Position numbers and translations under genes: made by a program
Source of the DNA: Rhodobium orientis
Lineage (GTDB): Bacteria > Pseudomonadota > Alphaproteobacteria > Rhizobiales > Rhodobiaceae
DNA: 64,000 nucleotides
Reading direction: 5' to 3'
Assembly (NCBI RefSeq): GCF_003258835.1
Contig: NZ_NPEV01000018.1
Span: 1-64,000, forward strand
Part shown: positions 1 to 64,000 of the stretch, one piece after another
How the letters are laid out: each line of letters starts with the position of its first letter
Numbering within the stretch: the stretch's first letter is position 1
Notes under the pieces: model-generated
What the model was told of the DNA's origin: nothing
Databases searched by the model: none
Seen by the model: the letters and a program-made list of their open reading frames with translations, nothing else

Positions 1-191
1 ACGCCGCGAAACGTCTGAAACCAAGTAGAATCAATGCCATGCACCCTGTCTACAAAATTAGACCGGACAGTAGTGGGCTTGACCCGGCAATCCATAGGGC
101 ATTTGATTTCAAACGGTTAGGTCAGTTTGTGTTCGAAGTGCAGGCGGACCGCGACAGGACGTGCTGGACCATCCCCTGCCGCACCGCCGGA
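1..191. other. gene-free left edge
   Basis: No convincing coding region, RNA gene or terminator was seen between the window edge and the repeat that begins near 192. Short open frames here have no recognisable protein similarity. Confidence 0.5.
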
Positions 192-308
192 CTGGATTGC
201 TTCGCTGCGCTCGCAATGACGCGTTACATTTTCGTCGTCATTGCGAGGGTCCGAAGGACGGGGAGCGGCGCGTGACGCGAGCCTGGGGAGGCCGACGCGG
301 CAATCCAG
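192..308. repeat. dispersed palindromic intergenic repeat, copy A
   Basis: The stretch opens with CTGGATTGCTTCGC...TCGCAATGAC (192-220) and continues with GTCATTGCGAG (237-247) ... CGGCAATCCAG (298-308), so the same core appears in both orientations. The same words recur at 55881-55986 in this window, so this is a repeat family rather than coding sequence. It sits just upstream of recO. Function unknown; it may form mRNA hairpins or simply be a non-autonomous repeat. Confidence 0.7.
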
Positions 309-357
309 CCTTTCGGCAGCCCTGCGAAAGAAGGCCGAGAGACGGGCGCGAAAAAAA

Positions 358-1077
358 ATGGAATGGAGCGACGAGGGAACGGTCATCGGCGTGCGCCGCC
401 ACGGCGAGACCAGCGTCATTCTGGAAATGATGACCGTAGCCCATGGCCGGCATCTGGGCCTCGTCCGCGGCGGCCGCTCGCGCCGGCACCAGGCCACCCT
501 GCAACCCGGCAACGACCTTTCAATCACCTGGCGCGCGCGGCTCGACAGCCATCTCGGCCTCTATGCCGTCGAACCCCTGAAGCTGCGTGCCGCAAACGTC
601 ATGGAGACCGCGTTCGGTGTCCATGTGGTGCAGACCGTCTCGTCCCTCTTACGCCTGCTGCCCGAACGCGACCCGCACCAGCGCCTGCACCTGATGGCCG
701 TCGCCATCCTCGATCACCTTTCCGACGCCCCGCTCACCGGCGAACTGCTGGTCCGCTTCGAGACCCGGCTCCTGGAAGAACTCGGCTTCGGCCTCGACCT
801 CACCTCCTGCGCGGCGACGGGCACGCGCGAGGACCTCGCCTACGTTTCGCCGAAATCGGCCCGCGCCGTCTCGCGACAGGCCGGGCAGCCCTATAAGGAC
901 AAGCTCCTGCCCCTGCCGCCCTTCCTCCTCGCCGATCCCGGCGAGCGCCCGCCCGCCGAGGATATCTCAGCCGGCCTCGCACTCACCGGCTTCTTCCTCA
1001 CCCGCCACATCTTCGAGCCCCGCGGCCTGCCCCCCTTGCGCGAGCGCGACCGGATCGTGGAGGAACTGAAGGGGTAA
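358..1077 (+). CDS. recO: DNA repair protein RecO
   Basis: This 239-residue protein matches RecO, the recombination mediator that helps RecR load RecA on SSB-coated single-stranded DNA and promotes strand annealing. The N-terminal OB-fold region begins MEWSDEGTVIGVRRHGE, the usual alphaproteobacterial RecO start, so I chose the ATG at 358 rather than in-frame starts further upstream that run into the intergenic repeat. The C-terminal helical part ends ...RDRIVEELKG, as expected for the family. Length is normal. The next gene begins within 100 bases on the same strand. Alphaproteobacterial RecO commonly lacks the four-cysteine zinc site, and no such site is evident here. Identification is firm. 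Confidence 0.93.
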   Translation: MEWSDEGTVIGVRRHGETSVILEMMTVAHGRHLGLVRGGRSRRHQATLQPGNDLSITWRARLDSHLGLYAVEPLKLRAANVMETAFGVHVVQTVSSLLRLLPERDPHQRLHLMAVAILDHLSDAPLTGELLVRFETRLLEELGFGLDLTSCAATGTREDLAYVSPKSARAVSRQAGQPYKDKLLPLPPFLLADPGERPPAEDISAGLALTGFFLTRHIFEPRGLPPLRERDRIVEELKG

Positions 1078-1162
1078 GGCCATGCGCGCTCGTGTCCCGC
1101 GCTCTAACCCGGTTCATCTGCTAACCCTTGGCGGCGATCGTCCCAAGCCGGAGTTCTTTTCG

Positions 1163-2116
1163 ATGCTGAGACGTCTGTGGCAGTCGGCAATGATCGGCCT
1201 TGCGCGTTCCGCCTCGCTAAAGGGCTTGATGCAGAACAACCGCACGGCCGCCGCCATGATGCAGCGCTATGTGGCCGGGGGAACGGCCGGGGAGGCGGTC
1301 GCCACCGCCCGCGACCTCGCCGCCAAGGGCATCTCCGTCTCCCTGTTCTATCTCGGCGAATATGTCGAGACCCGCGAGGGCATCGACGAGGCGGTCCGGG
1401 AGAAGTTGGCCGCGATCAAGGCGCTGTCGGACGCCGGCCTCGACATCCACGTCTCCGTCGACCCGACCCAGATCGGCCTCGGCGTCTCCTCCGACCTGAT
1501 GGCGGAGAACGCGCGCACGATCGGCCACGCACTGGCGGATGCCGCCCGCGGCCCCGGCCGCCATTGCCTGATGCTCGACATGGAAGACCACACGACCATC
1601 GATGCAACGCTCGCGCTGCACGATGACCTCGCCGCGGGCGGCATCCCCGTGGCGGTCACCCTGCAGGCCTACCTGAAGCGCACCGAAGCCGATCTTCAAG
1701 CCCGCATCCAGCCGGGCGGCATGGTCCGCCTCGTCAAGGGCGCCTTCGTCGCCGGCCCCGAGATCGCCCATGTCGGCAACGCGGCCATCAAGGAGAATTC
1801 GCGAAAACTCATCGACCTGATGCTCTCGCAAAAGGCCCGCGACTGCGGCTTCTATCCCGTTATCGCGACCCATGACGACCGCCTGCAGGACTACGCCATC
1901 GAGCGCGCCAAAGCGATCGGCTGGGCGCCCGACGCTTACGAGTTCGAAATGCTCTTCGGCGTCCGCACGAAGCTCGCGGAAACCCTGGCTGCAAGCGGCC
2001 ACCGTATCCGCCTCTACACCCCCTTCGGCCGCGACTGGTGGCCCTACGGCATCCGCCGCATCGGCGAGAACCCGGCAAGCCTGCCACTGCTGGTGAGGTC
2101 GCTTGTGAGCAGGTAG
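1163..2116 (+). CDS. proline dehydrogenase family protein
   Basis: The 317-residue product resembles the stand-alone proline dehydrogenase (PRODH) domain, an FAD-dependent TIM barrel that oxidises proline to pyrroline-5-carboxylate. The diagnostic C-terminal motif is present as RLYTPFGRDWWPYGIRRIGE near residues 283-302; the paired arginines R298/R299 correspond to substrate-carboxylate ligands in the family. An in-frame ATG exists at 1082, but the ATG at 1163 has GGAG at a 9-base spacing and begins MLRRLWQSA like homologues, so I prefer it. No P5C dehydrogenase domain is fused and none is adjacent, unlike the bifunctional PutA usual in proteobacteria. The true substrate could differ from proline. 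Confidence 0.8.
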   Translation: MLRRLWQSAMIGLARSASLKGLMQNNRTAAAMMQRYVAGGTAGEAVATARDLAAKGISVSLFYLGEYVETREGIDEAVREKLAAIKALSDAGLDIHVSVDPTQIGLGVSSDLMAENARTIGHALADAARGPGRHCLMLDMEDHTTIDATLALHDDLAAGGIPVAVTLQAYLKRTEADLQARIQPGGMVRLVKGAFVAGPEIAHVGNAAIKENSRKLIDLMLSQKARDCGFYPVIATHDDRLQDYAIERAKAIGWAPDAYEFEMLFGVRTKLAETLAASGHRIRLYTPFGRDWWPYGIRRIGENPASLPLLVRSLVSR

Positions 2117-2175
2117 GTGTTCGCTACGCGCCCAACTCCCTTGCCAGCCGCCGCCCCCGCCGGTACTGAAATCCC

Positions 2176-4443
2176 ATGGGAAACGAGGTGATTCCCCCGT
2201 CCGGCGGGGTCGAGAGCGTCAATCTGCGCGAGGCGCTGGAAGAGCGGTATCTTGCCTATGCGCTCTCCACGATCATGCACCGCGCCCTGCCGGATGTGCG
2301 CGACGGGCTGAAGCCCGTCCACCGGCGGCTGCTCTATGCCATGCGGCTGTTGAAGCTCGACCCCGGCCAGGGCTTCAAGAAATGCGCCCGCGTCGTCGGC
2401 GACGTCATGGGTAAGTTCCACCCCCATGGCGACCAGGCGATCTACGACGCCATGGTGCGGCTGGCGCAGGACTTCTCCGTCCGCTATCCGCTGGTCGAGG
2501 GCCAGGGCAATTTCGGCAATATCGACGGCGATAACGCCGCCGCCATGCGCTACACAGAGGCGCGGCTGACCGACATCGCAAAGCGCCTGCTCGACGGCAT
2601 CGACGAGGACGCGGTCGACTTCCGCGAAACCTATGACGGCGAGGACGAGGAGCCGATTGTCCTGCCGGGCGGCTTTCCGAACTTGCTTGCCAACGGCTCG
2701 TCGGGCATCGCCGTCGGCATGGCGACCTCCATCCCGCCGCACAATGCGGCCGAGCTGTGCATCGCCGCGCGTCACCTCATCAAGCATCCGAACGCCACCA
2801 TCGACAAGCTGGTTGACTATGTGCCGGGCCCGGATTTCCCGACCGGCGGCATCATCGTCGACAGCCGCGACAGCATCGTCGAGGCCTACACCACCGGCCG
2901 CGGCGGGTTCCGCGTGCGCTCCCGCTGGCACCAGGAGGACCACAAGCGCGGCACCTGGGTCATCGTCGTCACCGAGATCCCCTATCAGGTGCAAAAGGCG
3001 CGGCTGATCGAAAAGATCGCCGAACTCCTGCAGGCCCGCCGCCTGCCGCTCCTCGCCGATATCCGCGACGAGTCGGCCGAGGACGTGCGCATCGTGCTGG
3101 AGCCGCGCGCGCGCACGGTCGATCCCGCGCTGATGATGGAATCCCTCTTCAAGCTGACGGACCTTGAGAGCCGCATTCCGCTCAACATGAACGTGCTGTC
3201 GCGCGGCCAGGTGCCGAACGTGCTCGGCCTGCGCGATGTGTTGCTGCAATGGCTGGAGCATCGCCGGGAGGTGCTGGTCCGCCGCGCCCGGCACCGGCTC
3301 GGCAAGATCGAGCACCGGCTGGAGGTCCTCGGCGGCTACCTCATCGCCTATCTCAACCTCGACGAGGTGATCCGCATCATCCGCGAGGAGGACGAGCCGA
3401 AGAAGGAGCTGATGCGGGTCTTCGAGCTGACGGACGTCCAGGCCGAGGCGATTCTCAACATGCGCCTGCGCGCGCTGAGGAAGCTCGAAGAGCTGGAAAT
3501 CCGGAAAGAGCATGAGGCGCTGACGGCGGAAAAGGCCGAGATCGAGGCGCTGCTCGGCTCCGAAGAGGCCCAGTGGAAGAAGATTTCCGACGAACTGACC
3601 GAGATCGCCAAGGCCTATGGCCCGACGACGGAGCTGGGCAAGCGCCGCACGGATTTCGGCGAGGCGCCGGAGCACCAGGACGCCGACATCAAGGAGGCGA
3701 TGATCGAGCGCGAGCCGATCACCGTCGTCGTCTCCGAAAAGGGCTGGATCCGCGCCCTGAAGGGCCACGGCCAGGACCTCACCAGCCTTGCCTTCAAGCA
3801 GGGCGACAAGCTGGGACATGCCTTTCCGGCCGAGACCACCGACAAGATCCTCGTTTTTTCGACGGGCGGGCGCTTCTACACCCTGTCGGCGGACAGGCTG
3901 CCCGGCGGGCGCGGCCATGGCGAGCCGGTCCGCATCATGGTCGACATGGACCAGGATCAGGATGTGGTCGCCGTCTTCGTCCACAGGCCCGGCCGCAAGC
4001 TCTTGGTCGCGGCGACCGACGGGCGCGGCTTCGTCGTCGCCGAGGACGAGGTGATCGCGAGCACCCGAAAGGGCAAGCAGGTGCTGACCGTCACAGGGAC
4101 CGACGAAGCAAAAATCTGCCGCCCGGTCGTGCGCGACGGCGTTTCAGGCGACACGGTCGCCGTCGTCGGCCAGAACCGGAAGCTGTTGATTTTCCCGCTG
4201 GAACAGGTGCCGGAAATGGGCCGCGGCCGCGGCGTCCGCCTGCAGCGCTACAAGGACGGCGGCATATCGGATGTGCGCGTGTTCTCCGGCGAGGCGGGCC
4301 TCACCTGGTCGGATTCGGCCGGCCGCACCCACACAAGAAGCCTCGACGAACTGACCGAATGGCGCGGCGAACGCGCCCAGGCCGGCCGCATCGCCCCGAC
4401 AGGCTTCCCCCGTGGCAACCGGTTTGGGGACGAGGGGCTCTGA
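2176..4443 (+). CDS. parC: DNA topoisomerase IV subunit A
   Basis: ParC, with ParE, decatenates daughter chromosomes. The 755-residue product has the winged-helix breakage-reunion domain with the catalytic tyrosine Y126 in [10 protein letters not shown], the long coiled-coil and C-gate region (about 330-480), and a C-terminal region of degenerate beta-pinwheel blades (about 500-740) without a clear GyrA box, which favours ParC over GyrA. In the quinolone-determining helix ([12 protein letters not shown]) the positions of E. coli ParC S80 and E84 are Q87 and D91. The gene is followed on the opposite strand by selO, so the two are convergent. Start at 2176 agrees with the conserved N-terminus. 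Length is typical. Confidence 0.93.
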
Positions 4444-4450
4444 GCCTGTA

Positions 4451-5917
4451 TCAGGTCCCGCAGAAAGTCTGACGGATTTCCTCGCCCGGCTCGGGCGGCA
4501 GGGCGTAGCGGCCAAGACCCGCCCGTTCGGTGAAGGGATCGGCGAGCACGTCCAGCAACGTCTCGAACGGCCCGGTGTCGTCATTCTCGACGGCGGCCTG
4601 AAGTGCTTCCTCGACCATGTGGTTGCGCGGGATGTAGATCGGGTTGGCGGCGTTGAGCCGCGCGGCGATCTCGGAAAGGGAAACGCCTTCTTCGCCGAGC
4701 CGCGCCCGCCATTTCGCCGCCCAGCGGTCGAATTCCGTCGGGTCGACGAAGAGCGACCTCGATCCGCGATCCGTATCCTCTTCAAGGCTTTCCGCAAGCC
4801 GGCGGAAGGTGAGGGTGAAGTCGGCCTCGCTGCGTGACATCGCCTCGAGCAGCTCCTGCAGAAGCTCCCCATCGCCCTCGCGCGGCTCTGACAGGCCGAG
4901 CTTTGCGGAAAAGAGCGCCAGCTTTTCCCGCTCGAACAGCGCCGGGAAAGCATCGATGGCCGCCTGCGCGGGCGCAACGGCCGCCTCCATGTCCTCATCG
5001 ATCAGCGGTAAGAGGCACTGGGCGAACTGCGCCAGGTTCCATTGCGCCATGGCCGGCTGGTTGCCGAAGGCGTAGCGCCCGTAATGGTCGATAGAACTGT
5101 AGACCCGGCCCGGATGATAGAAATCCATGAAGGCGCAGGGGCCGAAATCGATGGTCTCGCCGGAGACCGCCATGTTGTCGGTGTTCATGACGCCGTGGAT
5201 GAAGCCGACCGACATCCACTGGGCCACCAGCCGCGCTTGGCGTTCGACGACGGTTTCCAAGAGAGCAAGGGCCGGGCGGTCCGCTTGGCCAAGCTCCGGA
5301 TAGAGACGGTCGATGACGTGCCGGCCGAGCCGGGCGATGGCGTCGACGTCCTCGCGTGCGGCGAAATACTGGAAGGTGCCGACACGCACATGGCTGCGGG
5401 CAACGCGGGCAAGCACCGCACCGGGCAGCCGCGCCTCGCGATAGACCGGCTCGCCGGTTTTCACCGCGGCAAGCGCCCGCGTCGTCGGGATGCCGAGGGC
5501 ATGCATCGCTTCGGCAACAATATATTCCCTGAGAACCGGGCCGACGGCGGCCCGCCCGTCGCCGCCGCGCGAGAACGGCGTGCGCCCCGAGCCCTTCAGG
5601 TGCAGATCGAAGCGAACGCCGTGAGGGTCCACCACCTCGCCGACGAGCACGGCCCGCCCGTCGCCGAGCTGCGGCACGAAATTGCCGAACTGGTGGCCGG
5701 CATAGGCCATGGCGATGGGCTCGGCCGTCTCCGGAAAGCGGTTGCCGGACAGCATGTCGAGGCCCTCGGGCGAGGAAAGAAAGTCTGCATTGAGCCCGAG
5801 CGCCTCCGCCAGTCCGACGTTCACCTTGATGAGCTCAGGCGCCCGGACGGGTGAGGGCTCCATCCGCGCAAAGAAGCGGTCGGGAAGTTCGGAATAGGTG
5901 TTCTGGAAGGAAAGCAA
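4451..5917 (-). CDS. selO: protein adenylyltransferase SelO
   Basis: SelO (YdiU/UPF0061) is a pseudokinase-fold enzyme that transfers AMP from ATP to Ser/Thr/Tyr residues of target proteins and is linked to redox stress. The 488-residue product carries the family signature GHQFGNFVPQLGDGRA (74-89), the nucleotide-binding lysine in LHLKGSG (K108), the catalytic-loop region HGVMNTDNM (D247) and the metal-binding aspartate of IDFG (D257). It ends QTFCGT, so the C-terminal cysteine that can pair in a redox disulfide is kept but no selenocysteine context is seen. It is convergent with parC, 7 bases apart. Length is normal for bacterial SelO. Confidence 0.93.
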   Translation of the reverse strand: MLSFQNTYSELPDRFFARMEPSPVRAPELIKVNVGLAEALGLNADFLSSPEGLDMLSGNRFPETAEPIAMAYAGHQFGNFVPQLGDGRAVLVGEVVDPHGVRFDLHLKGSGRTPFSRGGDGRAAVGPVLREYIVAEAMHALGIPTTRALAAVKTGEPVYREARLPGAVLARVARSHVRVGTFQYFAAREDVDAIARLGRHVIDRLYPELGQADRPALALLETVVERQARLVAQWMSVGFIHGVMNTDNMAVSGETIDFGPCAFMDFYHPGRVYSSIDHYGRYAFGNQPAMAQWNLAQFAQCLLPLIDEDMEAAVAPAQAAIDAFPALFEREKLALFSAKLGLSEPREGDGELLQELLEAMSRSEADFTLTFRRLAESLEEDTDRGSRSLFVDPTEFDRWAAKWRARLGEEGVSLSEIAARLNAANPIYIPRNHMVEEALQAAVENDDTGPFETLLDVLADPFTERAGLGRYALPPEPGEEIRQTFCGT

Positions 5918-6045
5918 GGCAAAGACCCCGGAAGAAAACGCAATACGCGACCGACGCGCGCGGCTCCCGGGGTTTTAGGGTTTTGTCACGGGAATGACAG
6001 GTGCGATTGGAGCGGGCGACGAGAAGAATTTCAGCACGCCGGGTC

Positions 6046-7185
6046 TCACGCCACGCGCTTGAGCCTCACCGCCGCTTCCTTCCAGACCCGGCGCTTCAGC
6101 CGCCGGGCGGTGCGCCGGAGGCGCCATTTGAGGGCAGTGTCCTTGGCCGTCCGCCGCATGCGCATGGTGAGCGCGGCCGTTTCCGCATCGACCTTCCGTT
6201 TGCGTTCGTCGCCATAGAATTGGGCGATGTCTTCCGCCGAGATCGCGCCGGCCTCCAGCCATTTCGCCGCATATGTTCCGGCCAGAATCTCCACGTCGTT
6301 GAGCACCTTGGTAAGGCCGGTGCCGGTGGTCGGGCAGACGGCGGAGTAGGCGTCGCCGGTCAGCACGATCCCGGGCAGCGCCGGCCCTTCCGTGCGATAG
6401 AGGTTGAGGGCGAAGCGGTCGATCCGGCCGGTAACGCGGAAATCGCCGGTGACCTGTTTGAGGCCGGGCATCAGGCGGAAGAGGGCCTCCGCCGGGGCGT
6501 CCGCAATCTCCGCGATGCGCGGGTCGTCGCCGGTCCAGTAGGCAAAGACGTTGAGGCGCATGCCTTCGGCGACCGGAAAGAAGGTGGCAAGGGCGATGTC
6601 GGAATCCTCCCGGTCGCCCCAATAGGTCATGTCCTGGAACGAAAAGCCGGCGGCCTCCGTCGCCTCGATGGTCATGCCGAGCGAGACGCTATGCGACGGG
6701 CTGACGATGTTGCGGGTGAGCCCTAGGCGGGTGAGGAGTTTTGGCGCATGGCCGGTGGTCAGGACCACGAGCTTTGGCCGAAGTGTCTCGCCCTGATCCA
6801 GTTCGACCGTGGGTCCGTCATCACCGGTCGAGATCGACGTCACCCGTGCGGTGCGGAAATCGATCGCCTCGGGCAGGGCGCCGCGCAGGAGGTTGACGAG
6901 GTCGTGGTAGAGGATGCCGTAGTGCTCGGTCGGGCCGGTGCTGACGGCCGTGCCCATCCAGGCGTCGGTGACGCGCGTGATCGGCGTTGAATGTGCGGCA
7001 ACGAGGTCGAGGAACCCCATCCGGCGCAGGCGCTCGGCCTGGTCCTTGCCGACGAACTCGCATTTGAAGGTCGGCGGGCAGGGGTGCCGCGCATCGATCA
7101 GGGTGACGTCCAGGCCCTGGCGGTGCAGCAGCGCCGCCGTCAGCGTGCCGCCAACCCCGGCACCGACAATGACAACGTCAGCCAT
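6046..7185 (-). CDS. FAD-dependent monooxygenase/oxidoreductase
   Basis: This 379-residue protein belongs to the FAD-dependent PHBH-fold oxidoreductases (tryptophan halogenase / geranylgeranyl reductase-like group). The Rossmann motif VIVGAGVGG is at the N-terminus with an acidic end of strand 2 (TLID), and the second FAD motif appears as IVLTGDAYSA near residue 280. I chose the ATG at 7185 because the AAGGA sequence is 11 bases ahead of it; the ATG at 7197 would directly abut that sequence. The C-terminal 40 residues are strongly basic and arginine-rich, which is odd for the family. It lies alone between selO and bpt, so the substrate cannot be inferred. Confidence 0.75.
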   Translation of the reverse strand: MADVVIVGAGVGGTLTAALLHRQGLDVTLIDARHPCPPTFKCEFVGKDQAERLRRMGFLDLVAAHSTPITRVTDAWMGTAVSTGPTEHYGILYHDLVNLLRGALPEAIDFRTARVTSISTGDDGPTVELDQGETLRPKLVVLTTGHAPKLLTRLGLTRNIVSPSHSVSLGMTIEATEAAGFSFQDMTYWGDREDSDIALATFFPVAEGMRLNVFAYWTGDDPRIAEIADAPAEALFRLMPGLKQVTGDFRVTGRIDRFALNLYRTEGPALPGIVLTGDAYSAVCPTTGTGLTKVLNDVEILAGTYAAKWLEAGAISAEDIAQFYGDERKRKVDAETAALTMRMRRTAKDTALKWRLRRTARRLKRRVWKEAAVRLKRVA

Positions 7186-7273
7186 CGTTTCGCGCATCCT
7201 TTTGAAACGGTTTTCTTTTCAAGGATGCGGGTCAGCAAGTTCCGTGCCGGCGAGGCAGGGATACGGCCGCTGT

Positions 7274-8011
7274 CTATTCCCAGCCGTGCGGCCCGAGCTT
7301 TTCCTGGGGCTGGAAGCGGGTCTTGTAGTCCATCTTCGGCGAGCCATCGACCCAGTAGCCGAGATAGACGTAAGGCAGGCCGCGCGCCCGCGCCCGGGCG
7401 ATATGATCGAGGATCATGAGCGTGCCGAGGCTGCGGTCCGGCATCTCCGTGTCGAAGAAGGAATAGACCATGGACAGGCCATCGGAGAGGATGTCGGTCA
7501 GCGCGGTCGCCACCAGCGCGCCGTCGCCGGCCTCCGTGATGCCGCTGTCGGGGCCGCGCAGGCGATACTCGATGACCATGGTGTCGACATGGGTGTCCTC
7601 GACCATCATGGCGTAGTCGAGCACGGTCATGTCGGCCATGCCGCCGTCGGCGTGGCGCGCATCCAGATAGCTGCGGAACAGGGAATACTGCTCGGAAGAC
7701 GGCTTTGCCGCGCCCTCGCGGCCGATCAGGTCGGCGTTGCGGTTGCGGATGCGCCGGAACGAGCGGCTGTCCTCGAAATGCTCGGTATCGACGCGGACCG
7801 AGACGCAGGCCCGGCAGCCCTCGCAGGCCGGCCGGTAGGCGATGTTCTGGGAGCGCCGGAACCCGCCCTGGGTCAGGATGTCGTTGAGCGTCGAGGCCCG
7901 GGCGCCGACCAGATGCGTGAACACCTTGCGCTCCTGGCGCCCGCGCAGGTACGGGCAGGGAGACGGCGCCGTCAGGTAGAATTGCGGATTATCGATATAT
8001 TGCCGTGTCAT
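7274..8011 (-). CDS. bpt: leucyltransferase Bpt (aspartate/glutamate leucyltransferase)
   Basis: The 245-residue product matches the Ate1/Bpt family. Bacterial Bpt transfers leucine from Leu-tRNA to proteins with N-terminal Asp or Glu, making them ClpS-ClpAP substrates of the N-end rule pathway. Family marks include the N-terminal cysteine in PCPYL (C19), the cysteine-rich run [14 protein letters not shown] near 60-72, and the C-terminal YLGYWV followed by MDYKTRFQP. Many databases name this protein arginyltransferase; the proteobacterial group is the leucyl type. Length is standard. It stands between the monooxygenase and a transporter on the same strand, with no clear operon link. Confidence 0.92.
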
Positions 8012-8092
8012 TCGCCGTCGTCCGGGCGCCCCCCGAGCGCCCCTTCACGCTGGCCACAAACCATCCCCGTGTCCAGCCCGATCCAATACGGA

Positions 8093-9931
8093 TCACAGAC
8101 CATAAACCATTGGCGCGACCACTGTGAAGACAATCCACATCAACAGCACGAGCGGAATGCCGGCGCGCAGGAAATCGGCGAAGCGGTAGTGCCCCGGTCC
8201 CATGACGAGAAGGTTGGTCTGGTAGCCGATCGGCGTCGCGAAGGAGCAGTTGGCGCCGAGGATGACGGCAACGACGAAGGGCTCGGCGGGAAGGCCGGCG
8301 CGGGCAGCGATGCCGATGGCGATCGGCGTGAAGAGCACGGCCGTCGCGTTGTTGGAAAGGACGTTGGTGAGAAGGGCGATCATCAGGAACAGGCCGGAGA
8401 GCAGCACGGTCGCCGACTGGCCCTCCATCGCCGCGACCATCGCCGAAGCGACGGCCGACGCCCCGCCGGTCGCCTCCAGGGCGGTGGCGTTGGCAAGTGC
8501 CGCGCCGACCAGCATGACGATGCGCCCGTCGATGGCGCGCACCGCCTGGCGCACATTGAGGCAGCGGAACGCCAGCATGGCGAGCGCGCCGGACAGCGCC
8601 GAGGTGACGATCGGCACGACGCCGGTGGCGGCAAGGAGGACGACAGCGGCGAAGATGATCAGCGCCCGCCCGGCGAACTGGCGCTGCGGCACCTCGCTTG
8701 CCGACCATTCCATCAGGATGACGTCGTGGTTGGCGCGAAGGCCTTCCACATCGTCGCGCCGGCCGGCGAACAAAAGCACGTCGCCGGCCTCCAGCCGGAT
8801 GTCGCGCATCGGCATGCGCGGCATGCGCGAGCGCCGCTGGATGCCGAGGACGACGCAGTCGGTGTCGGAGGAAAGGCCGGAATTGGTGATGGTCCGGCCG
8901 GTGAGGCGCGAGCCGGGGGCGACGATCGCCTCGGCGAGCGTCAGTTCGTCCGGCTGGCCCTTGCGCTCGCCCGGGTCCATCGGCGGATGCCGGCCGGAGA
9001 TCAGCGTTGCTTTGCCGGTGAGGGCGGACGACAGGGTCGAGCGGGTGGCGGCGACGATGACGGTGTCGCCGATGGCCAGCGTGACGTTCTCGAAGGGCGG
9101 CAGGATCGGGTTGTCGCCGCGCTGGACGAGCCGCACCGTCATATCCTTCAGCGCCGGAAAGAAGCCGGCAACGGCACTCTGGCCGACCAGCGGGTGACCG
9201 GGGCGGATCTCGATCTGGGCGATGAACTGCTTGCCGGAGGCCGAGCGCAGCTCCTCGGCCATGTTCTGGCGCGGCTTCAACAGCCGCGGCATGACGGCGA
9301 GCACATAGACCGCACCGGCAATGGCCATGATCGAGGCGATCGGCGTGAAGGAGAAGAAGGAAAGGGTGACAGCGCCGGAATGGGCGGCGACGTCGGCGAC
9401 CAAGAGGTTGGTCGACGAGCCGATCAGCGTCGTCATGCCGCCGAGGATGGTGATGAAGGACAGCGGCATCAGGATGCGCGACGCCGACACGTTCTGGATC
9501 GCGGCAATCGCCGTCATCACCGGCAGCAGCATGACGACGACGGGGGTGTTGTTGAGGAAGGCGCTGATCAGTCCCGCAACGCCGAGCGCGACCAGCGTCG
9601 CCAGCATCTTCCGGCTGCGCGCGAATCGCGCCATCGCCCGGACCGGCTGCTCCAGGGCATCAGTATGGAACAGCGCCTGGCCGACGATCAGCAGCGACAT
9701 CACGGTGATCAGGGCCGGATTGGCGAAGCCGGCAAGCAGATCCGCCGGCGTCACTTGGGCCGGTCCCGGCAGCGGAAACAGCGTGAAGACGAGGATCAGC
9801 GCGACGATCGAGCCGAGCGACACCACCTCGATGGAGAGCTTTTCCAGCGCATAGAGGACGACCGTGACGCCGATAACGGCGAAAGTCAGCCACATCTGAA
9901 TGTCGGGCGCGAACGCCATCCACCACTCCAC
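8093..9931 (-). CDS. SLC13-family permease with RCK_C (TrkA-C) domains
   Basis: A 612-residue inner-membrane protein of the divalent anion:sodium symporter/ion transporter superfamily. It has an N-terminal block of membrane helices (about 15-215), a soluble central region (about 220-405) with two TrkA-C-like repeats, and a second membrane block (about 415-612). Each membrane block has the conserved helical-hairpin asparagine-rich motif (FLNNTPVV near 123 and VLSNNATAVLF near 525) that forms the substrate and sodium site. Homologues transport sulfate, dicarboxylates or phosphate; the substrate cannot be read from the sequence, and the soluble domains suggest ligand gating. No neighbouring gene points to a pathway. 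Confidence 0.85.
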   Translation of the reverse strand: MEWWMAFAPDIQMWLTFAVIGVTVVLYALEKLSIEVVSLGSIVALILVFTLFPLPGPAQVTPADLLAGFANPALITVMSLLIVGQALFHTDALEQPVRAMARFARSRKMLATLVALGVAGLISAFLNNTPVVVMLLPVMTAIAAIQNVSASRILMPLSFITILGGMTTLIGSSTNLLVADVAAHSGAVTLSFFSFTPIASIMAIAGAVYVLAVMPRLLKPRQNMAEELRSASGKQFIAQIEIRPGHPLVGQSAVAGFFPALKDMTVRLVQRGDNPILPPFENVTLAIGDTVIVAATRSTLSSALTGKATLISGRHPPMDPGERKGQPDELTLAEAIVAPGSRLTGRTITNSGLSSDTDCVVLGIQRRSRMPRMPMRDIRLEAGDVLLFAGRRDDVEGLRANHDVILMEWSASEVPQRQFAGRALIIFAAVVLLAATGVVPIVTSALSGALAMLAFRCLNVRQAVRAIDGRIVMLVGAALANATALEATGGASAVASAMVAAMEGQSATVLLSGLFLMIALLTNVLSNNATAVLFTPIAIGIAARAGLPAEPFVVAVILGANCSFATPIGYQTNLLVMGPGHYRFADFLRAGIPLVLLMWIVFTVVAPMVYGL

Positions 9932-10116
9932 CGGGACGCAATCCGTCCAGTGGTAACCGAGAATGGCGCGGCTGTCTTCACGTCAGCAAGCCGCATCCCG
10001 AGGAAATTCGATGTCAGATCACAGAAACCGGAACAATGTGCTGGAAGTGTTCCAAAAAGGGCGTGTTTTTCCGGCTCTCCGGGCCGTCCGTTTCGCGGCG
10101 ACGACCCGGCCGGCGT
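9932..10116. other. gap between transporter and RDD gene
   Basis: A 185-base region with no gene, repeat or terminator that I can support. It must contain the promoter of the SLC13-type transporter gene. Confidence 0.4.
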
Positions 10117-10638
10117 TTATCGTTCGTAGCGGCCGAAGCGCCCGTATTCCGCATCGCCCGGCGAATTGATGACGACGGTGCCGAGCAGCATGTCGTGCAG
10201 CAGGCGCTTGCGGTCCGAAATCAGCGACACCAGGAGCACGAACGGCGTCAGGAACACGACCGACAGCCAGTAGCCGAGGGCGTGGACGGCGGCGAGCAGC
10301 GGGTACATCGGCGCCCCGTCCCACAGCCGCATCTCCAGCCCCATCGCCCGCATGCCGGGGGTCGCCGAGTTCGGCCCGCCGAGGGTGAAGGCGGTGTAGA
10401 GGAGGGCGACGGCCTGCCACAGGAAGGCGAAGATCAGCCAGCCGAGGCCGAAGGTGAGCAACCCCAGCACGAAGACGGCAACGCCAGTGACGAACGTCAG
10501 CGCCGCGATGGCGACGACGTCGAGCAGGAAGGCGAAGATGCGCCGCCGGCGCACGTCGTCGAACAATTCCGGCTGGCGCACGGGATCGAAGACGAAGTCG
10601 CGGGTCTCGGGCCTCGAACGGTCGGTCGTATAGGTCAT
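10117..10638 (-). CDS. RDD family membrane protein
   Basis: The 173-residue product has the RDD arrangement: a cytoplasmic N-terminus, RRRIFAFLLDVVAI with the Arg-Asp pattern at the start of the first membrane helix, a second helix after it, TPGMRAMGL, and a final hydrophobic segment ahead of DRKRLLHDMLLGTVVI. The RDD family is widespread, and some members are proposed to transport ions or act in stress responses; function here is unknown. I chose the ATG at 10638, preceded by GGAAG, over an in-frame GTG at 10677. It lies downstream of hemB on the same strand, 117 bases away, possibly co-transcribed. Confidence 0.85.
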   Translation of the reverse strand: MTYTTDRSRPETRDFVFDPVRQPELFDDVRRRRIFAFLLDVVAIAALTFVTGVAVFVLGLLTFGLGWLIFAFLWQAVALLYTAFTLGGPNSATPGMRAMGLEMRLWDGAPMYPLLAAVHALGYWLSVVFLTPFVLLVSLISDRKRLLHDMLLGTVVINSPGDAEYGRFGRYER

Positions 10639-10755
10639 CGTGCGTTGCTTCCGGTTGCTGGAGCGCGTCTGGTTCACGCCAATAGCTGGGGATTCAACGC
10701 CTTCTTTTCAAATGGGTTCCGTTCCGGTCCGCTCAAGCGGCGGTGCCGCCCGGTC

Positions 10756-11790
<1,035 letters not shown>

Positions 11791-11923
11791 CGAATTTATC
11801 CGTTGCGGCGGCGTTTTTCAGAGACGGTCCCTGTCTAGCACGCGCCACGGAGCGGATAAATCGGGATTGGTCGGGATACACCGACGCAGGGCCGGGCGCC
11901 GACGCGGCGTCCGAGGCGGAGGC

Positions 11924-12421
11924 CTAGAGTTCGATGATGTTCACTTCCACGTCGAGGGCGCGCACCATGTCGTCCGTGATGATGCTGTTCATCGCCACGA
12001 TCAGCTCATAGGCCTCGCGCGGGCCGGAGGAGTGCCGCAGGATCTCCTTCTGGAAAGCGTTGAGAAGATACATGTAGGAGGAGATGTAGAAGCTGTGCTT
12101 CATGCCGATGTTGAGGTGCAGCACATGCATGGTGCGCAGCCGGGTCTCGTAGTCCGCATCGACCGGATAAAGCACCAGCTGGCGCCAGTGGTTGATCTGC
12201 TTGTGCTTGATCAGGCTGCGGTCGAGCTTTTCGATCATCCAGCGGTTGGAGGAGTTCTCGATGCGGTCGTAGAACCGGTCGAGGATCTGCTCGAACTCCA
12301 GGGAAATGATCGACCAGAGCTTCTCGCGCAGGTCCGGGCCGATCTCGTCGTTCTGGAACCAGATGCTGGTATCGCCGGGCTCGTCGTCGACGTCCGGCAT
12401 GGCGGGATTTCGAATGTCCAT
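11924..12421 (-). CDS. stand-alone protoglobin-type heme sensor domain protein
   Basis: The 165-residue product looks like a single protoglobin/globin-coupled-sensor domain with no attached output domain. The segment MHVLHLNIGMKHSFYISSYMYLL (here shown as parts: MHVLHLNIG, then HSFYISSY) aligns with the proximal-histidine helix of this family, in which the histidine four residues before the glycine of HxxIG binds heme; that is H102 when numbered from the ATG at 12421. A TTG lies one codon upstream. Members bind O2, CO or NO. It sits between hemB and a divergently transcribed chemoreceptor that lacks a globin domain. Acidic N-terminus (DVDDEPGD) is probably disordered. Heme binding is inferred, not shown. 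Confidence 0.7.
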   Translation of the reverse strand: MDIRNPAMPDVDDEPGDTSIWFQNDEIGPDLREKLWSIISLEFEQILDRFYDRIENSSNRWMIEKLDRSLIKHKQINHWRQLVLYPVDADYETRLRTMHVLHLNIGMKHSFYISSYMYLLNAFQKEILRHSSGPREAYELIVAMNSIITDDMVRALDVEVNIIEL

Positions 12422-13141
12422 CAATCGCAGGTCCGTGGATGGTGCGGTTTCGTCCGGGGTCCTTGGAAAATTTTATGGATGTGGTGCCCGCGAGTCGATG
12501 CGAGCAAACCACTACATGCAATGAATACGGCCTGGCGTCCGGCCAGAACTGTCAAACGGCCGGAAGAATTACCGATACTGGTTGAATCACCTTTCTAGCG
12601 GTAACCCATAACCACTTGAGAACATTTCCAGATTGAGCATTCTCCCGGCGGAGGCCGAATGGGCGCGGCCTGTTGAGGTTGCCGGTATGATAATACCATT
12701 GCGACAACATATCATCATGTCCGGCGAGGCCCCGGCGCCGTTTTTCGCGCGGTCCGGGCGAATCACCGGGACCTTGCCCGCAAGCGCTGTCCCGGCAGAG
12801 CAGGACGATGCGTTCGGTATTAGTACTTGTATCGAATAGTTTCTATTTTAACGTGTAGTTTTGGCGAAAGTTGCTATGACCACGGGAACAACCGCGAGCT
12901 TGTTCCTCCGTTTCGTCCGGAAACGGCGTGGCCTGAACATTCTACTCCGTAAAAAACACCACCGTATAGTTGCATAGGTGCGTCGATTAACTTCGCAGGA
13001 AGGAGATTTTTAACCTAAAAAGAGTTTCCTGTGGTTGGCCCGGCAGCATGCACCGCAACCGCCAGCAAGGCGTTTCGCCGCAGGGCCGACCCAGTGCCGG
13101 ACGGGGGAGATGATCCGGCCTGTACGTCGGAGATTTCAATA
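12422..13141. other. 720-base gene-free region between globin and chemoreceptor genes
   Basis: This is the longest gene-free stretch in the window and is visibly richer in A and T than its neighbours. It lies between divergent genes, so it should carry both promoters. I see no convincing gene in it; the open frame at 12633-12839 begins with TTG, lacks a ribosome-binding site and resembles nothing I know. It holds two tandem perfect hairpins (12885-12926) about 215 bases upstream of the chemoreceptor start. TTAACCTA near 13010 resembles, but does not match, the CtrA half-site. Confidence 0.6.
12885..12926 (+). promoter_or_regulatory. two tandem perfect stem-loops in the chemoreceptor leader
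   Basis: The first stem is GGAACAA (12885-12891) with TTGTTCC (12900-12906) and an 8-base loop. The second, one base later, is CCGTTTC (12908-12914) with GAAACGG (12920-12926) and a 5-base loop. There is no trailing T-run, so these are not ordinary terminators. They could form a structured 5' leader or be paired operators. No known riboswitch class was recognised. Confidence 0.45.
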
Positions 13142-15079
13142 ATGAAGACAATTCGCGCCCGCATGATGTTGGCGATCGGCGCTCTGGCCGTGCTCGGAGC
13201 GGTTTCCACTATCGCCATCGCGCAATGGGTTTCCAGCGACCTGATTTCGACCGCACTTCGCAACGAGGTGGAAAGCACCAAGCAGCAGCTCCGCGCCCGC
13301 ATCGAGGCCGACAGCCGCCAGGCCCTGGTGCTGGCCGAGGTGATCGCCGGCCAGACCCGCATCCAGCAGCTTTTTGCCGCCGGCGACCGGGAGGCGCTGG
13401 CGACCGAGTTCCTCGCCGCCTTCCCGCAGCTGAAGAAGCAGTACGGCATCCGCCAGTTCCAGTTCCATCTGCCGCCGGCAACCTCTTTCCTGCGCGTCCA
13501 CAAGGCCGAAAAGTTCGGTGACGACCTGTCCGGCTTCCGCAAGACCGTGGTCGAGACCAACGACAAGAAGATGCCGATCTCGGGCCTCGAAAAGGGCGTT
13601 GCCGGCATCGGCATCCGCGGTGTCGTGCCGGTCTCCTTCGAGGGCCGGCATGTCGGCTCGGTCGAGTTCGGCCTCGGCTTCCACGATCTCTTCGTCAGGG
13701 AATTTGCCGAGGAAACCGGCCACCCGTCCGCCATCTTCCGCTTCGCCGACGCCGGCCCGGAAATCATCGGCAACCAGCTTCCGGAAGAAATGGATGCGAC
13801 GGCACTGCTGGAAGAGACCGCCGACGGCGGCATCTCTGCGGCGTCGGGCGACTATTTCGTAGAGCAGATGCCGATCCCCGATTTTTCCGGCAATCCGGTC
13901 GCTGTCGCCCTCATCGCCGTCGACCAGACCGGCTATCAGGCGACGGCCGCGGCCGCCCGCAATGTGGGCATCGGCGTTGCCGTCCTGCTGCTGCTGATCG
14001 CCGGCGGCACGCTCTATTTCTCCAGCCGCTCGATCTTTGCACCGCTGCGCACCGTCACCGACCACGTCGTGGAACTGGCCGACGGGCGCACCGGCTTCAA
14101 GGTCGAGGGCGAGGCGCGCCACGACGAGATCGGCGAAATCGCCCGTGCGGTGTCGATCTGCCGGGCCAACCGGGTCGAGCAGGACCGCCTCGAGCAGGCG
14201 CAGGAGAGCGAGCACCACGAGCAGGACGTTCGCCAGAAGCGCATCGAGGCGCTGATCGCCGGCTTCCAGTCGACCTCGCAGCAGCTCCTGTCCGGCGTCG
14301 AGAACGCCAATTCCAGCCTCAAGGCGACGGCGAGCACGCTGGAACAGGTGGCGCGATCGAGCGCCAAACAGGCCAATTCGGCGACCGATGCGTCCAAGGA
14401 CGCCTCCGACAACGTCCAGTCGGTGGCCGTTGCGGCCGAGGAACTGGCCTCGTCGATCGAGGAGATCTCCAACCAGGTCGAACGCACCACGGGCATCGTT
14501 GAAAAGGCGACCAGCGGTGCCAAGGCGACCAACGAAAAGGTGGCGGGGCTCGCCCAGGCAGCCTCCAAGATCGGCGAGATCATCACCCTGATCCAGGCGA
14601 TCGCCGAACAGACCAACCTTCTCGCCCTCAACGCCACCATCGAGGCAGCAAGGGCCGGCGAGGCCGGCAAGGGCTTTGCGGTCGTCGCGGCCGAGGTCAA
14701 GGAACTGGCCAGCCAGACCGCCAAGGCGACCGAGGAGATCAGCGCCCAGATCGGCGCCATCCAGTCCTCGACCGACGAGGCGGTGGAGTCCATCGGCGGC
14801 ATCACCGCGACCATGGGCGAGGTCAACGAATACACCAACGCCATCGCCGCGGCCGTCGTCGAACAGGGCTCGGCCACCAACGAGATAAGCAACAATATCG
14901 GCAACGCCGCCAGCCGCACCCAGTCCGCGGTGGCCGGCATCGGCGAACTCGACGAGGCGATCACCGAGACCAACCGCTCGGCGAGTTCGGTGCTGGCCGC
15001 GACAGAGGAAGCGACCCGCAACACGGAAGCCTTCCGCGCCGAGATCGAGAAATTCCTCGCCGACGTGGCCGCCGCGTAG
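13142..15079 (+). CDS. methyl-accepting chemotaxis protein with dCache-type sensor
   Basis: A 645-residue chemoreceptor. Residues 8-28 form the first membrane helix; a periplasmic sensor of about 250 residues follows, with the words [11 protein letters not shown] and [13 protein letters not shown] that I associate with the dCache_3-type double Cache fold; a second membrane helix is near 278-298; then a HAMP domain and a long cytoplasmic signalling coiled coil. The conserved hairpin tip [19 protein letters not shown] is near 487-506, the site for CheA/CheW. The ATG at 13142 has CGGAG at 9 bases; upstream in-frame starts give an unlikely arginine-rich extension. No C-terminal CheR-binding pentapeptide is present. 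Ligand unknown; the adjacent heme-globin gene is a suggestive partner. Confidence 0.93.
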
Positions 15080-15110
15080 GCGCGGGGCGAATACCAGGCA
15101 ACGACTTGCG

Positions 15111-15137
15111 AACGGCGGTCCCATCGGGGCCGCCGTT
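15111..15137 (+). terminator. terminator-like hairpin after the chemoreceptor
   Basis: AACGGCGGTCCC (15111-15122) pairs with GGGGCCGCCGTT (15126-15137) through a G-T wobble, with a 3-base loop, 32 bases past the chemoreceptor stop. The following TTGCTGTTGTG is only partly T-rich, so termination strength is uncertain. Confidence 0.5.
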
Positions 15138-15230
15138 TGCTGTTGTGGGGCTCCCGCACCTCCCAACCGCCGATTGACGCGCCCGTTGCCGTCACCTATC
15201 CCAGATGAAAACGACAATGAGGAAACGCCG

Positions 15231-16370
15231 ATGGATTTTTCCCTCAGCGAGGAGCAGCGCGCCTTCAGGGAGATGGCGGGTCAGTTCGCCCGCGAGGAGA
15301 TGGAGCCCCACGCCCGCCGCTGGGACGAGGAGGCGATCTTTCCGGTCGAGACGCTGCAGAAGGCGGCCGCGCTCGGCTTCGGCGGCATCTATGTGCGCGA
15401 CGACGTCGGCGGCTCCGGCCTCGGCCGGCTCGATGCGGCGATCATCTTCGAGGAGCTGTCGAAGGGTTGCACGTCGACGGCCGCCTACATCTCCATCCAC
15501 AACATGGCCGCCTGGATGATCGACAGCTACGGCAATGACGACCAGCGCCAGCGCTTCCTGCCGAAACTCTGCACGATGGAGCATTTCGCCAGCTACTGCC
15601 TGACGGAACCGGGCTCCGGCTCCGACGCAGCGGCGCTGCGGACGCGGGCGGAGCGCGACGGCGACGACTACGTCCTTAACGGCACTAAGGCCTTCATCTC
15701 CGGCGGCGGCGTTTCCGACGTCTATGTCGTCATGGTCCGCACCGGCGGCGACGGCCCCAAGGGCATTTCCTGCCTGGTGGTGGAAAAGGGAACGCCCGGG
15801 CTCTCCTTCGGCGCCGAGGAGGTGAAGCTCGGCTGGAAGAGCCAGCCGACGGCCATGGTCCAGTTCGACAATTGCCGGGTGCCGGTGGCGAACCGTCTTG
15901 GCGAAGAGGGGGAGGGGTTCCGGATCGCCATGGCCGGGCTCGACGGCGGCCGCATCAATATCGGCGCCTGCTCGCTCGGCGCCGGACAGATCTGCCTGGA
16001 GCGCGCCATCGCCTATATGAAAGAGCGCAAGCAGTTCGGCCGCGCCATCGCCGAGTTCCAGGCCCTTCAGTTCCGCGTCGCCGACATGGCCGCGGACCTG
16101 GAAGCCGCCCGGCTGATGCTGCACAAGGCGGCGATGATGGTCGACGCCAAGGTCCCCGGCGCCACACGCCAGGCGGCAATGGCCAAGAAGATCGCCACCG
16201 ACGTCGGCTTCGACGTCGTCAACGGCGCCCTGCAGATGCATGGCGGCTACGGCTATCTGCGCGACTATCCGATCGAACGGCACCTGCGCGACGTGCGCGT
16301 CCACCAGATCCTGGAAGGCACCAACGAGATTATGCGCCTGATCATCGCCCGCGACCTTTTCAGGGAGTAG
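15231..16370 (+). CDS. acyl-CoA dehydrogenase, probably isobutyryl-CoA dehydrogenase
   Basis: The 379-residue protein is a typical acyl-CoA dehydrogenase: FAD-dependent alpha,beta-desaturation of an acyl-CoA with electrons passed to ETF. The ATG at 15231 follows GAGGAAA and begins [12 protein letters not shown], as in homologues. Signatures include [14 protein letters not shown] near 120-135, and the catalytic glutamate E362 in [10 protein letters not shown], the position used by most short-chain members. Its neighbours, a 3-hydroxyisobutyryl-CoA hydrolase and a 3-hydroxyisobutyrate dehydrogenase, argue for isobutyryl-CoA as substrate in valine degradation. Substrate assignment is by context, not by residues I can point to. 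Confidence 0.88.
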
Positions 16371-16376
16371 GGCGCC

Positions 16377-16526
16377 ATGTGGCGGCCGGAGCGGGCCTTG
16401 TGCGACGCCATCTTCGAGATGTCGCGCGGCCTGCGCGTCCCCCGGGCCGAGGAATTTGCCGGCTTGATGTTGCGGGGCGATGGGCTGATCGTTACGGCAA
16501 TCGGTATGTTCGGTGAAGGGGTGTGA
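16377..16526 (+). CDS. possible 49-residue small protein in the valine operon
   Basis: An open frame of 49 codons begins with ATG six bases after the dehydrogenase stop, preceded by AGGGAG, and ends seven bases before the hydrolase start, filling the gap almost exactly. The product begins MWRPERALCDAIFEMSRGLR and ends with a short hydrophobic stretch. I recognise no family. The placement favours a translated, coupled small gene, but chance open frames of this size are common in high-GC DNA. Confidence 0.35.
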   Translation: MWRPERALCDAIFEMSRGLRVPRAEEFAGLMLRGDGLIVTAIGMFGEGV

Positions 16527-16533
16527 GTCGGCG

Positions 16534-17586
16534 ATGTCGAGTGTGGAAATCTTCTTTGAAAAGCGTGGCCATGCCGGCGTCGTGACGCTGGCCCGCCCGC
16601 AGGCGCTCAATGCCCTGACCCACGAGATGACCAACGAGCTGCAGGCCCAGCTCGATGCCTGGCGCGACGACCAGAGCGTGCGCCACGTCGTCGTCGAGGC
16701 GCTCGGCGACAAGGCGTTCTGCGCCGGCGGCGACATCCGCCACATCTACGACATGGGCAAGGCCGGCGATCCGCGCCAGATCGACTTCTTCCGCGACGAA
16801 TACCGGCTGAATGCCACCATCAAGCACTACCCCAAGCCCTATATCGCGCTCATCAACGGCATCGTCATGGGCGGCGGCGTCGGCATTTCCGTGCACGGCT
16901 CGCACCGGGTCGCCACCGAGCGCATCGGCTTTGCCATGCCGGAGGTCGGCATCGGCTTCTTCCCCGATGTCGGGGGCACATATTTCCTGCCGCGGCTGCC
17001 GGGCGAGACCGGCATGTATTGCGCACTGACCGGCGCCCGGCTGAAAGAGGCCGATGCCAGCTGGGCCGGCATCGCCACCCACACCGTTGCCTCCGACGAC
17101 CTTGGTGCCATTATCGAGGCGCTCGCCGGGGCCGACGACGTCGACGCGGCGCTCCACCGGTTCTCACGCGATCCGGGTCCCGCGCCGCTTGCCGAAACGG
17201 CGCCGGTGATCGACAGGCTGTTTTCCGCCGACTCGCTCGGCGGCATCCTCGGCGCCCTTGACCGGGAGACGGGCGACGACGCCGACTTCGCCGCAAAGAC
17301 CGCGGCGACGATCCGCGCCAAGTCGCCGACCAGCCTCCAGATCGCCTTCCAGCAGATGCGCCGCGGCGCCAAGCTTTCCTTTGACGATTGCATGCGGCTG
17401 GAATACCGCATTGTCAGCCGGGTCTTGCATGGCCACGATTTCTATGAGGGAATCCGCGCCGCGATCATCGACAAGGATTCCGTGGCGCGCTGGGACCCGC
17501 CGGAATTCTCCCATGTCGACAGCATCGACATCGACGCCCATTTCCAGGTGCCGCCCGGCGGCGATCTGGACCTTCCCGACGCATGA
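16534..17586 (+). CDS. 3-hydroxyisobutyryl-CoA hydrolase (enoyl-CoA hydratase family)
   Basis: A 350-residue crotonase-fold protein. Length, the extended C-terminus and the block MPEVGIGFFPDVGGTYFLPR (135-154) mark it as the HIBYL-CoA hydrolase group rather than a hydratase. E137 and D145 lie at the positions of the catalytic acidic residues, and the oxyanion-hole glycines are in CAGGDIR (63-69) and GGGVG (113-117). It hydrolyses 3-hydroxyisobutyryl-CoA to free 3-hydroxyisobutyrate, the substrate of MmsB three genes on. The ATG at 16534 is preferred to an in-frame GTG at 16513. Its stop overlaps the next gene's start as ATGA, so the genes are translationally coupled. Confidence 0.9.
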   Translation: MSSVEIFFEKRGHAGVVTLARPQALNALTHEMTNELQAQLDAWRDDQSVRHVVVEALGDKAFCAGGDIRHIYDMGKAGDPRQIDFFRDEYRLNATIKHYPKPYIALINGIVMGGGVGISVHGSHRVATERIGFAMPEVGIGFFPDVGGTYFLPRLPGETGMYCALTGARLKEADASWAGIATHTVASDDLGAIIEALAGADDVDAALHRFSRDPGPAPLAETAPVIDRLFSADSLGGILGALDRETGDDADFAAKTAATIRAKSPTSLQIAFQQMRRGAKLSFDDCMRLEYRIVSRVLHGHDFYEGIRAAIIDKDSVARWDPPEFSHVDSIDIDAHFQVPPGGDLDLPDA

Positions 17587-18020
17587 GGCCGTTTTCCCCC
17601 GTGTCCATGACCCCCGAGGAAACCGAGACGGAAAGGTCGCGCCCGCCCTGGCGCGATATCCTCGTCTGGTACATGCGCCTGCTCGCCATCCACCTGATCG
17701 GCGCCGGCATCATCCACTGGGGCCGCATCGTCGGCTACTCCCAGTGGCGCGGCCTGTGGATCTGGGAGATGCCGGTGGAATGGCAGACGGTGACGGCGTT
17801 CTTCGCCGTCATCGACCTCGTCGCCGCCGTCGGCCTGTGGCTGACCGTTTCCTGGGGCGTCGTCATCTGGCTGGTGCGGGTGCTGACCCAGGTCGTCATG
17901 CACGCGATCTTCTGGGACACCTTCGGAAAGCGCCCCTGGGAGATCACCTTCCTGTTGACGACCGTCGTCATCTATTTCGTACTGACCTGGCTCGCCGAGC
18001 GCGAGCGCCAGCGGGAGTGA
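17583..18020 (+). CDS. small inner-membrane protein, DUF6163-like
   Basis: The 145-residue product has a charged N-terminus followed by about four hydrophobic segments (near 30-48, 63-87, 90-110 and 118-138) and a short charged tail, so it is an inner-membrane protein. It resembles an uncharacterised alphaproteobacterial family that I believe is called DUF6163. The start ATG overlaps the hydrolase stop as ATGA. Its fixed position between the hydrolase and mmsB suggests a link to branched-chain metabolism, but no catalytic or transport motif can be seen. A later in-frame ATG at 17607 is possible. Confidence 0.75.
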   Translation: MRPFSPVSMTPEETETERSRPPWRDILVWYMRLLAIHLIGAGIIHWGRIVGYSQWRGLWIWEMPVEWQTVTAFFAVIDLVAAVGLWLTVSWGVVIWLVRVLTQVVMHAIFWDTFGKRPWEITFLLTTVVIYFVLTWLAERERQRE

Positions 18021-18096
18021 CCCCCGCTTCAACCGGAAAAAAGCCGCCGCAAGCGCGGCATTCAACAAAGACAGAGCTTCGAGGGAGGCAACGACA

Positions 18097-18990
18097 ATGG
18101 CATCGATCGGGTTTATCGGGCTCGGCAACATGGGCGGGCCGATGGCCGCCAATCTGGTCAAGGCCGGACACGAGGTTTCCGGCATCGACCTTTCCGAGGC
18201 GGCGCGCCAACGCTTTTCCGAGGCCGGCGGCAGCATTGCCGGCAGCGTCCCGGAACTGGTCTCCGGCGCCGACGTCGTCGTCACCATGCTGCCGGCCGGC
18301 CGGCACGTGGAGGACGTCTATTGCAGCCCGGACGGCGTCCTTGCCCATGCCCGCCCGGAAAGCCTCCTCATCGACTCCTCGACCATCGACGTTGCCACGG
18401 CAAGGCGCGTAGCCGAGGCCGCCGCTGCGGCCGGCATGATGATGGTCGACGCGCCGGTCTCCGGCGGCGTCGGCGGTGCGGAGGCGGGAACGCTCACCTT
18501 CATGGTCGGCGGACCGGACACCGCCTTTGCGGCGGCCAAGCCCTTCCTCGACATCATGGGCAAGTCGATCGTCCATGCCGGCGGCGCCGGCAACGGACAG
18601 GCCGCCAAGATCTGCAACAACATGATCCTCGGCATCTCCATGATCGGCGTCTCGGAGGCCTTCGTGCTCGCCGAAAAGCTCGGCCTCGACAAGCAGAAGC
18701 TGTTTGAGGTGTCGTCCACGGCCTCGGGCCAGTGCTGGTCCCTGACCACCTATTGCCCGGTGCCGGGGCCGGTGCCGACCTCGCCGGCCAACCGCGACTA
18801 CCAGGCCGGTTTCACCGCGGCGATGATGCTGAAGGACCTGAAGCTCGCCCAGGACGCGGCGATGACCAGTTCGGCCTCGACCCCGCTCGGCGCCGAGGCG
18901 GCCGCGCTCTATTCCCTGTTCTGCAATTCCGGCGACGAAGGCACGGATTTTTCAGGGATTATCAACTTCCTGCGCGGTAATATGGGGTGA
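18097..18990 (+). CDS. mmsB: 3-hydroxyisobutyrate dehydrogenase
   Basis: MmsB oxidises 3-hydroxyisobutyrate to methylmalonate semialdehyde with NAD+. The 297-residue protein starts MASIGFIGLGNMGGPMAANL, the classic dinucleotide and signature motif of beta-hydroxyacid dehydrogenases. The substrate loop DAPVSGGVGGAEAGTL (118-133) and the catalytic lysine K171 in GNGQAAKICNN are present. A GAGGGAGG sequence precedes the ATG. It ends the group acyl-CoA dehydrogenase, hydrolase, membrane protein, mmsB. Methylmalonate-semialdehyde dehydrogenase (mmsA), needed for the next step, is not in the window. Confidence 0.93.
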   Translation: MASIGFIGLGNMGGPMAANLVKAGHEVSGIDLSEAARQRFSEAGGSIAGSVPELVSGADVVVTMLPAGRHVEDVYCSPDGVLAHARPESLLIDSSTIDVATARRVAEAAAAAGMMMVDAPVSGGVGGAEAGTLTFMVGGPDTAFAAAKPFLDIMGKSIVHAGGAGNGQAAKICNNMILGISMIGVSEAFVLAEKLGLDKQKLFEVSSTASGQCWSLTTYCPVPGPVPTSPANRDYQAGFTAAMMLKDLKLAQDAAMTSSASTPLGAEAAALYSLFCNSGDEGTDFSGIINFLRGNMG

Positions 18991-19014
18991 CTGACTAAAA
19001 TGCGGCGCTTCGTC

Positions 19015-19068
19015 GATACCAAGAATTAACGCTGCCTCCAAGAGCTCTGATTTTAATAAAATTTTCAG
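19015..19068. promoter_or_regulatory. ldtR: AT-rich putative ldtR control region
   Basis: Between mmsB and ldtR lies an unusually AT-rich segment (TTTTAATAAAATTTT at 19051-19065) preceded by GATACCA (19015-19021). The heptamer GATACCA also occurs on the minus strand upstream of the L,D-transpeptidase (19963-19969). MarR-family regulators often bind their own promoter, so this could be an autoregulatory site. This is inference from a short shared word. Confidence 0.3.
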
Positions 19069-19158
19069 CCTGCCGTTTAAGCCGATGTTCAACGGCTACG
19101 GTTACTGTCGATCGCGAGTGGGAAAAAAGCCACCGCAATGACAGTGAGGCGTAACACT

Positions 19159-19671
19159 ATGATCAGTGCCAAAAGGGCAGTCGATGTGCTCGACGAAACC
19201 GTCGACGAGACAGACATCAAGCCCCTTTACATGGAAGCCCTGACGCTCGTCGAACGGCTGCACCGCCGTCTGCTTGACGTCATCAAGGACGAATTCGACC
19301 GCATGGGCTGGTCGGACATCAACAGCGTCCAGGCTTTGCTTCTGTTTAATATCGGCGACGCGGAACTGACGGCGGGCGAGCTGCGCACGCGCGGCTACTA
19401 CCTCGGCTCCAACGTCTCCTACAATCTCAAGAAGCTGGTCGACATGGGCTATGTCCACCACCAGCGCTCGCGCGTCGACCGCCGGTCGGTTCGCATCAGC
19501 CTGACGGACAAGGGCCACAAGGTCGCTCACGTGATCAACGATCTCTACGAGCGCCACATGGCCTCGATCGAGCCGGTGGGCGGCATCAATGCCGAGGACT
19601 TCCGCCAGCTCAACAAGTCGCTGCAGCGGCTCGAGCGCTTCTGGACCGACCAGATCCTCTACAGGCTCTGA
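19159..19671 (+). CDS. ldtR: MarR-family transcriptional regulator LdtR
   Basis: The 170-residue winged-helix protein matches LdtR, a MarR regulator described in Liberibacter and Sinorhizobium that controls an L,D-transpeptidase gene and osmotic/cell-wall stress tolerance. The recognition region GSNVSYNLKKLVDMGYVHH and wing RSRVDRRSVRISLTDKG are clear. The ATG at 19159 has TGAGG upstream; another ATG at 19138 lacks a good site. The L,D-transpeptidase follows on the same strand 382 bases later, so both gene pair and order support the name. A strong terminator follows the gene, so the two are separately transcribed. Confidence 0.85.
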   Translation: MISAKRAVDVLDETVDETDIKPLYMEALTLVERLHRRLLDVIKDEFDRMGWSDINSVQALLLFNIGDAELTAGELRTRGYYLGSNVSYNLKKLVDMGYVHHQRSRVDRRSVRISLTDKGHKVAHVINDLYERHMASIEPVGGINAEDFRQLNKSLQRLERFWTDQILYRL

Positions 19672-19695
19672 TCGTCGGCATCTCCAGACGAAAAA

Positions 19696-19726
19696 AACGC
19701 TCCGGCTTTCAGGGTCGGGGCGTTTT
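19696..19726 (+). terminator. rho-independent terminator after ldtR
   Basis: AACGCTCCGG (19697-19706) pairs with TCGGGGCGTT (19715-19724) with a T-run after it, 25 bases beyond the ldtR stop. A-run before and T-run after make it able to act in both directions. Confidence 0.8.
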
Positions 19727-19949
19727 TCGTTGCCGGTCCGCCGGCGTGAAAAAGCGACGACATCTTTCCGCGTGACATGAAGACGCCATATTGGTTTGAC
19801 TTTAGAGGGATGTTGCGTGTGCGGCGGAACCGTTTCGCCGACCAAGTGTTCGTTCCAGTGAAAAGGTCAGTTGCCGGGGCCGGAGAATGGCGTCACGGCG
19901 CCCGCCTCACCGAAATGTGTGAGTGCACGACCTGACCGGTCGGCTTCTG

Positions 19950-19966
19950 TTAACCATATCCATGGT
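19950..19966 (+). promoter_or_regulatory. candidate CtrA half-site overlapping a palindrome upstream of ldt
   Basis: TTAACCAT (19950-19957) is an exact match to the 8-base CtrA motif used in comparative studies of alphaproteobacteria. It overlaps ACCAT-ATCC-ATGGT (19953-19966), a possible LdtR or other dimer site. It is 88 bases or more upstream of the transpeptidase start. Binding is not demonstrated. Confidence 0.4.
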
Positions 19967-20053
19967 ATCAGGGCCGGGCATGCGATGGCGGGAATCCGCC
20001 AGTGGTAGAAAAGACCGATACGACAAACCGGAAAACCGAAGGACCGCGGATTG

Positions 20054-21322
20054 ATGATCTCCAGGCGTGACTTTTCGTTGAAGGCAGTGGGTGCCGGCCT
20101 TGGCGCCGTTCTTGCCGCCAGCCCGTTCGGCGCGGCATTTGCCGGCGACGAGAGCCCCATCAAGGTGTTGATGGAGTACAAACGCCAGAGCGAGTGGTCC
20201 GACCGTTTCGATGCCACCATCCGCGACCAGACGGCGGTCAAGTCCGACCAGCCGACCCTGTCGCCGGAGACGGCGGCCTATATCGAGCAGGCGATCCAGA
20301 AATACGCCCAGATTTCCGCGCGCGGCGGCTGGCCCCGCGTTCCGGGCGGCAGCAAGCTGCGCATCGGCGCCCGCGACCGCCGCGTCGTCACCTTGCGCAA
20401 GCGCCTGATGGCGACCGGCGACCTGGAACAGAGCGCCGGTCTGTCCGACACCTATGATTCCTACGTCGCCTTTGCCGTGCGCCGCTTCCAGCTTCGCCAT
20501 GGCTTCCAGCCGGACGGCGTCGTGGGCAACTACACGCTGGCGGCCCTCAACGTGCCCGTTGCCGTGCGCCTGCACCAGCTTGAGACCAATCTGATTCGCG
20601 TGCGCTCGATGTCCGGCTTCCTCGGCGACCGCTATGTGATGGTCAACATCCCGGCTGCCGAGATCGAGGCGGTGGAGGGCGGCCGCGTCCATTCGCGCCA
20701 CACTGCGGTCGTCGGCAAGATCGACCGCCAGACGCCGCTGCTGGCCTCCAAGATCCACGAGCTGAATTTCAATCCCTACTGGCACGTGCCGGAGAGCATC
20801 ATCCGCAAGGACCTGATTCCGAAGATGAACCAGGATCCGACCTATCTCGCGGACAACAAGATCCGGATCTACGACCAGTCGGGCAATGAACTGACCGCCG
20901 AGCAGATCAACTGGCACACCGACGAGGCGGTCAACTACCGCTTCCGCCAGGACCCGGGTGCCATCAACTCCATGGGCTCGGTGAAGATCAACTTCTACAA
21001 CAAGCACTCGGTCTATCTGCACGACACGCCGGCCAAGACCCTGTTCGGCACCGACCGGCGCTTCCATTCCTCCGGCTGCGTGCGCGTCCAGAACGTGCGC
21101 GAGCTGATCGGCTGGCTCTTGGAGACGACGCCGGAATGGGACCGTGCCCGCGTCGACGAGGTAATCCGCTCCGGCGAGCGCATCGACGTGCGCATCAAGC
21201 ACCCGGTGCCGATCTACACCACCTACATCACCGCCTGGGCGACCGCCGACGGCGTGGTCAACTTCCGCGACGATGTCTACGACCGTGATGGCGCCGGAAA
21301 CCTCGCCCAGAACCAGAACTGA
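20054..21322 (+). CDS. L,D-transpeptidase with peptidoglycan-binding domain (YcbB/LdtP type)
   Basis: This 422-residue exported enzyme forms 3-3 peptidoglycan cross-links, the main cross-link type in rhizobial polar growth. A Tat-like signal begins SRRDFSLKAVGAGLGAVLAA with cleavage near AFA-GD (30-31). A peptidoglycan-binding domain 1 lies near 105-168 (FQPDGVVGNYTLAALN). The YkuD catalytic domain ends with HSSGCVRVQN, giving H338 and nucleophile C342. I used the ATG at 20054 rather than the TTG one codon earlier. The upstream LdtR regulator identifies it as the probable LdtP counterpart. The next gene lies 36 bases downstream. Confidence 0.9.
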   Translation: MISRRDFSLKAVGAGLGAVLAASPFGAAFAGDESPIKVLMEYKRQSEWSDRFDATIRDQTAVKSDQPTLSPETAAYIEQAIQKYAQISARGGWPRVPGGSKLRIGARDRRVVTLRKRLMATGDLEQSAGLSDTYDSYVAFAVRRFQLRHGFQPDGVVGNYTLAALNVPVAVRLHQLETNLIRVRSMSGFLGDRYVMVNIPAAEIEAVEGGRVHSRHTAVVGKIDRQTPLLASKIHELNFNPYWHVPESIIRKDLIPKMNQDPTYLADNKIRIYDQSGNELTAEQINWHTDEAVNYRFRQDPGAINSMGSVKINFYNKHSVYLHDTPAKTLFGTDRRFHSSGCVRVQNVRELIGWLLETTPEWDRARVDEVIRSGERIDVRIKHPVPIYTTYITAWATADGVVNFRDDVYDRDGAGNLAQNQN

Positions 21323-21358
21323 CGGACCGAGCCGCGCGCCGACGCGGCGGGCGGCGAC

Positions 21359-21616
21359 ATGACAGGTCGCCGCCGCGGTGGCGGCCGCACGGTCTATTTC
21401 GAGTTCGTCCCCATGGGCCGGCAGGTCCGGGTCGCCGCCATCGACGAGGTGACCGGCACAGAGGTCGTCATCTTCGGCCCGGCCTCCACCTCCCAGGCCG
21501 AACTGGAGCGCGTCGCCATGGCCAAGCTCCGGCGGCGCCTGGACGCCGAACGCGACGCCGGGGACGAAGATGCCCCGGGCGCGTCCCCTGGCATCCCGCC
21601 CAAGACATACATCTAG
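21359..21616 (+). CDS. small conserved protein, DUF6898-like
   Basis: The 85-residue product has a compact core VYFEFVPMGRQVRVAAID followed by TGTEVVIFGP, then a helix AELERVAMAKLRRRLDAE and an acidic tail. I recognise it as a small alphaproteobacterial family (I believe DUF6898) often found near glyA or L,D-transpeptidase genes. No catalytic residues or membrane segments are visible. Its role is unknown. It lies 36 bases after the transpeptidase gene on the same strand. Confidence 0.65.
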   Translation: MTGRRRGGGRTVYFEFVPMGRQVRVAAIDEVTGTEVVIFGPASTSQAELERVAMAKLRRRLDAERDAGDEDAPGASPGIPPKTYI

Positions 21617-21766
21617 AGTCTCGTCCCCGCCCGCTGCCATATCCCTTGGTCCCGCTCCGCACTTTGTGCTATTCGCGAGGCGAGGCTTCGCGCGCGTGCC
21701 GTTTCGGGATCGCGGCGCGGGGACAGCCGATTGTTTCAAGGCTCAACAGGCGAGATCAGGACCACG

Positions 21767-23077
21767 ATGCTGAAATCAGAGACCCCGGCCGCCGCGCCGG
21801 CCAATGAGGACATGTTTGCCACGCCCCTGGCCGAGGCCGACCCGGCGATTGCCGCCGCGATCGCCGACGAGCTGGGCCGCCAGCAACACGAAATCGAGCT
21901 CATCGCCTCGGAAAACATCGTCTCGCGCGCCGTCCTTGAGGCGCAGGGTTCGGTGATGACCAACAAATACGCCGAGGGTTATCCGGGCCGGCGCTATTAC
22001 GGCGGCTGCGAGTACGTCGACGTGGCGGAAAACCTCGCCATCGAGCGGCTGACCAAGCTGTTTTCCTGCGAGTTTGCCAACGTCCAGCCGAATTCCGGCA
22101 GCCAGGCCAACCAGGCCGCCTTCATGGCGCTGGCCAAGCCCGGCGACACCATCCTCGGCATGAGTCTCGATGCCGGCGGCCACCTGACCCACGGCGCCAA
22201 GCCGAATCAGTCCGGCAAATGGTTCAACGCCATCCAGTACGGCGTTCGCCGCCAGGACCACCTGATCGATTTCGACCAGGTCGCTGAGCTTGCCCGCGAG
22301 CATTCGCCGAAGATCATCATCGCCGGCGGCTCGGCCTATCCGCGCCAGATCGATTTCGCCCGCTTCCGCCAGATCGCCGACGAGGTCGGCGCCTATTTCA
22401 TGGTCGACATGGCCCATTTCGCCGGTCTCGTCGCCGGCGGCGCGCATCCGAGCCCGATCCCGCACGCCCATATCGTGACGACGACCACCCACAAGACCCT
22501 GCGCGGGCCGCGCGGCGGCGCCGTTATGACCAACGATGCGGACATCGCCAAGAAGGTGAATTCCGCTGTCTTCCCGGGCCTGCAAGGCGGCCCCTTGATG
22601 CACGTGATCGCGGCAAAGGCCGTGGCCTTCGGCGAGGCGCTCGGCGACGGCTTCAAGGCCTATGCCCGCGCCGTCGTCGACAACGCGGCGATGCTGGCCG
22701 ACACCCTTTCGGCCAACGGCCTCGACATCGTCTCCGGCGGCACCGACACCCACGTCGTGCTGGTCGACCTTCGCCCGATGGGCCTGACCGGCAAGGCCGC
22801 GGAAGCCGCCATGGGCCGGGCCTATATCACCTGCAACAAGAACGGCGTGCCGTTCGATCCGGAAAAGCCGACGATCACCTCGGGCGTGCGCCTCGGCTCG
22901 CCGGCCGCCACCACTCGCGGCTTCGGCACCGAAGAGTTCAAGCAGGTCGGCGAGATGATCATCGAGGTGCTGAAGGGCCTGAAGGAGAACGGTGAGGATG
23001 GCAACGGTGCCGTGGAGGCGGCCGTGCGCGAGCGGGTCAAGGAACTGACCGGCCGCTTCCCGATCTACCAGGGCTGA
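21767..23077 (+). CDS. glyA: serine hydroxymethyltransferase
   Basis: GlyA interconverts serine and glycine using PLP and tetrahydrofolate, supplying one-carbon units. The 436-residue protein has the PLP lysine K243 in [14 protein letters not shown], the [11 protein letters not shown] motif (70-80) and the DMAHFAGL segment (214-221). The ATG at 21767 follows TCAGGA at 6 bases; an in-frame start at 21731 lacks support. The stop is four bases before nrdR, so glyA-nrdR and the riboflavin genes probably form one operon, an arrangement common in alphaproteobacteria. Confidence 0.96.
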
Positions 23078-23081
23078 CGGG

Positions 23082-23564
23082 ATGCGCTGCCCGTTCTGCG
23101 CCGGCGACGACACCCAGGTAAAGGATTCCCGGCCGACGGAGGACAACACCGCGATCCGCCGCCGCCGGGTCTGCACCACCTGCGGCGGCCGCTTCACCAC
23201 CTTCGAGCGGGTCCAGCTCCGCGAGCTGACGGTGGTCAAGAGTTCCGGCCGCAAGGTCCCGTTCGAGCGCGAGAAGCTGCTGCGCTCGGTCCAGGTCGCA
23301 CTGAGAAAACGTCCGGTCGATCCGGACCATATCGAGCGCATGGTCTCCGGCATCGTCCGCCAGCTCGAAAGCTCCGGCGAGAGCGAGGTCGCGGCCAAGG
23401 ACATCGGCCTCCTGGTGATGGATGCGCTGAAGAGCATCGACGACGTCGGCTATGTGCGCTTTGCCTCGGTCTACCGGGACTTCCGCGAGGCCAGGGACTT
23501 CGAGGCCTTCCTCGGAGAACTCTCCGGTGAGGGACATGACGACGCTGACAAGGTCGACGACTGA
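23082..23564 (+). CDS. nrdR: transcriptional repressor NrdR
   Basis: NrdR senses ATP/dATP and represses ribonucleotide reductase operons by binding NrdR boxes. The 160-residue product has the N-terminal zinc ribbon with C3, C6, C31 and C34, then an ATP-cone domain (about 49-139). It starts four bases after the glyA stop, and its 3' end overlaps the ribD start by 29 bases, so expression is tightly linked to both. Length and N-terminal MRCPFC are standard. Confidence 0.95.
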
Positions 23565-24723
23565 CGCGGCAGCGCATGCGCCCCGGGCCCCGGGGTCCGC
23601 GATCCGCTGCGATGCGGACCGCGACCGCCGCTTCATGGCGGCGGCGCTCGGCCTTGCCCGCCGCGGCCTAGGCCGTACCTGGCCGAATCCGTCTGTGGCC
23701 GCGATTATCGTCGCGGAAACCGATGCCGGCCCGGTCGTCGTCGGCAGCGGCGTCACCGCGGCCGGCGGCCGCCCCCATGCCGAGGTCGTCGCCCTTGCCG
23801 AGGCAGGCATCGCGGCCCGCGGCGCCACCTGCTACGTGACGCTTGAGCCCTGTTCCCACCACGGCAAGTCGCCGCCCTGTTCCGACGCTCTGATCGCCGC
23901 CGGCATCGCCCGCCTCGTCAGCGCCATGGAGGATCCGAACCCCCAGGTCGCCGGCGCCGGCCACCGCGCGCTGGAAGCCTCGGGGGCCGCCGTCACCGTC
24001 GGTGTCGGCGCGGCGAAGGCCCGCGACATCGCCCTCGGGCATATCCTGCGGGTGACCGAAGGCCGGCCCATGGTGACGCTGAAGCTCGCCGTCTCCGCCG
24101 ACGGCATGATCGGCCGGCAAGGGCAGGGGCAGGTCGCCATCACCGGGCGGCAGGCCCGCGCACGCGTCCATCTGATGCGGGCCGAGCACGACGCCATTGC
24201 CGTCGGCATCGGCACCGTGCTTGCCGACGACCCGGACCTGACCTGCCGGCTGCCCGGCATGGCGGATCGCTCGCCGGTGCGCGTCGTCTTCGACACCAAC
24301 GCCCGCCTGCCGCTCGGCTCCCGGATGGTGCAGGGGATCGCGAACGCCCCCGTCTGGGCCGTCGTCGGCGAGGCCGCGCCTGAGGACCGCATGGAAGCGC
24401 TTCAGGCAGCCGGCGTCGTCGTGATCGCGGCGCCGTCCGGGGAGGGCGGCCATATCGACCTCCATGCAGCGCTCACCCTTCTCGCCGTGCGCGGTCTCAC
24501 CAGCGTCATGGTCGAAGGCGGTGCCGCGCTCGCCTCGTCTCTTCTTTCCGCCGGCCTCGTCGACCGGGCGGCCATTTTCAACGGCCCGGACGAGATCGGC
24601 GCCGACGGCATCGCCGCGCCGGACATGGTGCGGGTCGGCCTTGCCTTTTCCCGCTTCACTGAAACCGAAACCCGGGGCTTCGGCCCCGATCTTCTGCGCG
24701 GATTTGCGCGCGAAGGAGACTGA
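23536..24723 (+). CDS. ribD: bifunctional riboflavin biosynthesis protein RibD
   Basis: RibD performs the deaminase and reductase steps on the pyrimidine intermediate of riboflavin synthesis. The deaminase domain has H81-A-E83 and the zinc cysteines C106 and C115 ([11 protein letters not shown]). The reductase domain starts near [13 protein letters not shown]. The ATG at 23536, inside the end of nrdR, gives a 395-residue protein with about 30 extra N-terminal residues; the next ATG at 23635 would cut into the conserved DRRFM helix. The stop is directly followed by the ribE start. No FMN riboswitch was seen upstream of the operon. Confidence 0.92.
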
Positions 24724-24724
24724 C

Positions 24725-25330
24725 ATGTTCACAGGCATCGTTTCCGACGTCGGCACCGTCATCGCCGTCGACAAGCGCGCCACCGGCGTGCGCATCCGCA
24801 TGGCCAGCACGTACGATCCGGACACCATCGCGATCGGCGCCTCGATCGCCCATGCCGGCATCTGCCTGACCGTGGTCGAGGCCGGCCGGCTCGACGACAG
24901 CGTCTCCTACTTTGACGTGGAGGCCTCCGACGAGACGCTTTCCTGCACCACGCTCAAGGATTGGCAGATCGGCACCAGGGTCAACCTTGAACGGGCGCTC
25001 GCCCTCGGCGAGGAGCTGGGCGGCCATCTGGTGACCGGCCACGTCGACGGTGTCGCCGAGATCATCGGCCGCGACAACGACGCCGACATGGCGCGGCTGA
25101 CCTTCCGCGTGCCAGACAAATTGAAGAAGTTCGTCGCCGAAAAGGGTTCCGTCGCCCTCGACGGCACCTCGCTGACGGTCAACGGCGTCGACGATGCCAC
25201 CTTCGACGTCATGCTGATCCCGCACACCCTGGAAATCACCACATGGGGCTGGAAGAAGGCCGGGGACAAGGTCAATTTCGAGGTCGACCTGATGGCCCGC
25301 TACGCCGCCCGCCTGGCCGAGGCGGGGTGA
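24725..25330 (+). CDS. ribE: riboflavin synthase, alpha subunit
   Basis: This enzyme dismutates two 6,7-dimethyl-8-ribityllumazine molecules to riboflavin and its precursor. The 201-residue protein consists of two lumazine-binding repeats (about 1-97 and 98-190). The N-terminus MFTGIVSDVG is the strongest family signature and fixes the start at 24725, one base after the ribD stop. Conserved stretches GEELGGHLVTGHVDG and LDGTSLTVNG are present. It is co-transcribed with ribD and probably ribH. Confidence 0.95.
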   Translation: MFTGIVSDVGTVIAVDKRATGVRIRMASTYDPDTIAIGASIAHAGICLTVVEAGRLDDSVSYFDVEASDETLSCTTLKDWQIGTRVNLERALALGEELGGHLVTGHVDGVAEIIGRDNDADMARLTFRVPDKLKKFVAEKGSVALDGTSLTVNGVDDATFDVMLIPHTLEITTWGWKKAGDKVNFEVDLMARYAARLAEAG

Positions 25331-25430
25331 ACGACCGGCGGGTCCGGCATGCGCATTTAGTGGTGGACAAATGCGGTCCCGCATGTTTCCACTCCGCGCC
25401 GGACAACGGACAAGCCAGGATCCCCAAAGC

Positions 25431-25883
25431 ATGCGCAAGGACACCCCGCACATTCTCATCATCGATGCGCGGTTCTACGAGGATATCTCGGACGAACTGG
25501 TGAAGGGTGCGACCGAGGCCCTGGAGGCCGCCGGATCCACCTATGAGCGCATCTCGGTTCCAGGCGTGCTGGAAATCCCGCCGGCGCTCTCCATCGCCAT
25601 GGAGGCGATGGACGAGGGCACCATCGATTTCGACGGCGTCGTCGTGCTCGGCTGCGTCATCCGCGGCGAGACCTCGCACTATGACATCGCGGCCGGCGAG
25701 TCCGCCCGCGGCGTCATGCAGATCGCCATCGACGAGGGTCTCGCCGTCGGCAACGGCATCCTGACCGTGGAGACCCGCGAACAGGCCTGGGTCCGCGCCG
25801 GCACAATCGATCGCAACAAGGGCGCCGTTGCCGTCAATGCGGCGCTGGCGCTGTGCAAGCTGCGCAAAGATCTCGAGCTTTGA
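25431..25883 (+). CDS. ribH: 6,7-dimethyl-8-ribityllumazine synthase
   Basis: RibH condenses the ribityl-pyrimidine with dihydroxybutanone phosphate. The 150-residue sequence has the substrate-binding [11 protein letters not shown] (43-53), [12 protein letters not shown] with the catalytic histidine H83, and a normal C-terminus. The ATG at 25431 is preceded by AGGA and gives the usual start [19 protein letters not shown]; an earlier in-frame start would add 20 unlikely residues. It follows ribE by 100 bases and is close to nusB, the standard alphaproteobacterial order. Confidence 0.95.
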
Positions 25884-25903
25884 GCGGACCGGATACGGCC
25901 CAG

Positions 25904-26422
25904 ATGGCAGACCCCGGAAAACCCGAGCGACCTGCATCCCGTCCCCGCACCGGCAGGGCCAACCGGCGCGGCGTCGCAAGGCTGGCCGCCGTCCAGGCGC
26001 TCTACCAGATGGAGATCGCCGGCACCTCGCTCAACCAGGTGATCGCCGAGTTCGAGACCTACCGCCTCGGCGGCCAGGAGGTCGACGGCGACCGCTTCCA
26101 GGCGGCCGACGCCGGCTGGTTCCGCGACCTCGTTTCCGGCGTCGTCGCCGAGCAGCGCGCCATCGACCCGGAGATCGACCGGGCGCTTGCCGTCGCCGAA
26201 TGGCCGCTGAAGCGGGTCGACGCGACGCTGCGGGCCATCCTGCGCGCCGGCGTCTACGAGCTGAAAGCGCGCCGCGACGTGCCGGTGCGCGCCGTGCTGT
26301 CGGAATATATCGACGTCGCCAAGGCGTTCTACGATGGCGACGAGCCGCGCATCGTCAACGGCGTCCTCGACCGCATCGCCCATATCCTGCGCGGCGACGA
26401 ATTCGGCGAGCCGTCGCCGTGA
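25904..26422 (+). CDS. nusB: transcription antitermination protein NusB
   Basis: NusB, with NusE (S10), binds boxA RNA and supports rRNA transcription antitermination. The 172-residue helical protein has [14 protein letters not shown] and the C-terminal [18 protein letters not shown]...[11 protein letters not shown] typical of the family. The N-terminal tail is basic. I chose the ATG at 25904; a TTG at 25880 overlapping the ribH stop is an alternative. It is the sixth gene of the glyA-thiL run. Confidence 0.93.
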
Positions 26423-26437
26423 GTGATGACGGCGACA

Positions 26438-26468
26438 GTTCGAGCGCGAAGCGTTCGCAAGCTCGAAC
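26438..26468. repeat. inverted repeat between nusB and thiL
   Basis: GTTCGAG (26438-26444) pairs with CTCGAAC (26462-26468), and inner CGAA/TTCG can extend the hairpin. It lies in the 113-base gap between nusB and thiL. It may be a processing or attenuation hairpin within the operon. If thiL started at the GTG at 26419 it would be coding. Confidence 0.45.
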
Positions 26469-26535
26469 GGGCGCCGGCCGGTCAGGCCGCCCCGCCGATG
26501 GCGATGAGCGAAGCGAATTCGTCGTGAGGCAAAAG

Positions 26536-27537
26536 ATGGCACGGCCCGGCGAGTTCGAGCTCATCGCCCGCTACCTGGCGCCGCTCGCCAGCGACCCCGC
26601 CGCCCGCGGCCTTATCGACGATGCCGCCGTGCTCTCGCCGTCCGCCGACAAGGATCTCGTCCTGACCAAGGACGCGCTCGCTGCCGGCATCCACTTCTTC
26701 GCCGACGACGACCCCGGCCTGATCGCCCGCAAGGCGCTCCGCGTCAACATCTCCGACCTTGCCGCAAAGGGCGCCGCGCCCACCGGCTACCTCCTGGCGC
26801 TCGCCTTGCCGTCGGATTGGACCGAGGACTGGATTGCCGCCTTCACCACCGGCCTCAAGGCCGACCAGGAGCGCTACGGCTGCTCGCTGCTGGGCGGCGA
26901 CACCATCCGCTCAGCCGACGGGCTGATGATCTCCATCACCGCCATCGGCGAGGTGCCGCGGGAGGCGATGGTGCCGCGCGCGGGGGCCTCTGCCGGCGAC
27001 ATCATCTTCGTTTCCGGCACCATCGGCGATGCCGGCCTCGGCCTCGTCCTGCGCGGCGATCCGGCACGGGCAGGCGACTTCGATCTTTCCCGCAGCGATG
27101 CGGAACGCCTTGTCGGGCGCTACCTGCTGCCGGAGCCGCGCGTCGCGCTGGCGCCGGTGCTGCGCGACCATGTCCGCGCGGCGATGGACGTCTCCGACGG
27201 CCTTGCCGGCGACATCGGCCACATGTGCCGGGCAGGGGGCGTTGCCGCGCAAATCCGCATCGACGACGTGCCGCTGTCCGACCCGTTCCGCCGGGCGCTC
27301 GCCGCCGATCCGTCCCTGCGCACCCGCGCGGTCTGCGGCGGCGACGACTACGAGATCGTCTGCGCCGTTGCCCCGGAAAACGAGGCCGCGTTCCGCAAGG
27401 CGGCGGAAAAAACCGGCATTCCCGTTGCCGCAATCGGTCGCTTCCTCGACGGGGCCGCCTCGGGCAACGCCCCCGTCTTCGTCGATGGCGACGGCCGGCC
27501 GGTCGATCTCGGCGGCACCTCCTTCGCCCATTTTTGA
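26536..27537 (+). CDS. thiL: thiamine-monophosphate kinase
   Basis: ThiL phosphorylates thiamine phosphate to the active cofactor thiamine diphosphate. The 333-residue protein starts MARPGEFELIARYLAPL, has the ATP/Mg-binding IDDAAVL segment near 30-37, GGDTIRS near 120-126, and the C-terminal AMDVSDGL and CGGDDYEI motifs. The ATG at 26536 has TGAGGC upstream and matches homologues; a GTG at 26419 overlapping the nusB stop would add 39 low-complexity residues. Length is normal with the chosen start. Confidence 0.93.
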   Translation: MARPGEFELIARYLAPLASDPAARGLIDDAAVLSPSADKDLVLTKDALAAGIHFFADDDPGLIARKALRVNISDLAAKGAAPTGYLLALALPSDWTEDWIAAFTTGLKADQERYGCSLLGGDTIRSADGLMISITAIGEVPREAMVPRAGASAGDIIFVSGTIGDAGLGLVLRGDPARAGDFDLSRSDAERLVGRYLLPEPRVALAPVLRDHVRAAMDVSDGLAGDIGHMCRAGGVAAQIRIDDVPLSDPFRRALAADPSLRTRAVCGGDDYEIVCAVAPENEAAFRKAAEKTGIPVAAIGRFLDGAASGNAPVFVDGDGRPVDLGGTSFAHF

Positions 27538-27606
27538 GTTCCCGGCGGCCGGTCCCGTGTTAAACGCCTCCCGGGTGCGACAATTGTGATTGCACCGGAG
27601 GCCGCC

Positions 27607-28818
27607 ATGACGACGCTCGCCGACCACACCCATATCGACGACGGACTTGCCCGGCACAATGCCCGGGTTCTGGCGACGGCGCAGGCTTTCGGCGGCGCCA
27701 ATTCCACCATCGTCATCGCCGCCAGCAGCCTTGCCGCGCACTACCTTCTGGGCTCCGACAAGTCGCTGGCGACCGTGCCGGTCACGACCTTCGTCTTCGG
27801 CGTTGCGCTGGCGACAATTCCCGTCCAGCTCCTGTCGCGCCGCATCGGCCGCAAGCCGACCTTCCTCATCGGGGCCCTGTTCGGCATCTGCGCCGGGCTC
27901 ATCAGCGCCCGGGCCGTCTTCGTCGGCTCCTTCGAACTCTTGTGCCTCGGGACAGCGTTCTCCGGCGTCTATAACGGTTTTGCCCAGGCCTATCGCTTCG
28001 CCGCGGCCGACAGCGCCAGCGACGCATTCCGCCCCAAGGCGATCTCCTGGGTGCTGGTGGGTGGTGTCGTTGCCGCCGTTCTCGGGCCGCAGGTGGTGAT
28101 CTACACCCGCGATCTCTTTGCCCCGATCGCCTTTGCCGGCGCGTTCGTCGGCCAGTCGGTGATCGGCGCCGTCGCGCTTCTGATTCTCACCTTTTTCCGC
28201 GAGCCGCCGCGCCCGGTGACGACCTCGAAAACCGGCGGCCGGCCGCTGATACAGATCGTCTCACAGTCGCGTTTCATCGTCGCGGTACTTTGCGGGATCA
28301 CCTCCTACGCGCTGATGAGTTTCGTCATGACCGCGGCGCCGCTCGCCATGGTCGCCTGCAACCATTCCGCGGACGTTGCCGCCCTTGGCATCCAGTGGCA
28401 CGTCATCGCCATGTTCGGTCCGAGCTTCTTCACCGGTTCGCTGATCAACCGTTTCGGCGTGGAGCGGGTCATCGGCCTCGGCCTCGTCTTACTCGCCGGC
28501 TGTTCGATCGTCGCCCTCAGCGGCGTCGACGTCGCCCACTTCTGGATTGCCCTTGTTCTCCTCGGGGTCGGATGGAATTTCGGTTTCGTCGGCGCCACGA
28601 CGATGGTCACCGCCACCTACCGTCTGGACGAGCGCAACAAGGTCCAGGCGGCGAACGACTTCCTCGTTTTCGGCTTCCAGGCGGTCGCCTCCTTCACCTC
28701 CGGCGCCATGCTCGCGCGCTTCGGCTGGGACACCATCAACTGGTCCGTCTTTCCCTTTGTCGTTGTAGCGCTGGCGACCCTGATCTGGCTCCATTTCGCC
28801 CGCTCCGATGCCGCCTGA
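27607..28818 (+). CDS. major facilitator superfamily transporter
   Basis: A 403-residue inner-membrane protein with about twelve hydrophobic segments and the MFS loop 2-3 motif as LSRRIGRKPTFLIGALFG near 70-87, repeated weakly in the second half as LINRFGVERVIGLG. GGAGG lies five bases before the ATG at 27607. Close homologues in rhizobia are annotated only as MFS transporters, so the substrate is unknown. It stands between thiL and hppA with its own likely transcript. Confidence 0.85.
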   Translation: MTTLADHTHIDDGLARHNARVLATAQAFGGANSTIVIAASSLAAHYLLGSDKSLATVPVTTFVFGVALATIPVQLLSRRIGRKPTFLIGALFGICAGLISARAVFVGSFELLCLGTAFSGVYNGFAQAYRFAAADSASDAFRPKAISWVLVGGVVAAVLGPQVVIYTRDLFAPIAFAGAFVGQSVIGAVALLILTFFREPPRPVTTSKTGGRPLIQIVSQSRFIVAVLCGITSYALMSFVMTAAPLAMVACNHSADVAALGIQWHVIAMFGPSFFTGSLINRFGVERVIGLGLVLLAGCSIVALSGVDVAHFWIALVLLGVGWNFGFVGATTMVTATYRLDERNKVQAANDFLVFGFQAVASFTSGAMLARFGWDTINWSVFPFVVVALATLIWLHFARSDAA

Positions 28819-28854
28819 AGCCGTTGGAAACCTGCGCCTAAGCCGAAAGAGGCC

Positions 28855-28882
28855 TTGACGCCAACGGCCCGGTGGATAGGGT
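28855..28882 (+). promoter_or_regulatory. hppA: possible sigma-70 promoter of hppA
   Basis: TTGACG (28855-28860) and TAGGGT (28877-28882) are separated by 16 bases. The -35 is good, the -10 weak. It is about 150 bases upstream of hppA in the 215-base gap after the MFS gene. Confidence 0.3.
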
Positions 28883-29033
28883 GTCACCGCGTTCGGTTGG
28901 GGGAGCGGGATGCCATCCTCAATGGTAGAATTCTTGGGCTTCCCCGCCGTTTCACACATGTCGGGCCGGGCAACCGACACATACGTTCCGGGACACGTCT
29001 GTCCGGCCCCCACTGGCCAATAAAGGAACAGGG

Positions 29034-31157
<2,124 letters not shown>

Positions 31158-31180
31158 CACCGACGAGCGTTGCGACACGA

Positions 31181-31221
31181 AAAACCCCCGCGGGACATGC
31201 CGTTCTGCGGGGGATTTTTTT
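31181..31221 (+). terminator. rho-independent terminator after hppA
   Basis: CCCCCGC (31185-31191) pairs with GCGGGGG (31207-31213), flanked by an A-run and followed by a run of eight T, 24 bases past the hppA stop. A textbook terminator. Confidence 0.88.
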
Positions 31222-31449
31222 GGGCCGCCGCGACATGCCGCGATCCGGCGCCGAAGCGGTGTCTAAATCTGATGTTGCCCTAAAAGCGCGTTCCTTGTAT
31301 CGAGGCGGCGAGGTGCCGGGCACCTGCCGCCTGCAGACGCAAGTCACGGTGAAGCCCGGAGCATGACGACATCTCACCCTCGAAGCATTTCGCTGGTGGG
31401 CAACGCAGGCCCCCTCCCGTCTCGAAATGCATCTCTAGAGGAGTGAGCG
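31222..31449. other. gene-free part of the hppA downstream gap
   Basis: Between the hppA terminator and the small open frame no gene or RNA was recognised. GGTGCCGGGCACC (about 31313-31325) is a compact palindrome that could fold in RNA. Confidence 0.4.
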
Positions 31450-31545
31450 ATGTCTCTCGGACGCGCTTCCAATTTCGTTGAAAACCGCTTTCCGACCCTT
31501 CCGGTCGGCCGGCTATCCCTCCCACACCGCACGCCGAGGGGATAG
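31450..31545 (+). CDS. possible 31-codon upstream open frame
   Basis: ATG at 31450 is preceded by AGAGGAG at 6 bases, one of the best ribosome-binding sites nearby, and the frame ends TAG at 31543-31545, one base before the ATG of the next gene. The peptide begins MSLGRASNFVENRFPTLPVG. It resembles nothing I know. The arrangement suits a leader peptide or a coupled small protein, but length alone gives little support. Confidence 0.35.
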   Translation: MSLGRASNFVENRFPTLPVGRLSLPHRTPRG

Positions 31546-31546
31546 C

Positions 31547-31978
31547 ATGACACAGCCATCACTCGATGCCGTCAAGGCACAGGCCAAGGCGCTCCGGCAG
31601 GCTCTGCAAGCCGACGGCACTCCTGTCAGCCATGCGCACGCCCTTGAACTCGTGGCTCGGCAACTGGGGGCGCGGGATTGGAATACCCTGCATGCCCGGC
31701 TCACGCAGCGAAATATGCCATCCGAACTTGCCTTGGGCGATCGGGTCGCGGGCAACTACCTGGGTCAGGCCTATCGGGGTGAGATCGTCGCCCTGTCGGG
31801 TCCCGCGGACCATCGTCATGTCGAGATCAAGCTCGACCGGCCGATCGATACCGTTCAGTTCGAGAGCTTTTCTAACTGGCGCCACCGCATCCGCGGAACG
31901 CTCGACGTGAACGGTCGCAGCCACCGCAAGACGTCGGATGGGACACCGCATCTGATCGCAGAAAAGGAGCCGTTCTGA
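31547..31978 (+). CDS. glyoxalase-superfamily protein (small helical-domain type)
   Basis: The 143-residue protein starts MTQPSLDAVKAQAKALRQAL and contains SHAHALELVARQLGARDWNTLHA, a helical module I associate with proteins named glyoxalase superfamily (Glyoxalase_8-like) in rhizobia. The second half, DRVAGNYLGQAYRGEIVAL onward, is a beta-rich domain of unknown role. No metal-binding glyoxalase residues can be identified, so enzymatic activity is not implied. The ATG at 31547 has GAGGGG upstream; it is one base after the stop of the 31-codon frame. It is convergent with bamE. Confidence 0.65.
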   Translation: MTQPSLDAVKAQAKALRQALQADGTPVSHAHALELVARQLGARDWNTLHARLTQRNMPSELALGDRVAGNYLGQAYRGEIVALSGPADHRHVEIKLDRPIDTVQFESFSNWRHRIRGTLDVNGRSHRKTSDGTPHLIAEKEPF

Positions 31979-32011
31979 CGCCGGGCGCCTTCGCCTTGCG
32001 AAGGTGGCGTC
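31977..32011. terminator. hairpin between convergent genes
   Basis: GACGCC (31977-31982) pairs with GGCGTC (32006-32011), enclosing CCTTCG/CGAAGG (31988-31993 with 31999-32004). It overlaps the stop codon of the left gene and lies before the bamE stop, so it may end both transcripts, although no T-run follows. Confidence 0.5.
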
Positions 32012-32051
32012 GGGCGGGATGAATTCCTGCCCGCGCCCGTGCCCCGCGCGG

Positions 32052-32555
32052 CTACTGCGGCAACTGCCCCTGCGCCGGCGTCAGGTTTCCAGCGCCGCGC
32101 AGCACCTGGGTCAGGAAGCCGTAGTCGGCGCCGCCGGTGCGGGTCTTGCGCGAGATGAAGTCGAATACCCTGCCGTCCTTCAGGCCGTAATTGCCGATCT
32201 CACGGACCCGGTTCTCGTCGTCGAAATAGACCGCCAGCACCCGCTGGTCGACGACCTCCGGCTGCATGAATTCGAACATCTTCTCGCGCGTCTGCGAGAT
32301 GTAATAGAAGGTCTCGCCGCCGCTGCGGCCGATCGCCGAGGGTGTGCCGAGCGTCAGAAGCACCTGGTCGCGGCTCGATCCCATGGGCACCTGGTCGAGG
32401 GTTTCCTGGGTCACCACATAGCCGTGCGTGTAGGTCCTGCCGAAACAGCCGCCAAGGGCTGCGGTGCTGGCGAGCACCAGGGCAAGCGCGGCCGCGCGAC
32501 GCAAGGGCGCGCTGCGGCGTCTTGTTTTGTCAGCGAAAGTGGACTTCAACGTCAC
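32052..32555 (-). CDS. bamE: outer-membrane assembly lipoprotein BamE (SmpA/OmlA)
   Basis: BamE is a lipoprotein of the BAM complex that inserts beta-barrel proteins into the outer membrane. The 167-residue precursor has a signal peptide with lipobox ALGGC, C37 being the lipidated residue. The mature part has the SmpA/OmlA fold, with LDQVPMGSSRDQVLLTLGTPS near 53-73 and DDENRVREI. The start is a GTG preceded by AAGGAGG at 4 bases. It is divergent from the CBP3 chaperone gene, a common pairing in rhizobia. Confidence 0.9.
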   Translation of the reverse strand: MTLKSTFADKTRRRSAPLRRAAALALVLASTAALGGCFGRTYTHGYVVTQETLDQVPMGSSRDQVLLTLGTPSAIGRSGGETFYYISQTREKMFEFMQPEVVDQRVLAVYFDDENRVREIGNYGLKDGRVFDFISRKTRTGGADYGFLTQVLRGAGNLTPAQGQLPQ

Positions 32556-32677
32556 TGGCCTCCTTCAGGCCGATACTCGACGGCGCCACCGCGACCTGCC
32601 GGGGCGTATTGGCTTTCTGACTAGCGTGCGATAGGTCAGGACGCAATATCGTTCATCGAAACGGGTTGATCAATGCG

Positions 32678-33274
32678 ATGATCCTGGGATTGTTCGGCGG
32701 CAGGAAAGACACACGGATTGACGGGCTCTATGCGGCAATCATGGCGCAAGCGCGGCAGCCGTCCCTCTATACCGACCACGAGGTACCCGATACTTTGAAC
32801 GGGCGCTTCGAATTGCTGCTTCTCCACGTCATTCTGGTGCTCTACCGGCTCAAGTCCGAAGACGCAGCAACGCGCGAGAAGGGCCGGCAACTGTCGGAGC
32901 GGTTCTTCACCGACATGGACGGAACGCTGCGCGAGATGGGCGTCGGCGATCTGTCGGTGCCGAAAAAGATCAAGAAGATGGCCAAAGCCTATTTCGGACG
33001 CCTCGGCGCCTATGACGGTGCCCTCGACCACGATGCCGACCAGCCCGAGGACCTCGTCGCGGTGATCGACCGCAACGTCTTTCCGGACGCCGCCAACCTT
33101 GGCGCTGCCGCAACGCTTGCGGCCTATGTCCGGGCCACAGAACGGGCGCTGGCGGCGACCTCCGTGGAAGACGTCCTCGGCGCGCGCATCGCCTGGCCGG
33201 ACCCTGCCGCCTTTGCCGATGCCGGTGGCGAATCTGGCGCGGGCGAAACGGGCCAGGTCGAGGAAACCCCATGA
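32678..33274 (+). CDS. ubiquinol-cytochrome c chaperone (CBP3 family)
   Basis: The 198-residue helical protein matches the CBP3/UQCC family needed for assembly of the cytochrome bc1 complex. Recognisable blocks are LYAAIMAQARQPSLYTD, RFELLLLHVILVLYRL and FFTDMDGTLREMGVGDLSVPKKIKKMAKAYFGR. I chose the ATG at 32678 (MILGLFGG); a TTG four codons upstream is possible. The gene's stop overlaps the start of the DUF177 gene as ATGA, so the two are translationally coupled. Confidence 0.9.
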   Translation: MILGLFGGRKDTRIDGLYAAIMAQARQPSLYTDHEVPDTLNGRFELLLLHVILVLYRLKSEDAATREKGRQLSERFFTDMDGTLREMGVGDLSVPKKIKKMAKAYFGRLGAYDGALDHDADQPEDLVAVIDRNVFPDAANLGAAATLAAYVRATERALAATSVEDVLGARIAWPDPAAFADAGGESGAGETGQVEETP

Positions 33275-33840
33275 CCGAGAGCGAAAACGATCCCCTGGAA
33301 GGGGTCATCCCTGAGACCATCGAGGTCGCGACCCTGCCGCGCGACGGCACCGTGGTCGCCATTGCGCCGGACGCCGATACGCTGGCGCGAATTGCCGCGG
33401 CCTTCGGCATCGTCGCCGTCGATGCTTTCGCCGCCGAGCTGACCGTCAGGCCGTTCCGGCGCAACGGTGCCTCGCTAAAGGGACGGCTGGAGGCGGACGT
33501 CGTCCAGTCCTGCGTCGTCACGCTGGAGCCGGTCCCCCAGCACCTCGACGAGGACATCGACCTGACCTTCCTGCCGCCAGAGGATGCGGCCCGGCGCAAG
33601 CCCGAAGACGAGCTCGATATCGATCCGGATGCGGAGGATCCGCCGGAAATTCTGGAACACGGGCGCATCGACCTCGGCACCGTCCTGCTGGAGCATTTCG
33701 CCCTCGGCCTCGATCCCTATCCGCGCAAGGAGGGGGCGTTTCTGCCGGAGGAAGAGGCGGGCGACGCAGCCGGCCGGGACGATCCGCCGCCGTCTCCCTT
33801 TGCCGCCCTCAAGCGGTTGAAATCCAACGACGGCTCCTGA
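33271..33840 (+). CDS. YceD/DUF177 family protein
   Basis: The 189-residue acidic protein belongs to DUF177 (YceD, 23S rRNA accumulation protein family). The family core includes the cysteine in [13 protein letters not shown] (near 80) and an acidic middle [15 protein letters not shown], then LDLGT-like [20 protein letters not shown]. In E. coli, YceD lies near rpmF-plsX and influences 23S rRNA. Here plsX also follows, though rpmF is not between them. ATGA overlap with the upstream gene indicates coupling. Confidence 0.9.
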
Positions 33841-34013
33841 GGGAACCCGCACATCCGTTTTTGAGAAAGCGGTTGTCTCTGCGGGCGAAAAGGTTATCTT
33901 CGCCCGGCCTGAAACCGGGTCGGCCTTTCACGGAACGGCGCCCGACGGCGCCTCTTCCGGCCTGCCACGCCTGGCCGAAACCCTTAAACCGACCGCCTTT
34001 GTGTGACGCATCG

Positions 34014-35066
34014 ATGACAGGATCCATTACGATTGCGCTCGACGCCATGGGAGGGGACGACGGCCCGCGGACCGTGATCGGCGGCGCGGCCATTGCGCTC
34101 CACCGGCGGCCCGACATGCGCTTCGTGATGTTCGGCGAGGAAGCGGCGGTCCGCCCGCTGCTCGATGCCCATCCCGAGGTCGACAAGGCCTCGACCTTTC
34201 ACCATTGCGATATCACCGTGCGCATGGACGACAAGCCGAGCCAGGCGCTGCGCCGCGGCCGTCGCCATTCCTCCATGTGGAAGGCGATCGAGGCGGTCAA
34301 GACCGGCGAGGCCGATGTCTGCGTGTCGGCCGGCAACACCGGCGCCCTGATGGCCATGGCCAAGGTCTGCCTGCACACGCTCGCCGACATCGACCGCCCG
34401 GCAATCGCCGCGATCTGGCCGACCATGCGCGGTGAGTCGGTGGTCCTCGACGTCGGCGCGACGATCGGTGCCGATTCCAAGCTTCTGGTCGACTTTGCCG
34501 TAATGGGCGGGGCCATGGTCCGCGCGCTCTACGGCATCGAGCGGCCGACCGTCGGCCTGCTCAATATCGGTGTCGAAGAGGTCAAGGGCCTGGAAGAGGT
34601 CCGCGCCGCCGGCCGCATGATGCGCGAGCACGACATGAAGTCGATCGACTACCGCGGCTTCGTCGAAGGCGACGATGTCGGCCGCGGCACCGTCGACGTG
34701 GTCGTCACCGAGGGGTTTTCCGGCAACATCGCCCTGAAGATGGCCGAGGGCACCGCGCGCCAGATCGGCGAATATCTGAGGTCGGCCATGCGGCGGACCT
34801 GGATGTCCCGCCTCGGCTATCTGCTCGCCAGATCCGCCTTCGAGCATCTGCGCGAAAAGATGGACCCCAGCAACAGCAATGGCGGCATCTTCCTCGGCCT
34901 CAACGGCATCGTCATCAAGAGTCACGGCGGCACGGACGCGGACGGTTTCGCCAGCGCCGTCGAACTCGGATACGACATGGTACGGAGCTCTCTGCTGCAA
35001 AAGATCGTCAACGACCTCAATCGTTTCCATACGAGCGACGTCCCGGCGGTCCCGGCCGAGCAATAG
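34014..35066 (+). CDS. plsX: phosphate acyltransferase PlsX
   Basis: PlsX converts acyl-ACP to acyl-phosphate for phosphatidic acid synthesis with PlsY. The 350-residue protein opens [18 protein letters not shown], the family signature, and contains [18 protein letters not shown] (near 103-120), EVKGLEEV and [18 protein letters not shown]. The ATG at 34014 is selected because upstream in-frame starts give a basic, non-conserved extension. It is followed by fabH nine bases later, the classical plsX-fabH pair linking phospholipid and fatty-acid synthesis. Confidence 0.95.
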
Positions 35067-35075
35067 GAACAAGGC

Positions 35076-36053
35076 ATGCAAGGTTTGCGTCGCTCGATCG
35101 TGAAGGGCTGTGGCAGCTATCTGCCGGAAAAGACCCTGACAAATGACGATCTGGCAAAATTCGTCGACACCTCCGACGAGTGGATCACCCAGCGCACGGG
35201 GATCAAGGAACGCCATATCGCCGCCGAAGGCGAGTGGACGTCCGATCTCGGCCATATCGCCGCAAGGCGGGCGCTGGACCATGCCGGCATGGCGCCGGAA
35301 GAGATCGATCTGATCGTGCTGGCGACCTCGACGCCGGACAACACCTTTCCGGCCGCCGCCGTTTCCGTGCAGGCCAAGCTCGGCATCACCGAGGGCTGCG
35401 CCTTCGACGTCCAGGCGGTCTGCTCCGGCTTCGTCTATGCGCTGGCCACCGCCGACGCCTATCTGCGCACCGGCATGGCCGAGCGCGCCCTCGTCATCGG
35501 CGCGGAGACCTTTTCCCGCATTCTCGACTGGGAGGACCGCACCACCTGCGTGCTGTTCGGCGACGGCGCCGGCGCCCTGGTGCTGGAAGCCACCGGGGAG
35601 GATGCAGCAGATGGTCGCGGGGTGTTGTCGAGCCAGCTTCGCTCCGACGGGCGCCACAAGGAAAAGCTGTATGTCGATGGCGGCCCGTCCTCGACCCGGA
35701 CCGTCGGTCATCTGCGCATGGAGGGCCGCGAGGTTTTCCGCCACGCCGTCGGCATGATCGCCGACGTCATCGAGGCCGTTCTGGAGGCGGAAAACGTCAC
35801 TGCGGACGACCTCGACTGGTTCGTGCCACATCAGGCAAACCGCAGAATTATCGACGCCAGCGCAAAAAAACTGCATATTGCGCCGGAGAAGGTGGTAACC
35901 ACCGTCGAAGGCCACGGCAACACCTCGGCCGCCTCCATACCGCTCGCCGTCGACGTCGCCGTCCGCGACGGCCGCATCAAGGCGGGCGATCTGGTCCTCC
36001 TGGAAGCCATGGGCGGCGGCTTCACCTGGGGTGCGTCGCTGGTCCGCTGGTAA
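35076..36053 (+). CDS. fabH: 3-oxoacyl-ACP synthase III
   Basis: FabH starts fatty-acid synthesis by condensing acetyl-CoA with malonyl-ACP. The 325-residue thiolase-fold enzyme has the full catalytic triad: C116 in QAVCSGF, H252 in VPHQANRRI and N282 in GHGNTSAAS. Length is normal. It follows plsX by nine bases and is followed by ihfA after 131 bases with a likely separate promoter. Confidence 0.96.
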
Positions 36054-36094
36054 CGCTTCCTGCATTTTCGGTAACGAATGACCGAACGCGCCGG

Positions 36095-36123
36095 TTGACC
36101 GTGGCGCGACATAGCAATACCGT
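36095..36123 (+). promoter_or_regulatory. ihfA: possible ihfA promoter
   Basis: TTGACC (36095-36100) and TACCGT (36118-36123) are separated by 17 bases, about 60 bases upstream of ihfA. The -10 match is modest. Confidence 0.35.
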
Positions 36124-36135
36124 ATCTAACTCGAC

Positions 36136-36153
36136 TGAAAACGTGCGTTTTCA
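36136..36153. promoter_or_regulatory. palindrome in the ihfA leader
   Basis: TGAAAACG (36136-36143) and CGTTTTCA (36146-36153) form an 8-base inverted repeat with a 2-base centre, just downstream of the proposed promoter and 31 bases before the ihfA start. The short spacer suits a dimeric DNA-binding protein better than an RNA hairpin. Confidence 0.45.
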
Positions 36154-36184
36154 ATAAGATCAACGATTTTCCCGGGGAACCGCA

Positions 36185-36508
36185 ATGGGGGGAAAGACTG
36201 TCACGCGTGCCGACCTGTGTGAGGCCGTGTATCAGAAGGTCGGGCTCTCGCGTACAGAGTCGTCCGAGCTCGTCGAACTCGTCCTGAAAGAAATCTCCGA
36301 CAATCTGGTCGACGGGGAGCCGGTCAAGCTGTCGTCTTTCGGATCGTTCATCGTCCGATCGAAGGGCGAACGTATCGGCCGCAATCCCAAGACCGGCGAG
36401 GAGGTGCCGATCTCGCCCCGCCGCGTGATGGTGTTCAAGCCGAGCAACGTCTTGAAACAGAAGATCAACGAGGCGCTGATCGACGGCGAGGACGCGGACA
36501 AGGCATAG
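36185..36508 (+). CDS. ihfA: integration host factor, alpha subunit
   Basis: IhfA pairs with IhfB to bend DNA in recombination, replication and sigma-54 dependent transcription. The 107-residue protein has the HU/IHF fold with [17 protein letters not shown], the DNA-binding arm region [12 protein letters not shown] containing the intercalating proline, and SSFGSF. Position after plsX-fabH and before a MerR gene is conserved in alphaproteobacteria. IHF is relevant to the sigma-54-like promoters proposed later in the window. Confidence 0.94.
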
Positions 36509-36560
36509 CCGCCGGCGCGGCCGGTCCTGTCAGGTATCACCAATCCAGCGTTGAGGAATC

Positions 36561-37232
36561 GTGGAAAAAAGCCCCGACGCTTTCCGCACCATCAGTGAGG
36601 TTGCCGGCGATCTCGATCTGCCGCAACACGTGCTGCGCTTCTGGGAAACCCGCTTTACGCAGATCAAGCCGATGAAGCGTGGCGGCGGCCGCCGCTACTA
36701 TCGGCCGGACGACATCGAGCTTCTGCGCGGCATCCGCCATCTGCTCTACGACAAGGGCTACACCATCAAGGGCGTGCAGCGGATCCTGCGCGAGCAGGGC
36801 ATCAAGTTCGTCATGCAGTCCTGGCACGACGACGCCGAGCCCTTGCCGGTCGGCGGACATGCGGAGCCGGAACTCGAGCCTCCTGCGGCGCGCAAACCCG
36901 AAAAACCCGCTCCGGCGGCGGCAAGAGCCCGGCCACAGCCGGCGGCCGAAGCCCCCAAATCCGAAGCGCCGGCGGTGACGCCGGCCGCCCGCGCCTCCGA
37001 TCCGCTCGACGACATGGACCTCGGCGACGAGGAACTGCCGCGCGATCTGAGGCCCAACGATGCCGTGCCCCGGCCGGAAGCCAAGGGCGGATTCGGCCTC
37101 ATGGGCCGGCTGCGCGGCGAGCGCGACGACGACGGCGCCGCCGCCCGGCTGTCGCGCGACGACGTCCGCCGGCTTCAGGCGACGCTTTTCGAGCTGCTGG
37201 AGATCAAGCGCCTGCTCGATCAGGCGCGGTGA
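36561..37232 (+). CDS. MerR-family transcriptional regulator
   Basis: A 223-residue regulator starting at a GTG with GAGG upstream. Residues 8-80 form the MerR winged helix ([20 protein letters not shown], then [19 protein letters not shown]). A proline/alanine-rich linker of about 60 residues follows, and the C-terminus ([22 protein letters not shown]) is a predicted dimer helix. No metal-binding cysteines are present. It follows ihfA, as in many alphaproteobacteria, where it is annotated only as MerR. Targets unknown. Confidence 0.9.
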
Positions 37233-37256
37233 GCGGCCGGCAGTGGAAACGCGGCC

Positions 37257-37285
37257 TTGCACCCCGGCTTTGCAGCGGCTAGATA
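37257..37285 (+). promoter_or_regulatory. promoter of tRNA-Pro
   Basis: TTGCAC (37257-37262), a 17-base spacer and TAGATA (37280-37285) place the start of transcription near 37292, two bases before the tRNA. Good fit to the housekeeping promoter pattern. Confidence 0.55.
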
Positions 37286-37293
37286 CGTCTTGT

Positions 37294-37370
37294 CGGAGCG
37301 TGGCGCAGTCTGGTAGCGCACTCGCCTGGGGGGCGAGTGGTCGGGGGTTCAAATCCCTCCGCTCCGACCA
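37294..37370 (+). tRNA. tRNA-Pro, anticodon GGG
   Basis: A 77-base cloverleaf can be folded: acceptor stem CGGAGCG/CGCTCCG, anticodon stem CTCGC/GCGAG with loop CTGGGGG giving anticodon GGG at 37328-37330, T-arm with GGTTCAAATCC, and an encoded CCA end. It reads CCC and CCU proline codons. It lies at the boundary between housekeeping genes and the polysaccharide locus; tRNA genes are frequent insertion points, but no integrase or direct repeat was seen. Confidence 0.97.
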
Positions 37371-37454
37371 TCATTCGATCTTGGCCGTCCAGTGCGCGAA
37401 AAGCGGTCCACCGGCGATGTTCGTGCGGCAGTCCGGCAACCGGAGACCGATCTC

Positions 37455-38921
37455 GTGACCAGCCCGCAAGCGCCAGACCGGATCGCGACGGTGATCCTTT
37501 CCGGCGGTGCCGGCAGCCGCCTCTGGCCGCTCTCTCGTGCCGGCTATCCCAAGCAGTTCCTGTCCTTTTCCGGCGGCCCGACGCTGATCCAGCAGACGGC
37601 CAGGCGCCTTTCGGGCGAGCGATTCTCGGCCCCGCTCATCATCTGCAACGAAAAGCACCGGTTCCTGGTCGCCGAGCAGATGCGCCAGATCGACTGTGAT
37701 CCGGCCGGTATTCTGCTGGAGCCGTTCGGCCGCAACACGGCACCGGCCGCGGCCGTTGCCGCGCTCCATCTGCTTGCCGATGCCGGCGACGGCGATCCCC
37801 TGATGCTCATCGCTCCGTCCGACCACGTCATTGCCGACGAGGCGGCGTTCCTTGCCGCCGTCGACCGTGCGGCAAGGGCCGCCCGGCGCGGCGCCCTCGT
37901 CACCTTCGGCATTGCGCCGGACCGGGCCGAGACCGGCTATGGCTACATCCGCCGCGGCGGTGCGCTGGAAGGCGCGGCCGAGGTCTACGCGGTCGACCGG
38001 TTCGTGGAAAAGCCGGACCGGGAGACGGCCGCCGTCTATCTCGCCGAAGGCTCCTATTTCTGGAACAGCGGCATCTTCCTGTTTTCCGCCCGGACCTATC
38101 TCGGCGAACTGGAGCGGCACGACCCGGCGATGGTCGCCGCCTGCAGGAACGCGGTCGCGGCCAGCCGCCGGGACCTGACATTCTGCCGCCTCGATCAGGA
38201 GGCCTTTGCCGCGGCGCGGTCCGATTCGATCGACTACGCGGTGATGGAAAAGACCGGCCACGCCGCCGTCGTCCCCGTCGACATGGGCTGGAACGATCTC
38301 GGGGCCTGGTCGGCGCTGTGGGACATCGGCGACAAGGACGACGACGGCAATGTCGTCCTCGGCGACGTGCTGCAGCACGAGGCGAGCGGCAATTTCGTGC
38401 GCACCGACCACCACCTGGTCGCCGTCGTCGGCCTTAGCAACGTCGTCGTCGTCGCCAATGACGACGCCGTCCTCGTCGCCGACAAGGACCGGGTGCAGGA
38501 GGTCAAGGCGATCGTGGAGCGGCTGAAGGCCGAAGGCCGCGGCGAGCATGACCTGCACACCACCGTGCATCGGCCCTGGGGCAGCTACCGCGGCATCGAC
38601 CGCGGCGAGCGCTTCCAGGTCAAGCGTATCGTTGTGCGGCCCGGCGAGAAGCTGTCGCTGCAAAAGCACTATCACCGGGCCGAACACTGGATCGTCGTCA
38701 CCGGCACGGCCCTCGTCACCCGCGGCGATACCACGTTCCAGTTGGGCGAGAACGAATCGACCTACATCCCGGCGGGCGAGGTGCACCGGCTGGAAAATCC
38801 CGGCAAGCTGCCGCTGCACCTGATCGAGGTGCAGTCCGGCTCCTATCTCGGCGAGGACGACATCGTCCGCTTCGACGACGTTTATGCGCGCGAGGCCGAC
38901 GAGGGCTGCGGCGGCGAATAG
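37455..38921 (+). CDS. manC: mannose-1-phosphate guanylyltransferase / mannose-6-phosphate isomerase
   Basis: The 488-residue bifunctional (type II) enzyme makes GDP-mannose. The nucleotidyltransferase domain starts ATVILSGGAGSRLWPLSRAGYPKQ, with the GGxGxRLWP loop, and has FVEKP (near 182) for sugar binding. The C-terminal cupin domain (near 375-470) contains RPWGSYRGID and LQKHYHRAEHW, the isomerase metal site. The GTG at 37455 has GGAG at 9 bases; the earlier GTG at 37392 starts right after the tRNA. Its 3' end overlaps the convergent Wzy-like gene by 40 bases. It opens the polysaccharide locus. Confidence 0.9.
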   Translation: MTSPQAPDRIATVILSGGAGSRLWPLSRAGYPKQFLSFSGGPTLIQQTARRLSGERFSAPLIICNEKHRFLVAEQMRQIDCDPAGILLEPFGRNTAPAAAVAALHLLADAGDGDPLMLIAPSDHVIADEAAFLAAVDRAARAARRGALVTFGIAPDRAETGYGYIRRGGALEGAAEVYAVDRFVEKPDRETAAVYLAEGSYFWNSGIFLFSARTYLGELERHDPAMVAACRNAVAASRRDLTFCRLDQEAFAAARSDSIDYAVMEKTGHAAVVPVDMGWNDLGAWSALWDIGDKDDDGNVVLGDVLQHEASGNFVRTDHHLVAVVGLSNVVVVANDDAVLVADKDRVQEVKAIVERLKAEGRGEHDLHTTVHRPWGSYRGIDRGERFQVKRIVVRPGEKLSLQKHYHRAEHWIVVTGTALVTRGDTTFQLGENESTYIPAGEVHRLENPGKLPLHLIEVQSGSYLGEDDIVRFDDVYAREADEGCGGE

Positions 38922-40168
38922 GCCGCCGCGTGCGGCTGCCGCTGGCGCGCGGTGTGCAGTGCGTCGGTCGCGATGATTCCCCAGGCCACTCCGAACAAGA
39001 GATACATGTGCCGCCAGTGGTCCATATCGATGACGATGCCCATCAGCGCATGGCCGAGAAGGACGACGGAGACGCATTGGGCATAGGCGCGCCACGGCCG
39101 CGGCTTGAAATTGATCGGCGCCAGCTTGCCGAGCGTCAGCAGGGTGAGCGCGATATAGGAAAAGCCGCCGAGCCACCCATAGGCGAGAAAGCCCTTCAGG
39201 TAGACGTTGTGCGGGTCTTCCGCGAACAGTTTGCCGAATTCCAGCGGGCCGATGCCGAACGGGTGGTGGGTTGCCATCTGGAAGCCGATCCAGTGGCGCG
39301 CGAAGCGGCCGAGCCGGGCGCCGTCATAGTCCTGAACCAGCTTCGCCCGGGCCTCGAAGAGCTTGTGGACGGCATCGCTGGATAGGGCGGCCAGCAGGAG
39401 CAGCGTGACGACGCCGGCCGCCACCGCCGCCAGCATGATCAGCCTGAGGCGCTTTACCGGATCGGTCTCGTTGATGAAGACGAGGAGGGCGGTCATCACC
39501 GCGGCAAAGAAGGCAAGGCCCCAGCTCGCGCGCGAGAACGAGAGGAAGACCGCAAGGACGATGGCCATCAGCGCCGCCATTCGCGGCAGGGTGTTTTCCA
39601 GCGGCCTCGACAGGATGTCGTGGATCAGGAAGGTCGCGGCGAGCACCAGGAACGGGCCGTAGACGTTGGGGTCCTGGAACGTGCCCTTGGCCCGGTCATA
39701 AAGGGTGAAGATGCCGGCGCCGGGAAACAGGTGGAAATAGCCGGCGATGCCGGCAACGGCGGCAAAGACGGCGGCCGCCAGATAGGCGTTGCGTATGACG
39801 TTAAGCCGCGACGGATCGGTGGTGATGATGGAGGCGAAGAAGATGCTGGTGCCGGCAAGAAAGCCGCTGACCGCCATGTACATGACGACCGTGCTGTCGA
39901 TCACCTCGAGCTGGGTCAGCGACATCACCCCGCCGGCCATGTAGAAGGCCATCAGCACGACGAGCGGCGCATAGCCCCGCTGCACGCGAAAGCCGATGAC
40001 CAGCCAGACGACGATGGTTGCCGCCAGCATCAGGTCATAGGGCGCCGGCTCGTTGATGACGAAGCCGCCGAGGAAGACCGCGAACCAGAGGATGCCGTTG
40101 AACACCCGCCGCGCCGAGACGGCCCCGCGCGGAATGCTCCGGTGCGCGAGGGCTGCTGTCTCGGTCAA
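38882..40168 (-). CDS. O-antigen ligase / Wzy-like polysaccharide polymerase
   Basis: A 428-residue protein with about eleven membrane helices and a long periplasmic loop (near 270-335) containing the Wzy_C-type signature HNVYLKGFLAYGWLGG. Such proteins either polymerise repeat units (Wzy) or ligate polymers to lipid A (WaaL); sequence alone cannot decide. The start is a TTG whose last bases overlap the stop of the upstream sugar transferase gene, so it is coupled to it. A second protein of this kind is at 54351-55745. Confidence 0.8.
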   Translation of the reverse strand: MTETAALAHRSIPRGAVSARRVFNGILWFAVFLGGFVINEPAPYDLMLAATIVVWLVIGFRVQRGYAPLVVLMAFYMAGGVMSLTQLEVIDSTVVMYMAVSGFLAGTSIFFASIITTDPSRLNVIRNAYLAAAVFAAVAGIAGYFHLFPGAGIFTLYDRAKGTFQDPNVYGPFLVLAATFLIHDILSRPLENTLPRMAALMAIVLAVFLSFSRASWGLAFFAAVMTALLVFINETDPVKRLRLIMLAAVAAGVVTLLLLAALSSDAVHKLFEARAKLVQDYDGARLGRFARHWIGFQMATHHPFGIGPLEFGKLFAEDPHNVYLKGFLAYGWLGGFSYIALTLLTLGKLAPINFKPRPWRAYAQCVSVVLLGHALMGIVIDMDHWRHMYLLFGVAWGIIATDALHTARQRQPHAAAYSPPQPSSASRA

Positions 40169-41715
40169 TAGGCGTGCTCCGTGTTGAGGAGCCGGATCGG
40201 CGTCAGGATGAGAATGTAAAGGTCGAACAGGAGCGACCAGTTCTCGATGTAATAGAGGTCATGCTCAACGCGCCGGCGGATCTTGTCCGACGTATCGGTC
40301 TCGCCGCGATAGCCGTTGATCTGCGCCCAGCCGGTGATGCCGGGCTTGACCCGGTGGCGGGCGTAGTAGCCGTCGACGACCGCCTCGTAGAGCCGGCCGG
40401 CGGCCTTGGCGGATGGCGCGTGCGGTCGCGGGCCGACGAGGGAGAGGTCGCCGCGGATGACGTTGAAGAGCTGCGGCAGCTCGTCGATCGAGGTCTTGCG
40501 GATGAAGCGGCCGACCTTGGTCACCCGCGGGTCGTCCTTGGTGACCAGCCTGTCGGCGCGGGCGTCCGTCATGCTCTGGTACATCGAGCGGAACTTGAAG
40601 ATCTCCACCGGCTCGTTGTTGAAGCCGTAGCGCTTCTGGCGAAAGATCACCGGCCCCTTGGTCTCGGCCCGGATGGCGATCGCCGTCGCCAGCATCACCG
40701 GCGACAGGCCGATGATGGCAAGGGTCGCAAAGACCAGGTCGAAGCAGCGCTTCAGGATCGAGTCCCAGTCGGCGATCGGCTTGTTGAAGACGTCGACGAA
40801 AGGCACGGCGCCGACATACTGGTAGGAGCGGCGGCGGAAGCGCAGCTTGTCGGTGTGTGCCGACAGGCAGATGTCGACCGGCAGCACCCACAGCTTCTTC
40901 AGCATCTCGCCGACCCGGCCTTCCGCCGTCAGCGGAATGGCGACGATCAGAAGGTCGATATTGGCCATGCGGGCGAAGGTGACGAGTTCAGCGATGGTGC
41001 CGAGTTTCGGATAGCCGGCGACCACGTCGGGCGAGCGCTCGTCGCTGCGGTCATCGAAGATGCCGCAGATGCGGATGTCGTTGTCCGGCTGGTTTTCCAG
41101 GGAGATGATCAGGTCTTCGGCGGTCTTGCCGCCGCCGACGATGACAGCCCGGCGTTCCAGCCGGCCCTCGCTGGTCCAGCCGCGCACGGCAACGGCGAGC
41201 GCGGTGCGGAACAGGGTGAAGAAGGTGAGGCCGCCAAGGTACCAGCCCATGAACCAGACGCGGGAAAACTCCTCGCCGACCTTGGCAAAGAACAGGATGG
41301 TGGCGAAGAATGCGAACACCATCGTCCAGGCGCCGAAGATGCGGCCGAGCTGGCTGATATAGGTGCGGAAGCTGGCGATGGTGTAGCCGTCGGAGCCCTG
41401 GATCAGCAGGATCGTCAACACCGAGCCTGCAAGCAGCGGATAGGCGTAGTGCCAGGCAAGGCCCTCGTCCGGATAGACGTACCAGAAGAAAACGCCGAAG
41501 CCGATCAGCGCCAGCATCGCGAATTCGATCAGCCGGGCCGCGCCGGCGATGATGGCGGGCGCGATCGTGCGCTGCTTGAACCGCTCGGCGACCTCGCGGG
41601 CGAGCGCGCCCAGTTCCGGTGCGGGCAGCGGCGTCCCGTCGACATCGACGAGGGTGCCGGTGGCGGCGAGTTTCGCGGCATCGCGAAACCTTAGCCTCGG
41701 ATCGAGTTCTGTCAT
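40165..41715 (-). CDS. undecaprenyl-phosphate sugar phosphotransferase (WcaJ/ExoY type)
   Basis: The 516-residue protein starts polysaccharide repeat synthesis by moving a sugar-1-phosphate to undecaprenyl phosphate. It has about four N-terminal membrane helices (near 65-190), a Rossmann-like CoA-binding-type domain (near 200-310), a further membrane helix in the segment [16 protein letters not shown] (near 320), and the catalytic domain with [15 protein letters not shown] and VGPRPHA. The C-terminus [14 protein letters not shown] is diagnostic. The ATG at 41715 follows GAGGTG. The sugar is probably glucose or galactose. Confidence 0.9.
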
Positions 41716-41771
41716 CGAACACCTCACTCGGACACGGGCGTCCGTACGCAACTTTTGGCCAATACTAGCCG

Positions 41772-42983
41772 TTACTGCCTAATAAACACTTGATCGTCGG
41801 AGCGCGCCGGCCGCCCGGCCGCGCGGCGTCCCGCCGGCTTTGCGGTCGCCAGCGTCTCGCGGTAGAAGGCCTCGATCTCTCCGGCCATGGCGGCGAGCGA
41901 GAAGGGCCGGCGCAAACGTTCGGCCCGCGCGTTCGCAGCGGATTGGAATCCGGCGCCGTCCTTCAGGAATGCGGCCATGTGGGCGGCAAGCGCCCGGTCG
42001 TCGTCGGGGGTGACCAGCAGCCTGCTTTCGGGCCCGAAGATCTCCGGAATGCCGCCGACGCGGGTGGTGATCAGCGGCCGGTGTGCGGCAATCGCCTCCA
42101 GCACGATATAGGGCAGGGACTCCGCCCGCGACGGGATGACGACGCAGCGCGCGAGCCGGAACGCCTCGCGCGCCGGCATCGGATCCTCGAACCTGACGAC
42201 GGCCTGAAGGCCGAGCTCGGTGACGAGCCGCTGATACGCCGGCTTGTCGTCGCCGGCCCCGACGATGACGCCGGTCGGGCTCGTCGGGCCGTTCTCGCGC
42301 AGGCGCGCCAGCGCGCGGATGAAGAGGTCCGGCCCCTTCAGGTCGCGCAGCGTGCCGATGAACAGGAAATCGTCGGCATCTTCGACCGGGACGACCGGCT
42401 CGAATTCCTCTGGCCTCAGGCCGTTGTGGACGACCTTCTGCGGCACGATCGGCGCGCCGACCTTTTCGCGGTAGGCGTCGGCCTCGAACCGGCTGACGAA
42501 GACGAGCCCGTCGGTGACGTGTTCCATCAGCCGCTCGGCGGTGAAATAGACCCGGCCCTGCAGGCTTCTGGCCTCGTAGTGGAGGCTGCCGCCGTGCGGA
42601 CAGTAGAAGCGCGCCATGCGGTGGCCGGTCATCCTCAGGATCGCGCCGATGATGCGGGCAAAGGCGCCGCCCTTGGCGCCATGGGCGTGCAGCACGTCCG
42701 GCGCCATGCGGCCGATTTCCCTGGCGACCCGCCAGCTCGACAGGATGTCGCGCGGCGAGACATGGCGGCGCATCGGGATGCGGGTGACACCGAGGGAAAG
42801 GTGCTCGCCGAGGGCGGCGATGCGCGCGTCCTCAAATGAGCCGCCGGTGGTCGAATCGCAGATCAGTCCGACCGCATGTCCGGCCGCCGCCTGCGCCGTC
42901 GCCAGGTCCGAAACGTGGCGAAAGACGCCGCCGACGGGCGCGCGGATGCAATGGACGATCCGGAGCTGTTCCTTGTCTTGCAT
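41772..42983 (-). CDS. glycosyltransferase family 4 protein
   Basis: A 403-residue GT-B glycosyltransferase. The N-terminal acceptor domain starts LRIVHCIRAPVGGVFRHV, and the C-terminal nucleotide-sugar domain contains FLFIGTLRDLKGPDLFI and the ESLPYIVLEAIAAHRPLITT motif with the GT4 glutamates. The tail is arginine-rich. The ATG at 42983 has GGAGG at 9 bases; an in-frame start at 43055 would include the intergenic palindrome's flank. It probably adds a sugar to the lipid-linked repeat begun by the downstream sugar transferase. Donor unknown. Confidence 0.88.
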   Translation of the reverse strand: MQDKEQLRIVHCIRAPVGGVFRHVSDLATAQAAAGHAVGLICDSTTGGSFEDARIAALGEHLSLGVTRIPMRRHVSPRDILSSWRVAREIGRMAPDVLHAHGAKGGAFARIIGAILRMTGHRMARFYCPHGGSLHYEARSLQGRVYFTAERLMEHVTDGLVFVSRFEADAYREKVGAPIVPQKVVHNGLRPEEFEPVVPVEDADDFLFIGTLRDLKGPDLFIRALARLRENGPTSPTGVIVGAGDDKPAYQRLVTELGLQAVVRFEDPMPAREAFRLARCVVIPSRAESLPYIVLEAIAAHRPLITTRVGGIPEIFGPESRLLVTPDDDRALAAHMAAFLKDGAGFQSAANARAERLRRPFSLAAMAGEIEAFYRETLATAKPAGRRAAGRPARSDDQVFIRQ

Positions 42984-43065
42984 GGTCTGCCGCCTCCCTC
43001 CGGCAAAACCGGACGGCGCCGCAAGGGGCGCCTTAGTTGAGAGGCACTCTAGCAAGAAGGGATGA

Positions 43066-43085
43066 GCGGCCGGTTAACCGGCCGC
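43066..43085. promoter_or_regulatory. uninterrupted 20-base palindrome
   Basis: GCGGCCGGTTAACCGGCCGC is a perfect, gap-free palindrome, 83 bases upstream of the glycosyltransferase start and 50 bases after the export gene stop. A strong candidate operator or cruciform; without a loop it makes a poor terminator. Its core GGTTAACC resembles words found at 43738 and 48842. Confidence 0.5.
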
Positions 43086-43135
43086 AAAAGCTACGGTGAA
43101 ATGGGCGCTGGCGGCGTATTTGTCAGTCGGCTCGC

Positions 43136-43699
43136 TCAGAACAGCCGCTCGCGGATATAGATGGTGTCGCCCGGCCGGATCGGGTCGGTGATCGGCACCC
43201 GGCCGGTCAGCACCTTGCCGTTGATCTGGCGGGTGATATCGACGCTCTTCTGGTAGCCGCGGGCGGAAAAGCCGCCGGCGATCGCCACCGCCGTCTGCGC
43301 CGTCAGGCCAGCCACATAGGGGTACTGACCGGGCGTGCGCACCTCGCCCATGATGAAGAACGGGCGGTACTGCTCGATCTCCACCGAGACGTCCGGATTG
43401 CGGATATACCCGGCCCGAAGCTTGGTGGCGATGGCCCTTTCGACGTCCGACGTCGTCTTGCCGCGGGCCGCCACCGCGCCGATCAGCGGCACGGAGATGT
43501 GGCCGGCCTGGTCGACCGTGTAGGTCGACGAGATGTCCGACTGCCCGAACACGACGAGGCGCAGCTTGTCGCCGCTGTCGAGCTGGTAGGGCTCGGTCAG
43601 CACCTGGTGAAAGGCGGTGGGCGGGCGGCGATAGCCGGTGCAGGACACCACCAGCGCCGCAAGACCTGCGATCAGAATGAGACGAAGTACACGCGTCAT
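43136..43699 (-). CDS. polysaccharide export outer-membrane lipoprotein (Wza/OPX family)
   Basis: The 187-residue precursor has a lipobox LVVSC (C20) and a Poly_export domain (near 35-115, QLDSGDKLRLVVFGQ) followed by one SLBB domain (near 118-175, FIMGEVRTPGQYPYVAG). It forms the outer-membrane channel or periplasmic adaptor for polysaccharide export. It is shorter than E. coli Wza and lacks an obvious C-terminal amphipathic barrel helix, like many rhizobial ExoF/OPX-type proteins. It is divergent from the Wzc-like gene at 43903, its likely partner. No second export protein is in the window. Confidence 0.9.
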   Translation of the reverse strand: MTRVLRLILIAGLAALVVSCTGYRRPPTAFHQVLTEPYQLDSGDKLRLVVFGQSDISSTYTVDQAGHISVPLIGAVAARGKTTSDVERAIATKLRAGYIRNPDVSVEIEQYRPFFIMGEVRTPGQYPYVAGLTAQTAVAIAGGFSARGYQKSVDITRQINGKVLTGRVPITDPIRPGDTIYIRERLF

Positions 43700-43735
43700 G
43701 GGAGACCCCTGTTCCTCGTTCCTTTATTGGCTTTC

Positions 43736-43743
43736 ATGGTTAA
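43736..43743 (-). promoter_or_regulatory. candidate CtrA half-site upstream of the export gene
   Basis: The minus strand reads TTAACCAT, an exact CtrA octamer, 36 bases before the export gene start in the divergent control region. The surrounding 203 bases (43700-43902) contain no gene and must hold promoters for both genes; TTAACCGG also occurs at 43842-43849. Confidence 0.35.
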
Positions 43744-43902
43744 CGGAGCGTGAAGAGCGGCGGCCTTTATACGGCGCAGTTGGCAAGACCTGGGAATACC
43801 GGCATTCGTGTGGGAAGAAAATGGATACAACCGGGCGCCGATTAACCGGTTGCTTACCTTAACAAGAGAATACTGGCCCCAGTTTCCTCGGAGTCAGTAG
43901 CC

Positions 43903-46074
43903 ATGAAGAACGTCGAGAATCCCTACGGTGACGACGTCGCCATCGATATCAGGGGGCTTGCCGCCGCCGTCTGGCGCGCAAAGCGCTGGATCCTGCCGGC
44001 GACCGTTGCTGTCGCCGTCGTCACGGCTGTCGTGCTGTCTCTGATTACGCCGCGCTATCTCGGCCAGTCGAAGATCCTGATCGAGGCCACCAAGTCCGTT
44101 CTCGCCGACGCCGACGAAAAGCCGCAGGAAGCCGAACGCGCGCTGCTCGACCCGGAAGGGGTGACGAGCCAGGTGCAGCTCCTGATCTCGCGCGATCTCG
44201 CCCGCCGCGTCGCCAAGAAGCTGGAGCTGGCCGAACGCGCCGAGTTCAACCCCGCCGGCAAGGGCGGCGGCACGCTCGTCGGCGATCTCATGGTGCTGTT
44301 CGGGCTTGCCCGCGATCCGCTGCGGGTGTCGCCCGAGGAGCGCGTGCTGGAGGCCTATTACGAACGCCTCAAGGTCTACAACATCGAGAATTCCCGCGTC
44401 ATCGCGGTGGAGTTCTCCTCTATCGACCCGGCGCTCGCCGCAAGGGGCGCCAACACCATCGTCGACGAGTACATGGCCCTGCAGTCGGCCGCCAAGCGCT
44501 CCAAGACGGTCGACATGGCGGAAATCCTGGAGCCGGAGATCGCCAAGCTGCGCGACGAGGTCAGCGCGGCGGAACGCCGGGTGGAGGATTTCCGCTCCAG
44601 CAACGATCTCCTCATCGGCAACAACAATTTGACGCTGACCCAGCAGCAGCTCGGCGAATTGACGACCCAACTCGCCAGCGCCCGCAGCGCCCAGAGCGAG
44701 GCCGAGACGAAGGCCCGGCTGGTCCGCAACCTGATTTCCAGCGATTCCCTCGACAGCTCCACCGACGTCCTGAATTCGCGGCTGATCCAGCGCCTGCGCG
44801 AGCGCCAGGTGACGCTGAAGGCCCAGCTCGCCGAGCTGTCGACGACGCTCCTGCCGAACCATCCGCGCATCAAGGCGCTGAAGTCGCAGATTGCCGACTT
44901 CAACAGCCAGGTCCGCGGCGAGGCCCGCAAGGTGCTGCGCGGGCTTGAGAACGACGCCGAGATCGCCGCGGAACGCGTGCGCTCGCTGCAGAGCAGTATC
45001 AACGAATTGAAGGCCAAGACCGCCAACACCAATAACGAGCAGGTGCGGCTGCGCGAACTGCAGCGCGATGCCGAGGCCAAGAGCCGGCGACTGACGACCC
45101 TGCTCGGGCGTTACCGCGAGGCCGATGCCGGCCGCAACGCCCGCACCCTGCCGGTCGATGCCAGGGTGATCTCGCGCGCCACGGTGCCGCCCAAGCCCTA
45201 CTGGCCGAAGATCGTGCCGATCACGGTCATCGTCACCATCGCCGCCCTGCTGGTCTTCATCGGCATCGTCGTCATCACCGAATTCCTCTCCGGCAAGGCC
45301 CTGCGCCCGGTGCCGGTTGCCGCGGAGGACGAACCCGAGGCGCCGGAAGCCCCCGAGGCGGTCGGCCGGATCCCGGAAGAGGACCTGATCCGCTGGGACG
45401 ATTCCGGAAATCTGCATCGGGTCATGCCGAGCGAGCCGGCACACGCGGCCGAGCGCTCGCGCATCGAATCGGCCCGCGAGGTCTGGCGTCGCATCGCCCC
45501 CGGCAGCGACGGCAAGCGCCACCTGGTGGTCGCCGGCGCAGAGCCGGGCACGGCCACCCGCATCGCCGCCATGGCGCTTGCCCGCACCGCCTCGGCCGAC
45601 GACAACGTCCGCGTCGTCATGCTCGACCTTTCCAATGAAATCCACGCGGGCGACGGCATCACGGAAATGCCGCTCGCCGGCCTCACCGACCTTCTCGACC
45701 GCGGCGTCTCCTTTGCGCAGGTTCTGTTCCGCGACCGCCGCTCCCGCGCCCATGTGGTGCCGCGCGGCCGCCGTCCGCTGACCGAGGCCGATCTGGCGGG
45801 CGAGCGGTTCCAGACCGTGATGGAGGCGTTAGAGTTCACCTATGACGCCGTCATCATCGACGTCGGCCCGCTGACGTTCGGGCGCCACATCGCTGAGTTC
45901 CTCCTGCGCGCCGACCATGTCGTGCTGGCGACGTCCGGCAAGACCGGCGATCCTACGGCGGCCTATGCCTACGAAATCCTGTCGCGCAACGGCATCGAGG
46001 AGATCTCCGTCGTCTCGACCGCCGAGATGGGCGATCCGATCGTCGCCGCCGACCTCACCGGCGCTGCCGCCTAG
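43903..46074 (+). CDS. Wzc/GumC-like polysaccharide chain-length protein with degenerate ATPase domain
   Basis: A 723-residue inner-membrane protein with a membrane helix at 29-51, a large periplasmic Wzz and coiled-coil region (to about 430), a second helix near 434-456, and a cytoplasmic P-loop-like domain. The ATPase part is altered: where Walker A should be it reads VVAGAEPGTATRIAAM (near 541-556), with no lysine, and the C-terminus lacks a tyrosine cluster. So tyrosine kinase activity is unlikely, although VVMLDL retains a Walker A'-like strand. It is divergent from the export gene, its probable partner. A second, intact copy lies at 52161. Confidence 0.85.
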   Translation: MKNVENPYGDDVAIDIRGLAAAVWRAKRWILPATVAVAVVTAVVLSLITPRYLGQSKILIEATKSVLADADEKPQEAERALLDPEGVTSQVQLLISRDLARRVAKKLELAERAEFNPAGKGGGTLVGDLMVLFGLARDPLRVSPEERVLEAYYERLKVYNIENSRVIAVEFSSIDPALAARGANTIVDEYMALQSAAKRSKTVDMAEILEPEIAKLRDEVSAAERRVEDFRSSNDLLIGNNNLTLTQQQLGELTTQLASARSAQSEAETKARLVRNLISSDSLDSSTDVLNSRLIQRLRERQVTLKAQLAELSTTLLPNHPRIKALKSQIADFNSQVRGEARKVLRGLENDAEIAAERVRSLQSSINELKAKTANTNNEQVRLRELQRDAEAKSRRLTTLLGRYREADAGRNARTLPVDARVISRATVPPKPYWPKIVPITVIVTIAALLVFIGIVVITEFLSGKALRPVPVAAEDEPEAPEAPEAVGRIPEEDLIRWDDSGNLHRVMPSEPAHAAERSRIESAREVWRRIAPGSDGKRHLVVAGAEPGTATRIAAMALARTASADDNVRVVMLDLSNEIHAGDGITEMPLAGLTDLLDRGVSFAQVLFRDRRSRAHVVPRGRRPLTEADLAGERFQTVMEALEFTYDAVIIDVGPLTFGRHIAEFLLRADHVVLATSGKTGDPTAAYAYEILSRNGIEEISVVSTAEMGDPIVAADLTGAAA

Positions 46075-46083
46075 AGCGCTTTC

Positions 46084-46178
46084 CCAAAAAGTTGACAGAC
46101 TTTTTGGATAAGAAATCGCGTGAAAATAATGGCCTAAAGCACGTTGCGTTTTTCAGGTAAAACGCAACGTGCTTTAGG
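46084..46178. repeat. twin palindrome in the Wzc - Tat-protein gap
   Basis: CCAAAAAGT (46084-46092) pairs with ACTTTTTGG (46099-46107). Then a 20-base arm beginning CCTAAAGCACG (46133-46152) pairs perfectly with its complement (46159-46178) around a 6-base loop TCAGGT. Similar twin hairpins occur as dispersed intergenic repeats in rhizobial genomes, from memory. Either hairpin could also stop transcription from the upstream gene. It ends 15 bases before a sigma-54-like promoter. Confidence 0.75.
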
Positions 46179-46192
46179 CATCCGGACAATTC

Positions 46193-46208
46193 TGGCAGGC
46201 GACTTGCA
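46193..46208 (+). promoter_or_regulatory. sigma-54-type promoter P1
   Basis: TGGCAG-GCGAC-TTGCA matches the RpoN -24/-12 pattern TGGCAC-N5-TTGCA except one base, with the invariant GG and GC correctly spaced. Transcription would start near 46218, 24 bases before the ATG at 46242. Confidence 0.55.
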
Positions 46209-46241
46209 TTCCGGGCCTTGCGACATGTTCGAAGGCCCGGA

Positions 46242-47492
46242 ATGACCCTGATCACCCGCAGACACCTCTTGAGAAGCGCCGCGGCCGCAGCCGTGCTGCC
46301 GTCGGCGGTGCCCGCTCGGGCAGCAAGGAAGGCCGTCTGCGGCATCGATCTTTCGCGCGCCGCCTTCAACAGTGTGTCCGACTGGGACAGCGTCTTTGAG
46401 GCGCGCTGGGGTCCGCTCGGGACCATCGGGAAGAGTCGCATCCTGGAATGGATCGGCGCCAGAGACGGCGTCTATGACGACAGGGACGGCGTCCTGGCCT
46501 GGATTCTCGGCTACTGGGTCCGTGCCTTTGTGACCATGGCGGACCTTACCGGCGCGCCGCGCCACATGGACGCCGCCGCCTCGCTCATCGCCTTCATCCT
46601 CGATCATACCGATGCACGGCGCGTTGCCCGCGGCGAGATCGTCGAGAATTATGCCCGCGACCCGCTCTATTTTCGCGGCACGGGTGAGGGCGGGCCGTTC
46701 TGGAAGCGCGGCGACGATGCCATTGTGCTGAACACCGGTCACATCGCCAACCCCATCCTGCGCTTTGCCGACCTTGTTTTCCGCGACGCGGATCGCTTCG
46801 GCGCATACATGCCGGAGGCGGTGCGGACCTTCACCGAGGCCCGCATCGCCGTCGATGCCTTCGACAATGACTGGCAGGTGGTCGGCGACAAGGGCAGCTA
46901 CCACTACCGGGATAGCCAGGGATCGGGCCAGCTCGGCACGACGCGGACGGCCTTCAACCAGTCGGCCACCATGATGACGGCTGAGATCCTCCTAGACCGC
47001 TGGCGTCCGAACGCAGGTCGCGTCGACAAGATCGGGCGCCTCGTCCGCTACTGGCTGGAGGACTTCGCGGATTTCCGGCCGGACGGCACGGTGTCCTGGC
47101 CATACATGATCCATCCGACGCTCGGTGTGACGGAAGACGTCGGCCACGCCTCCATTGACGTTGATTTTCTGGTTGCGGCCTTTGATACCGGCCGCACGGA
47201 CCTCACCGAAGAGCACATGGCCACGCTCGCCAGAACCTTTCTGGAAAAAATCTATGACGGGCGAGGCGGGCTCAACCGCTTCGTCGACGGCACCACGGAG
47301 CCGGGCTTCGGGGAACACTGGAACGCGGCCATCGGGTTTCTGGAACTCGCCCGGTTCGCGCCGCGCGTTGCCGACGTCGCGCTCAACGTTTTCAATGCGA
47401 AATATCCACCCGACGCGCCGGACGGCATCCTCTGGGCGCGGCCGATGCTCGGCTGGGCAACATTGCTGAAGGCCGCGGCGACGCCGTGCTGA
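46242..47492 (+). CDS. Tat-exported protein of unknown function in the polysaccharide locus
   Basis: The 416-residue precursor has a signal peptide with a twin arginine (TRRHLLRSAAAAAVLPSA) and probable cleavage near ARA-AR (29-32). The mature part is rich in tryptophan, tyrosine and histidine and is largely helical, which could fit an alpha/alpha-toroid carbohydrate-active fold such as a polysaccharide lyase, hydrolase or epimerase, but no family motif is clear. Notable segments are ENYARDPLYFRG, DNDWQVVGDKGSYHYRD, VSWPYMIHPTLGVTEDVGHASIDVDF and GFGEHWNAAIGF. The ATG at 46242 has AAGG upstream. It has its own sigma-54-type promoter. Confidence 0.7.
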   Translation: MTLITRRHLLRSAAAAAVLPSAVPARAARKAVCGIDLSRAAFNSVSDWDSVFEARWGPLGTIGKSRILEWIGARDGVYDDRDGVLAWILGYWVRAFVTMADLTGAPRHMDAAASLIAFILDHTDARRVARGEIVENYARDPLYFRGTGEGGPFWKRGDDAIVLNTGHIANPILRFADLVFRDADRFGAYMPEAVRTFTEARIAVDAFDNDWQVVGDKGSYHYRDSQGSGQLGTTRTAFNQSATMMTAEILLDRWRPNAGRVDKIGRLVRYWLEDFADFRPDGTVSWPYMIHPTLGVTEDVGHASIDVDFLVAAFDTGRTDLTEEHMATLARTFLEKIYDGRGGLNRFVDGTTEPGFGEHWNAAIGFLELARFAPRVADVALNVFNAKYPPDAPDGILWARPMLGWATLLKAAATPC

Positions 47493-47512
47493 GGCGCACA
47501 TTCGTGCATTTC

Positions 47513-47528
47513 TGGCACAGTACTTGCT
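47513..47528 (+). promoter_or_regulatory. sigma-54-type promoter P2, exact core
   Basis: TGGCAC-AGTAC-TTGCT is a full match to the RpoN consensus TGGCAC-N5-TTGCW. Start of transcription is expected near 47539, 41 bases before the ATG at 47580. It lies in the 87-base gap after the Tat-exported protein gene. Confidence 0.75.
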
Positions 47529-47579
47529 GTCTTCGCGCGATAATCATTGTTGGAAGCCGGACGGCGGGAGACGCTTCAA

Positions 47580-48296
47580 ATGGAGACATCGATCGGAGCA
47601 CAGGGCGGTCGATCGCTGGCAAAAACTGTCCCAGGCCTGGTCATCGGACTTCTCAAGCGCACGGGGCTGCCGCGACTGGCGACGCGGTCCTTCGACGTTC
47701 TGGTCAGTCCCGCCCTGACGCGCTGGCGGCTGGCGCGGCTGCCCGCGCATCGGCCGCTGAAGATCGTCATCGGCGCCGGCGGCCTTCGCCTGCCGGGGTG
47801 GATTTCGACGTCCGAGACCGTCCTCAATCTTCTGAAGGCCGAGGACTGGGGTCGCCGTTTCAGCGCCCGCAAAATCGATGCGATCCTCGCCGAACACGTC
47901 TGGGAGCACCTGACACCGGATGAAGGACGTCGGGCCGCGCGGATCTGTTTTGAGCACATGGCCCCCGGCGGCCATCTCCGCATTGCCGTACCGGACGGAT
48001 GTCATCCCGATCCGGCCTATATCGACAAGGTGAAGGTCGGCGGCACAGGTCCGGCGGCCGACGACCACAAGGTGCTCTTCACCCACCGCTCGCTGACGGC
48101 ACTCCTGGAAGAGGCCGGCTTCGAGGTGCGGCTCCTGGAATATCACGACGCCGCCGGCACCTTCCACGCGGCCGACTGGTCGCCGGAGGACGGCATGGTG
48201 TTCCGCTCGGCCCGGTTCGATGCCCGCAACAGGTGCGGCCGGCTCGTCTATACCTCGATCATCGTCGATGCGGTGAAGCCGGTAACTGCGAGCTGA
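47580..48296 (+). CDS. SAM-dependent methyltransferase-like protein
   Basis: The 238-residue protein has the late part of a class I methyltransferase: EHVWEHLTPDEGRRAA, MAPGGHLRIAVPDG (near 134-147) and a C-terminal EEAGFEVRLLEY. The glycine-rich SAM loop is short and unusual (IVIGAGGLRLPGW near 63-75), and the acidic SAM-ribose ligand after it is not obvious. Homologues occur in polysaccharide loci and may methylate sugars. The ATG at 47580 follows GGGAG. It is preceded by an exact sigma-54-type core and is convergent with a NUDIX gene. Confidence 0.75.
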   Translation: METSIGAQGGRSLAKTVPGLVIGLLKRTGLPRLATRSFDVLVSPALTRWRLARLPAHRPLKIVIGAGGLRLPGWISTSETVLNLLKAEDWGRRFSARKIDAILAEHVWEHLTPDEGRRAARICFEHMAPGGHLRIAVPDGCHPDPAYIDKVKVGGTGPAADDHKVLFTHRSLTALLEEAGFEVRLLEYHDAAGTFHAADWSPEDGMVFRSARFDARNRCGRLVYTSIIVDAVKPVTAS

Positions 48297-48306
48297 GCTT
48301 CGGCTC

Positions 48307-48792
48307 TTACCAGATCGCGGCCGGCGGCTGAACGCCGGCGATCTCGTCAAGGCGCCTGCGTGTCGCCGGCGAGGTCTCGGCCGGCAGGGCGTCGACCGGG
48401 AACCAGCCGTGCTCGGCGATTTCCGCATTGGGCACCGGCGCCTCCGGCTGCTCCCACTGACGGGCGACGAACAGCACCACATGGTCGCGGCGGTAGATGC
48501 GCTTGTTGTGGTAGACGGCGAAGAGCTGCGGTTCGCCGAGGAGCCGGATATTGCCTTCCTCGCGCAGTTCCTTGTCGAGCGCCTGGCGCACCGTCTCGCC
48601 GAGATCGACGCCGCCGCCGGGCAGGTGCCAGCCCGGCACATAGGTATGGCGGACGAGGAACACCCGGCCGTCGCCATCGAAGACGGCGCCGCGCACGCCG
48701 AGCGTCATCCCCCGCGAAACGAGCCAGTATCGCTTGAGGAACGGCCGGATCCACGGCCCGAGCCGGGGCAGAATATCGTCTTGAAAGCGCAC
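48307..48792 (-). CDS. NUDIX hydrolase
   Basis: A 161-residue protein with the NUDIX box at 60-82. It reads GGVDLGETVRQALDKELREEGN when started at 60, so the consensus arginine of REUxEE is K74 and the final glycine position is N81; the metal-binding glutamates E75, E78 and E79 remain. Homologues in polysaccharide loci resemble GDP-mannose or other nucleotide-sugar hydrolases, but the substrate cannot be assigned. It is the only minus-strand gene among its neighbours. Confidence 0.85.
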   Translation of the reverse strand: MRFQDDILPRLGPWIRPFLKRYWLVSRGMTLGVRGAVFDGDGRVFLVRHTYVPGWHLPGGGVDLGETVRQALDKELREEGNIRLLGEPQLFAVYHNKRIYRRDHVVLFVARQWEQPEAPVPNAEIAEHGWFPVDALPAETSPATRRRLDEIAGVQPPAAIW

Positions 48793-48930
48793 CGGTAGCG
48801 TCCGCGTCCGGGGGAGGGAAGACGAAACCTAGCGCCCATAAGGTTAACGGCTTGCTTCTAAAATCGGCACGGCGGGGCGTCAAAACAAAACACTTGTTAA
48901 CACTTTCGGTCCGTTTCGCACACAACGCCC

Positions 48931-48946
48931 TGGCACGTGGCCTGCA
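48931..48946 (+). promoter_or_regulatory. sigma-54-type promoter P3
   Basis: TGGCAC-GTGGC-CTGCA keeps the full -24 element and the invariant GC of the -12; one base (C for T) differs. Start of transcription would be near 48957, about 63 bases before the GTG at 49020. A GGTTAACGG word lies upstream at 48842-48850. Confidence 0.6.
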
Positions 48947-49019
48947 TTGAGGACGCCGAGCGGATTGCGGTCTCGCAATTCGGGAACTTCTTCAAACCCC
49001 GCGCGGGAGGCGATCCACG

Positions 49020-50027
<1,008 letters not shown>

Positions 50028-50079
50028 GCGGCCGCGGCCGGCCCCTCCCGCTTCAACTGTTTTTTCGGAGATCGCACCC

Positions 50080-51156
50080 ATGCGCAACGTCGTCCTCATC
50101 ACCGGCTCGGCCGGCCTCATCGGTTCCGAGGCGGCCCGGTTCTTCGCCGACCGCGGCCACCGCATCGTCGGCATCGACAACGACATGCGGAAATATCTGT
50201 TCGGTACTGAGGCCTCGACCGAATGGAACCGCAACCGGCTGTCGGCGGACTTGCCGGCCTACCGCCACGTCAATGCGGACATCCGCGACGAGGCGGCGAT
50301 GGGCGCGCTGTTTGAGGAGCTGGCGAGCGATCTCTGCCTGATCATCCACACCGCCGCCCAGCCGTCCCACGACTGGGCCGCCAAGGAGCCGTTGACGGAC
50401 TTTACCATCAACGCCAACGGTACCCTGGTTCTGCTGGAACTGACCCGCAAGCACTGCCCGGAGGTGCCGTTCATCTTCACCTCCACCAACAAGGTCTATG
50501 GCGACACGCCGAACGGCCTGCCGCTCGTCGAAAAGGCCGAGCGCTGGGAGATCGACGAGAGCCATCCGTTCTTTGCCCACGGCATCGACGAGACCATGAC
50601 GATCGACCAGTCCATGCACAGCCTGTTCGGTGCCTCCAAGGTGGCGGCCGACATGCTGGTGCAGGAATACGGCCGCTATTTCGGCATGAAGACCGCCTGC
50701 TTCCGCGGCGGCTGCCTGACCGGCCCGGCCCATAGCGGCACCCAGCTCCACGGCTTCCTCGCCTATCTGATGAAATGCGCCGCCACCGGCGCGCCCTACA
50801 CCGTGTTCGGCTATGGCGGCAAACAGGTCCGCGACAACATCCATTCCAACGACCTGGTGAACGCCTTCTGGCACTTCTTCCAGAAGCCGCGCTCCGGCGA
50901 GGTCTACAACATGGGCGGCGGGCGCCATTCCAACTGCTCCATGCTGGAAGCGATCCGCCTGTGCGAAGACATCACCGGTCTGAAGCTCAACCACAGCTAT
51001 TCGGAAGCCAACCGGATGGGCGACCACATCTGGTGGATCTCCGACACCCGCCGCTTCGAGGCGCACTATCCGGACTGGAAGCGCGACTACGACGTCGCCG
51101 CCATCCTTGAGGAAATCTACGTCGTCAATCGCGACCGCTGGCGCGAGGCCTCCTGA
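50080..51156 (+). CDS. NAD-dependent epimerase, CDP-paratose 2-epimerase-like
   Basis: A 358-residue extended SDR protein with the NAD loop [14 protein letters not shown]. It resembles CDP-paratose (tyvelose) 2-epimerases in [15 protein letters not shown] and [14 protein letters not shown]. The active-site YxxxK is LFGASK, with F183 in place of tyrosine and K187 kept. Tyvelose epimerases act by transient oxidation at C2 and may tolerate other arrangements, so loss of activity should not be assumed. It follows UDP-glucuronate decarboxylase by 52 bases and is probably in its operon. Substrate uncertain. Confidence 0.8.
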
Positions 51157-51208
51157 GCGGGGCCTTCCCAGCCGGGCGAATGCCCGTCCTCCAACAGGCA
51201 AAAGAACC

Positions 51209-52012
51209 ATGATCGATAACGGCAAGAAGAACGTTCTTGGCGTCGGCGTCAGCGTTGTCGACTATGACGGCGCCGTCGAGGCCATCATCCGGGCGGCGCG
51301 GGCGCGTCGCGGCTTCAAGGTTGCGGCGCTCGCCGTCCACGGCGTCATGACGGGCGTGCTCGACCGGCGCCACCGCTACCGCCTCAACAGCTTCGACGTC
51401 ATCACGCCGGACGGCCAGCCCGTGCGCTGGGCCCTCAATCTCCTGCACCGCACGAAGCTCAAGAACCGCGTCTATGGACCGGAACTGACGCTGCGCCTCT
51501 GCGAACGGGCCGCACGCGAGAACCTTCCCATTTACCTCTATGGCAGCAAGCCGGAGGTGCTGGAGCGCCTTCAGGAACGCCTGGCCGAGCGCTTCCCCGG
51601 CCTCGTCATCGCCGGTGCCCGGCCGTCGCTGTTCCGAAAGAGCACGGCGGAGGAAAAGGAGGCGATTGCCGAGGAGATCCGCGAGAGCGGCGCCCGGCTC
51701 GTCTTCGTCGGCCTCGGCTGCCCGCGCCAGGAGGTCTGGGCCTACGAATATGCCCGGCTCCTCGACATGCCGGCGATCGCCGTCGGCGCCGCCTTCGATT
51801 TCCATGCCGGGCTCTTGTCCCAGGCGCCGCGTTGGTTCCAGGACCGGGGCCTTGAATGGGCCTACCGGCTGAGCCGCGAGCCGAAGCGCCTGTGGCGCCG
51901 CTATCTCCTACTCAATCCCGCCTATCTGACGATGCTCGCCGCCCAGGCCCTCGGCCTTGCCCGCTATGCCGACCGCGGCACCGAGCCGGGCGACGCGGAG
52001 AACTTTGCCTGA
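51209..52012 (+). CDS. WecG/TagA/CpsF-family glycosyltransferase
   Basis: The 267-residue GT26 protein transfers a sugar, classically N-acetylmannosamine or its uronate, to a lipid-linked acceptor at the membrane. The family motif [10 protein letters not shown] holds the catalytic aspartate D68, and [17 protein letters not shown] (near 168-184) binds substrate. The C-terminal [23 protein letters not shown] is the membrane-associating helix of the family. The ATG at 51209 follows AGGC; in-frame starts further upstream lie within the epimerase gene. Probably same operon as the decarboxylase. Confidence 0.92.
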
Positions 52013-52160
52013 AGCAGGTGCCAGCGCTGCGGCGCGCTTCTTGCAAAACCAACGGCAATCCGGCCGAACGGCGGCCGGTTGCTTCAAAACGGGACAGATA
52101 TCGGCCGCGGTCCAGGCCTCGTTCGAACACTCTGTCCCCCGATCCGACGGTGATAGCGCC

Positions 52161-54302
52161 ATGAACAGTTTTCCGCCGAACAGCCAGATGGCCCTTCCGG
52201 TCGCCCATATGCCCCAGGTTTATGCCGAGCCGCGCACGCCGGCCTTCGGCATCGGCGACGTCATCTCCATCCTGATGCGGCATAGGCGCACCGTCGTCGT
52301 CACGGCGTTGATCTTTGCCACCATCGCCGCCGTCTACGCCTTCGGCCGCGAGCGCAACTACGTCGCCATGTCGCGGATCCTGATCAATCCGCGCGGCCTG
52401 CAGGTCGTCGACCGCGAGATCACGCCGACGTCGGAGACCAATGACGGCGGCATCGCCATGGTGGAAAGCCAGATGCGGGTGATGACGTCGAACGACGTCC
52501 TGGCCAAGGTCGTGGCGCGCGAACATCTCGGCGAGGACCGCGAATTCGTCGGCGGCGGCGGGGCGCTCTCTGCCATTACCGGCTTCCTCGGCAGCCTTGC
52601 CGGCGGCGGACGCTCGATCCAGCCGGACATCAAGGCACTCTACAATCTACAGGAGGCCGTGCGCGCCCAGCGCCCGAAGCGCTCCTATATCGTCGAGCTG
52701 AACGTCAAGACCAAGGACGGCGCTAAGTCGGCCCGGCTCGCCAACGCCATCGCCGACGTCTACATCAACTCCGAAGCCGATGCCCAGTCGGGCCTTGCCG
52801 GCCGCGCTTCCGAAATGCTCACCGGCCGGCTCGACGAGCTGCGCCGGCAGCTCAGCGCCGCCGAAGAGGCGGTCGAGACGTACAAGTTCGAGAACAACAT
52901 CGTCACCTCGACGGGCTCGCTGATCAACGAGCAGGAACTCTCCCAGGCCAACCAGCTCCTGACCCAGGCGTCCAACCAGACGGCGACGGCGCTGTCCAAG
53001 CTGGAACAGGTGCGCCGCATCAAGAACACCGGCGACATGTCGCAGCCGCTGCCGGAGGCGATCACCTCGCAGACGATCACCCGCCTGCGCGACCGCTACG
53101 GCGCGGCCGTTCAGCGCCGCGAGGCGCTGTCCGCCCAGCTTCTGCCGAGCCATCCGCGGATGCAGGCGGCCAAGGCCGAGATCGATTCCGCGCGCCGCCA
53201 GATCGTCGGCGAACTGAACCGCATCGCCGCGGCCACCGAGGCCGACTACGAGCGCGCCAGGGCCCATGAGGATAAGGTCCGCGCCCGCATCGAGACGCTG
53301 AAGTCCGGCACCCACCGCACCAATGACGCGATGGTGCGCCTGCGCGAATTGCAGCGCGATGCCGACGCCAAGCGCGCCGTCTACGAGGCCTTCCTGGTCC
53401 GCGCCCGCGAGCTGTCGGAACAGCGCCAGGTCGACACCACGGCGGCACGTATCGTCTCGCGCGCCATCGTGCCGATGCGGCCCGACGGTCCGGGCTCGAT
53501 CCTGATCGTCCTTCTCGGCCTCTTCGCCGGCGCCGGCGTCGGCACCATGCTCGCCTTCGGCCGCGAGGCACTGTCGACCCGCATCTCCTCGCCGGAACAG
53601 ATCAGCCAGATCTCCAACCTGCCTCTGCTGGCCTCGATCCCGATCTATCCGACCCATTCCTCCGACGAGGGGTTGCCGGAATTCGTCGCCGACGATCCGC
53701 TGTCGCCGACCGCACTCGCCATCGGCGACCTGCTGGAGAATTTGCGCCCCTACGGCCCCGGCGGCGACGTCAAGACCGTGCTGGTGACCTCGCCCGGCCT
53801 CAACCACGGCAAGACGACCGTCGCCTTCAACCTGGCGCTGGCGGCCGCCCGTCGCGGCGAGAAGGTTCTGCTGGTCGACGGCGACGCGACGCGGCGCACG
53901 CTCAGCGCCCTGCGCGTCGACGATCCCGAGATCGGCTTCTTCGACGTCGTCAACGGCAGGGCCCGGCTGCAGGACGCGCTGGTGCTCGATCCGGGCGGCC
54001 TCGTCATGATCCTGCCGGCCGGCCGCACCTCCGGCTTCGACTGGTCGTCGTCGCTGACCGCCGACAAGATCAAGAACGCCGTCATGCGCCGGCTTCCCGA
54101 CGTCAGCCTGATCGTCATCGACGGGCCGATCGGCGGCCGTAGCGACGCGCTCGCCCCGTTCAGCGAAAGCGCCGATGCCTCCTGCCTCGTCATCCGCTCC
54201 GGCGAGGTCGACGAGGCGACCCTGAAGCGCTCCGCCGAAAACCTGCGCGCCCGCCCGGGCAAGCGGAACGGGAGCGTGTTCGTCGTCGATGCGGCCGAAT
54301 GA
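52161..54302 (+). CDS. Wzc/ExoP-like polysaccharide chain-length protein with intact P-loop
   Basis: A 713-residue inner-membrane protein: Wzz domain with helix near 43-61, long periplasmic coiled coil (about 210-420), second membrane helix near 446-468, and a cytoplasmic ATPase domain. Walker A is intact, SPGLNHGKTT with K551, and the Walker A' LLVDGD supplies D573. No tyrosine cluster is visible at the C-terminus (ending SVFVVDAAE), so it may be an ATPase without autophosphorylation. It is the second Wzc-like gene in the locus and is followed at once by a Wzy-like gene, likely its functional partner. Confidence 0.88.
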   Translation: MNSFPPNSQMALPVAHMPQVYAEPRTPAFGIGDVISILMRHRRTVVVTALIFATIAAVYAFGRERNYVAMSRILINPRGLQVVDREITPTSETNDGGIAMVESQMRVMTSNDVLAKVVAREHLGEDREFVGGGGALSAITGFLGSLAGGGRSIQPDIKALYNLQEAVRAQRPKRSYIVELNVKTKDGAKSARLANAIADVYINSEADAQSGLAGRASEMLTGRLDELRRQLSAAEEAVETYKFENNIVTSTGSLINEQELSQANQLLTQASNQTATALSKLEQVRRIKNTGDMSQPLPEAITSQTITRLRDRYGAAVQRREALSAQLLPSHPRMQAAKAEIDSARRQIVGELNRIAAATEADYERARAHEDKVRARIETLKSGTHRTNDAMVRLRELQRDADAKRAVYEAFLVRARELSEQRQVDTTAARIVSRAIVPMRPDGPGSILIVLLGLFAGAGVGTMLAFGREALSTRISSPEQISQISNLPLLASIPIYPTHSSDEGLPEFVADDPLSPTALAIGDLLENLRPYGPGGDVKTVLVTSPGLNHGKTTVAFNLALAAARRGEKVLLVDGDATRRTLSALRVDDPEIGFFDVVNGRARLQDALVLDPGGLVMILPAGRTSGFDWSSSLTADKIKNAVMRRLPDVSLIVIDGPIGGRSDALAPFSESADASCLVIRSGEVDEATLKRSAENLRARPGKRNGSVFVVDAAE

Positions 54303-54350
54303 TCTTCGGGTCCTGACCGCCACGCTTTGCCGCAAGGGCAGGAGAGACGG

Positions 54351-55745
54351 ATGATGACCGCCTACGCAACGGCCGACCACGCAAGCGCCAACCCGGCCGC
54401 CTCGCACGCCTGGGAGCGCACGCTCGCCGCGGTCCTTGCCGTGCTGCTCATCATCTTTGCCACCCAGTCCTTCCAGTTCCTGTTCGCCGACAAGGTCAAC
54501 GAGGGCATGACCACCCGCGATTCCGCGGCCAGCAACCCGGTCTATCTGGCCATCTTCGCCGCCCAGTACGGCATCGCGCTCCTCTTGCTGCTCTATTCCG
54601 CGCTCCATCGCGGCCTCGGCTGGCAGTTCCTTGCCGGCATGGTCATTCCGGGCGTTGCCGCACTGTCGGCGCTGTGGTCCGTCGGCACCAAGATGACCGT
54701 GACGAACACCGTCGTGCTCACCTATCTGGTCATCGCCTCCTATGTGCTTTCGGTGCATTTCCGTCCGGCCGAGGTGCTCAGGATCTATTTCCGCGTCACC
54801 GTCTTCTGCCTCGTCGCCTCGCTGGTCCTCTACGTCGTCGCGCCCGACCAGGTGCTGCAGGCGCGCTATGGCGGCGGTTGGGTCGATGGCTGGGAATTCC
54901 GCGGCGTCATGTCGTCGAAGAATTTTGCCGGCTTCGTCTTCGCCAGCACCTTCCTGTTGGCCTTGAACGGCAAGCTCATCGGCATCGGGGCGTTCTGGCG
55001 CTATTCGGTCGGCCTGATGGCGCTCGGCGCCCTGGTGTTGACCAGTTCGGCGACCGCCGTCCTCGTCGTCGTGCTCCTCACGCCGGCCTCGGTCCTGCTC
55101 CGCCTCTCCGGGCCCTACCGGGCGCTGCTCGCGTTTGCCATGGTCGTTCTGTTCTTTTGTGCCATCATGGCCCTGCCGGTCATCGGCTCGGGCGCGGCGA
55201 TCGACGTCCTCGGCCGCGACGCCACCTTCACCGGCCGCACCGACCTCTGGCGGCTGGCCTTCGAGAACATCGCCGAACGCCCCGTCCTCGGTTTCGGCTA
55301 TACCGGCTTCTTCGATGCAGACCCGTTCTCGCCGGCCTGGCAGTTCTGGCAGCATTTCCGCTACTTCCTGACCGCCACCTTCCACAACGCCGCCATCGAG
55401 GCGCTGGTCTCGCTCGGCCTCGTCGGCCTCGTGCTGCTGGCCGCCCTCTGCCTCATCGCCGGTGCCGTCATCTTCAACCGCACGGTCGAGGAGGGACCCC
55501 GCCTCGTGCTGGTCATCCTGCTGTCGGTGTTCCTGATCGGCGGGACGATGGAGTTCACCATCCTCCACCACAACTACATCGGCACGGTCGTCGCCTTCTA
55601 CGCCGCCTTCGTCGCGCTGACCCGCTACGGCCCGGACCAGGACACCCTGCCGCCGAGCTGGCAGCCGGTCCGCCAGCGCCCGCCGCGCCGCCCGCTCTTT
55701 GCGGCAAGCGCGCCGGTGCGGACGCAGCGTCCGGCGCTCGTCTGA
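54351..55745 (+). CDS. O-antigen ligase / Wzy-like polysaccharide polymerase
   Basis: A 464-residue membrane protein with about eleven hydrophobic helices. The Wzy_C-like region contains GRTDLWRLAFENIAERPVLGFGY (near 296-318), and HNAAIEALVSLGLVG corresponds to the conserved HNxxL-type segment. It follows the Wzc-like gene by 48 bases with GGAG ahead of the ATG at 54351; an ATG one codon later is equivalent. Polymerase or ligase cannot be separated by sequence. A strong bidirectional terminator follows. Confidence 0.82.
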   Translation: MMTAYATADHASANPAASHAWERTLAAVLAVLLIIFATQSFQFLFADKVNEGMTTRDSAASNPVYLAIFAAQYGIALLLLLYSALHRGLGWQFLAGMVIPGVAALSALWSVGTKMTVTNTVVLTYLVIASYVLSVHFRPAEVLRIYFRVTVFCLVASLVLYVVAPDQVLQARYGGGWVDGWEFRGVMSSKNFAGFVFASTFLLALNGKLIGIGAFWRYSVGLMALGALVLTSSATAVLVVVLLTPASVLLRLSGPYRALLAFAMVVLFFCAIMALPVIGSGAAIDVLGRDATFTGRTDLWRLAFENIAERPVLGFGYTGFFDADPFSPAWQFWQHFRYFLTATFHNAAIEALVSLGLVGLVLLAALCLIAGAVIFNRTVEEGPRLVLVILLSVFLIGGTMEFTILHHNYIGTVVAFYAAFVALTRYGPDQDTLPPSWQPVRQRPPRRPLFAASAPVRTQRPALV

Positions 55746-55789
55746 CGGGGGCACGGCCGGGGGCATCACGGTTCGCAATCGTCAGCGAC

Positions 55790-55830
55790 AAAAGAAAGCC
55801 GCGGGAGCAATGACCTCGCGGCTTTCTTTT
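55790..55830. terminator. strong bidirectional terminator
   Basis: A perfect 14-base arm AAAAGAAAGCCGCG (55790-55803) pairs with its complement (55817-55830) around a 13-base loop. The arms start with A-runs and end with T-runs, so it can stop transcripts of the rightward Wzy-like operon and the leftward convergent operon. Confidence 0.88.
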
Positions 55831-55880
55831 GCTTGTGATGCCAGATGCAGCTATGGCGGACCTTGATCCCACCCATCCAA

Positions 55881-55986
55881 TGTCATTGCGAGCGAGCGAA
55901 GCGAGCGCGGCAATCCAGGGGCCGCACGCTCGGAGCATGCCGGCCTGGATCGCCGCGTCGGCCTGTCGGCCTCCTCGCGATGACGG
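55881..55986. repeat. dispersed palindromic intergenic repeat, copy B
   Basis: GTCATTGCGAG...GCGGCAATCCAG (55882-55918) is followed by the inverted form CCTGGATCGCCGCG...CTCGCGATGAC (55944-55984). Internally GCGAGCGAAGCGAGCGC is repetitive. It shares the words TCATTGCGAG and CGGCAATCCAG with copy A at 192-308 and fills the gap between convergent operons. Confidence 0.75.
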
Positions 55987-56000
55987 AGTAGCGTTCGTCC

Positions 56001-57314
56001 TCAGCTGATGGCCGCCAGCACGCCTTCCGCGAAATTCCGTGCCATGCGCTCGATCGTGTAGTCCTCGACCGAGGCTCTCGCCCCGTCCGCCAGGCGCGCC
56101 TGCAGGGCGTCGTCGGTGAGGAGGGCGGCGACGGCGTCGGCATAGTCGGCAACGTTCTCCGGATCGGACGTGATCAGGCCGTTCTCGCCGTCGCTCAGAT
56201 ATTCGATCTCCGGCGAATGGTAGGGAACGTTCGTCGTCACCATCGGGCAGCCGGCGGCGAAGGAGTCGATGATGGCAAGGCCGACGAGGCCCGGCATGAC
56301 GAAGGCCTTCGCCATCTTCAGGAGCGTCGCCTTTTCCCGTCCGAAGCGCGGGCCGAGGAAGTGGATGTAGTCGCAGCTCGCCGCGGCGATCTGGGCGATC
56401 TCGGAGTGCGAGCCGGAGCCGACCATGACGAGATGGAAGTCCGGCACGGTCTCGCGGATCCTTTCCGCCGCTTCGATCAGGAACGGCAGCCGCTTTTCCT
56501 GGTACATGCCGCCGATATAGATGGCGATATTGTCCGAGGCGATGCCGAGCGCCGCCTTCTGGGCCGCGATGTCCTCGGCCGTCACGGCTTCAAGCTGGCC
56601 TTTCAGCGCACCGGTATCGATGCTGTTGTAGTTGACGGTGATGCGCTCGCCGGGAAAGCCGTAGTCCTCGACGATCTTCTTGACGCCCGGCGTATAGGCG
56701 AACCACCAGTGGACGCGGGTCGCAAGCTGCGCCTTCAGCTTTTCGCGCCAGCCGTCCGGCCGGTTCGCCTGATAATTCTTGCCGTGCCCGAAAAAGGCGA
56801 GACGGCTGCCGGAAAGGAGATATCGCGCCTGCAGCAGATAGTTCACGAGCAGCTTGTTTTCCTGCGAGATCACGGTGAGTGCCGAGCCCCGGGTCGCTGC
56901 GAGTGCGTTCTGCCAGTAGAGCTCGCCGCCCGGGATCGGGATGCGCTTGACCGGGATCTTGACCGCCCAGGGCAGTTCCAGTGTGTCGCCCTTCTTGGCA
57001 TCGGAGCCGACCGGATCGCTGTAGATCAGGCGATAGTTGACGCCGTGCTCGGCGAGGATGTCCCGCACGATGGTGTGGAACGGGATCCGGTAGTGGCTGA
57101 GGACGAGCGTCAGGAAGCTGACGGTCGGCGCCCGATCGGTCCCGGCAACGCCCGCTTCGCCGGCAATGGTCGCCGATGCCGTGCCCGTCCGTGCCGCGCC
57201 GGAGGCGCGCTCGCGAAGGGCGAGGCGTCCGAACGCGCGGCGCCGGGCCTCGGCCTTCGGCGCCGGCCGGTCGTGAGGGGCGTCGTCGGGCGTCGTGCTG
57301 GATGAGAGGGTCAC
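56001..57314 (-). CDS. glycosyltransferase (GT4-like)
   Basis: A 437-residue GT-B transferase. The first 60 residues are low-complexity, rich in arginine, alanine and proline, and probably disordered; the domain starts at TVSFLTLVLSHYRIPFH. The donor domain has IYIGGMYQEKRLPFLIEA, FLGPRFGREKATLLKMAKAF and GLAIIDSFAAGCPMVTTNV, the last resembling the GT4 motif but without the usual EA[FL]xEAxxCG glutamate pair. The start is GTG overlapping the flippase stop as GTGA. It is the last gene of a leftward operon. Confidence 0.85.
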   Translation of the reverse strand: MTLSSSTTPDDAPHDRPAPKAEARRRAFGRLALRERASGAARTGTASATIAGEAGVAGTDRAPTVSFLTLVLSHYRIPFHTIVRDILAEHGVNYRLIYSDPVGSDAKKGDTLELPWAVKIPVKRIPIPGGELYWQNALAATRGSALTVISQENKLLVNYLLQARYLLSGSRLAFFGHGKNYQANRPDGWREKLKAQLATRVHWWFAYTPGVKKIVEDYGFPGERITVNYNSIDTGALKGQLEAVTAEDIAAQKAALGIASDNIAIYIGGMYQEKRLPFLIEAAERIRETVPDFHLVMVGSGSHSEIAQIAAASCDYIHFLGPRFGREKATLLKMAKAFVMPGLVGLAIIDSFAAGCPMVTTNVPYHSPEIEYLSDGENGLITSDPENVADYADAVAALLTDDALQARLADGARASVEDYTIERMARNFAEGVLAAIS

Positions 57315-58645
57315 GACAGGGCTCCATCTGAATGGGGGCTTATGGGAGGATAGGCGGTGTTGGCCGGCGTGCCGCGCCTGGCGGCGGCGGCCTTGCGCTG
57401 GTCGCGGATGATGACGGAAAGCACCAGGCTGACGCAGACCGCATGGGCGATGCCGAGGCAGATGGCGACGCCCTCCAGCCCGAAGCCGCGCATCAGGGGG
57501 TAGATCAGGATCACGGCGGCGGCCGAGGAGACGGTGTAGGACAGGAACACGCTCCTGGTGTCCTCGATGGCGCGCAGATAGTGCGTCCAGATGCTGTTGA
57601 TGACGATCAGGGAGTAGGTGATGCCGAGGATATGCGTGAGATGCGCATATTCGGCATATTGCGGCCCGAAGACGGCGGTCAGCATTTCGCTGGAATAGAC
57701 CGAGACCAGGACGATGAGGGCGATGACGGCGCCGCCGAGGAAGGCGGACTGGCCGAGCAGGTAGTCGCGCAGGCCCTCGCGGCCCTTCAGCCGGAGCTGT
57801 TCGGCGGCGTTGCGCGGGATGTGGTTCTCCATCGCCAGCGTGATGGTGTGGGTGATGCCGAGCATGTATTGCGCGGCCCGGAGCCCGCCGATGGCGGTAT
57901 CGCCGAGTTCCACGCCGACGATGACCCAGATCGCCTGTTCCTGGCCGAGCGAGACCAGAAGCATCAGGATCATCCAGCGCGACATCGGCCAGTGGCGGGC
58001 GAGCACGGCGGTAAAGAGCCGCTTCTTGTAGGGCCCGCGCATCAGGCCGAGCGAGAACGGAAGGGTCGCCAGCAACGCCGAAGCGGCCAGCAGATAGAGC
58101 AGCGTTGCCACATCGACGGAAAAGGCTTCGAAGACGATGACGGCGGCGGCGACCGCCATCACGGCAAGGCGCACGATATCGAGGCCGGCCGCGAACAGGC
58201 GCCGGCGCTGGGCAAAGAGGATGCGCCGCAGCATGATCTGCTGGTTCTGGGCAAAGGTGATGGCGGCGCTGGCAAGGAGCACGTCCGGCGAGAAGCTGTC
58301 GCCGCGCAGCGCCCCGATCAGGAGCAATATCAGCATCATGGCGGCACCGCCGAGGGCGGAGAACACCAGGCCGAGCGCCCAGATCGTTGCGAAATAGCTC
58401 TTAGAGCGCATCGGCCGAGAGCCGGCGAACGTCATCATCGGCATGGTCAGCACGTGGCCCTGGGCCACCGAGATCACCATGGCGATCATCAGGATCAGCG
58501 TGAAGACGCCGAAATCGGCGATGCCGAGCAGGCGCGCGGCGGCGATGCCGACGGCGAAATTGAAGCCGCTGACGAACACCTGGCTCATCACCGAATAGGT
58601 GACGTCCCGCTGCAACAGGGAGGAAAGGCGAGCGGAAAGGCTCAT
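57311..58645 (-). CDS. oligosaccharide flippase, Wzx/MATE family
   Basis: A 444-residue inner-membrane protein with about twelve hydrophobic segments, matching polysaccharide flippases that move lipid-linked repeat units to the periplasm. VFVSGFNFAVGIAAARLLGIADFGVFTL (near 23-50, read as two adjacent parts) is typical of the first helices. ATGA overlap with the deacetylase stop upstream and GTGA overlap with the glycosyltransferase downstream show tight coupling. It is the only flippase in the window. Confidence 0.88.
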   Translation of the reverse strand: MSLSARLSSLLQRDVTYSVMSQVFVSGFNFAVGIAAARLLGIADFGVFTLILMIAMVISVAQGHVLTMPMMTFAGSRPMRSKSYFATIWALGLVFSALGGAAMMLILLLIGALRGDSFSPDVLLASAAITFAQNQQIMLRRILFAQRRRLFAAGLDIVRLAVMAVAAAVIVFEAFSVDVATLLYLLAASALLATLPFSLGLMRGPYKKRLFTAVLARHWPMSRWMILMLLVSLGQEQAIWVIVGVELGDTAIGGLRAAQYMLGITHTITLAMENHIPRNAAEQLRLKGREGLRDYLLGQSAFLGGAVIALIVLVSVYSSEMLTAVFGPQYAEYAHLTHILGITYSLIVINSIWTHYLRAIEDTRSVFLSYTVSSAAAVILIYPLMRGFGLEGVAICLGIAHAVCVSLVLSVIIRDQRKAAAARRGTPANTAYPPISPHSDGALS

Positions 58646-59433
58646 CCTGTGAGGCTCCTTCCGGTCAGCGCGGCATAGAGCGAGCCGTTGATCCTCAAAT
58701 CCTCCAGGTTGCGTTCAAGACTGTTTTCAAACTTCCAGCCGGTACGGTGCAGCGTTAGCGGATCCCGGAAAGACCGCAGTTGGAGTCCGGAGATCGCCGT
58801 TGCGATGGTGCGAAAGCCGATATTGGAACAGTAGGCCTTGAGGCTTTCGGAAAAATGCCGCCGCATGCCGTAGGGATAGGAGAAATCGACGACCTCGTCG
58901 CCGAAGAAGTCCTCCAGATAGGCCTTGGAGCGGTCGATCTCGTTCGCCCATTCGCCGCGGTCGATCTGCGGCAGCCGCCGGTGGGTGTGGGTGTGGCAGC
59001 CGATGGCGTGGCCGGCGTCGTGGATTTCCTTCAGCTCCTGGCGCGACAGGGTCGGGCTCGCGCCCTGATAGCGAATGCGCCCGAAATAGGCGGCGATGTC
59101 GGAGGCTGAGGCCTCGTCGCGCATGACGCCGGTGTTGACGTAGAAGGTCGCGGTGGCGCCCAGCCGGTCGAGCGGGCGCAGCGCCCGGTGCCAGCTCTGG
59201 AAATTGTCGTCGAAGGAGACGAAGAGAAGCTTCCCGCTGGCGCCCGGGTCGGTGTACTCGCCGGCCGTCACCGTCCGGTAGCCGTGGTCGAGGAAATGAC
59301 CGACGGCTTCGGAAAACTTGCCGAACTGGGTCGGTTCCAGGTCATGGAAATAGATCGCCACCCGCTCCGGCAGCTCGCGCATCTGGAACGGCACATGGAC
59401 CGCGCGCAGCGTGGAGAGCACCAGTTGCTTCAC
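58642..59433 (-). CDS. polysaccharide deacetylase family protein
   Basis: A 263-residue NodB-homology (CE4) protein. The metal/catalytic motif FVSFDDNFQSW gives D75 and D76, and GCHTHTHRR supplies H147 and H151 of the HxxxH motif; YPYG is motif 3. No signal peptide is apparent, so it may act in the cytoplasm on a lipid-linked or nucleotide sugar intermediate or be exported by another route. The start is GTG with GGGAGG at 7 bases, overlapping the preceding stop as GTGA. Confidence 0.88.
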   Translation of the reverse strand: MKQLVLSTLRAVHVPFQMRELPERVAIYFHDLEPTQFGKFSEAVGHFLDHGYRTVTAGEYTDPGASGKLLFVSFDDNFQSWHRALRPLDRLGATATFYVNTGVMRDEASASDIAAYFGRIRYQGASPTLSRQELKEIHDAGHAIGCHTHTHRRLPQIDRGEWANEIDRSKAYLEDFFGDEVVDFSYPYGMRRHFSESLKAYCSNIGFRTIATAISGLQLRSFRDPLTLHRTGWKFENSLERNLEDLRINGSLYAALTGRSLTG

Positions 59434-60635
59434 GGTCGGACCTCCCCGATGCTCGGGGCAGGCGTCGGCGGCAAGGCGGGCTGCTTGGGATCCCATGACA
59501 ACTCCTTGAGCACCCGGTTGCGATAGCGTTCCGGGCTGAATTCTTTCAGGTACTGGGTGCGGGCGGCCGCCTTGTCCCGTTCCAGGAGGGCCGGATCGGC
59601 CTTATAGGCGGCAAAGATTGTCTCGATGGCATCGAGGAGGGCGGTGCCGGTGAGCGACGGATCGAGCACATTGCGGGAAAGCTCCGGGCCGACCATCTCG
59701 GCAAGCCCGCCGACATTAAGCACGATCGGCGCGGCGCCATGGGCGAGCCCTTCGATCAGCGCCAGCGGCGCAAGATCGTGGCGCGACAGATAGAGGAAGA
59801 CGTCGAGGCCGCCGAGGATGCGGCTTTTTTCGTCTTCGGACACCCGGCCGGTGACCGCGATGGAGTCCGCGACGCCCCGTTCGGCGACGCGCGCCTCAAG
59901 ACCCTCGACGGAAAGCTGGGCGGTCGGCCCGCCGACCATCGTGGCGGCAACCGGAATACCGGAGTTCTCGAGCCGGCCGATGGCGTCGACGAAATCGAGG
60001 ACGCCTTTTCTGGGATCGAGATTGCCGAGGCAGCCGACGGTGAGCGGGGAATGCGGTGCGGTCGCACGCCCGCCCGGGTCGGCCGCGATGTTCGGCAGGT
60101 CGATGACGTGGGAAAAGAGGTCCGAACGGCGCCCTAGGCGGCCGGTGTCGGCGGTGATCGCGATCAATTCGGTCCCGCGCAACAGAAAGCGCATCAGCGT
60201 CGCCTTCCGGCCCGTGCCCGTGAGGATGTCTTCAAGCCCGTCGCCATGGACATGGAGCCAGACCCGGTCGGCGAGCAGCCGGGCCATGCCGGCAAGGAGC
60301 GCGTCGCGGATCGCGGTATGGGCCCAGGGCGCCATGCCGAGATAGGCGAGCCGGAACCGGCGGCCGGAGACGAGCATCCAGGCAAGGTCGAGGAGAAGGG
60401 CCAGAAAGCCGAAATACTTGCCGAGGCTGCGCTTGCCGACGTCGTTGTTGGTGGCGGCGCCGCCGCGCCATTTCTGGAGCACGTCAAGACCCGCATCCCG
60501 TTCCAGGATGCTCTTCACCGTCGCGGCAACGGCGGACTGGCCGTGATGCGGCGGCGGCAACTGGGCAAGGAACAGCACCGCGCGGTTGTCCGCGCGGGCG
60601 TTGTCGGAACGGGGCTGGCGGGTCTCAGGCTGCAT
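59430..60635 (-). CDS. glycosyltransferase (GT4-like)
   Basis: A 401-residue GT-B glycosyltransferase. The N-terminal domain starts AVLFLAQLPPPHHGQSAVA; the donor domain has LTVGCLGNLDPRKGVLDFVDA and FLYLSRHDLAPLALIEGLAHGAAPIV, which carries the conserved glutamate. The ATG at 60635 overlaps the aminotransferase end by 11 bases. Donor and acceptor are unknown; it probably adds a late sugar to the repeat. Confidence 0.87.
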   Translation of the reverse strand: MQPETRQPRSDNARADNRAVLFLAQLPPPHHGQSAVAATVKSILERDAGLDVLQKWRGGAATNNDVGKRSLGKYFGFLALLLDLAWMLVSGRRFRLAYLGMAPWAHTAIRDALLAGMARLLADRVWLHVHGDGLEDILTGTGRKATLMRFLLRGTELIAITADTGRLGRRSDLFSHVIDLPNIAADPGGRATAPHSPLTVGCLGNLDPRKGVLDFVDAIGRLENSGIPVAATMVGGPTAQLSVEGLEARVAERGVADSIAVTGRVSEDEKSRILGGLDVFLYLSRHDLAPLALIEGLAHGAAPIVLNVGGLAEMVGPELSRNVLDPSLTGTALLDAIETIFAAYKADPALLERDKAAARTQYLKEFSPERYRNRVLKELSWDPKQPALPPTPAPSIGEVRP

Positions 60636-61782
60636 GGCGCAAAAGGCTTTCCGCAATGAGACCGATGATGTCCTCCGGCGCTGCGTCCGGCAGATAGGCG
60701 TGCATCGGCAGGGTGATCATGCTTTCCGCGAACGCTTCCGTCAGCGGGAGGGCATCGGAGGCCGTGTCGGCAAAGGCGGTGAAGAGATGCACCGGCGGAT
60801 AGTGCAGGCTCGACTGGATGCCGTTGTCGGCGAGCATCTGGCGGATCGGATTGCGCGCTTCGCGCGGCACGAGGATGCCGGCGAGATGCGCCGTGCCACC
60901 TTCGGGGTCGCTGCCATAGAGGTACCGCATGCCGGTGTCGGATGCGCGGGCGACGAGGTCGGCGTATGCGCGGGCGTGGCCCTGGCGCAGCGCGTTGAGG
61001 TCGTCGAGGCGCTCCAACTGGGCGCGGCCGAGGGCGGCGCGCAGGTCGTCGATGCGGTAGTTGTAGCCGTGCGCGGTGACGTCATAGGTCGCCGGCCGGC
61101 CGTGGTGGCGGTCCCAGGAGAGCGACGTCATGCCGTGCGAGCGCAGATTGCGGATCTTCGCGGCCAATGCGTCGTCGTCGGTGGTGACCATGCCGCCTTC
61201 GCCAGTCGTCATGTTCTTGTTGGAAAAGAATGAGAAGCAGCCCACAGCTCCGAGCGTGCCGAGCGCGCGGCCGGAAAACCCGTCCATCCGGTAGAGCGGC
61301 GCGTGACAGGCGTCCTCGATCAGCGGCAGGCCGTGCGCCTCACAGATCTTGAGGATCTCGGCCATGCGCGCCGGATAGCCGCCGTAATGCATGACGACGA
61401 CGGCCTTGGTGTTCGGCGTGATGTGCCGTTCGATCTCGGCTGGAGCGATGGTCGGCTCGTCGAGGGCGACGATGTCGGCAAAGACCGGCTTGGCGCCGAC
61501 GGCCTTGGTCATGTTCGCCGCGGCAACGAAGTTGATCGAGGGCTGGATGACCTCGTCCGTCTTGCTCGCGCCGATCTCAAGGGCGGCCAGCGCCAGGTGC
61601 AGCGCGGCGGTGCCGTTGGCGACCGCGATGGCGTGCTTGGCGCCGGTCAGCTCGGAAAACCGCTTCTCGAAGGCCTGCGTGTTCGGACCCATGGAGAGCC
61701 AGCCGGACTCAAGGCACGACAGGACGGCGGCTTTTTCTTCGTCGCCGAGCACCGGCTCGGAGAGTGTGTATTTCCAATCCAT
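60625..61782 (-). CDS. DegT/DnrJ/EryC1/StrS aminotransferase
   Basis: A 385-residue PLP enzyme that puts an amino group on a keto-sugar nucleotide. PLP lysine is K189 in FFSNKNMTTGEGG, and the aspartate that binds the pyridine nitrogen is D157 in IEDACHAP. The ATG at 61782 has GGAG at 7 bases; the ATG at 61788 overlaps the previous stop as ATGA. It implies an amino sugar in the polysaccharide. No matching 4,6-dehydratase is in the window, so its substrate must be supplied from elsewhere. Confidence 0.92.
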   Translation of the reverse strand: MDWKYTLSEPVLGDEEKAAVLSCLESGWLSMGPNTQAFEKRFSELTGAKHAIAVANGTAALHLALAALEIGASKTDEVIQPSINFVAAANMTKAVGAKPVFADIVALDEPTIAPAEIERHITPNTKAVVVMHYGGYPARMAEILKICEAHGLPLIEDACHAPLYRMDGFSGRALGTLGAVGCFSFFSNKNMTTGEGGMVTTDDDALAAKIRNLRSHGMTSLSWDRHHGRPATYDVTAHGYNYRIDDLRAALGRAQLERLDDLNALRQGHARAYADLVARASDTGMRYLYGSDPEGGTAHLAGILVPREARNPIRQMLADNGIQSSLHYPPVHLFTAFADTASDALPLTEAFAESMITLPMHAYLPDAAPEDIIGLIAESLLRHAA

Positions 61783-61784
61783 CG

Positions 61785-62510
61785 TCATGCTCCGCAAGAG
61801 AACCGCATCGGGTCCTGTTCGAAAATGTCCTGGGCGAGGGCGTAGTCGTCGGGCCGGCCGATATCGAGCCAGAAGGCGTCCGACTTGTGGATGCGGACCT
61901 TCTCGCCGGCATCCAGCAGCTTCAGGACGAGGTCCGGGAAATCGAGATACTGGTCCTTCTCGATGTAGTTCAGCACCCGCGGCTCGTAGACATAGACGCC
62001 CATGGAGACCGTGTGGGTGTGCTCCGGCTTCTCGATGTAATTGGTGAGAACGCCGTTGTCGTCGGCCTCCAGGATGCCGAGGTCGATCTTGGTCTTCTTG
62101 GAATGGGCCGCAATCGTCAGCGCCGCGCCCGATGCCTGGTGGGCATCGCAGAGGTCGCGGAAATTGAGGTCGGTTAGGAGGTCGCCGTTCATCACCATGA
62201 AGGTGCTGTCCAGATTTGGCACGCTGGCGAGCGAACCGGCCGTGCCGGTCGGCGCCTCTTCCTCGACGAAGGAGAAGTTGATCTTCTCCGCCAGCGTCTT
62301 GTGCTGGGCGATGAAGGCGCGGAAGAACTCCGCAAGGTGCCCGAGCGTCAGCGTGACGTCGGTGAACCCTTGCGCGGAAAGCTGGCGCAAGAGCACTTCC
62401 AGGATCGGCTTGTCGCCGACCGGAACCAGCGGCTTGGGGAAGGTCGCAGTGAAGGGCCGAAGCCGCGTTCCCTTGCCCCCAGCGAGAATAACGATGCGAT
62501 TACAAGGCAT
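61785..62510 (-). CDS. sugar-1-phosphate nucleotidyltransferase
   Basis: A 241-residue single-domain nucleotidyltransferase. The signature is ILAGGKGTRLRPFTATFPKPLVPVGDKP (near 7-34, shown as parts ILAGGKGTRLRPF and FPKPLVPVGDKP), with VMNGDLLTDL for the metal aspartate and FWLDIGRPDDY at the C-terminus. It makes an NDP-sugar such as GDP- or CDP-activated heptose, mannose or glucose; which one is unclear. The ATG at 62510 is preferred to an in-frame upstream start. It overlaps the aminotransferase. Confidence 0.9.
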   Translation of the reverse strand: MPCNRIVILAGGKGTRLRPFTATFPKPLVPVGDKPILEVLLRQLSAQGFTDVTLTLGHLAEFFRAFIAQHKTLAEKINFSFVEEEAPTGTAGSLASVPNLDSTFMVMNGDLLTDLNFRDLCDAHQASGAALTIAAHSKKTKIDLGILEADDNGVLTNYIEKPEHTHTVSMGVYVYEPRVLNYIEKDQYLDFPDLVLKLLDAGEKVRIHKSDAFWLDIGRPDDYALAQDIFEQDPMRFSCGA

Positions 62511-62599
62511 CTCAATTGTCCCATTCGTGGTCAGTCGGCGAATACGTGGCAAGAAGCGCGCCAGGGCGGCCGAAAAAGCGGCCCCGGCGCCCGCATCGG

Positions 62600-63718
62600 T
62601 CAGCTTCGGGTAAGTTCGTAGTTACCGAAGAATGAACGGCGCTCTTCAACCTCGTCGAGGAGGTGCGCATCGAGCGCCCACAGGATCTCGTCGATGCCGT
62701 CCTCGACCGTGTAGCGGCATTCGAAGCCGAGCTTGTCGTGGAGCTTTTGGAAGCTGACCCGGTAGTTCCGCGGGTCGGTGCTGTTCGACTTGTAGGCGAC
62801 CTTGCGGTCCGGCAGGCGGGTCAGCACCAAATCGACGATCGACTGCTTGGTGTGGTTGTTGGCGTCGCTGCCGGCGTTGAAGACCTCAAAGGCGACCTCG
62901 TCGACCGGGAACTCCAGCACGTGGCGGATCAGCCGGCCGAAATCGCTGACATGGCAATAGGGCCGCCAGGTGTCCGCATCGTAGACCAAGAGCTCCTTGT
63001 CGAGCGCCAGCTCGCGGGTGAACTCGTTGACGGTGAGGTCGAAGCGCATGCGCGGGGCGAGGCCGAAGGCCGTGGCAAAGCGCAGGATCGTCGGCGAATA
63101 GTCGACCTTGCCTTCCTGCGACAGCAGGTGCTTTTCGATCGCCACCTTGGATTCGGCATAGAGCGACAGCGGCGTCAGCGGGCTGTCCTCGCGGGCCAGC
63201 GTTCCCTCGTCCATCAGCCCGTAGTTGGAGCAGGTGGAGACGAAGATGACCTTGTTGAGGCCCCTGCCGTTGAGGTGGTCGATGCAGGTCTCAACGGCGA
63301 CGTCGTTGACCTTGTGGGCCTCCGCCGGGAATTTCTTGGTGATCGGATCGCCGACCAGCCCGCCGAGGATGACGACGTCGGTGACGTCCTCAAGGGCCCG
63401 GTCGAGATCGTCCGGGTTGCCCATGTCGCCGAACACGAAATCGTAGTCCGGATGGGGCAGGGCACCCATCATCGCCGACTGATGGTTATAGACCAGCAGG
63501 TCGAGATTGGTGACGGCAACGCCGTGCCGCAGCAGTTCGCTCGCGACAGGGCCGCCGATATAGCCGGCGCCGCCGACGATCAGCACGCGCCGCTGGCGGT
63601 CGGCACCGAAGCGTGCCGCAAACCGCTCGGCTTCCGCGGCGATGCCGAGGGCGTTCTTCGAGATTGCGGCGTCGCCGCTCCTTGCGGCGGGATGCGGAGG
63701 CTTGAAGGGCGTGTTCAT
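62600..63718 (-). CDS. NAD-dependent epimerase/dehydratase (SDR)
   Basis: A 372-residue extended SDR protein with NAD loop VLIVGGAGYIGGPVASELL after a 45-residue N-terminal tail. The catalytic tyrosine and lysine are in LYAESKVAIEK (YxxxK), and the serine/threonine position is in FVSTCSNYG. Close relatives occur beside a nucleotidyltransferase in surface polysaccharide loci. Product sugar unknown. The ATG at 63718 is preferred; a GTG at 63730 lacks a ribosome-binding site. Confidence 0.85.
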   Translation of the reverse strand: MNTPFKPPHPAARSGDAAISKNALGIAAEAERFAARFGADRQRRVLIVGGAGYIGGPVASELLRHGVAVTNLDLLVYNHQSAMMGALPHPDYDFVFGDMGNPDDLDRALEDVTDVVILGGLVGDPITKKFPAEAHKVNDVAVETCIDHLNGRGLNKVIFVSTCSNYGLMDEGTLAREDSPLTPLSLYAESKVAIEKHLLSQEGKVDYSPTILRFATAFGLAPRMRFDLTVNEFTRELALDKELLVYDADTWRPYCHVSDFGRLIRHVLEFPVDEVAFEVFNAGSDANNHTKQSIVDLVLTRLPDRKVAYKSNSTDPRNYRVSFQKLHDKLGFECRYTVEDGIDEILWALDAHLLDEVEERRSFFGNYELTRS

Positions 63719-63754
63719 GTCGGCGCTCACTTTCGTTGCGGTGATGTCGGGCGG

Positions 63755-64000
63755 TTAAAGGGCGTTCTTGTGGACGATGCCGAAGAAGGGCGTCGCGGCG
63801 AGGATCTTGAGGTCCATCCAGAGCGACCAGTTCTCGATGTAGTCGAGGTCGTATTCGACGCGCTTGCCCATCAGGTCCGGGTCCTCGGTCGGGCCCCGAA
63901 AACCGTTGATCTGGGCCCAGCCGGTGATGCCCGGCTTGACCCGGTGGCGGGTCTCGTAGCGCGCCAGCATGCCGGCATACTGGTCGTTGAGGGCGATCGG
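63755..64000 (-). CDS. sugar transferase (C-terminal end, cut by window edge)
   Basis: The last 82 codons of a bacterial sugar transferase. The segment [20 protein letters not shown] followed by WAQINGFRG is the conserved C-terminus of undecaprenyl-phosphate sugar phosphotransferases. It resembles, but is distinct from, the end of the gene at 40165. The start lies beyond the right edge. It is the second initiating transferase in the locus and probably heads the leftward operon 56001-63718, 37 bases upstream of the epimerase. Confidence 0.85.

Follow-up and report, generated by a model that had tools for sequence, protein, structure and literature searches.

The surface polysaccharide locus of this Rhodobium orientis DNA raises the question of whether its genes are switched on together through sigma-54 (RpoN) and, if so, by which activator. 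The first-pass annotation of the window, i.e. the whole stretch of 64,000 nucleotides that was analysed, had proposed three sigma-54-type promoters in gaps of this locus, controlling a module of three genes. The sigma-54 assignment is strongly supported, and the module is larger than proposed: with units delimited by gene spacing, four strong sites each stand in front of a unit, and these units together contain 15 of the 16 genes from 46242 to 65224.

The first unit is a gene for a protein with a Tat-type signal recognized by eye (46242-47492, plus strand), which falls in no Pfam family and has relatives in four of 297 genomes of the order, its own counted; a first scan of the genome contigs had returned no relative. 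Its predicted fold is mostly helical and weakly resembles GH76 and sugar 2-epimerases, a Foldseek structure search gave no match at E<=0.001, and the protein is possibly an exported sugar-active enzyme. It is followed on the same strand by a methyltransferase gene (Methyltransf_23, 47580-48296) and by a presumed operon of five polysaccharide genes (49020-55745) for two NAD-epimerases, a WecG/TagA-type glycosyltransferase, a Wzz/GNVR kinase-like (Wzc-like) protein and a Wzy_C protein. On the minus strand, a run of seven genes (56001-63730), likewise a presumed operon from spacing, comprises a glycosyltransferase, a flippase-like membrane protein (called by eye, with no Pfam match), a deacetylase, a second glycosyltransferase, a DegT aminotransferase, a nucleotidyltransferase and an epimerase. 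The first gene of this minus unit encodes the initiating sugar transferase (WcaJ type, TIGR03023; 65224 to 63755), of which only the 3′ part, 63755-64000, lies inside the window; its start at 65224 was picked by eye, AAGGGA preceding the ATG. Rfam at gathering thresholds had no match in 43000-56500.

Site 1 (TGGCAG-N5-TTGCA, TGGCAGGCGACTTGCA; 46193-46208, plus) lies in the gap 5′ of the Tat-signal protein gene, site 2 (TGGCACAGTACTTGCT; 47513-47528, plus) in the gap before the ATG at 47580, and site 3 (TGGCAC-N5-CTGCA, TGGCACGTGGCCTGCA; 48931-48946, plus) in the gap at the head of the five-gene unit. Sequence, coordinates, strand and gap location of these three proved exact on re-check, as did the identification of site 2 as a perfect sigma-54 consensus. 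Site 4 (TGGCATAGTCCTTGCT; 65320-65335, minus) is situated just right of the window, as the putative promoter site of the initiating-transferase unit; for this site and the transferase gene past the window edge, the numbering of the contig (C94) equals that of the window. All four strong sites share GG at -25/-24 and GC at -13/-12 at fixed spacing; site 1 differs from consensus in having G for C as its sixth base, and site 3 in having C for T at -15. With +1 set 24 nt past the second G (-24) of each core, the predicted starts fall near 46219, 47539 and 48957 (plus) and 65309 (minus). The leaders predicted for sites 1-3 measure 23 nt to the ATG at 46242, 41 to the ATG at 47580 and 63 to the GTG at 49020, which corrects the first of the distances given earlier (24, 41 and 63) and reproduces the other two. 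The claim that other gaps hold no comparable match fails: a strong sigma-54-type site at 7234-7249 (minus), not related to the polysaccharide locus, outscores two of the three, and weaker gap matches lie at 52030-52045 (plus; matrix score 11.5), before the Wzc-like gene within the five-gene unit, and at 62548-62563 (minus; 12.24), before the nucleotidyltransferase gene within the minus unit.

In this GC-rich DNA, likely sigma-54 sites are told from chance by their position relative to genes, not by motif count. Matches to TGGCAC-N5-TTGCW with up to two mismatches number 16 in the window against 22.3 expected, i.e. not above chance, and with up to one mismatch the whole genome holds 79, against 142 for the reversed pattern. 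Position separates the classes sharply: 29 of the 79 have a same-strand gene starting no more than 200 nt downstream, compared with 30 of 679 matches of 40 shuffled patterns (Fisher p about 1e-15), and the genome's four exact matches are all in this upstream class. Coding DNA, where equal density would have spoken against the promoter reading, holds 34 of the 79 real matches and 570 of the 679 shuffled ones (84%). Judged by their protein sequences, the genes that follow the upstream matches include nifH, nifB, flavodoxin, glnB/K-type, urea-transporter-type and flagellar genes; others read as isocitrate-dehydrogenase-type, Lon-type and LysR-type genes, which are not usual sigma-54 genes, so that the upstream class contains chance matches too. 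Sigma-70-like sites were absent, which is weak evidence since shuffles averaged only 0.5 and 0.1.

A position matrix trained on 24 sites, none of them from this contig, gives its five highest scores on the 76-kb contig, in this order, to 47513, 65320, 7234, 48931 and 46193, so that the three window sites stand at ranks 1, 4 and 5. The scores are 15.15, 20.28, 16.55 and 18.58 (rank 2) for sites 1-4; the top-ranked coding-region match comes only eighth, and sites 1 and 3 exceed it by at least 4 bits. Four strong sites occur in 19.1 kb where the genome rate predicts 0.107, a clustering with a Poisson probability of 5e-6, uncorrected for the choice of stretch and with a rate that includes these four.

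Conservation points the same way. Against the same-genus genome G001, the cores of the four strong sites are unchanged (0 of 44 bases), compared with 114 of 805 flanking bases changed. Sites 1 and 4 are identical over all 16 bases and stand out from diverged flanks, and site 2 keeps its core with three of five spacer bases changed; site 3 is identical together with its entire leader, and its conservation is thus not specific to the core. Both weak sites are identical as well, the one at 52030 within differing flanks. Over the whole genome, the match list of G001 contains 21 of the 29 upstream 16-mers, compared with two of 34 coding and four of 16 other-gap ones.

Overall, context, an independent matrix score and conservation strongly support the sigma-54 promoter reading, and sites 1-3 are, as far as sequence can tell, very probably real sigma-54 (RpoN) promoters. 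At a probability of roughly 0.78, we favour the reading in which sites 1-4 would be the -24/-12 promoters of a single RpoN, heading four units of a Wzy-type locus and opened by an AAA+ activator. The four units are the Tat-signal protein, the methyltransferase, the epimerase-glycosyltransferase-Wzc-Wzy unit and the initiating-transferase unit. Sigma-54 RNA polymerase would wait closed at all four promoters for the AAA+ activator, most likely a response regulator in its phosphorylated form, to open them, so that polymer synthesis would start as a block on a signal. We infer that transcription starts at these sites, that the operon structure is as drawn and that a single activator serves all four.

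The genome holds one rpoN, 15 PF00158 matches and GAFTGA-type enhancer-binding proteins, the GAFTGA motif being present in seven of 11 strong activators. No AAA+ activator gene turned up to the right of the window, where the first-pass annotation had suggested looking: the contig extends 12.2 kb past the window, and the 15 PF00158 matches all lie on other contigs; the IHF said to be encoded in the window is there as an IHF/HU-family gene (36185-36508, PF00216). An IHF site pattern had no match upstream of the four sites, nor at any of 17 other sigma-54-type promoters of the genome, and a search for a common upstream activator site by gapped words gave one shared word against a mean of 6.2 in controls. 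The upstream site pattern of NifA is TGT-N10-ACA. It is missing within 300 nt upstream of all four sites, in this genome and in G001, yet found at six of the 17 other promoters, whose genes look by their proteins like nif-cluster genes and flavodoxin; control by NifA is therefore disfavoured. So is FlbD: a CGGCAA-N3-TTGCCG palindrome precedes the flgE- and flgF-like sites by about 100 nt, and the top palindromes listed for the four sites here do not include it, the motif being drawn from these two promoters only. In genome G002, which gave no Tat gene or epimerase of this locus, NtrC, FlbD, the C189 response regulator, DctD-like, LuxO-like and NtrX have counterparts, and NifA, PrpR-like, AtoC-like, the receiver-less activator and C162 have no clear one, so that this comparison singles out none. 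With NifA and FlbD made unlikely by elimination, NtrC or a LuxO-like response regulator on another contig (C32, 40698-42167, minus) are the leading candidates.

If NtrC were the activator, a tentative proposal, the locus would be part of the nitrogen-limitation response, as cepacian is in Burkholderia cenocepacia, whose clusters need NtrC and sigma-54 (PMC5491218). NtrC is present in the genome (TIGR01818, above cut-off), carries GSFTGA and is conserved at 99.6% in G001 and 81% in G002. Against it, NtrC-type site patterns match none of the four sites, although they likewise match none of the 17 other sigma-54-type promoters, and NtrC is shared by G002, a genome in which neither the Tat gene nor the epimerase of this locus was found. 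Somewhat less probable still is the C32 regulator, for which 'LuxO-like' names the nearest model only, as its score of 490 of 800 bits falls under the cut-off. It carries GAFTGA, diverges from a flippase gene that has an Acetyltransf_6 gene behind it, adjoins a Polysacc_synt-type gene in its own genome, G001 and G002, and is conserved at 59% in G002, compared with 76-84% for NtrC, FlbD, NtrX, C189 and DctD-like. However, a flippase neighbours it in only three of 30 loci compared (1.5 kb flanks), its relatives occur in 92 of 297 genomes from the order, no sigma-54 site lies between it and the flippase gene (best match three mismatches), and G002 has the regulator without the Tat gene and epimerase.

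Alternatively, only sites 2 and 4 could be active, with sites 1 and 3 weak or decayed. The matrix scores (20.3 and 18.6 versus 15.2 and 16.6) and the leader-wide conservation at site 3 fit this picture, but the margin of sites 1 and 3 over coding positions and the way site 1 stands out from its flanks make it doubtful. That the sites are chance look-alikes, the locus being read from other promoters, is improbable: raw counts not above shuffles or the reversed pattern and the imperfect sites 1 and 3 would allow it, and position, clustering, matrix rank and conservation all speak against it.

In genome G025, relatives of the locus genes have no site (up to two mismatches) within 200 nt before them, so that this genome gives no sign of sigma-54 control outside the genus. 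Site-like matches lie upstream in three of 30 epimerase loci of the order (own, G001, one other) and in five of 30 initiating-transferase loci (own, G001, three others), both counts being without shuffle control; among 77 of 80 named epimerase loci scanned, four have a match, against a mean of 0.38 and a maximum of five for shuffled patterns. AAGGTTAACG precedes sites 3 and 4, occurs eight times in the genome (the reversed word four times) and is found also before genes whose products read like motility and chemotaxis proteins. CtrA-like half-sites lie before two of the four sites, which is no clear enrichment because 30 of 182 ordinary gene starts have them. In a far-reaching and rather unlikely extension, a dedicated enhancer-binding protein would work through sigma-54 to turn a complete Wzy-type locus on or off in all-or-none fashion, with the priming transferase and sugar supply, the polymerase/chain-length unit, the methyltransferase and the exported processing enzyme each under its own promoter; such a switch would have arisen recently within one genus and might be tied to the cell cycle via the half-sites before sites 3 and 4.

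If one activator does serve all four units, its signal would tell when the organism makes its surface polymer. The case concerns a diazotrophic alphaproteobacterium, with sigma-54 sites directly before polysaccharide biosynthesis genes, heading four units, and not acting via a regulator gene. Two of the systems compared belong to Burkholderia cenocepacia, a betaproteobacterium. Its cepacian exopolysaccharide clusters share the tie to sigma-54, with the activator known there and only candidates here (PMC5491218). In its BerB-RpoN-berA-bep system, exopolysaccharide is likewise governed through a sigma-54 site together with an enhancer-binding protein, and the mapped site precedes the regulator gene berA, whereas here the sites precede biosynthesis genes (PMC5552954). 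The PEP-CTERM/exosortase system, in which an RpoN-dependent pepA is tied to exopolysaccharide and flocs (PMC9850573), can be rejected for this locus: exosortase EpsH (PF09721) is found neither in this genome nor in G001 (0 of 2), and the response-regulator model TIGR02915 scores at best 420.9 against a cut-off of 502.6 among 10 of the 11 activators (NtrX left out). In Bradyrhizobium DOA9, another diazotroph of the Alphaproteobacteria, rpoN mutants show defects in surface polysaccharide; the text of that paper does not contain the word 'promoter' and so describes none (PMC10581086). Francke et al. 2011 (PMC3162934) predicted, across phyla, that sigma-54, its activators and its promoters associate with genes for exopolysaccharide, LPS and the cell wall. 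That prediction is general and comparative; the present case is a single locus in which each of four units has a site at its head. Sigma-54 control of exopolysaccharide is thus already known, and it is well supported that this locus provides a new, more complete example.

The three sigma-54-type sequences that the first-pass annotation placed in gaps of the polysaccharide locus (plus strand, at 46193, 47513 and 48931; sites 1 to 3) lie exactly at these coordinates, and their reading as sigma-54 promoters is well supported. Site 1 precedes the gene of a Tat-signal protein, site 2 a methyltransferase gene and site 3 a five-gene unit starting with an epimerase. The motif is not over-represented as such: TGGCAC-N5-TTGCW with up to two mismatches occurs 16 times in the window against 22.3 expected, and across the 5.19-Mb genome up to one mismatch gives 79 matches, fewer than the 142 of the backward-read pattern; the number of matches alone would have discarded the finding. 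What distinguishes the matches is their placement. The surroundings of all 79 were read with a simple, home-made codon-usage gene caller, trained on genes of the locus's contig (C94) and applied to 3-kb loci that truncate genes at their edges. Of these matches, 29 have a same-strand gene beginning no more than 200 nt downstream, 16 fall in other gaps and 34 in coding sequence; all four exact matches belong to the upstream group of 29. As a control, 504 kb of own-genome DNA (a non-random sample, mostly DNA around motif matches; the length includes overlaps, and repeated places were counted once) was searched with forty shuffled patterns, which gave 30 upstream, 79 other-gap and 570 coding matches (n = 679), and the reversed pattern in the same DNA gave 2, 2 and 14 (n = 18). 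Upstream placement is strongly enriched over the shuffled control (29/79 versus 30/679; Fisher p ~1e-15), and the equal density in coding regions that the first pass had named as evidence against promoters was not found (34/79 versus 570/679).

Read from their proteins, the genes that follow upstream matches include nifH, nifB, a nif-cluster iron-sulfur gene, flavodoxin, a glnB/K-type gene, a urea-transporter-type gene, two flagellar genes and a TRAP-transporter gene adjoining an activator gene; Pfam names a circularly permuted ATP-grasp gene, a DUF1465 gene and a PAS_5 gene. Genes reading as isocitrate dehydrogenase, Lon and a LysR regulator stand there too; sigma-54 does not usually control such genes, so chance matches are probably among the 29. 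The DUF1465 (PF07323) gene follows an exact consensus (locus L004, 1501-1516; G000:C189:69755). This family includes RcdA, a CtrA-degradation adaptor, through which sigma-54 would be linked to the cell cycle. Elsewhere in the genome (locus L178, 529-544; G000:C190), a sigma-54-like site lies 38 nt ahead of a gene whose product is a right-handed beta-helix protein bearing a Tat-type signal. An Acetyltransf_6 gene comes next, and this may be a distant member of the same programme as the polysaccharide locus.

A matrix built from 24 upstream sites off contig C94 was run over both strands of this 76,248-bp contig, which extends 12.2 kb beyond the window. It ranked 47513 (20.3), 65320 minus (18.6), 7234 minus (17.7), 48931 (16.6) and 46193 (15.2) first, followed by 62548 minus (12.2) and 52030 (11.5), the remainder scoring 11.1 and below. 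Since the training sites were picked by consensus, high scores are expected for consensus-like sites; the informative part is that all high scorers are upstream, places 1-7 all falling in gaps before a same-strand gene and 16 of the 18 at places 8-25 in coding sequence. Site 4 (65320-65335, minus) stands at the head of a unit whose first gene encodes a WcaJ-type initiating sugar transferase (TIGR03023, 443.6 bits against a cut-off of 410.75), followed by genes for an epimerase, a nucleotidyltransferase, a DegT aminotransferase, a glycosyltransferase, a deacetylase, a flippase-like membrane protein (identified by eye, with no Pfam match) and a second glycosyltransferase. Sites 1 to 4, the strong sites of the locus, stand at the start of units with 1, 1, 5 and 8 genes, taken as operons from the gene spacing. 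Of the 16 genes in 46242-65224, only an opposed NUDIX gene (48307-48792) lies outside these units. The signal-controlled module first proposed is larger than described, with four strong sites and 15 genes. The weak sites lie inside long units, 52030 (plus) before a Wzc-like gene and 62548 (minus) before a nucleotidyltransferase gene.

The strong site CGGCACGGAACTTGCT (7234-7249, minus) is followed after 37 nt by an FAD-oxidoreductase gene (6046-7197, minus), and the 16 bases of the site recur in the match list of the same-genus genome G001; an arginyl-tRNA-protein transferase gene adjoins, and the oxidoreductase gene is no polysaccharide gene. Left of the locus, window 38882-43699 holds more polysaccharide genes (Wzy_C, Poly_export, a glycosyltransferase and another initiating sugar transferase at 40165-41715, minus), with no strong sigma-54 site upstream of them.

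The locus is present in G001 at ~91% DNA identity, with all four strong sites in place; in G002, of the same genus, neither the Tat-signal gene nor the epimerase was found. Over the four gaps, the two genomes differ at 0/44 core, 3/20 spacer (all in site 2) and 114/805 aligned flank positions, and an unchanged core at the flank rate has a chance of 0.0012. Site 3 contributes little to this signal because its whole leader is unchanged: window 48947-49019, from the site to the epimerase start, is identical, unlike much of the upstream gap, and has no Rfam match. Both weak sites are identical in G001. By sequence identity only, unmatched by place, 16-mers recur in the G001 list for 21/29 upstream, 4/16 other-gap and 2/34 coding matches. 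A strong 20-pair hairpin (window 46132-46179) ends 13 nt short of site 1; it is not kept in G001, which lacks roughly half of it.

Beyond the genus there is little sign of sigma-54 sites at these loci. Order-wide, with the own genome and G001 counted, site-like matches lie upstream of 3/30 epimerases and 5/30 initiating transferases; among named epimerase loci, 4 of the 77 scanned (of 80) have a match, and 200 shuffled patterns over the same 77 gave a mean of 0.38 and a maximum of 5. G025, outside the genus, encodes relatives of the Tat-signal protein (57%), epimerase (80%) and transferase (48%), but the 200 nt ahead of these genes contain no such site. The Tat-signal protein may tentatively be a sugar-active enzyme, judging from its AlphaFold model (mean pLDDT 70.6): Foldseek gave no match with E <= 0.001, the best (1.7e-3) being cellobiose 2-epimerase and GH76.

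In the most likely mechanism, RpoN holoenzyme would wait as a closed complex at the four promoters for an activated AAA+ protein to open them, and expression of the polymer locus would then begin together across the four units. The genome has one rpoN and 15 PF00158 matches, 11 of them strong (E <1e-50). NifA, FlbD and NtrC exceed their own NCBIfam cut-offs; the others, below any cut-off or outside the scan, take their names from the nearest model, a domain or their genomic position: PrpR-like, AtoC-like, DctD-like (adjoining a TRAP transporter), LuxO-like (contig C32), response regulators on C189 and C162, a receiver-less one, and NtrX, named from its position next to NtrC and outside the NCBIfam scan. 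Seven strong activators carry GAFTGA, NtrC has GSFTGA and the C162 regulator GAFPGA; NtrX and the receiver-less activator do not match G.F.GA. The first pass had suggested looking for an activator gene right of the window; none of the PF00158 activators is on the contig, which ends 12.2 kb further on.

Two candidates stand side by side, and we make no choice between them: NtrC, for which there is precedent in B. cenocepacia, and the LuxO-like C32 regulator, which adjoins a flippase gene in the three genomes of the genus, a neighbour seen in none of the 27 further loci examined (flanks of 1.5 kb). No element common to the four upstream regions was found. NifA and FlbD are unlikely, judging from upstream elements: TGT-N10-ACA, the NifA site, occurs ahead of 6 of the 17 further sigma-54-type promoters examined (those of nif-cluster genes and flavodoxin, as read) and of 0/4 strong sites in either the own genome or G001, and the CGGCAA-N3-TTGCCG palindrome near -100, common to the flgE- and flgF-like promoters, does not appear in the list of palindromes for the four. 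The sequence AAGGTTAACG, which resembles a CtrA half-site, occurs at 48840-48849 of the window and, on the minus strand of contig C94, at 65385-65394; it has 8 copies in the genome, some of them ahead of genes that read as motility, chemotaxis and Tad-pilus-like ones.

For exopolysaccharide, sigma-54 control has been established or predicted several times before: Francke et al. 2011 (PMC3162934), cepacian with NtrC (PMC5491218), BerB and berA (PMC5552954), PEP-CTERM (PMC9850573) and Bradyrhizobium DOA9 (PMC10581086). Caulobacter NtrC is without GAFTGA yet influences envelope polysaccharide (PMC12421884). Among the open-access papers that our searches listed, no title or abstract opening describes an alphaproteobacterial polysaccharide locus with sigma-54 promoters heading several units. 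Sigma-54 control of polysaccharide is already known in kind, and the R. orientis locus is a probable further example.
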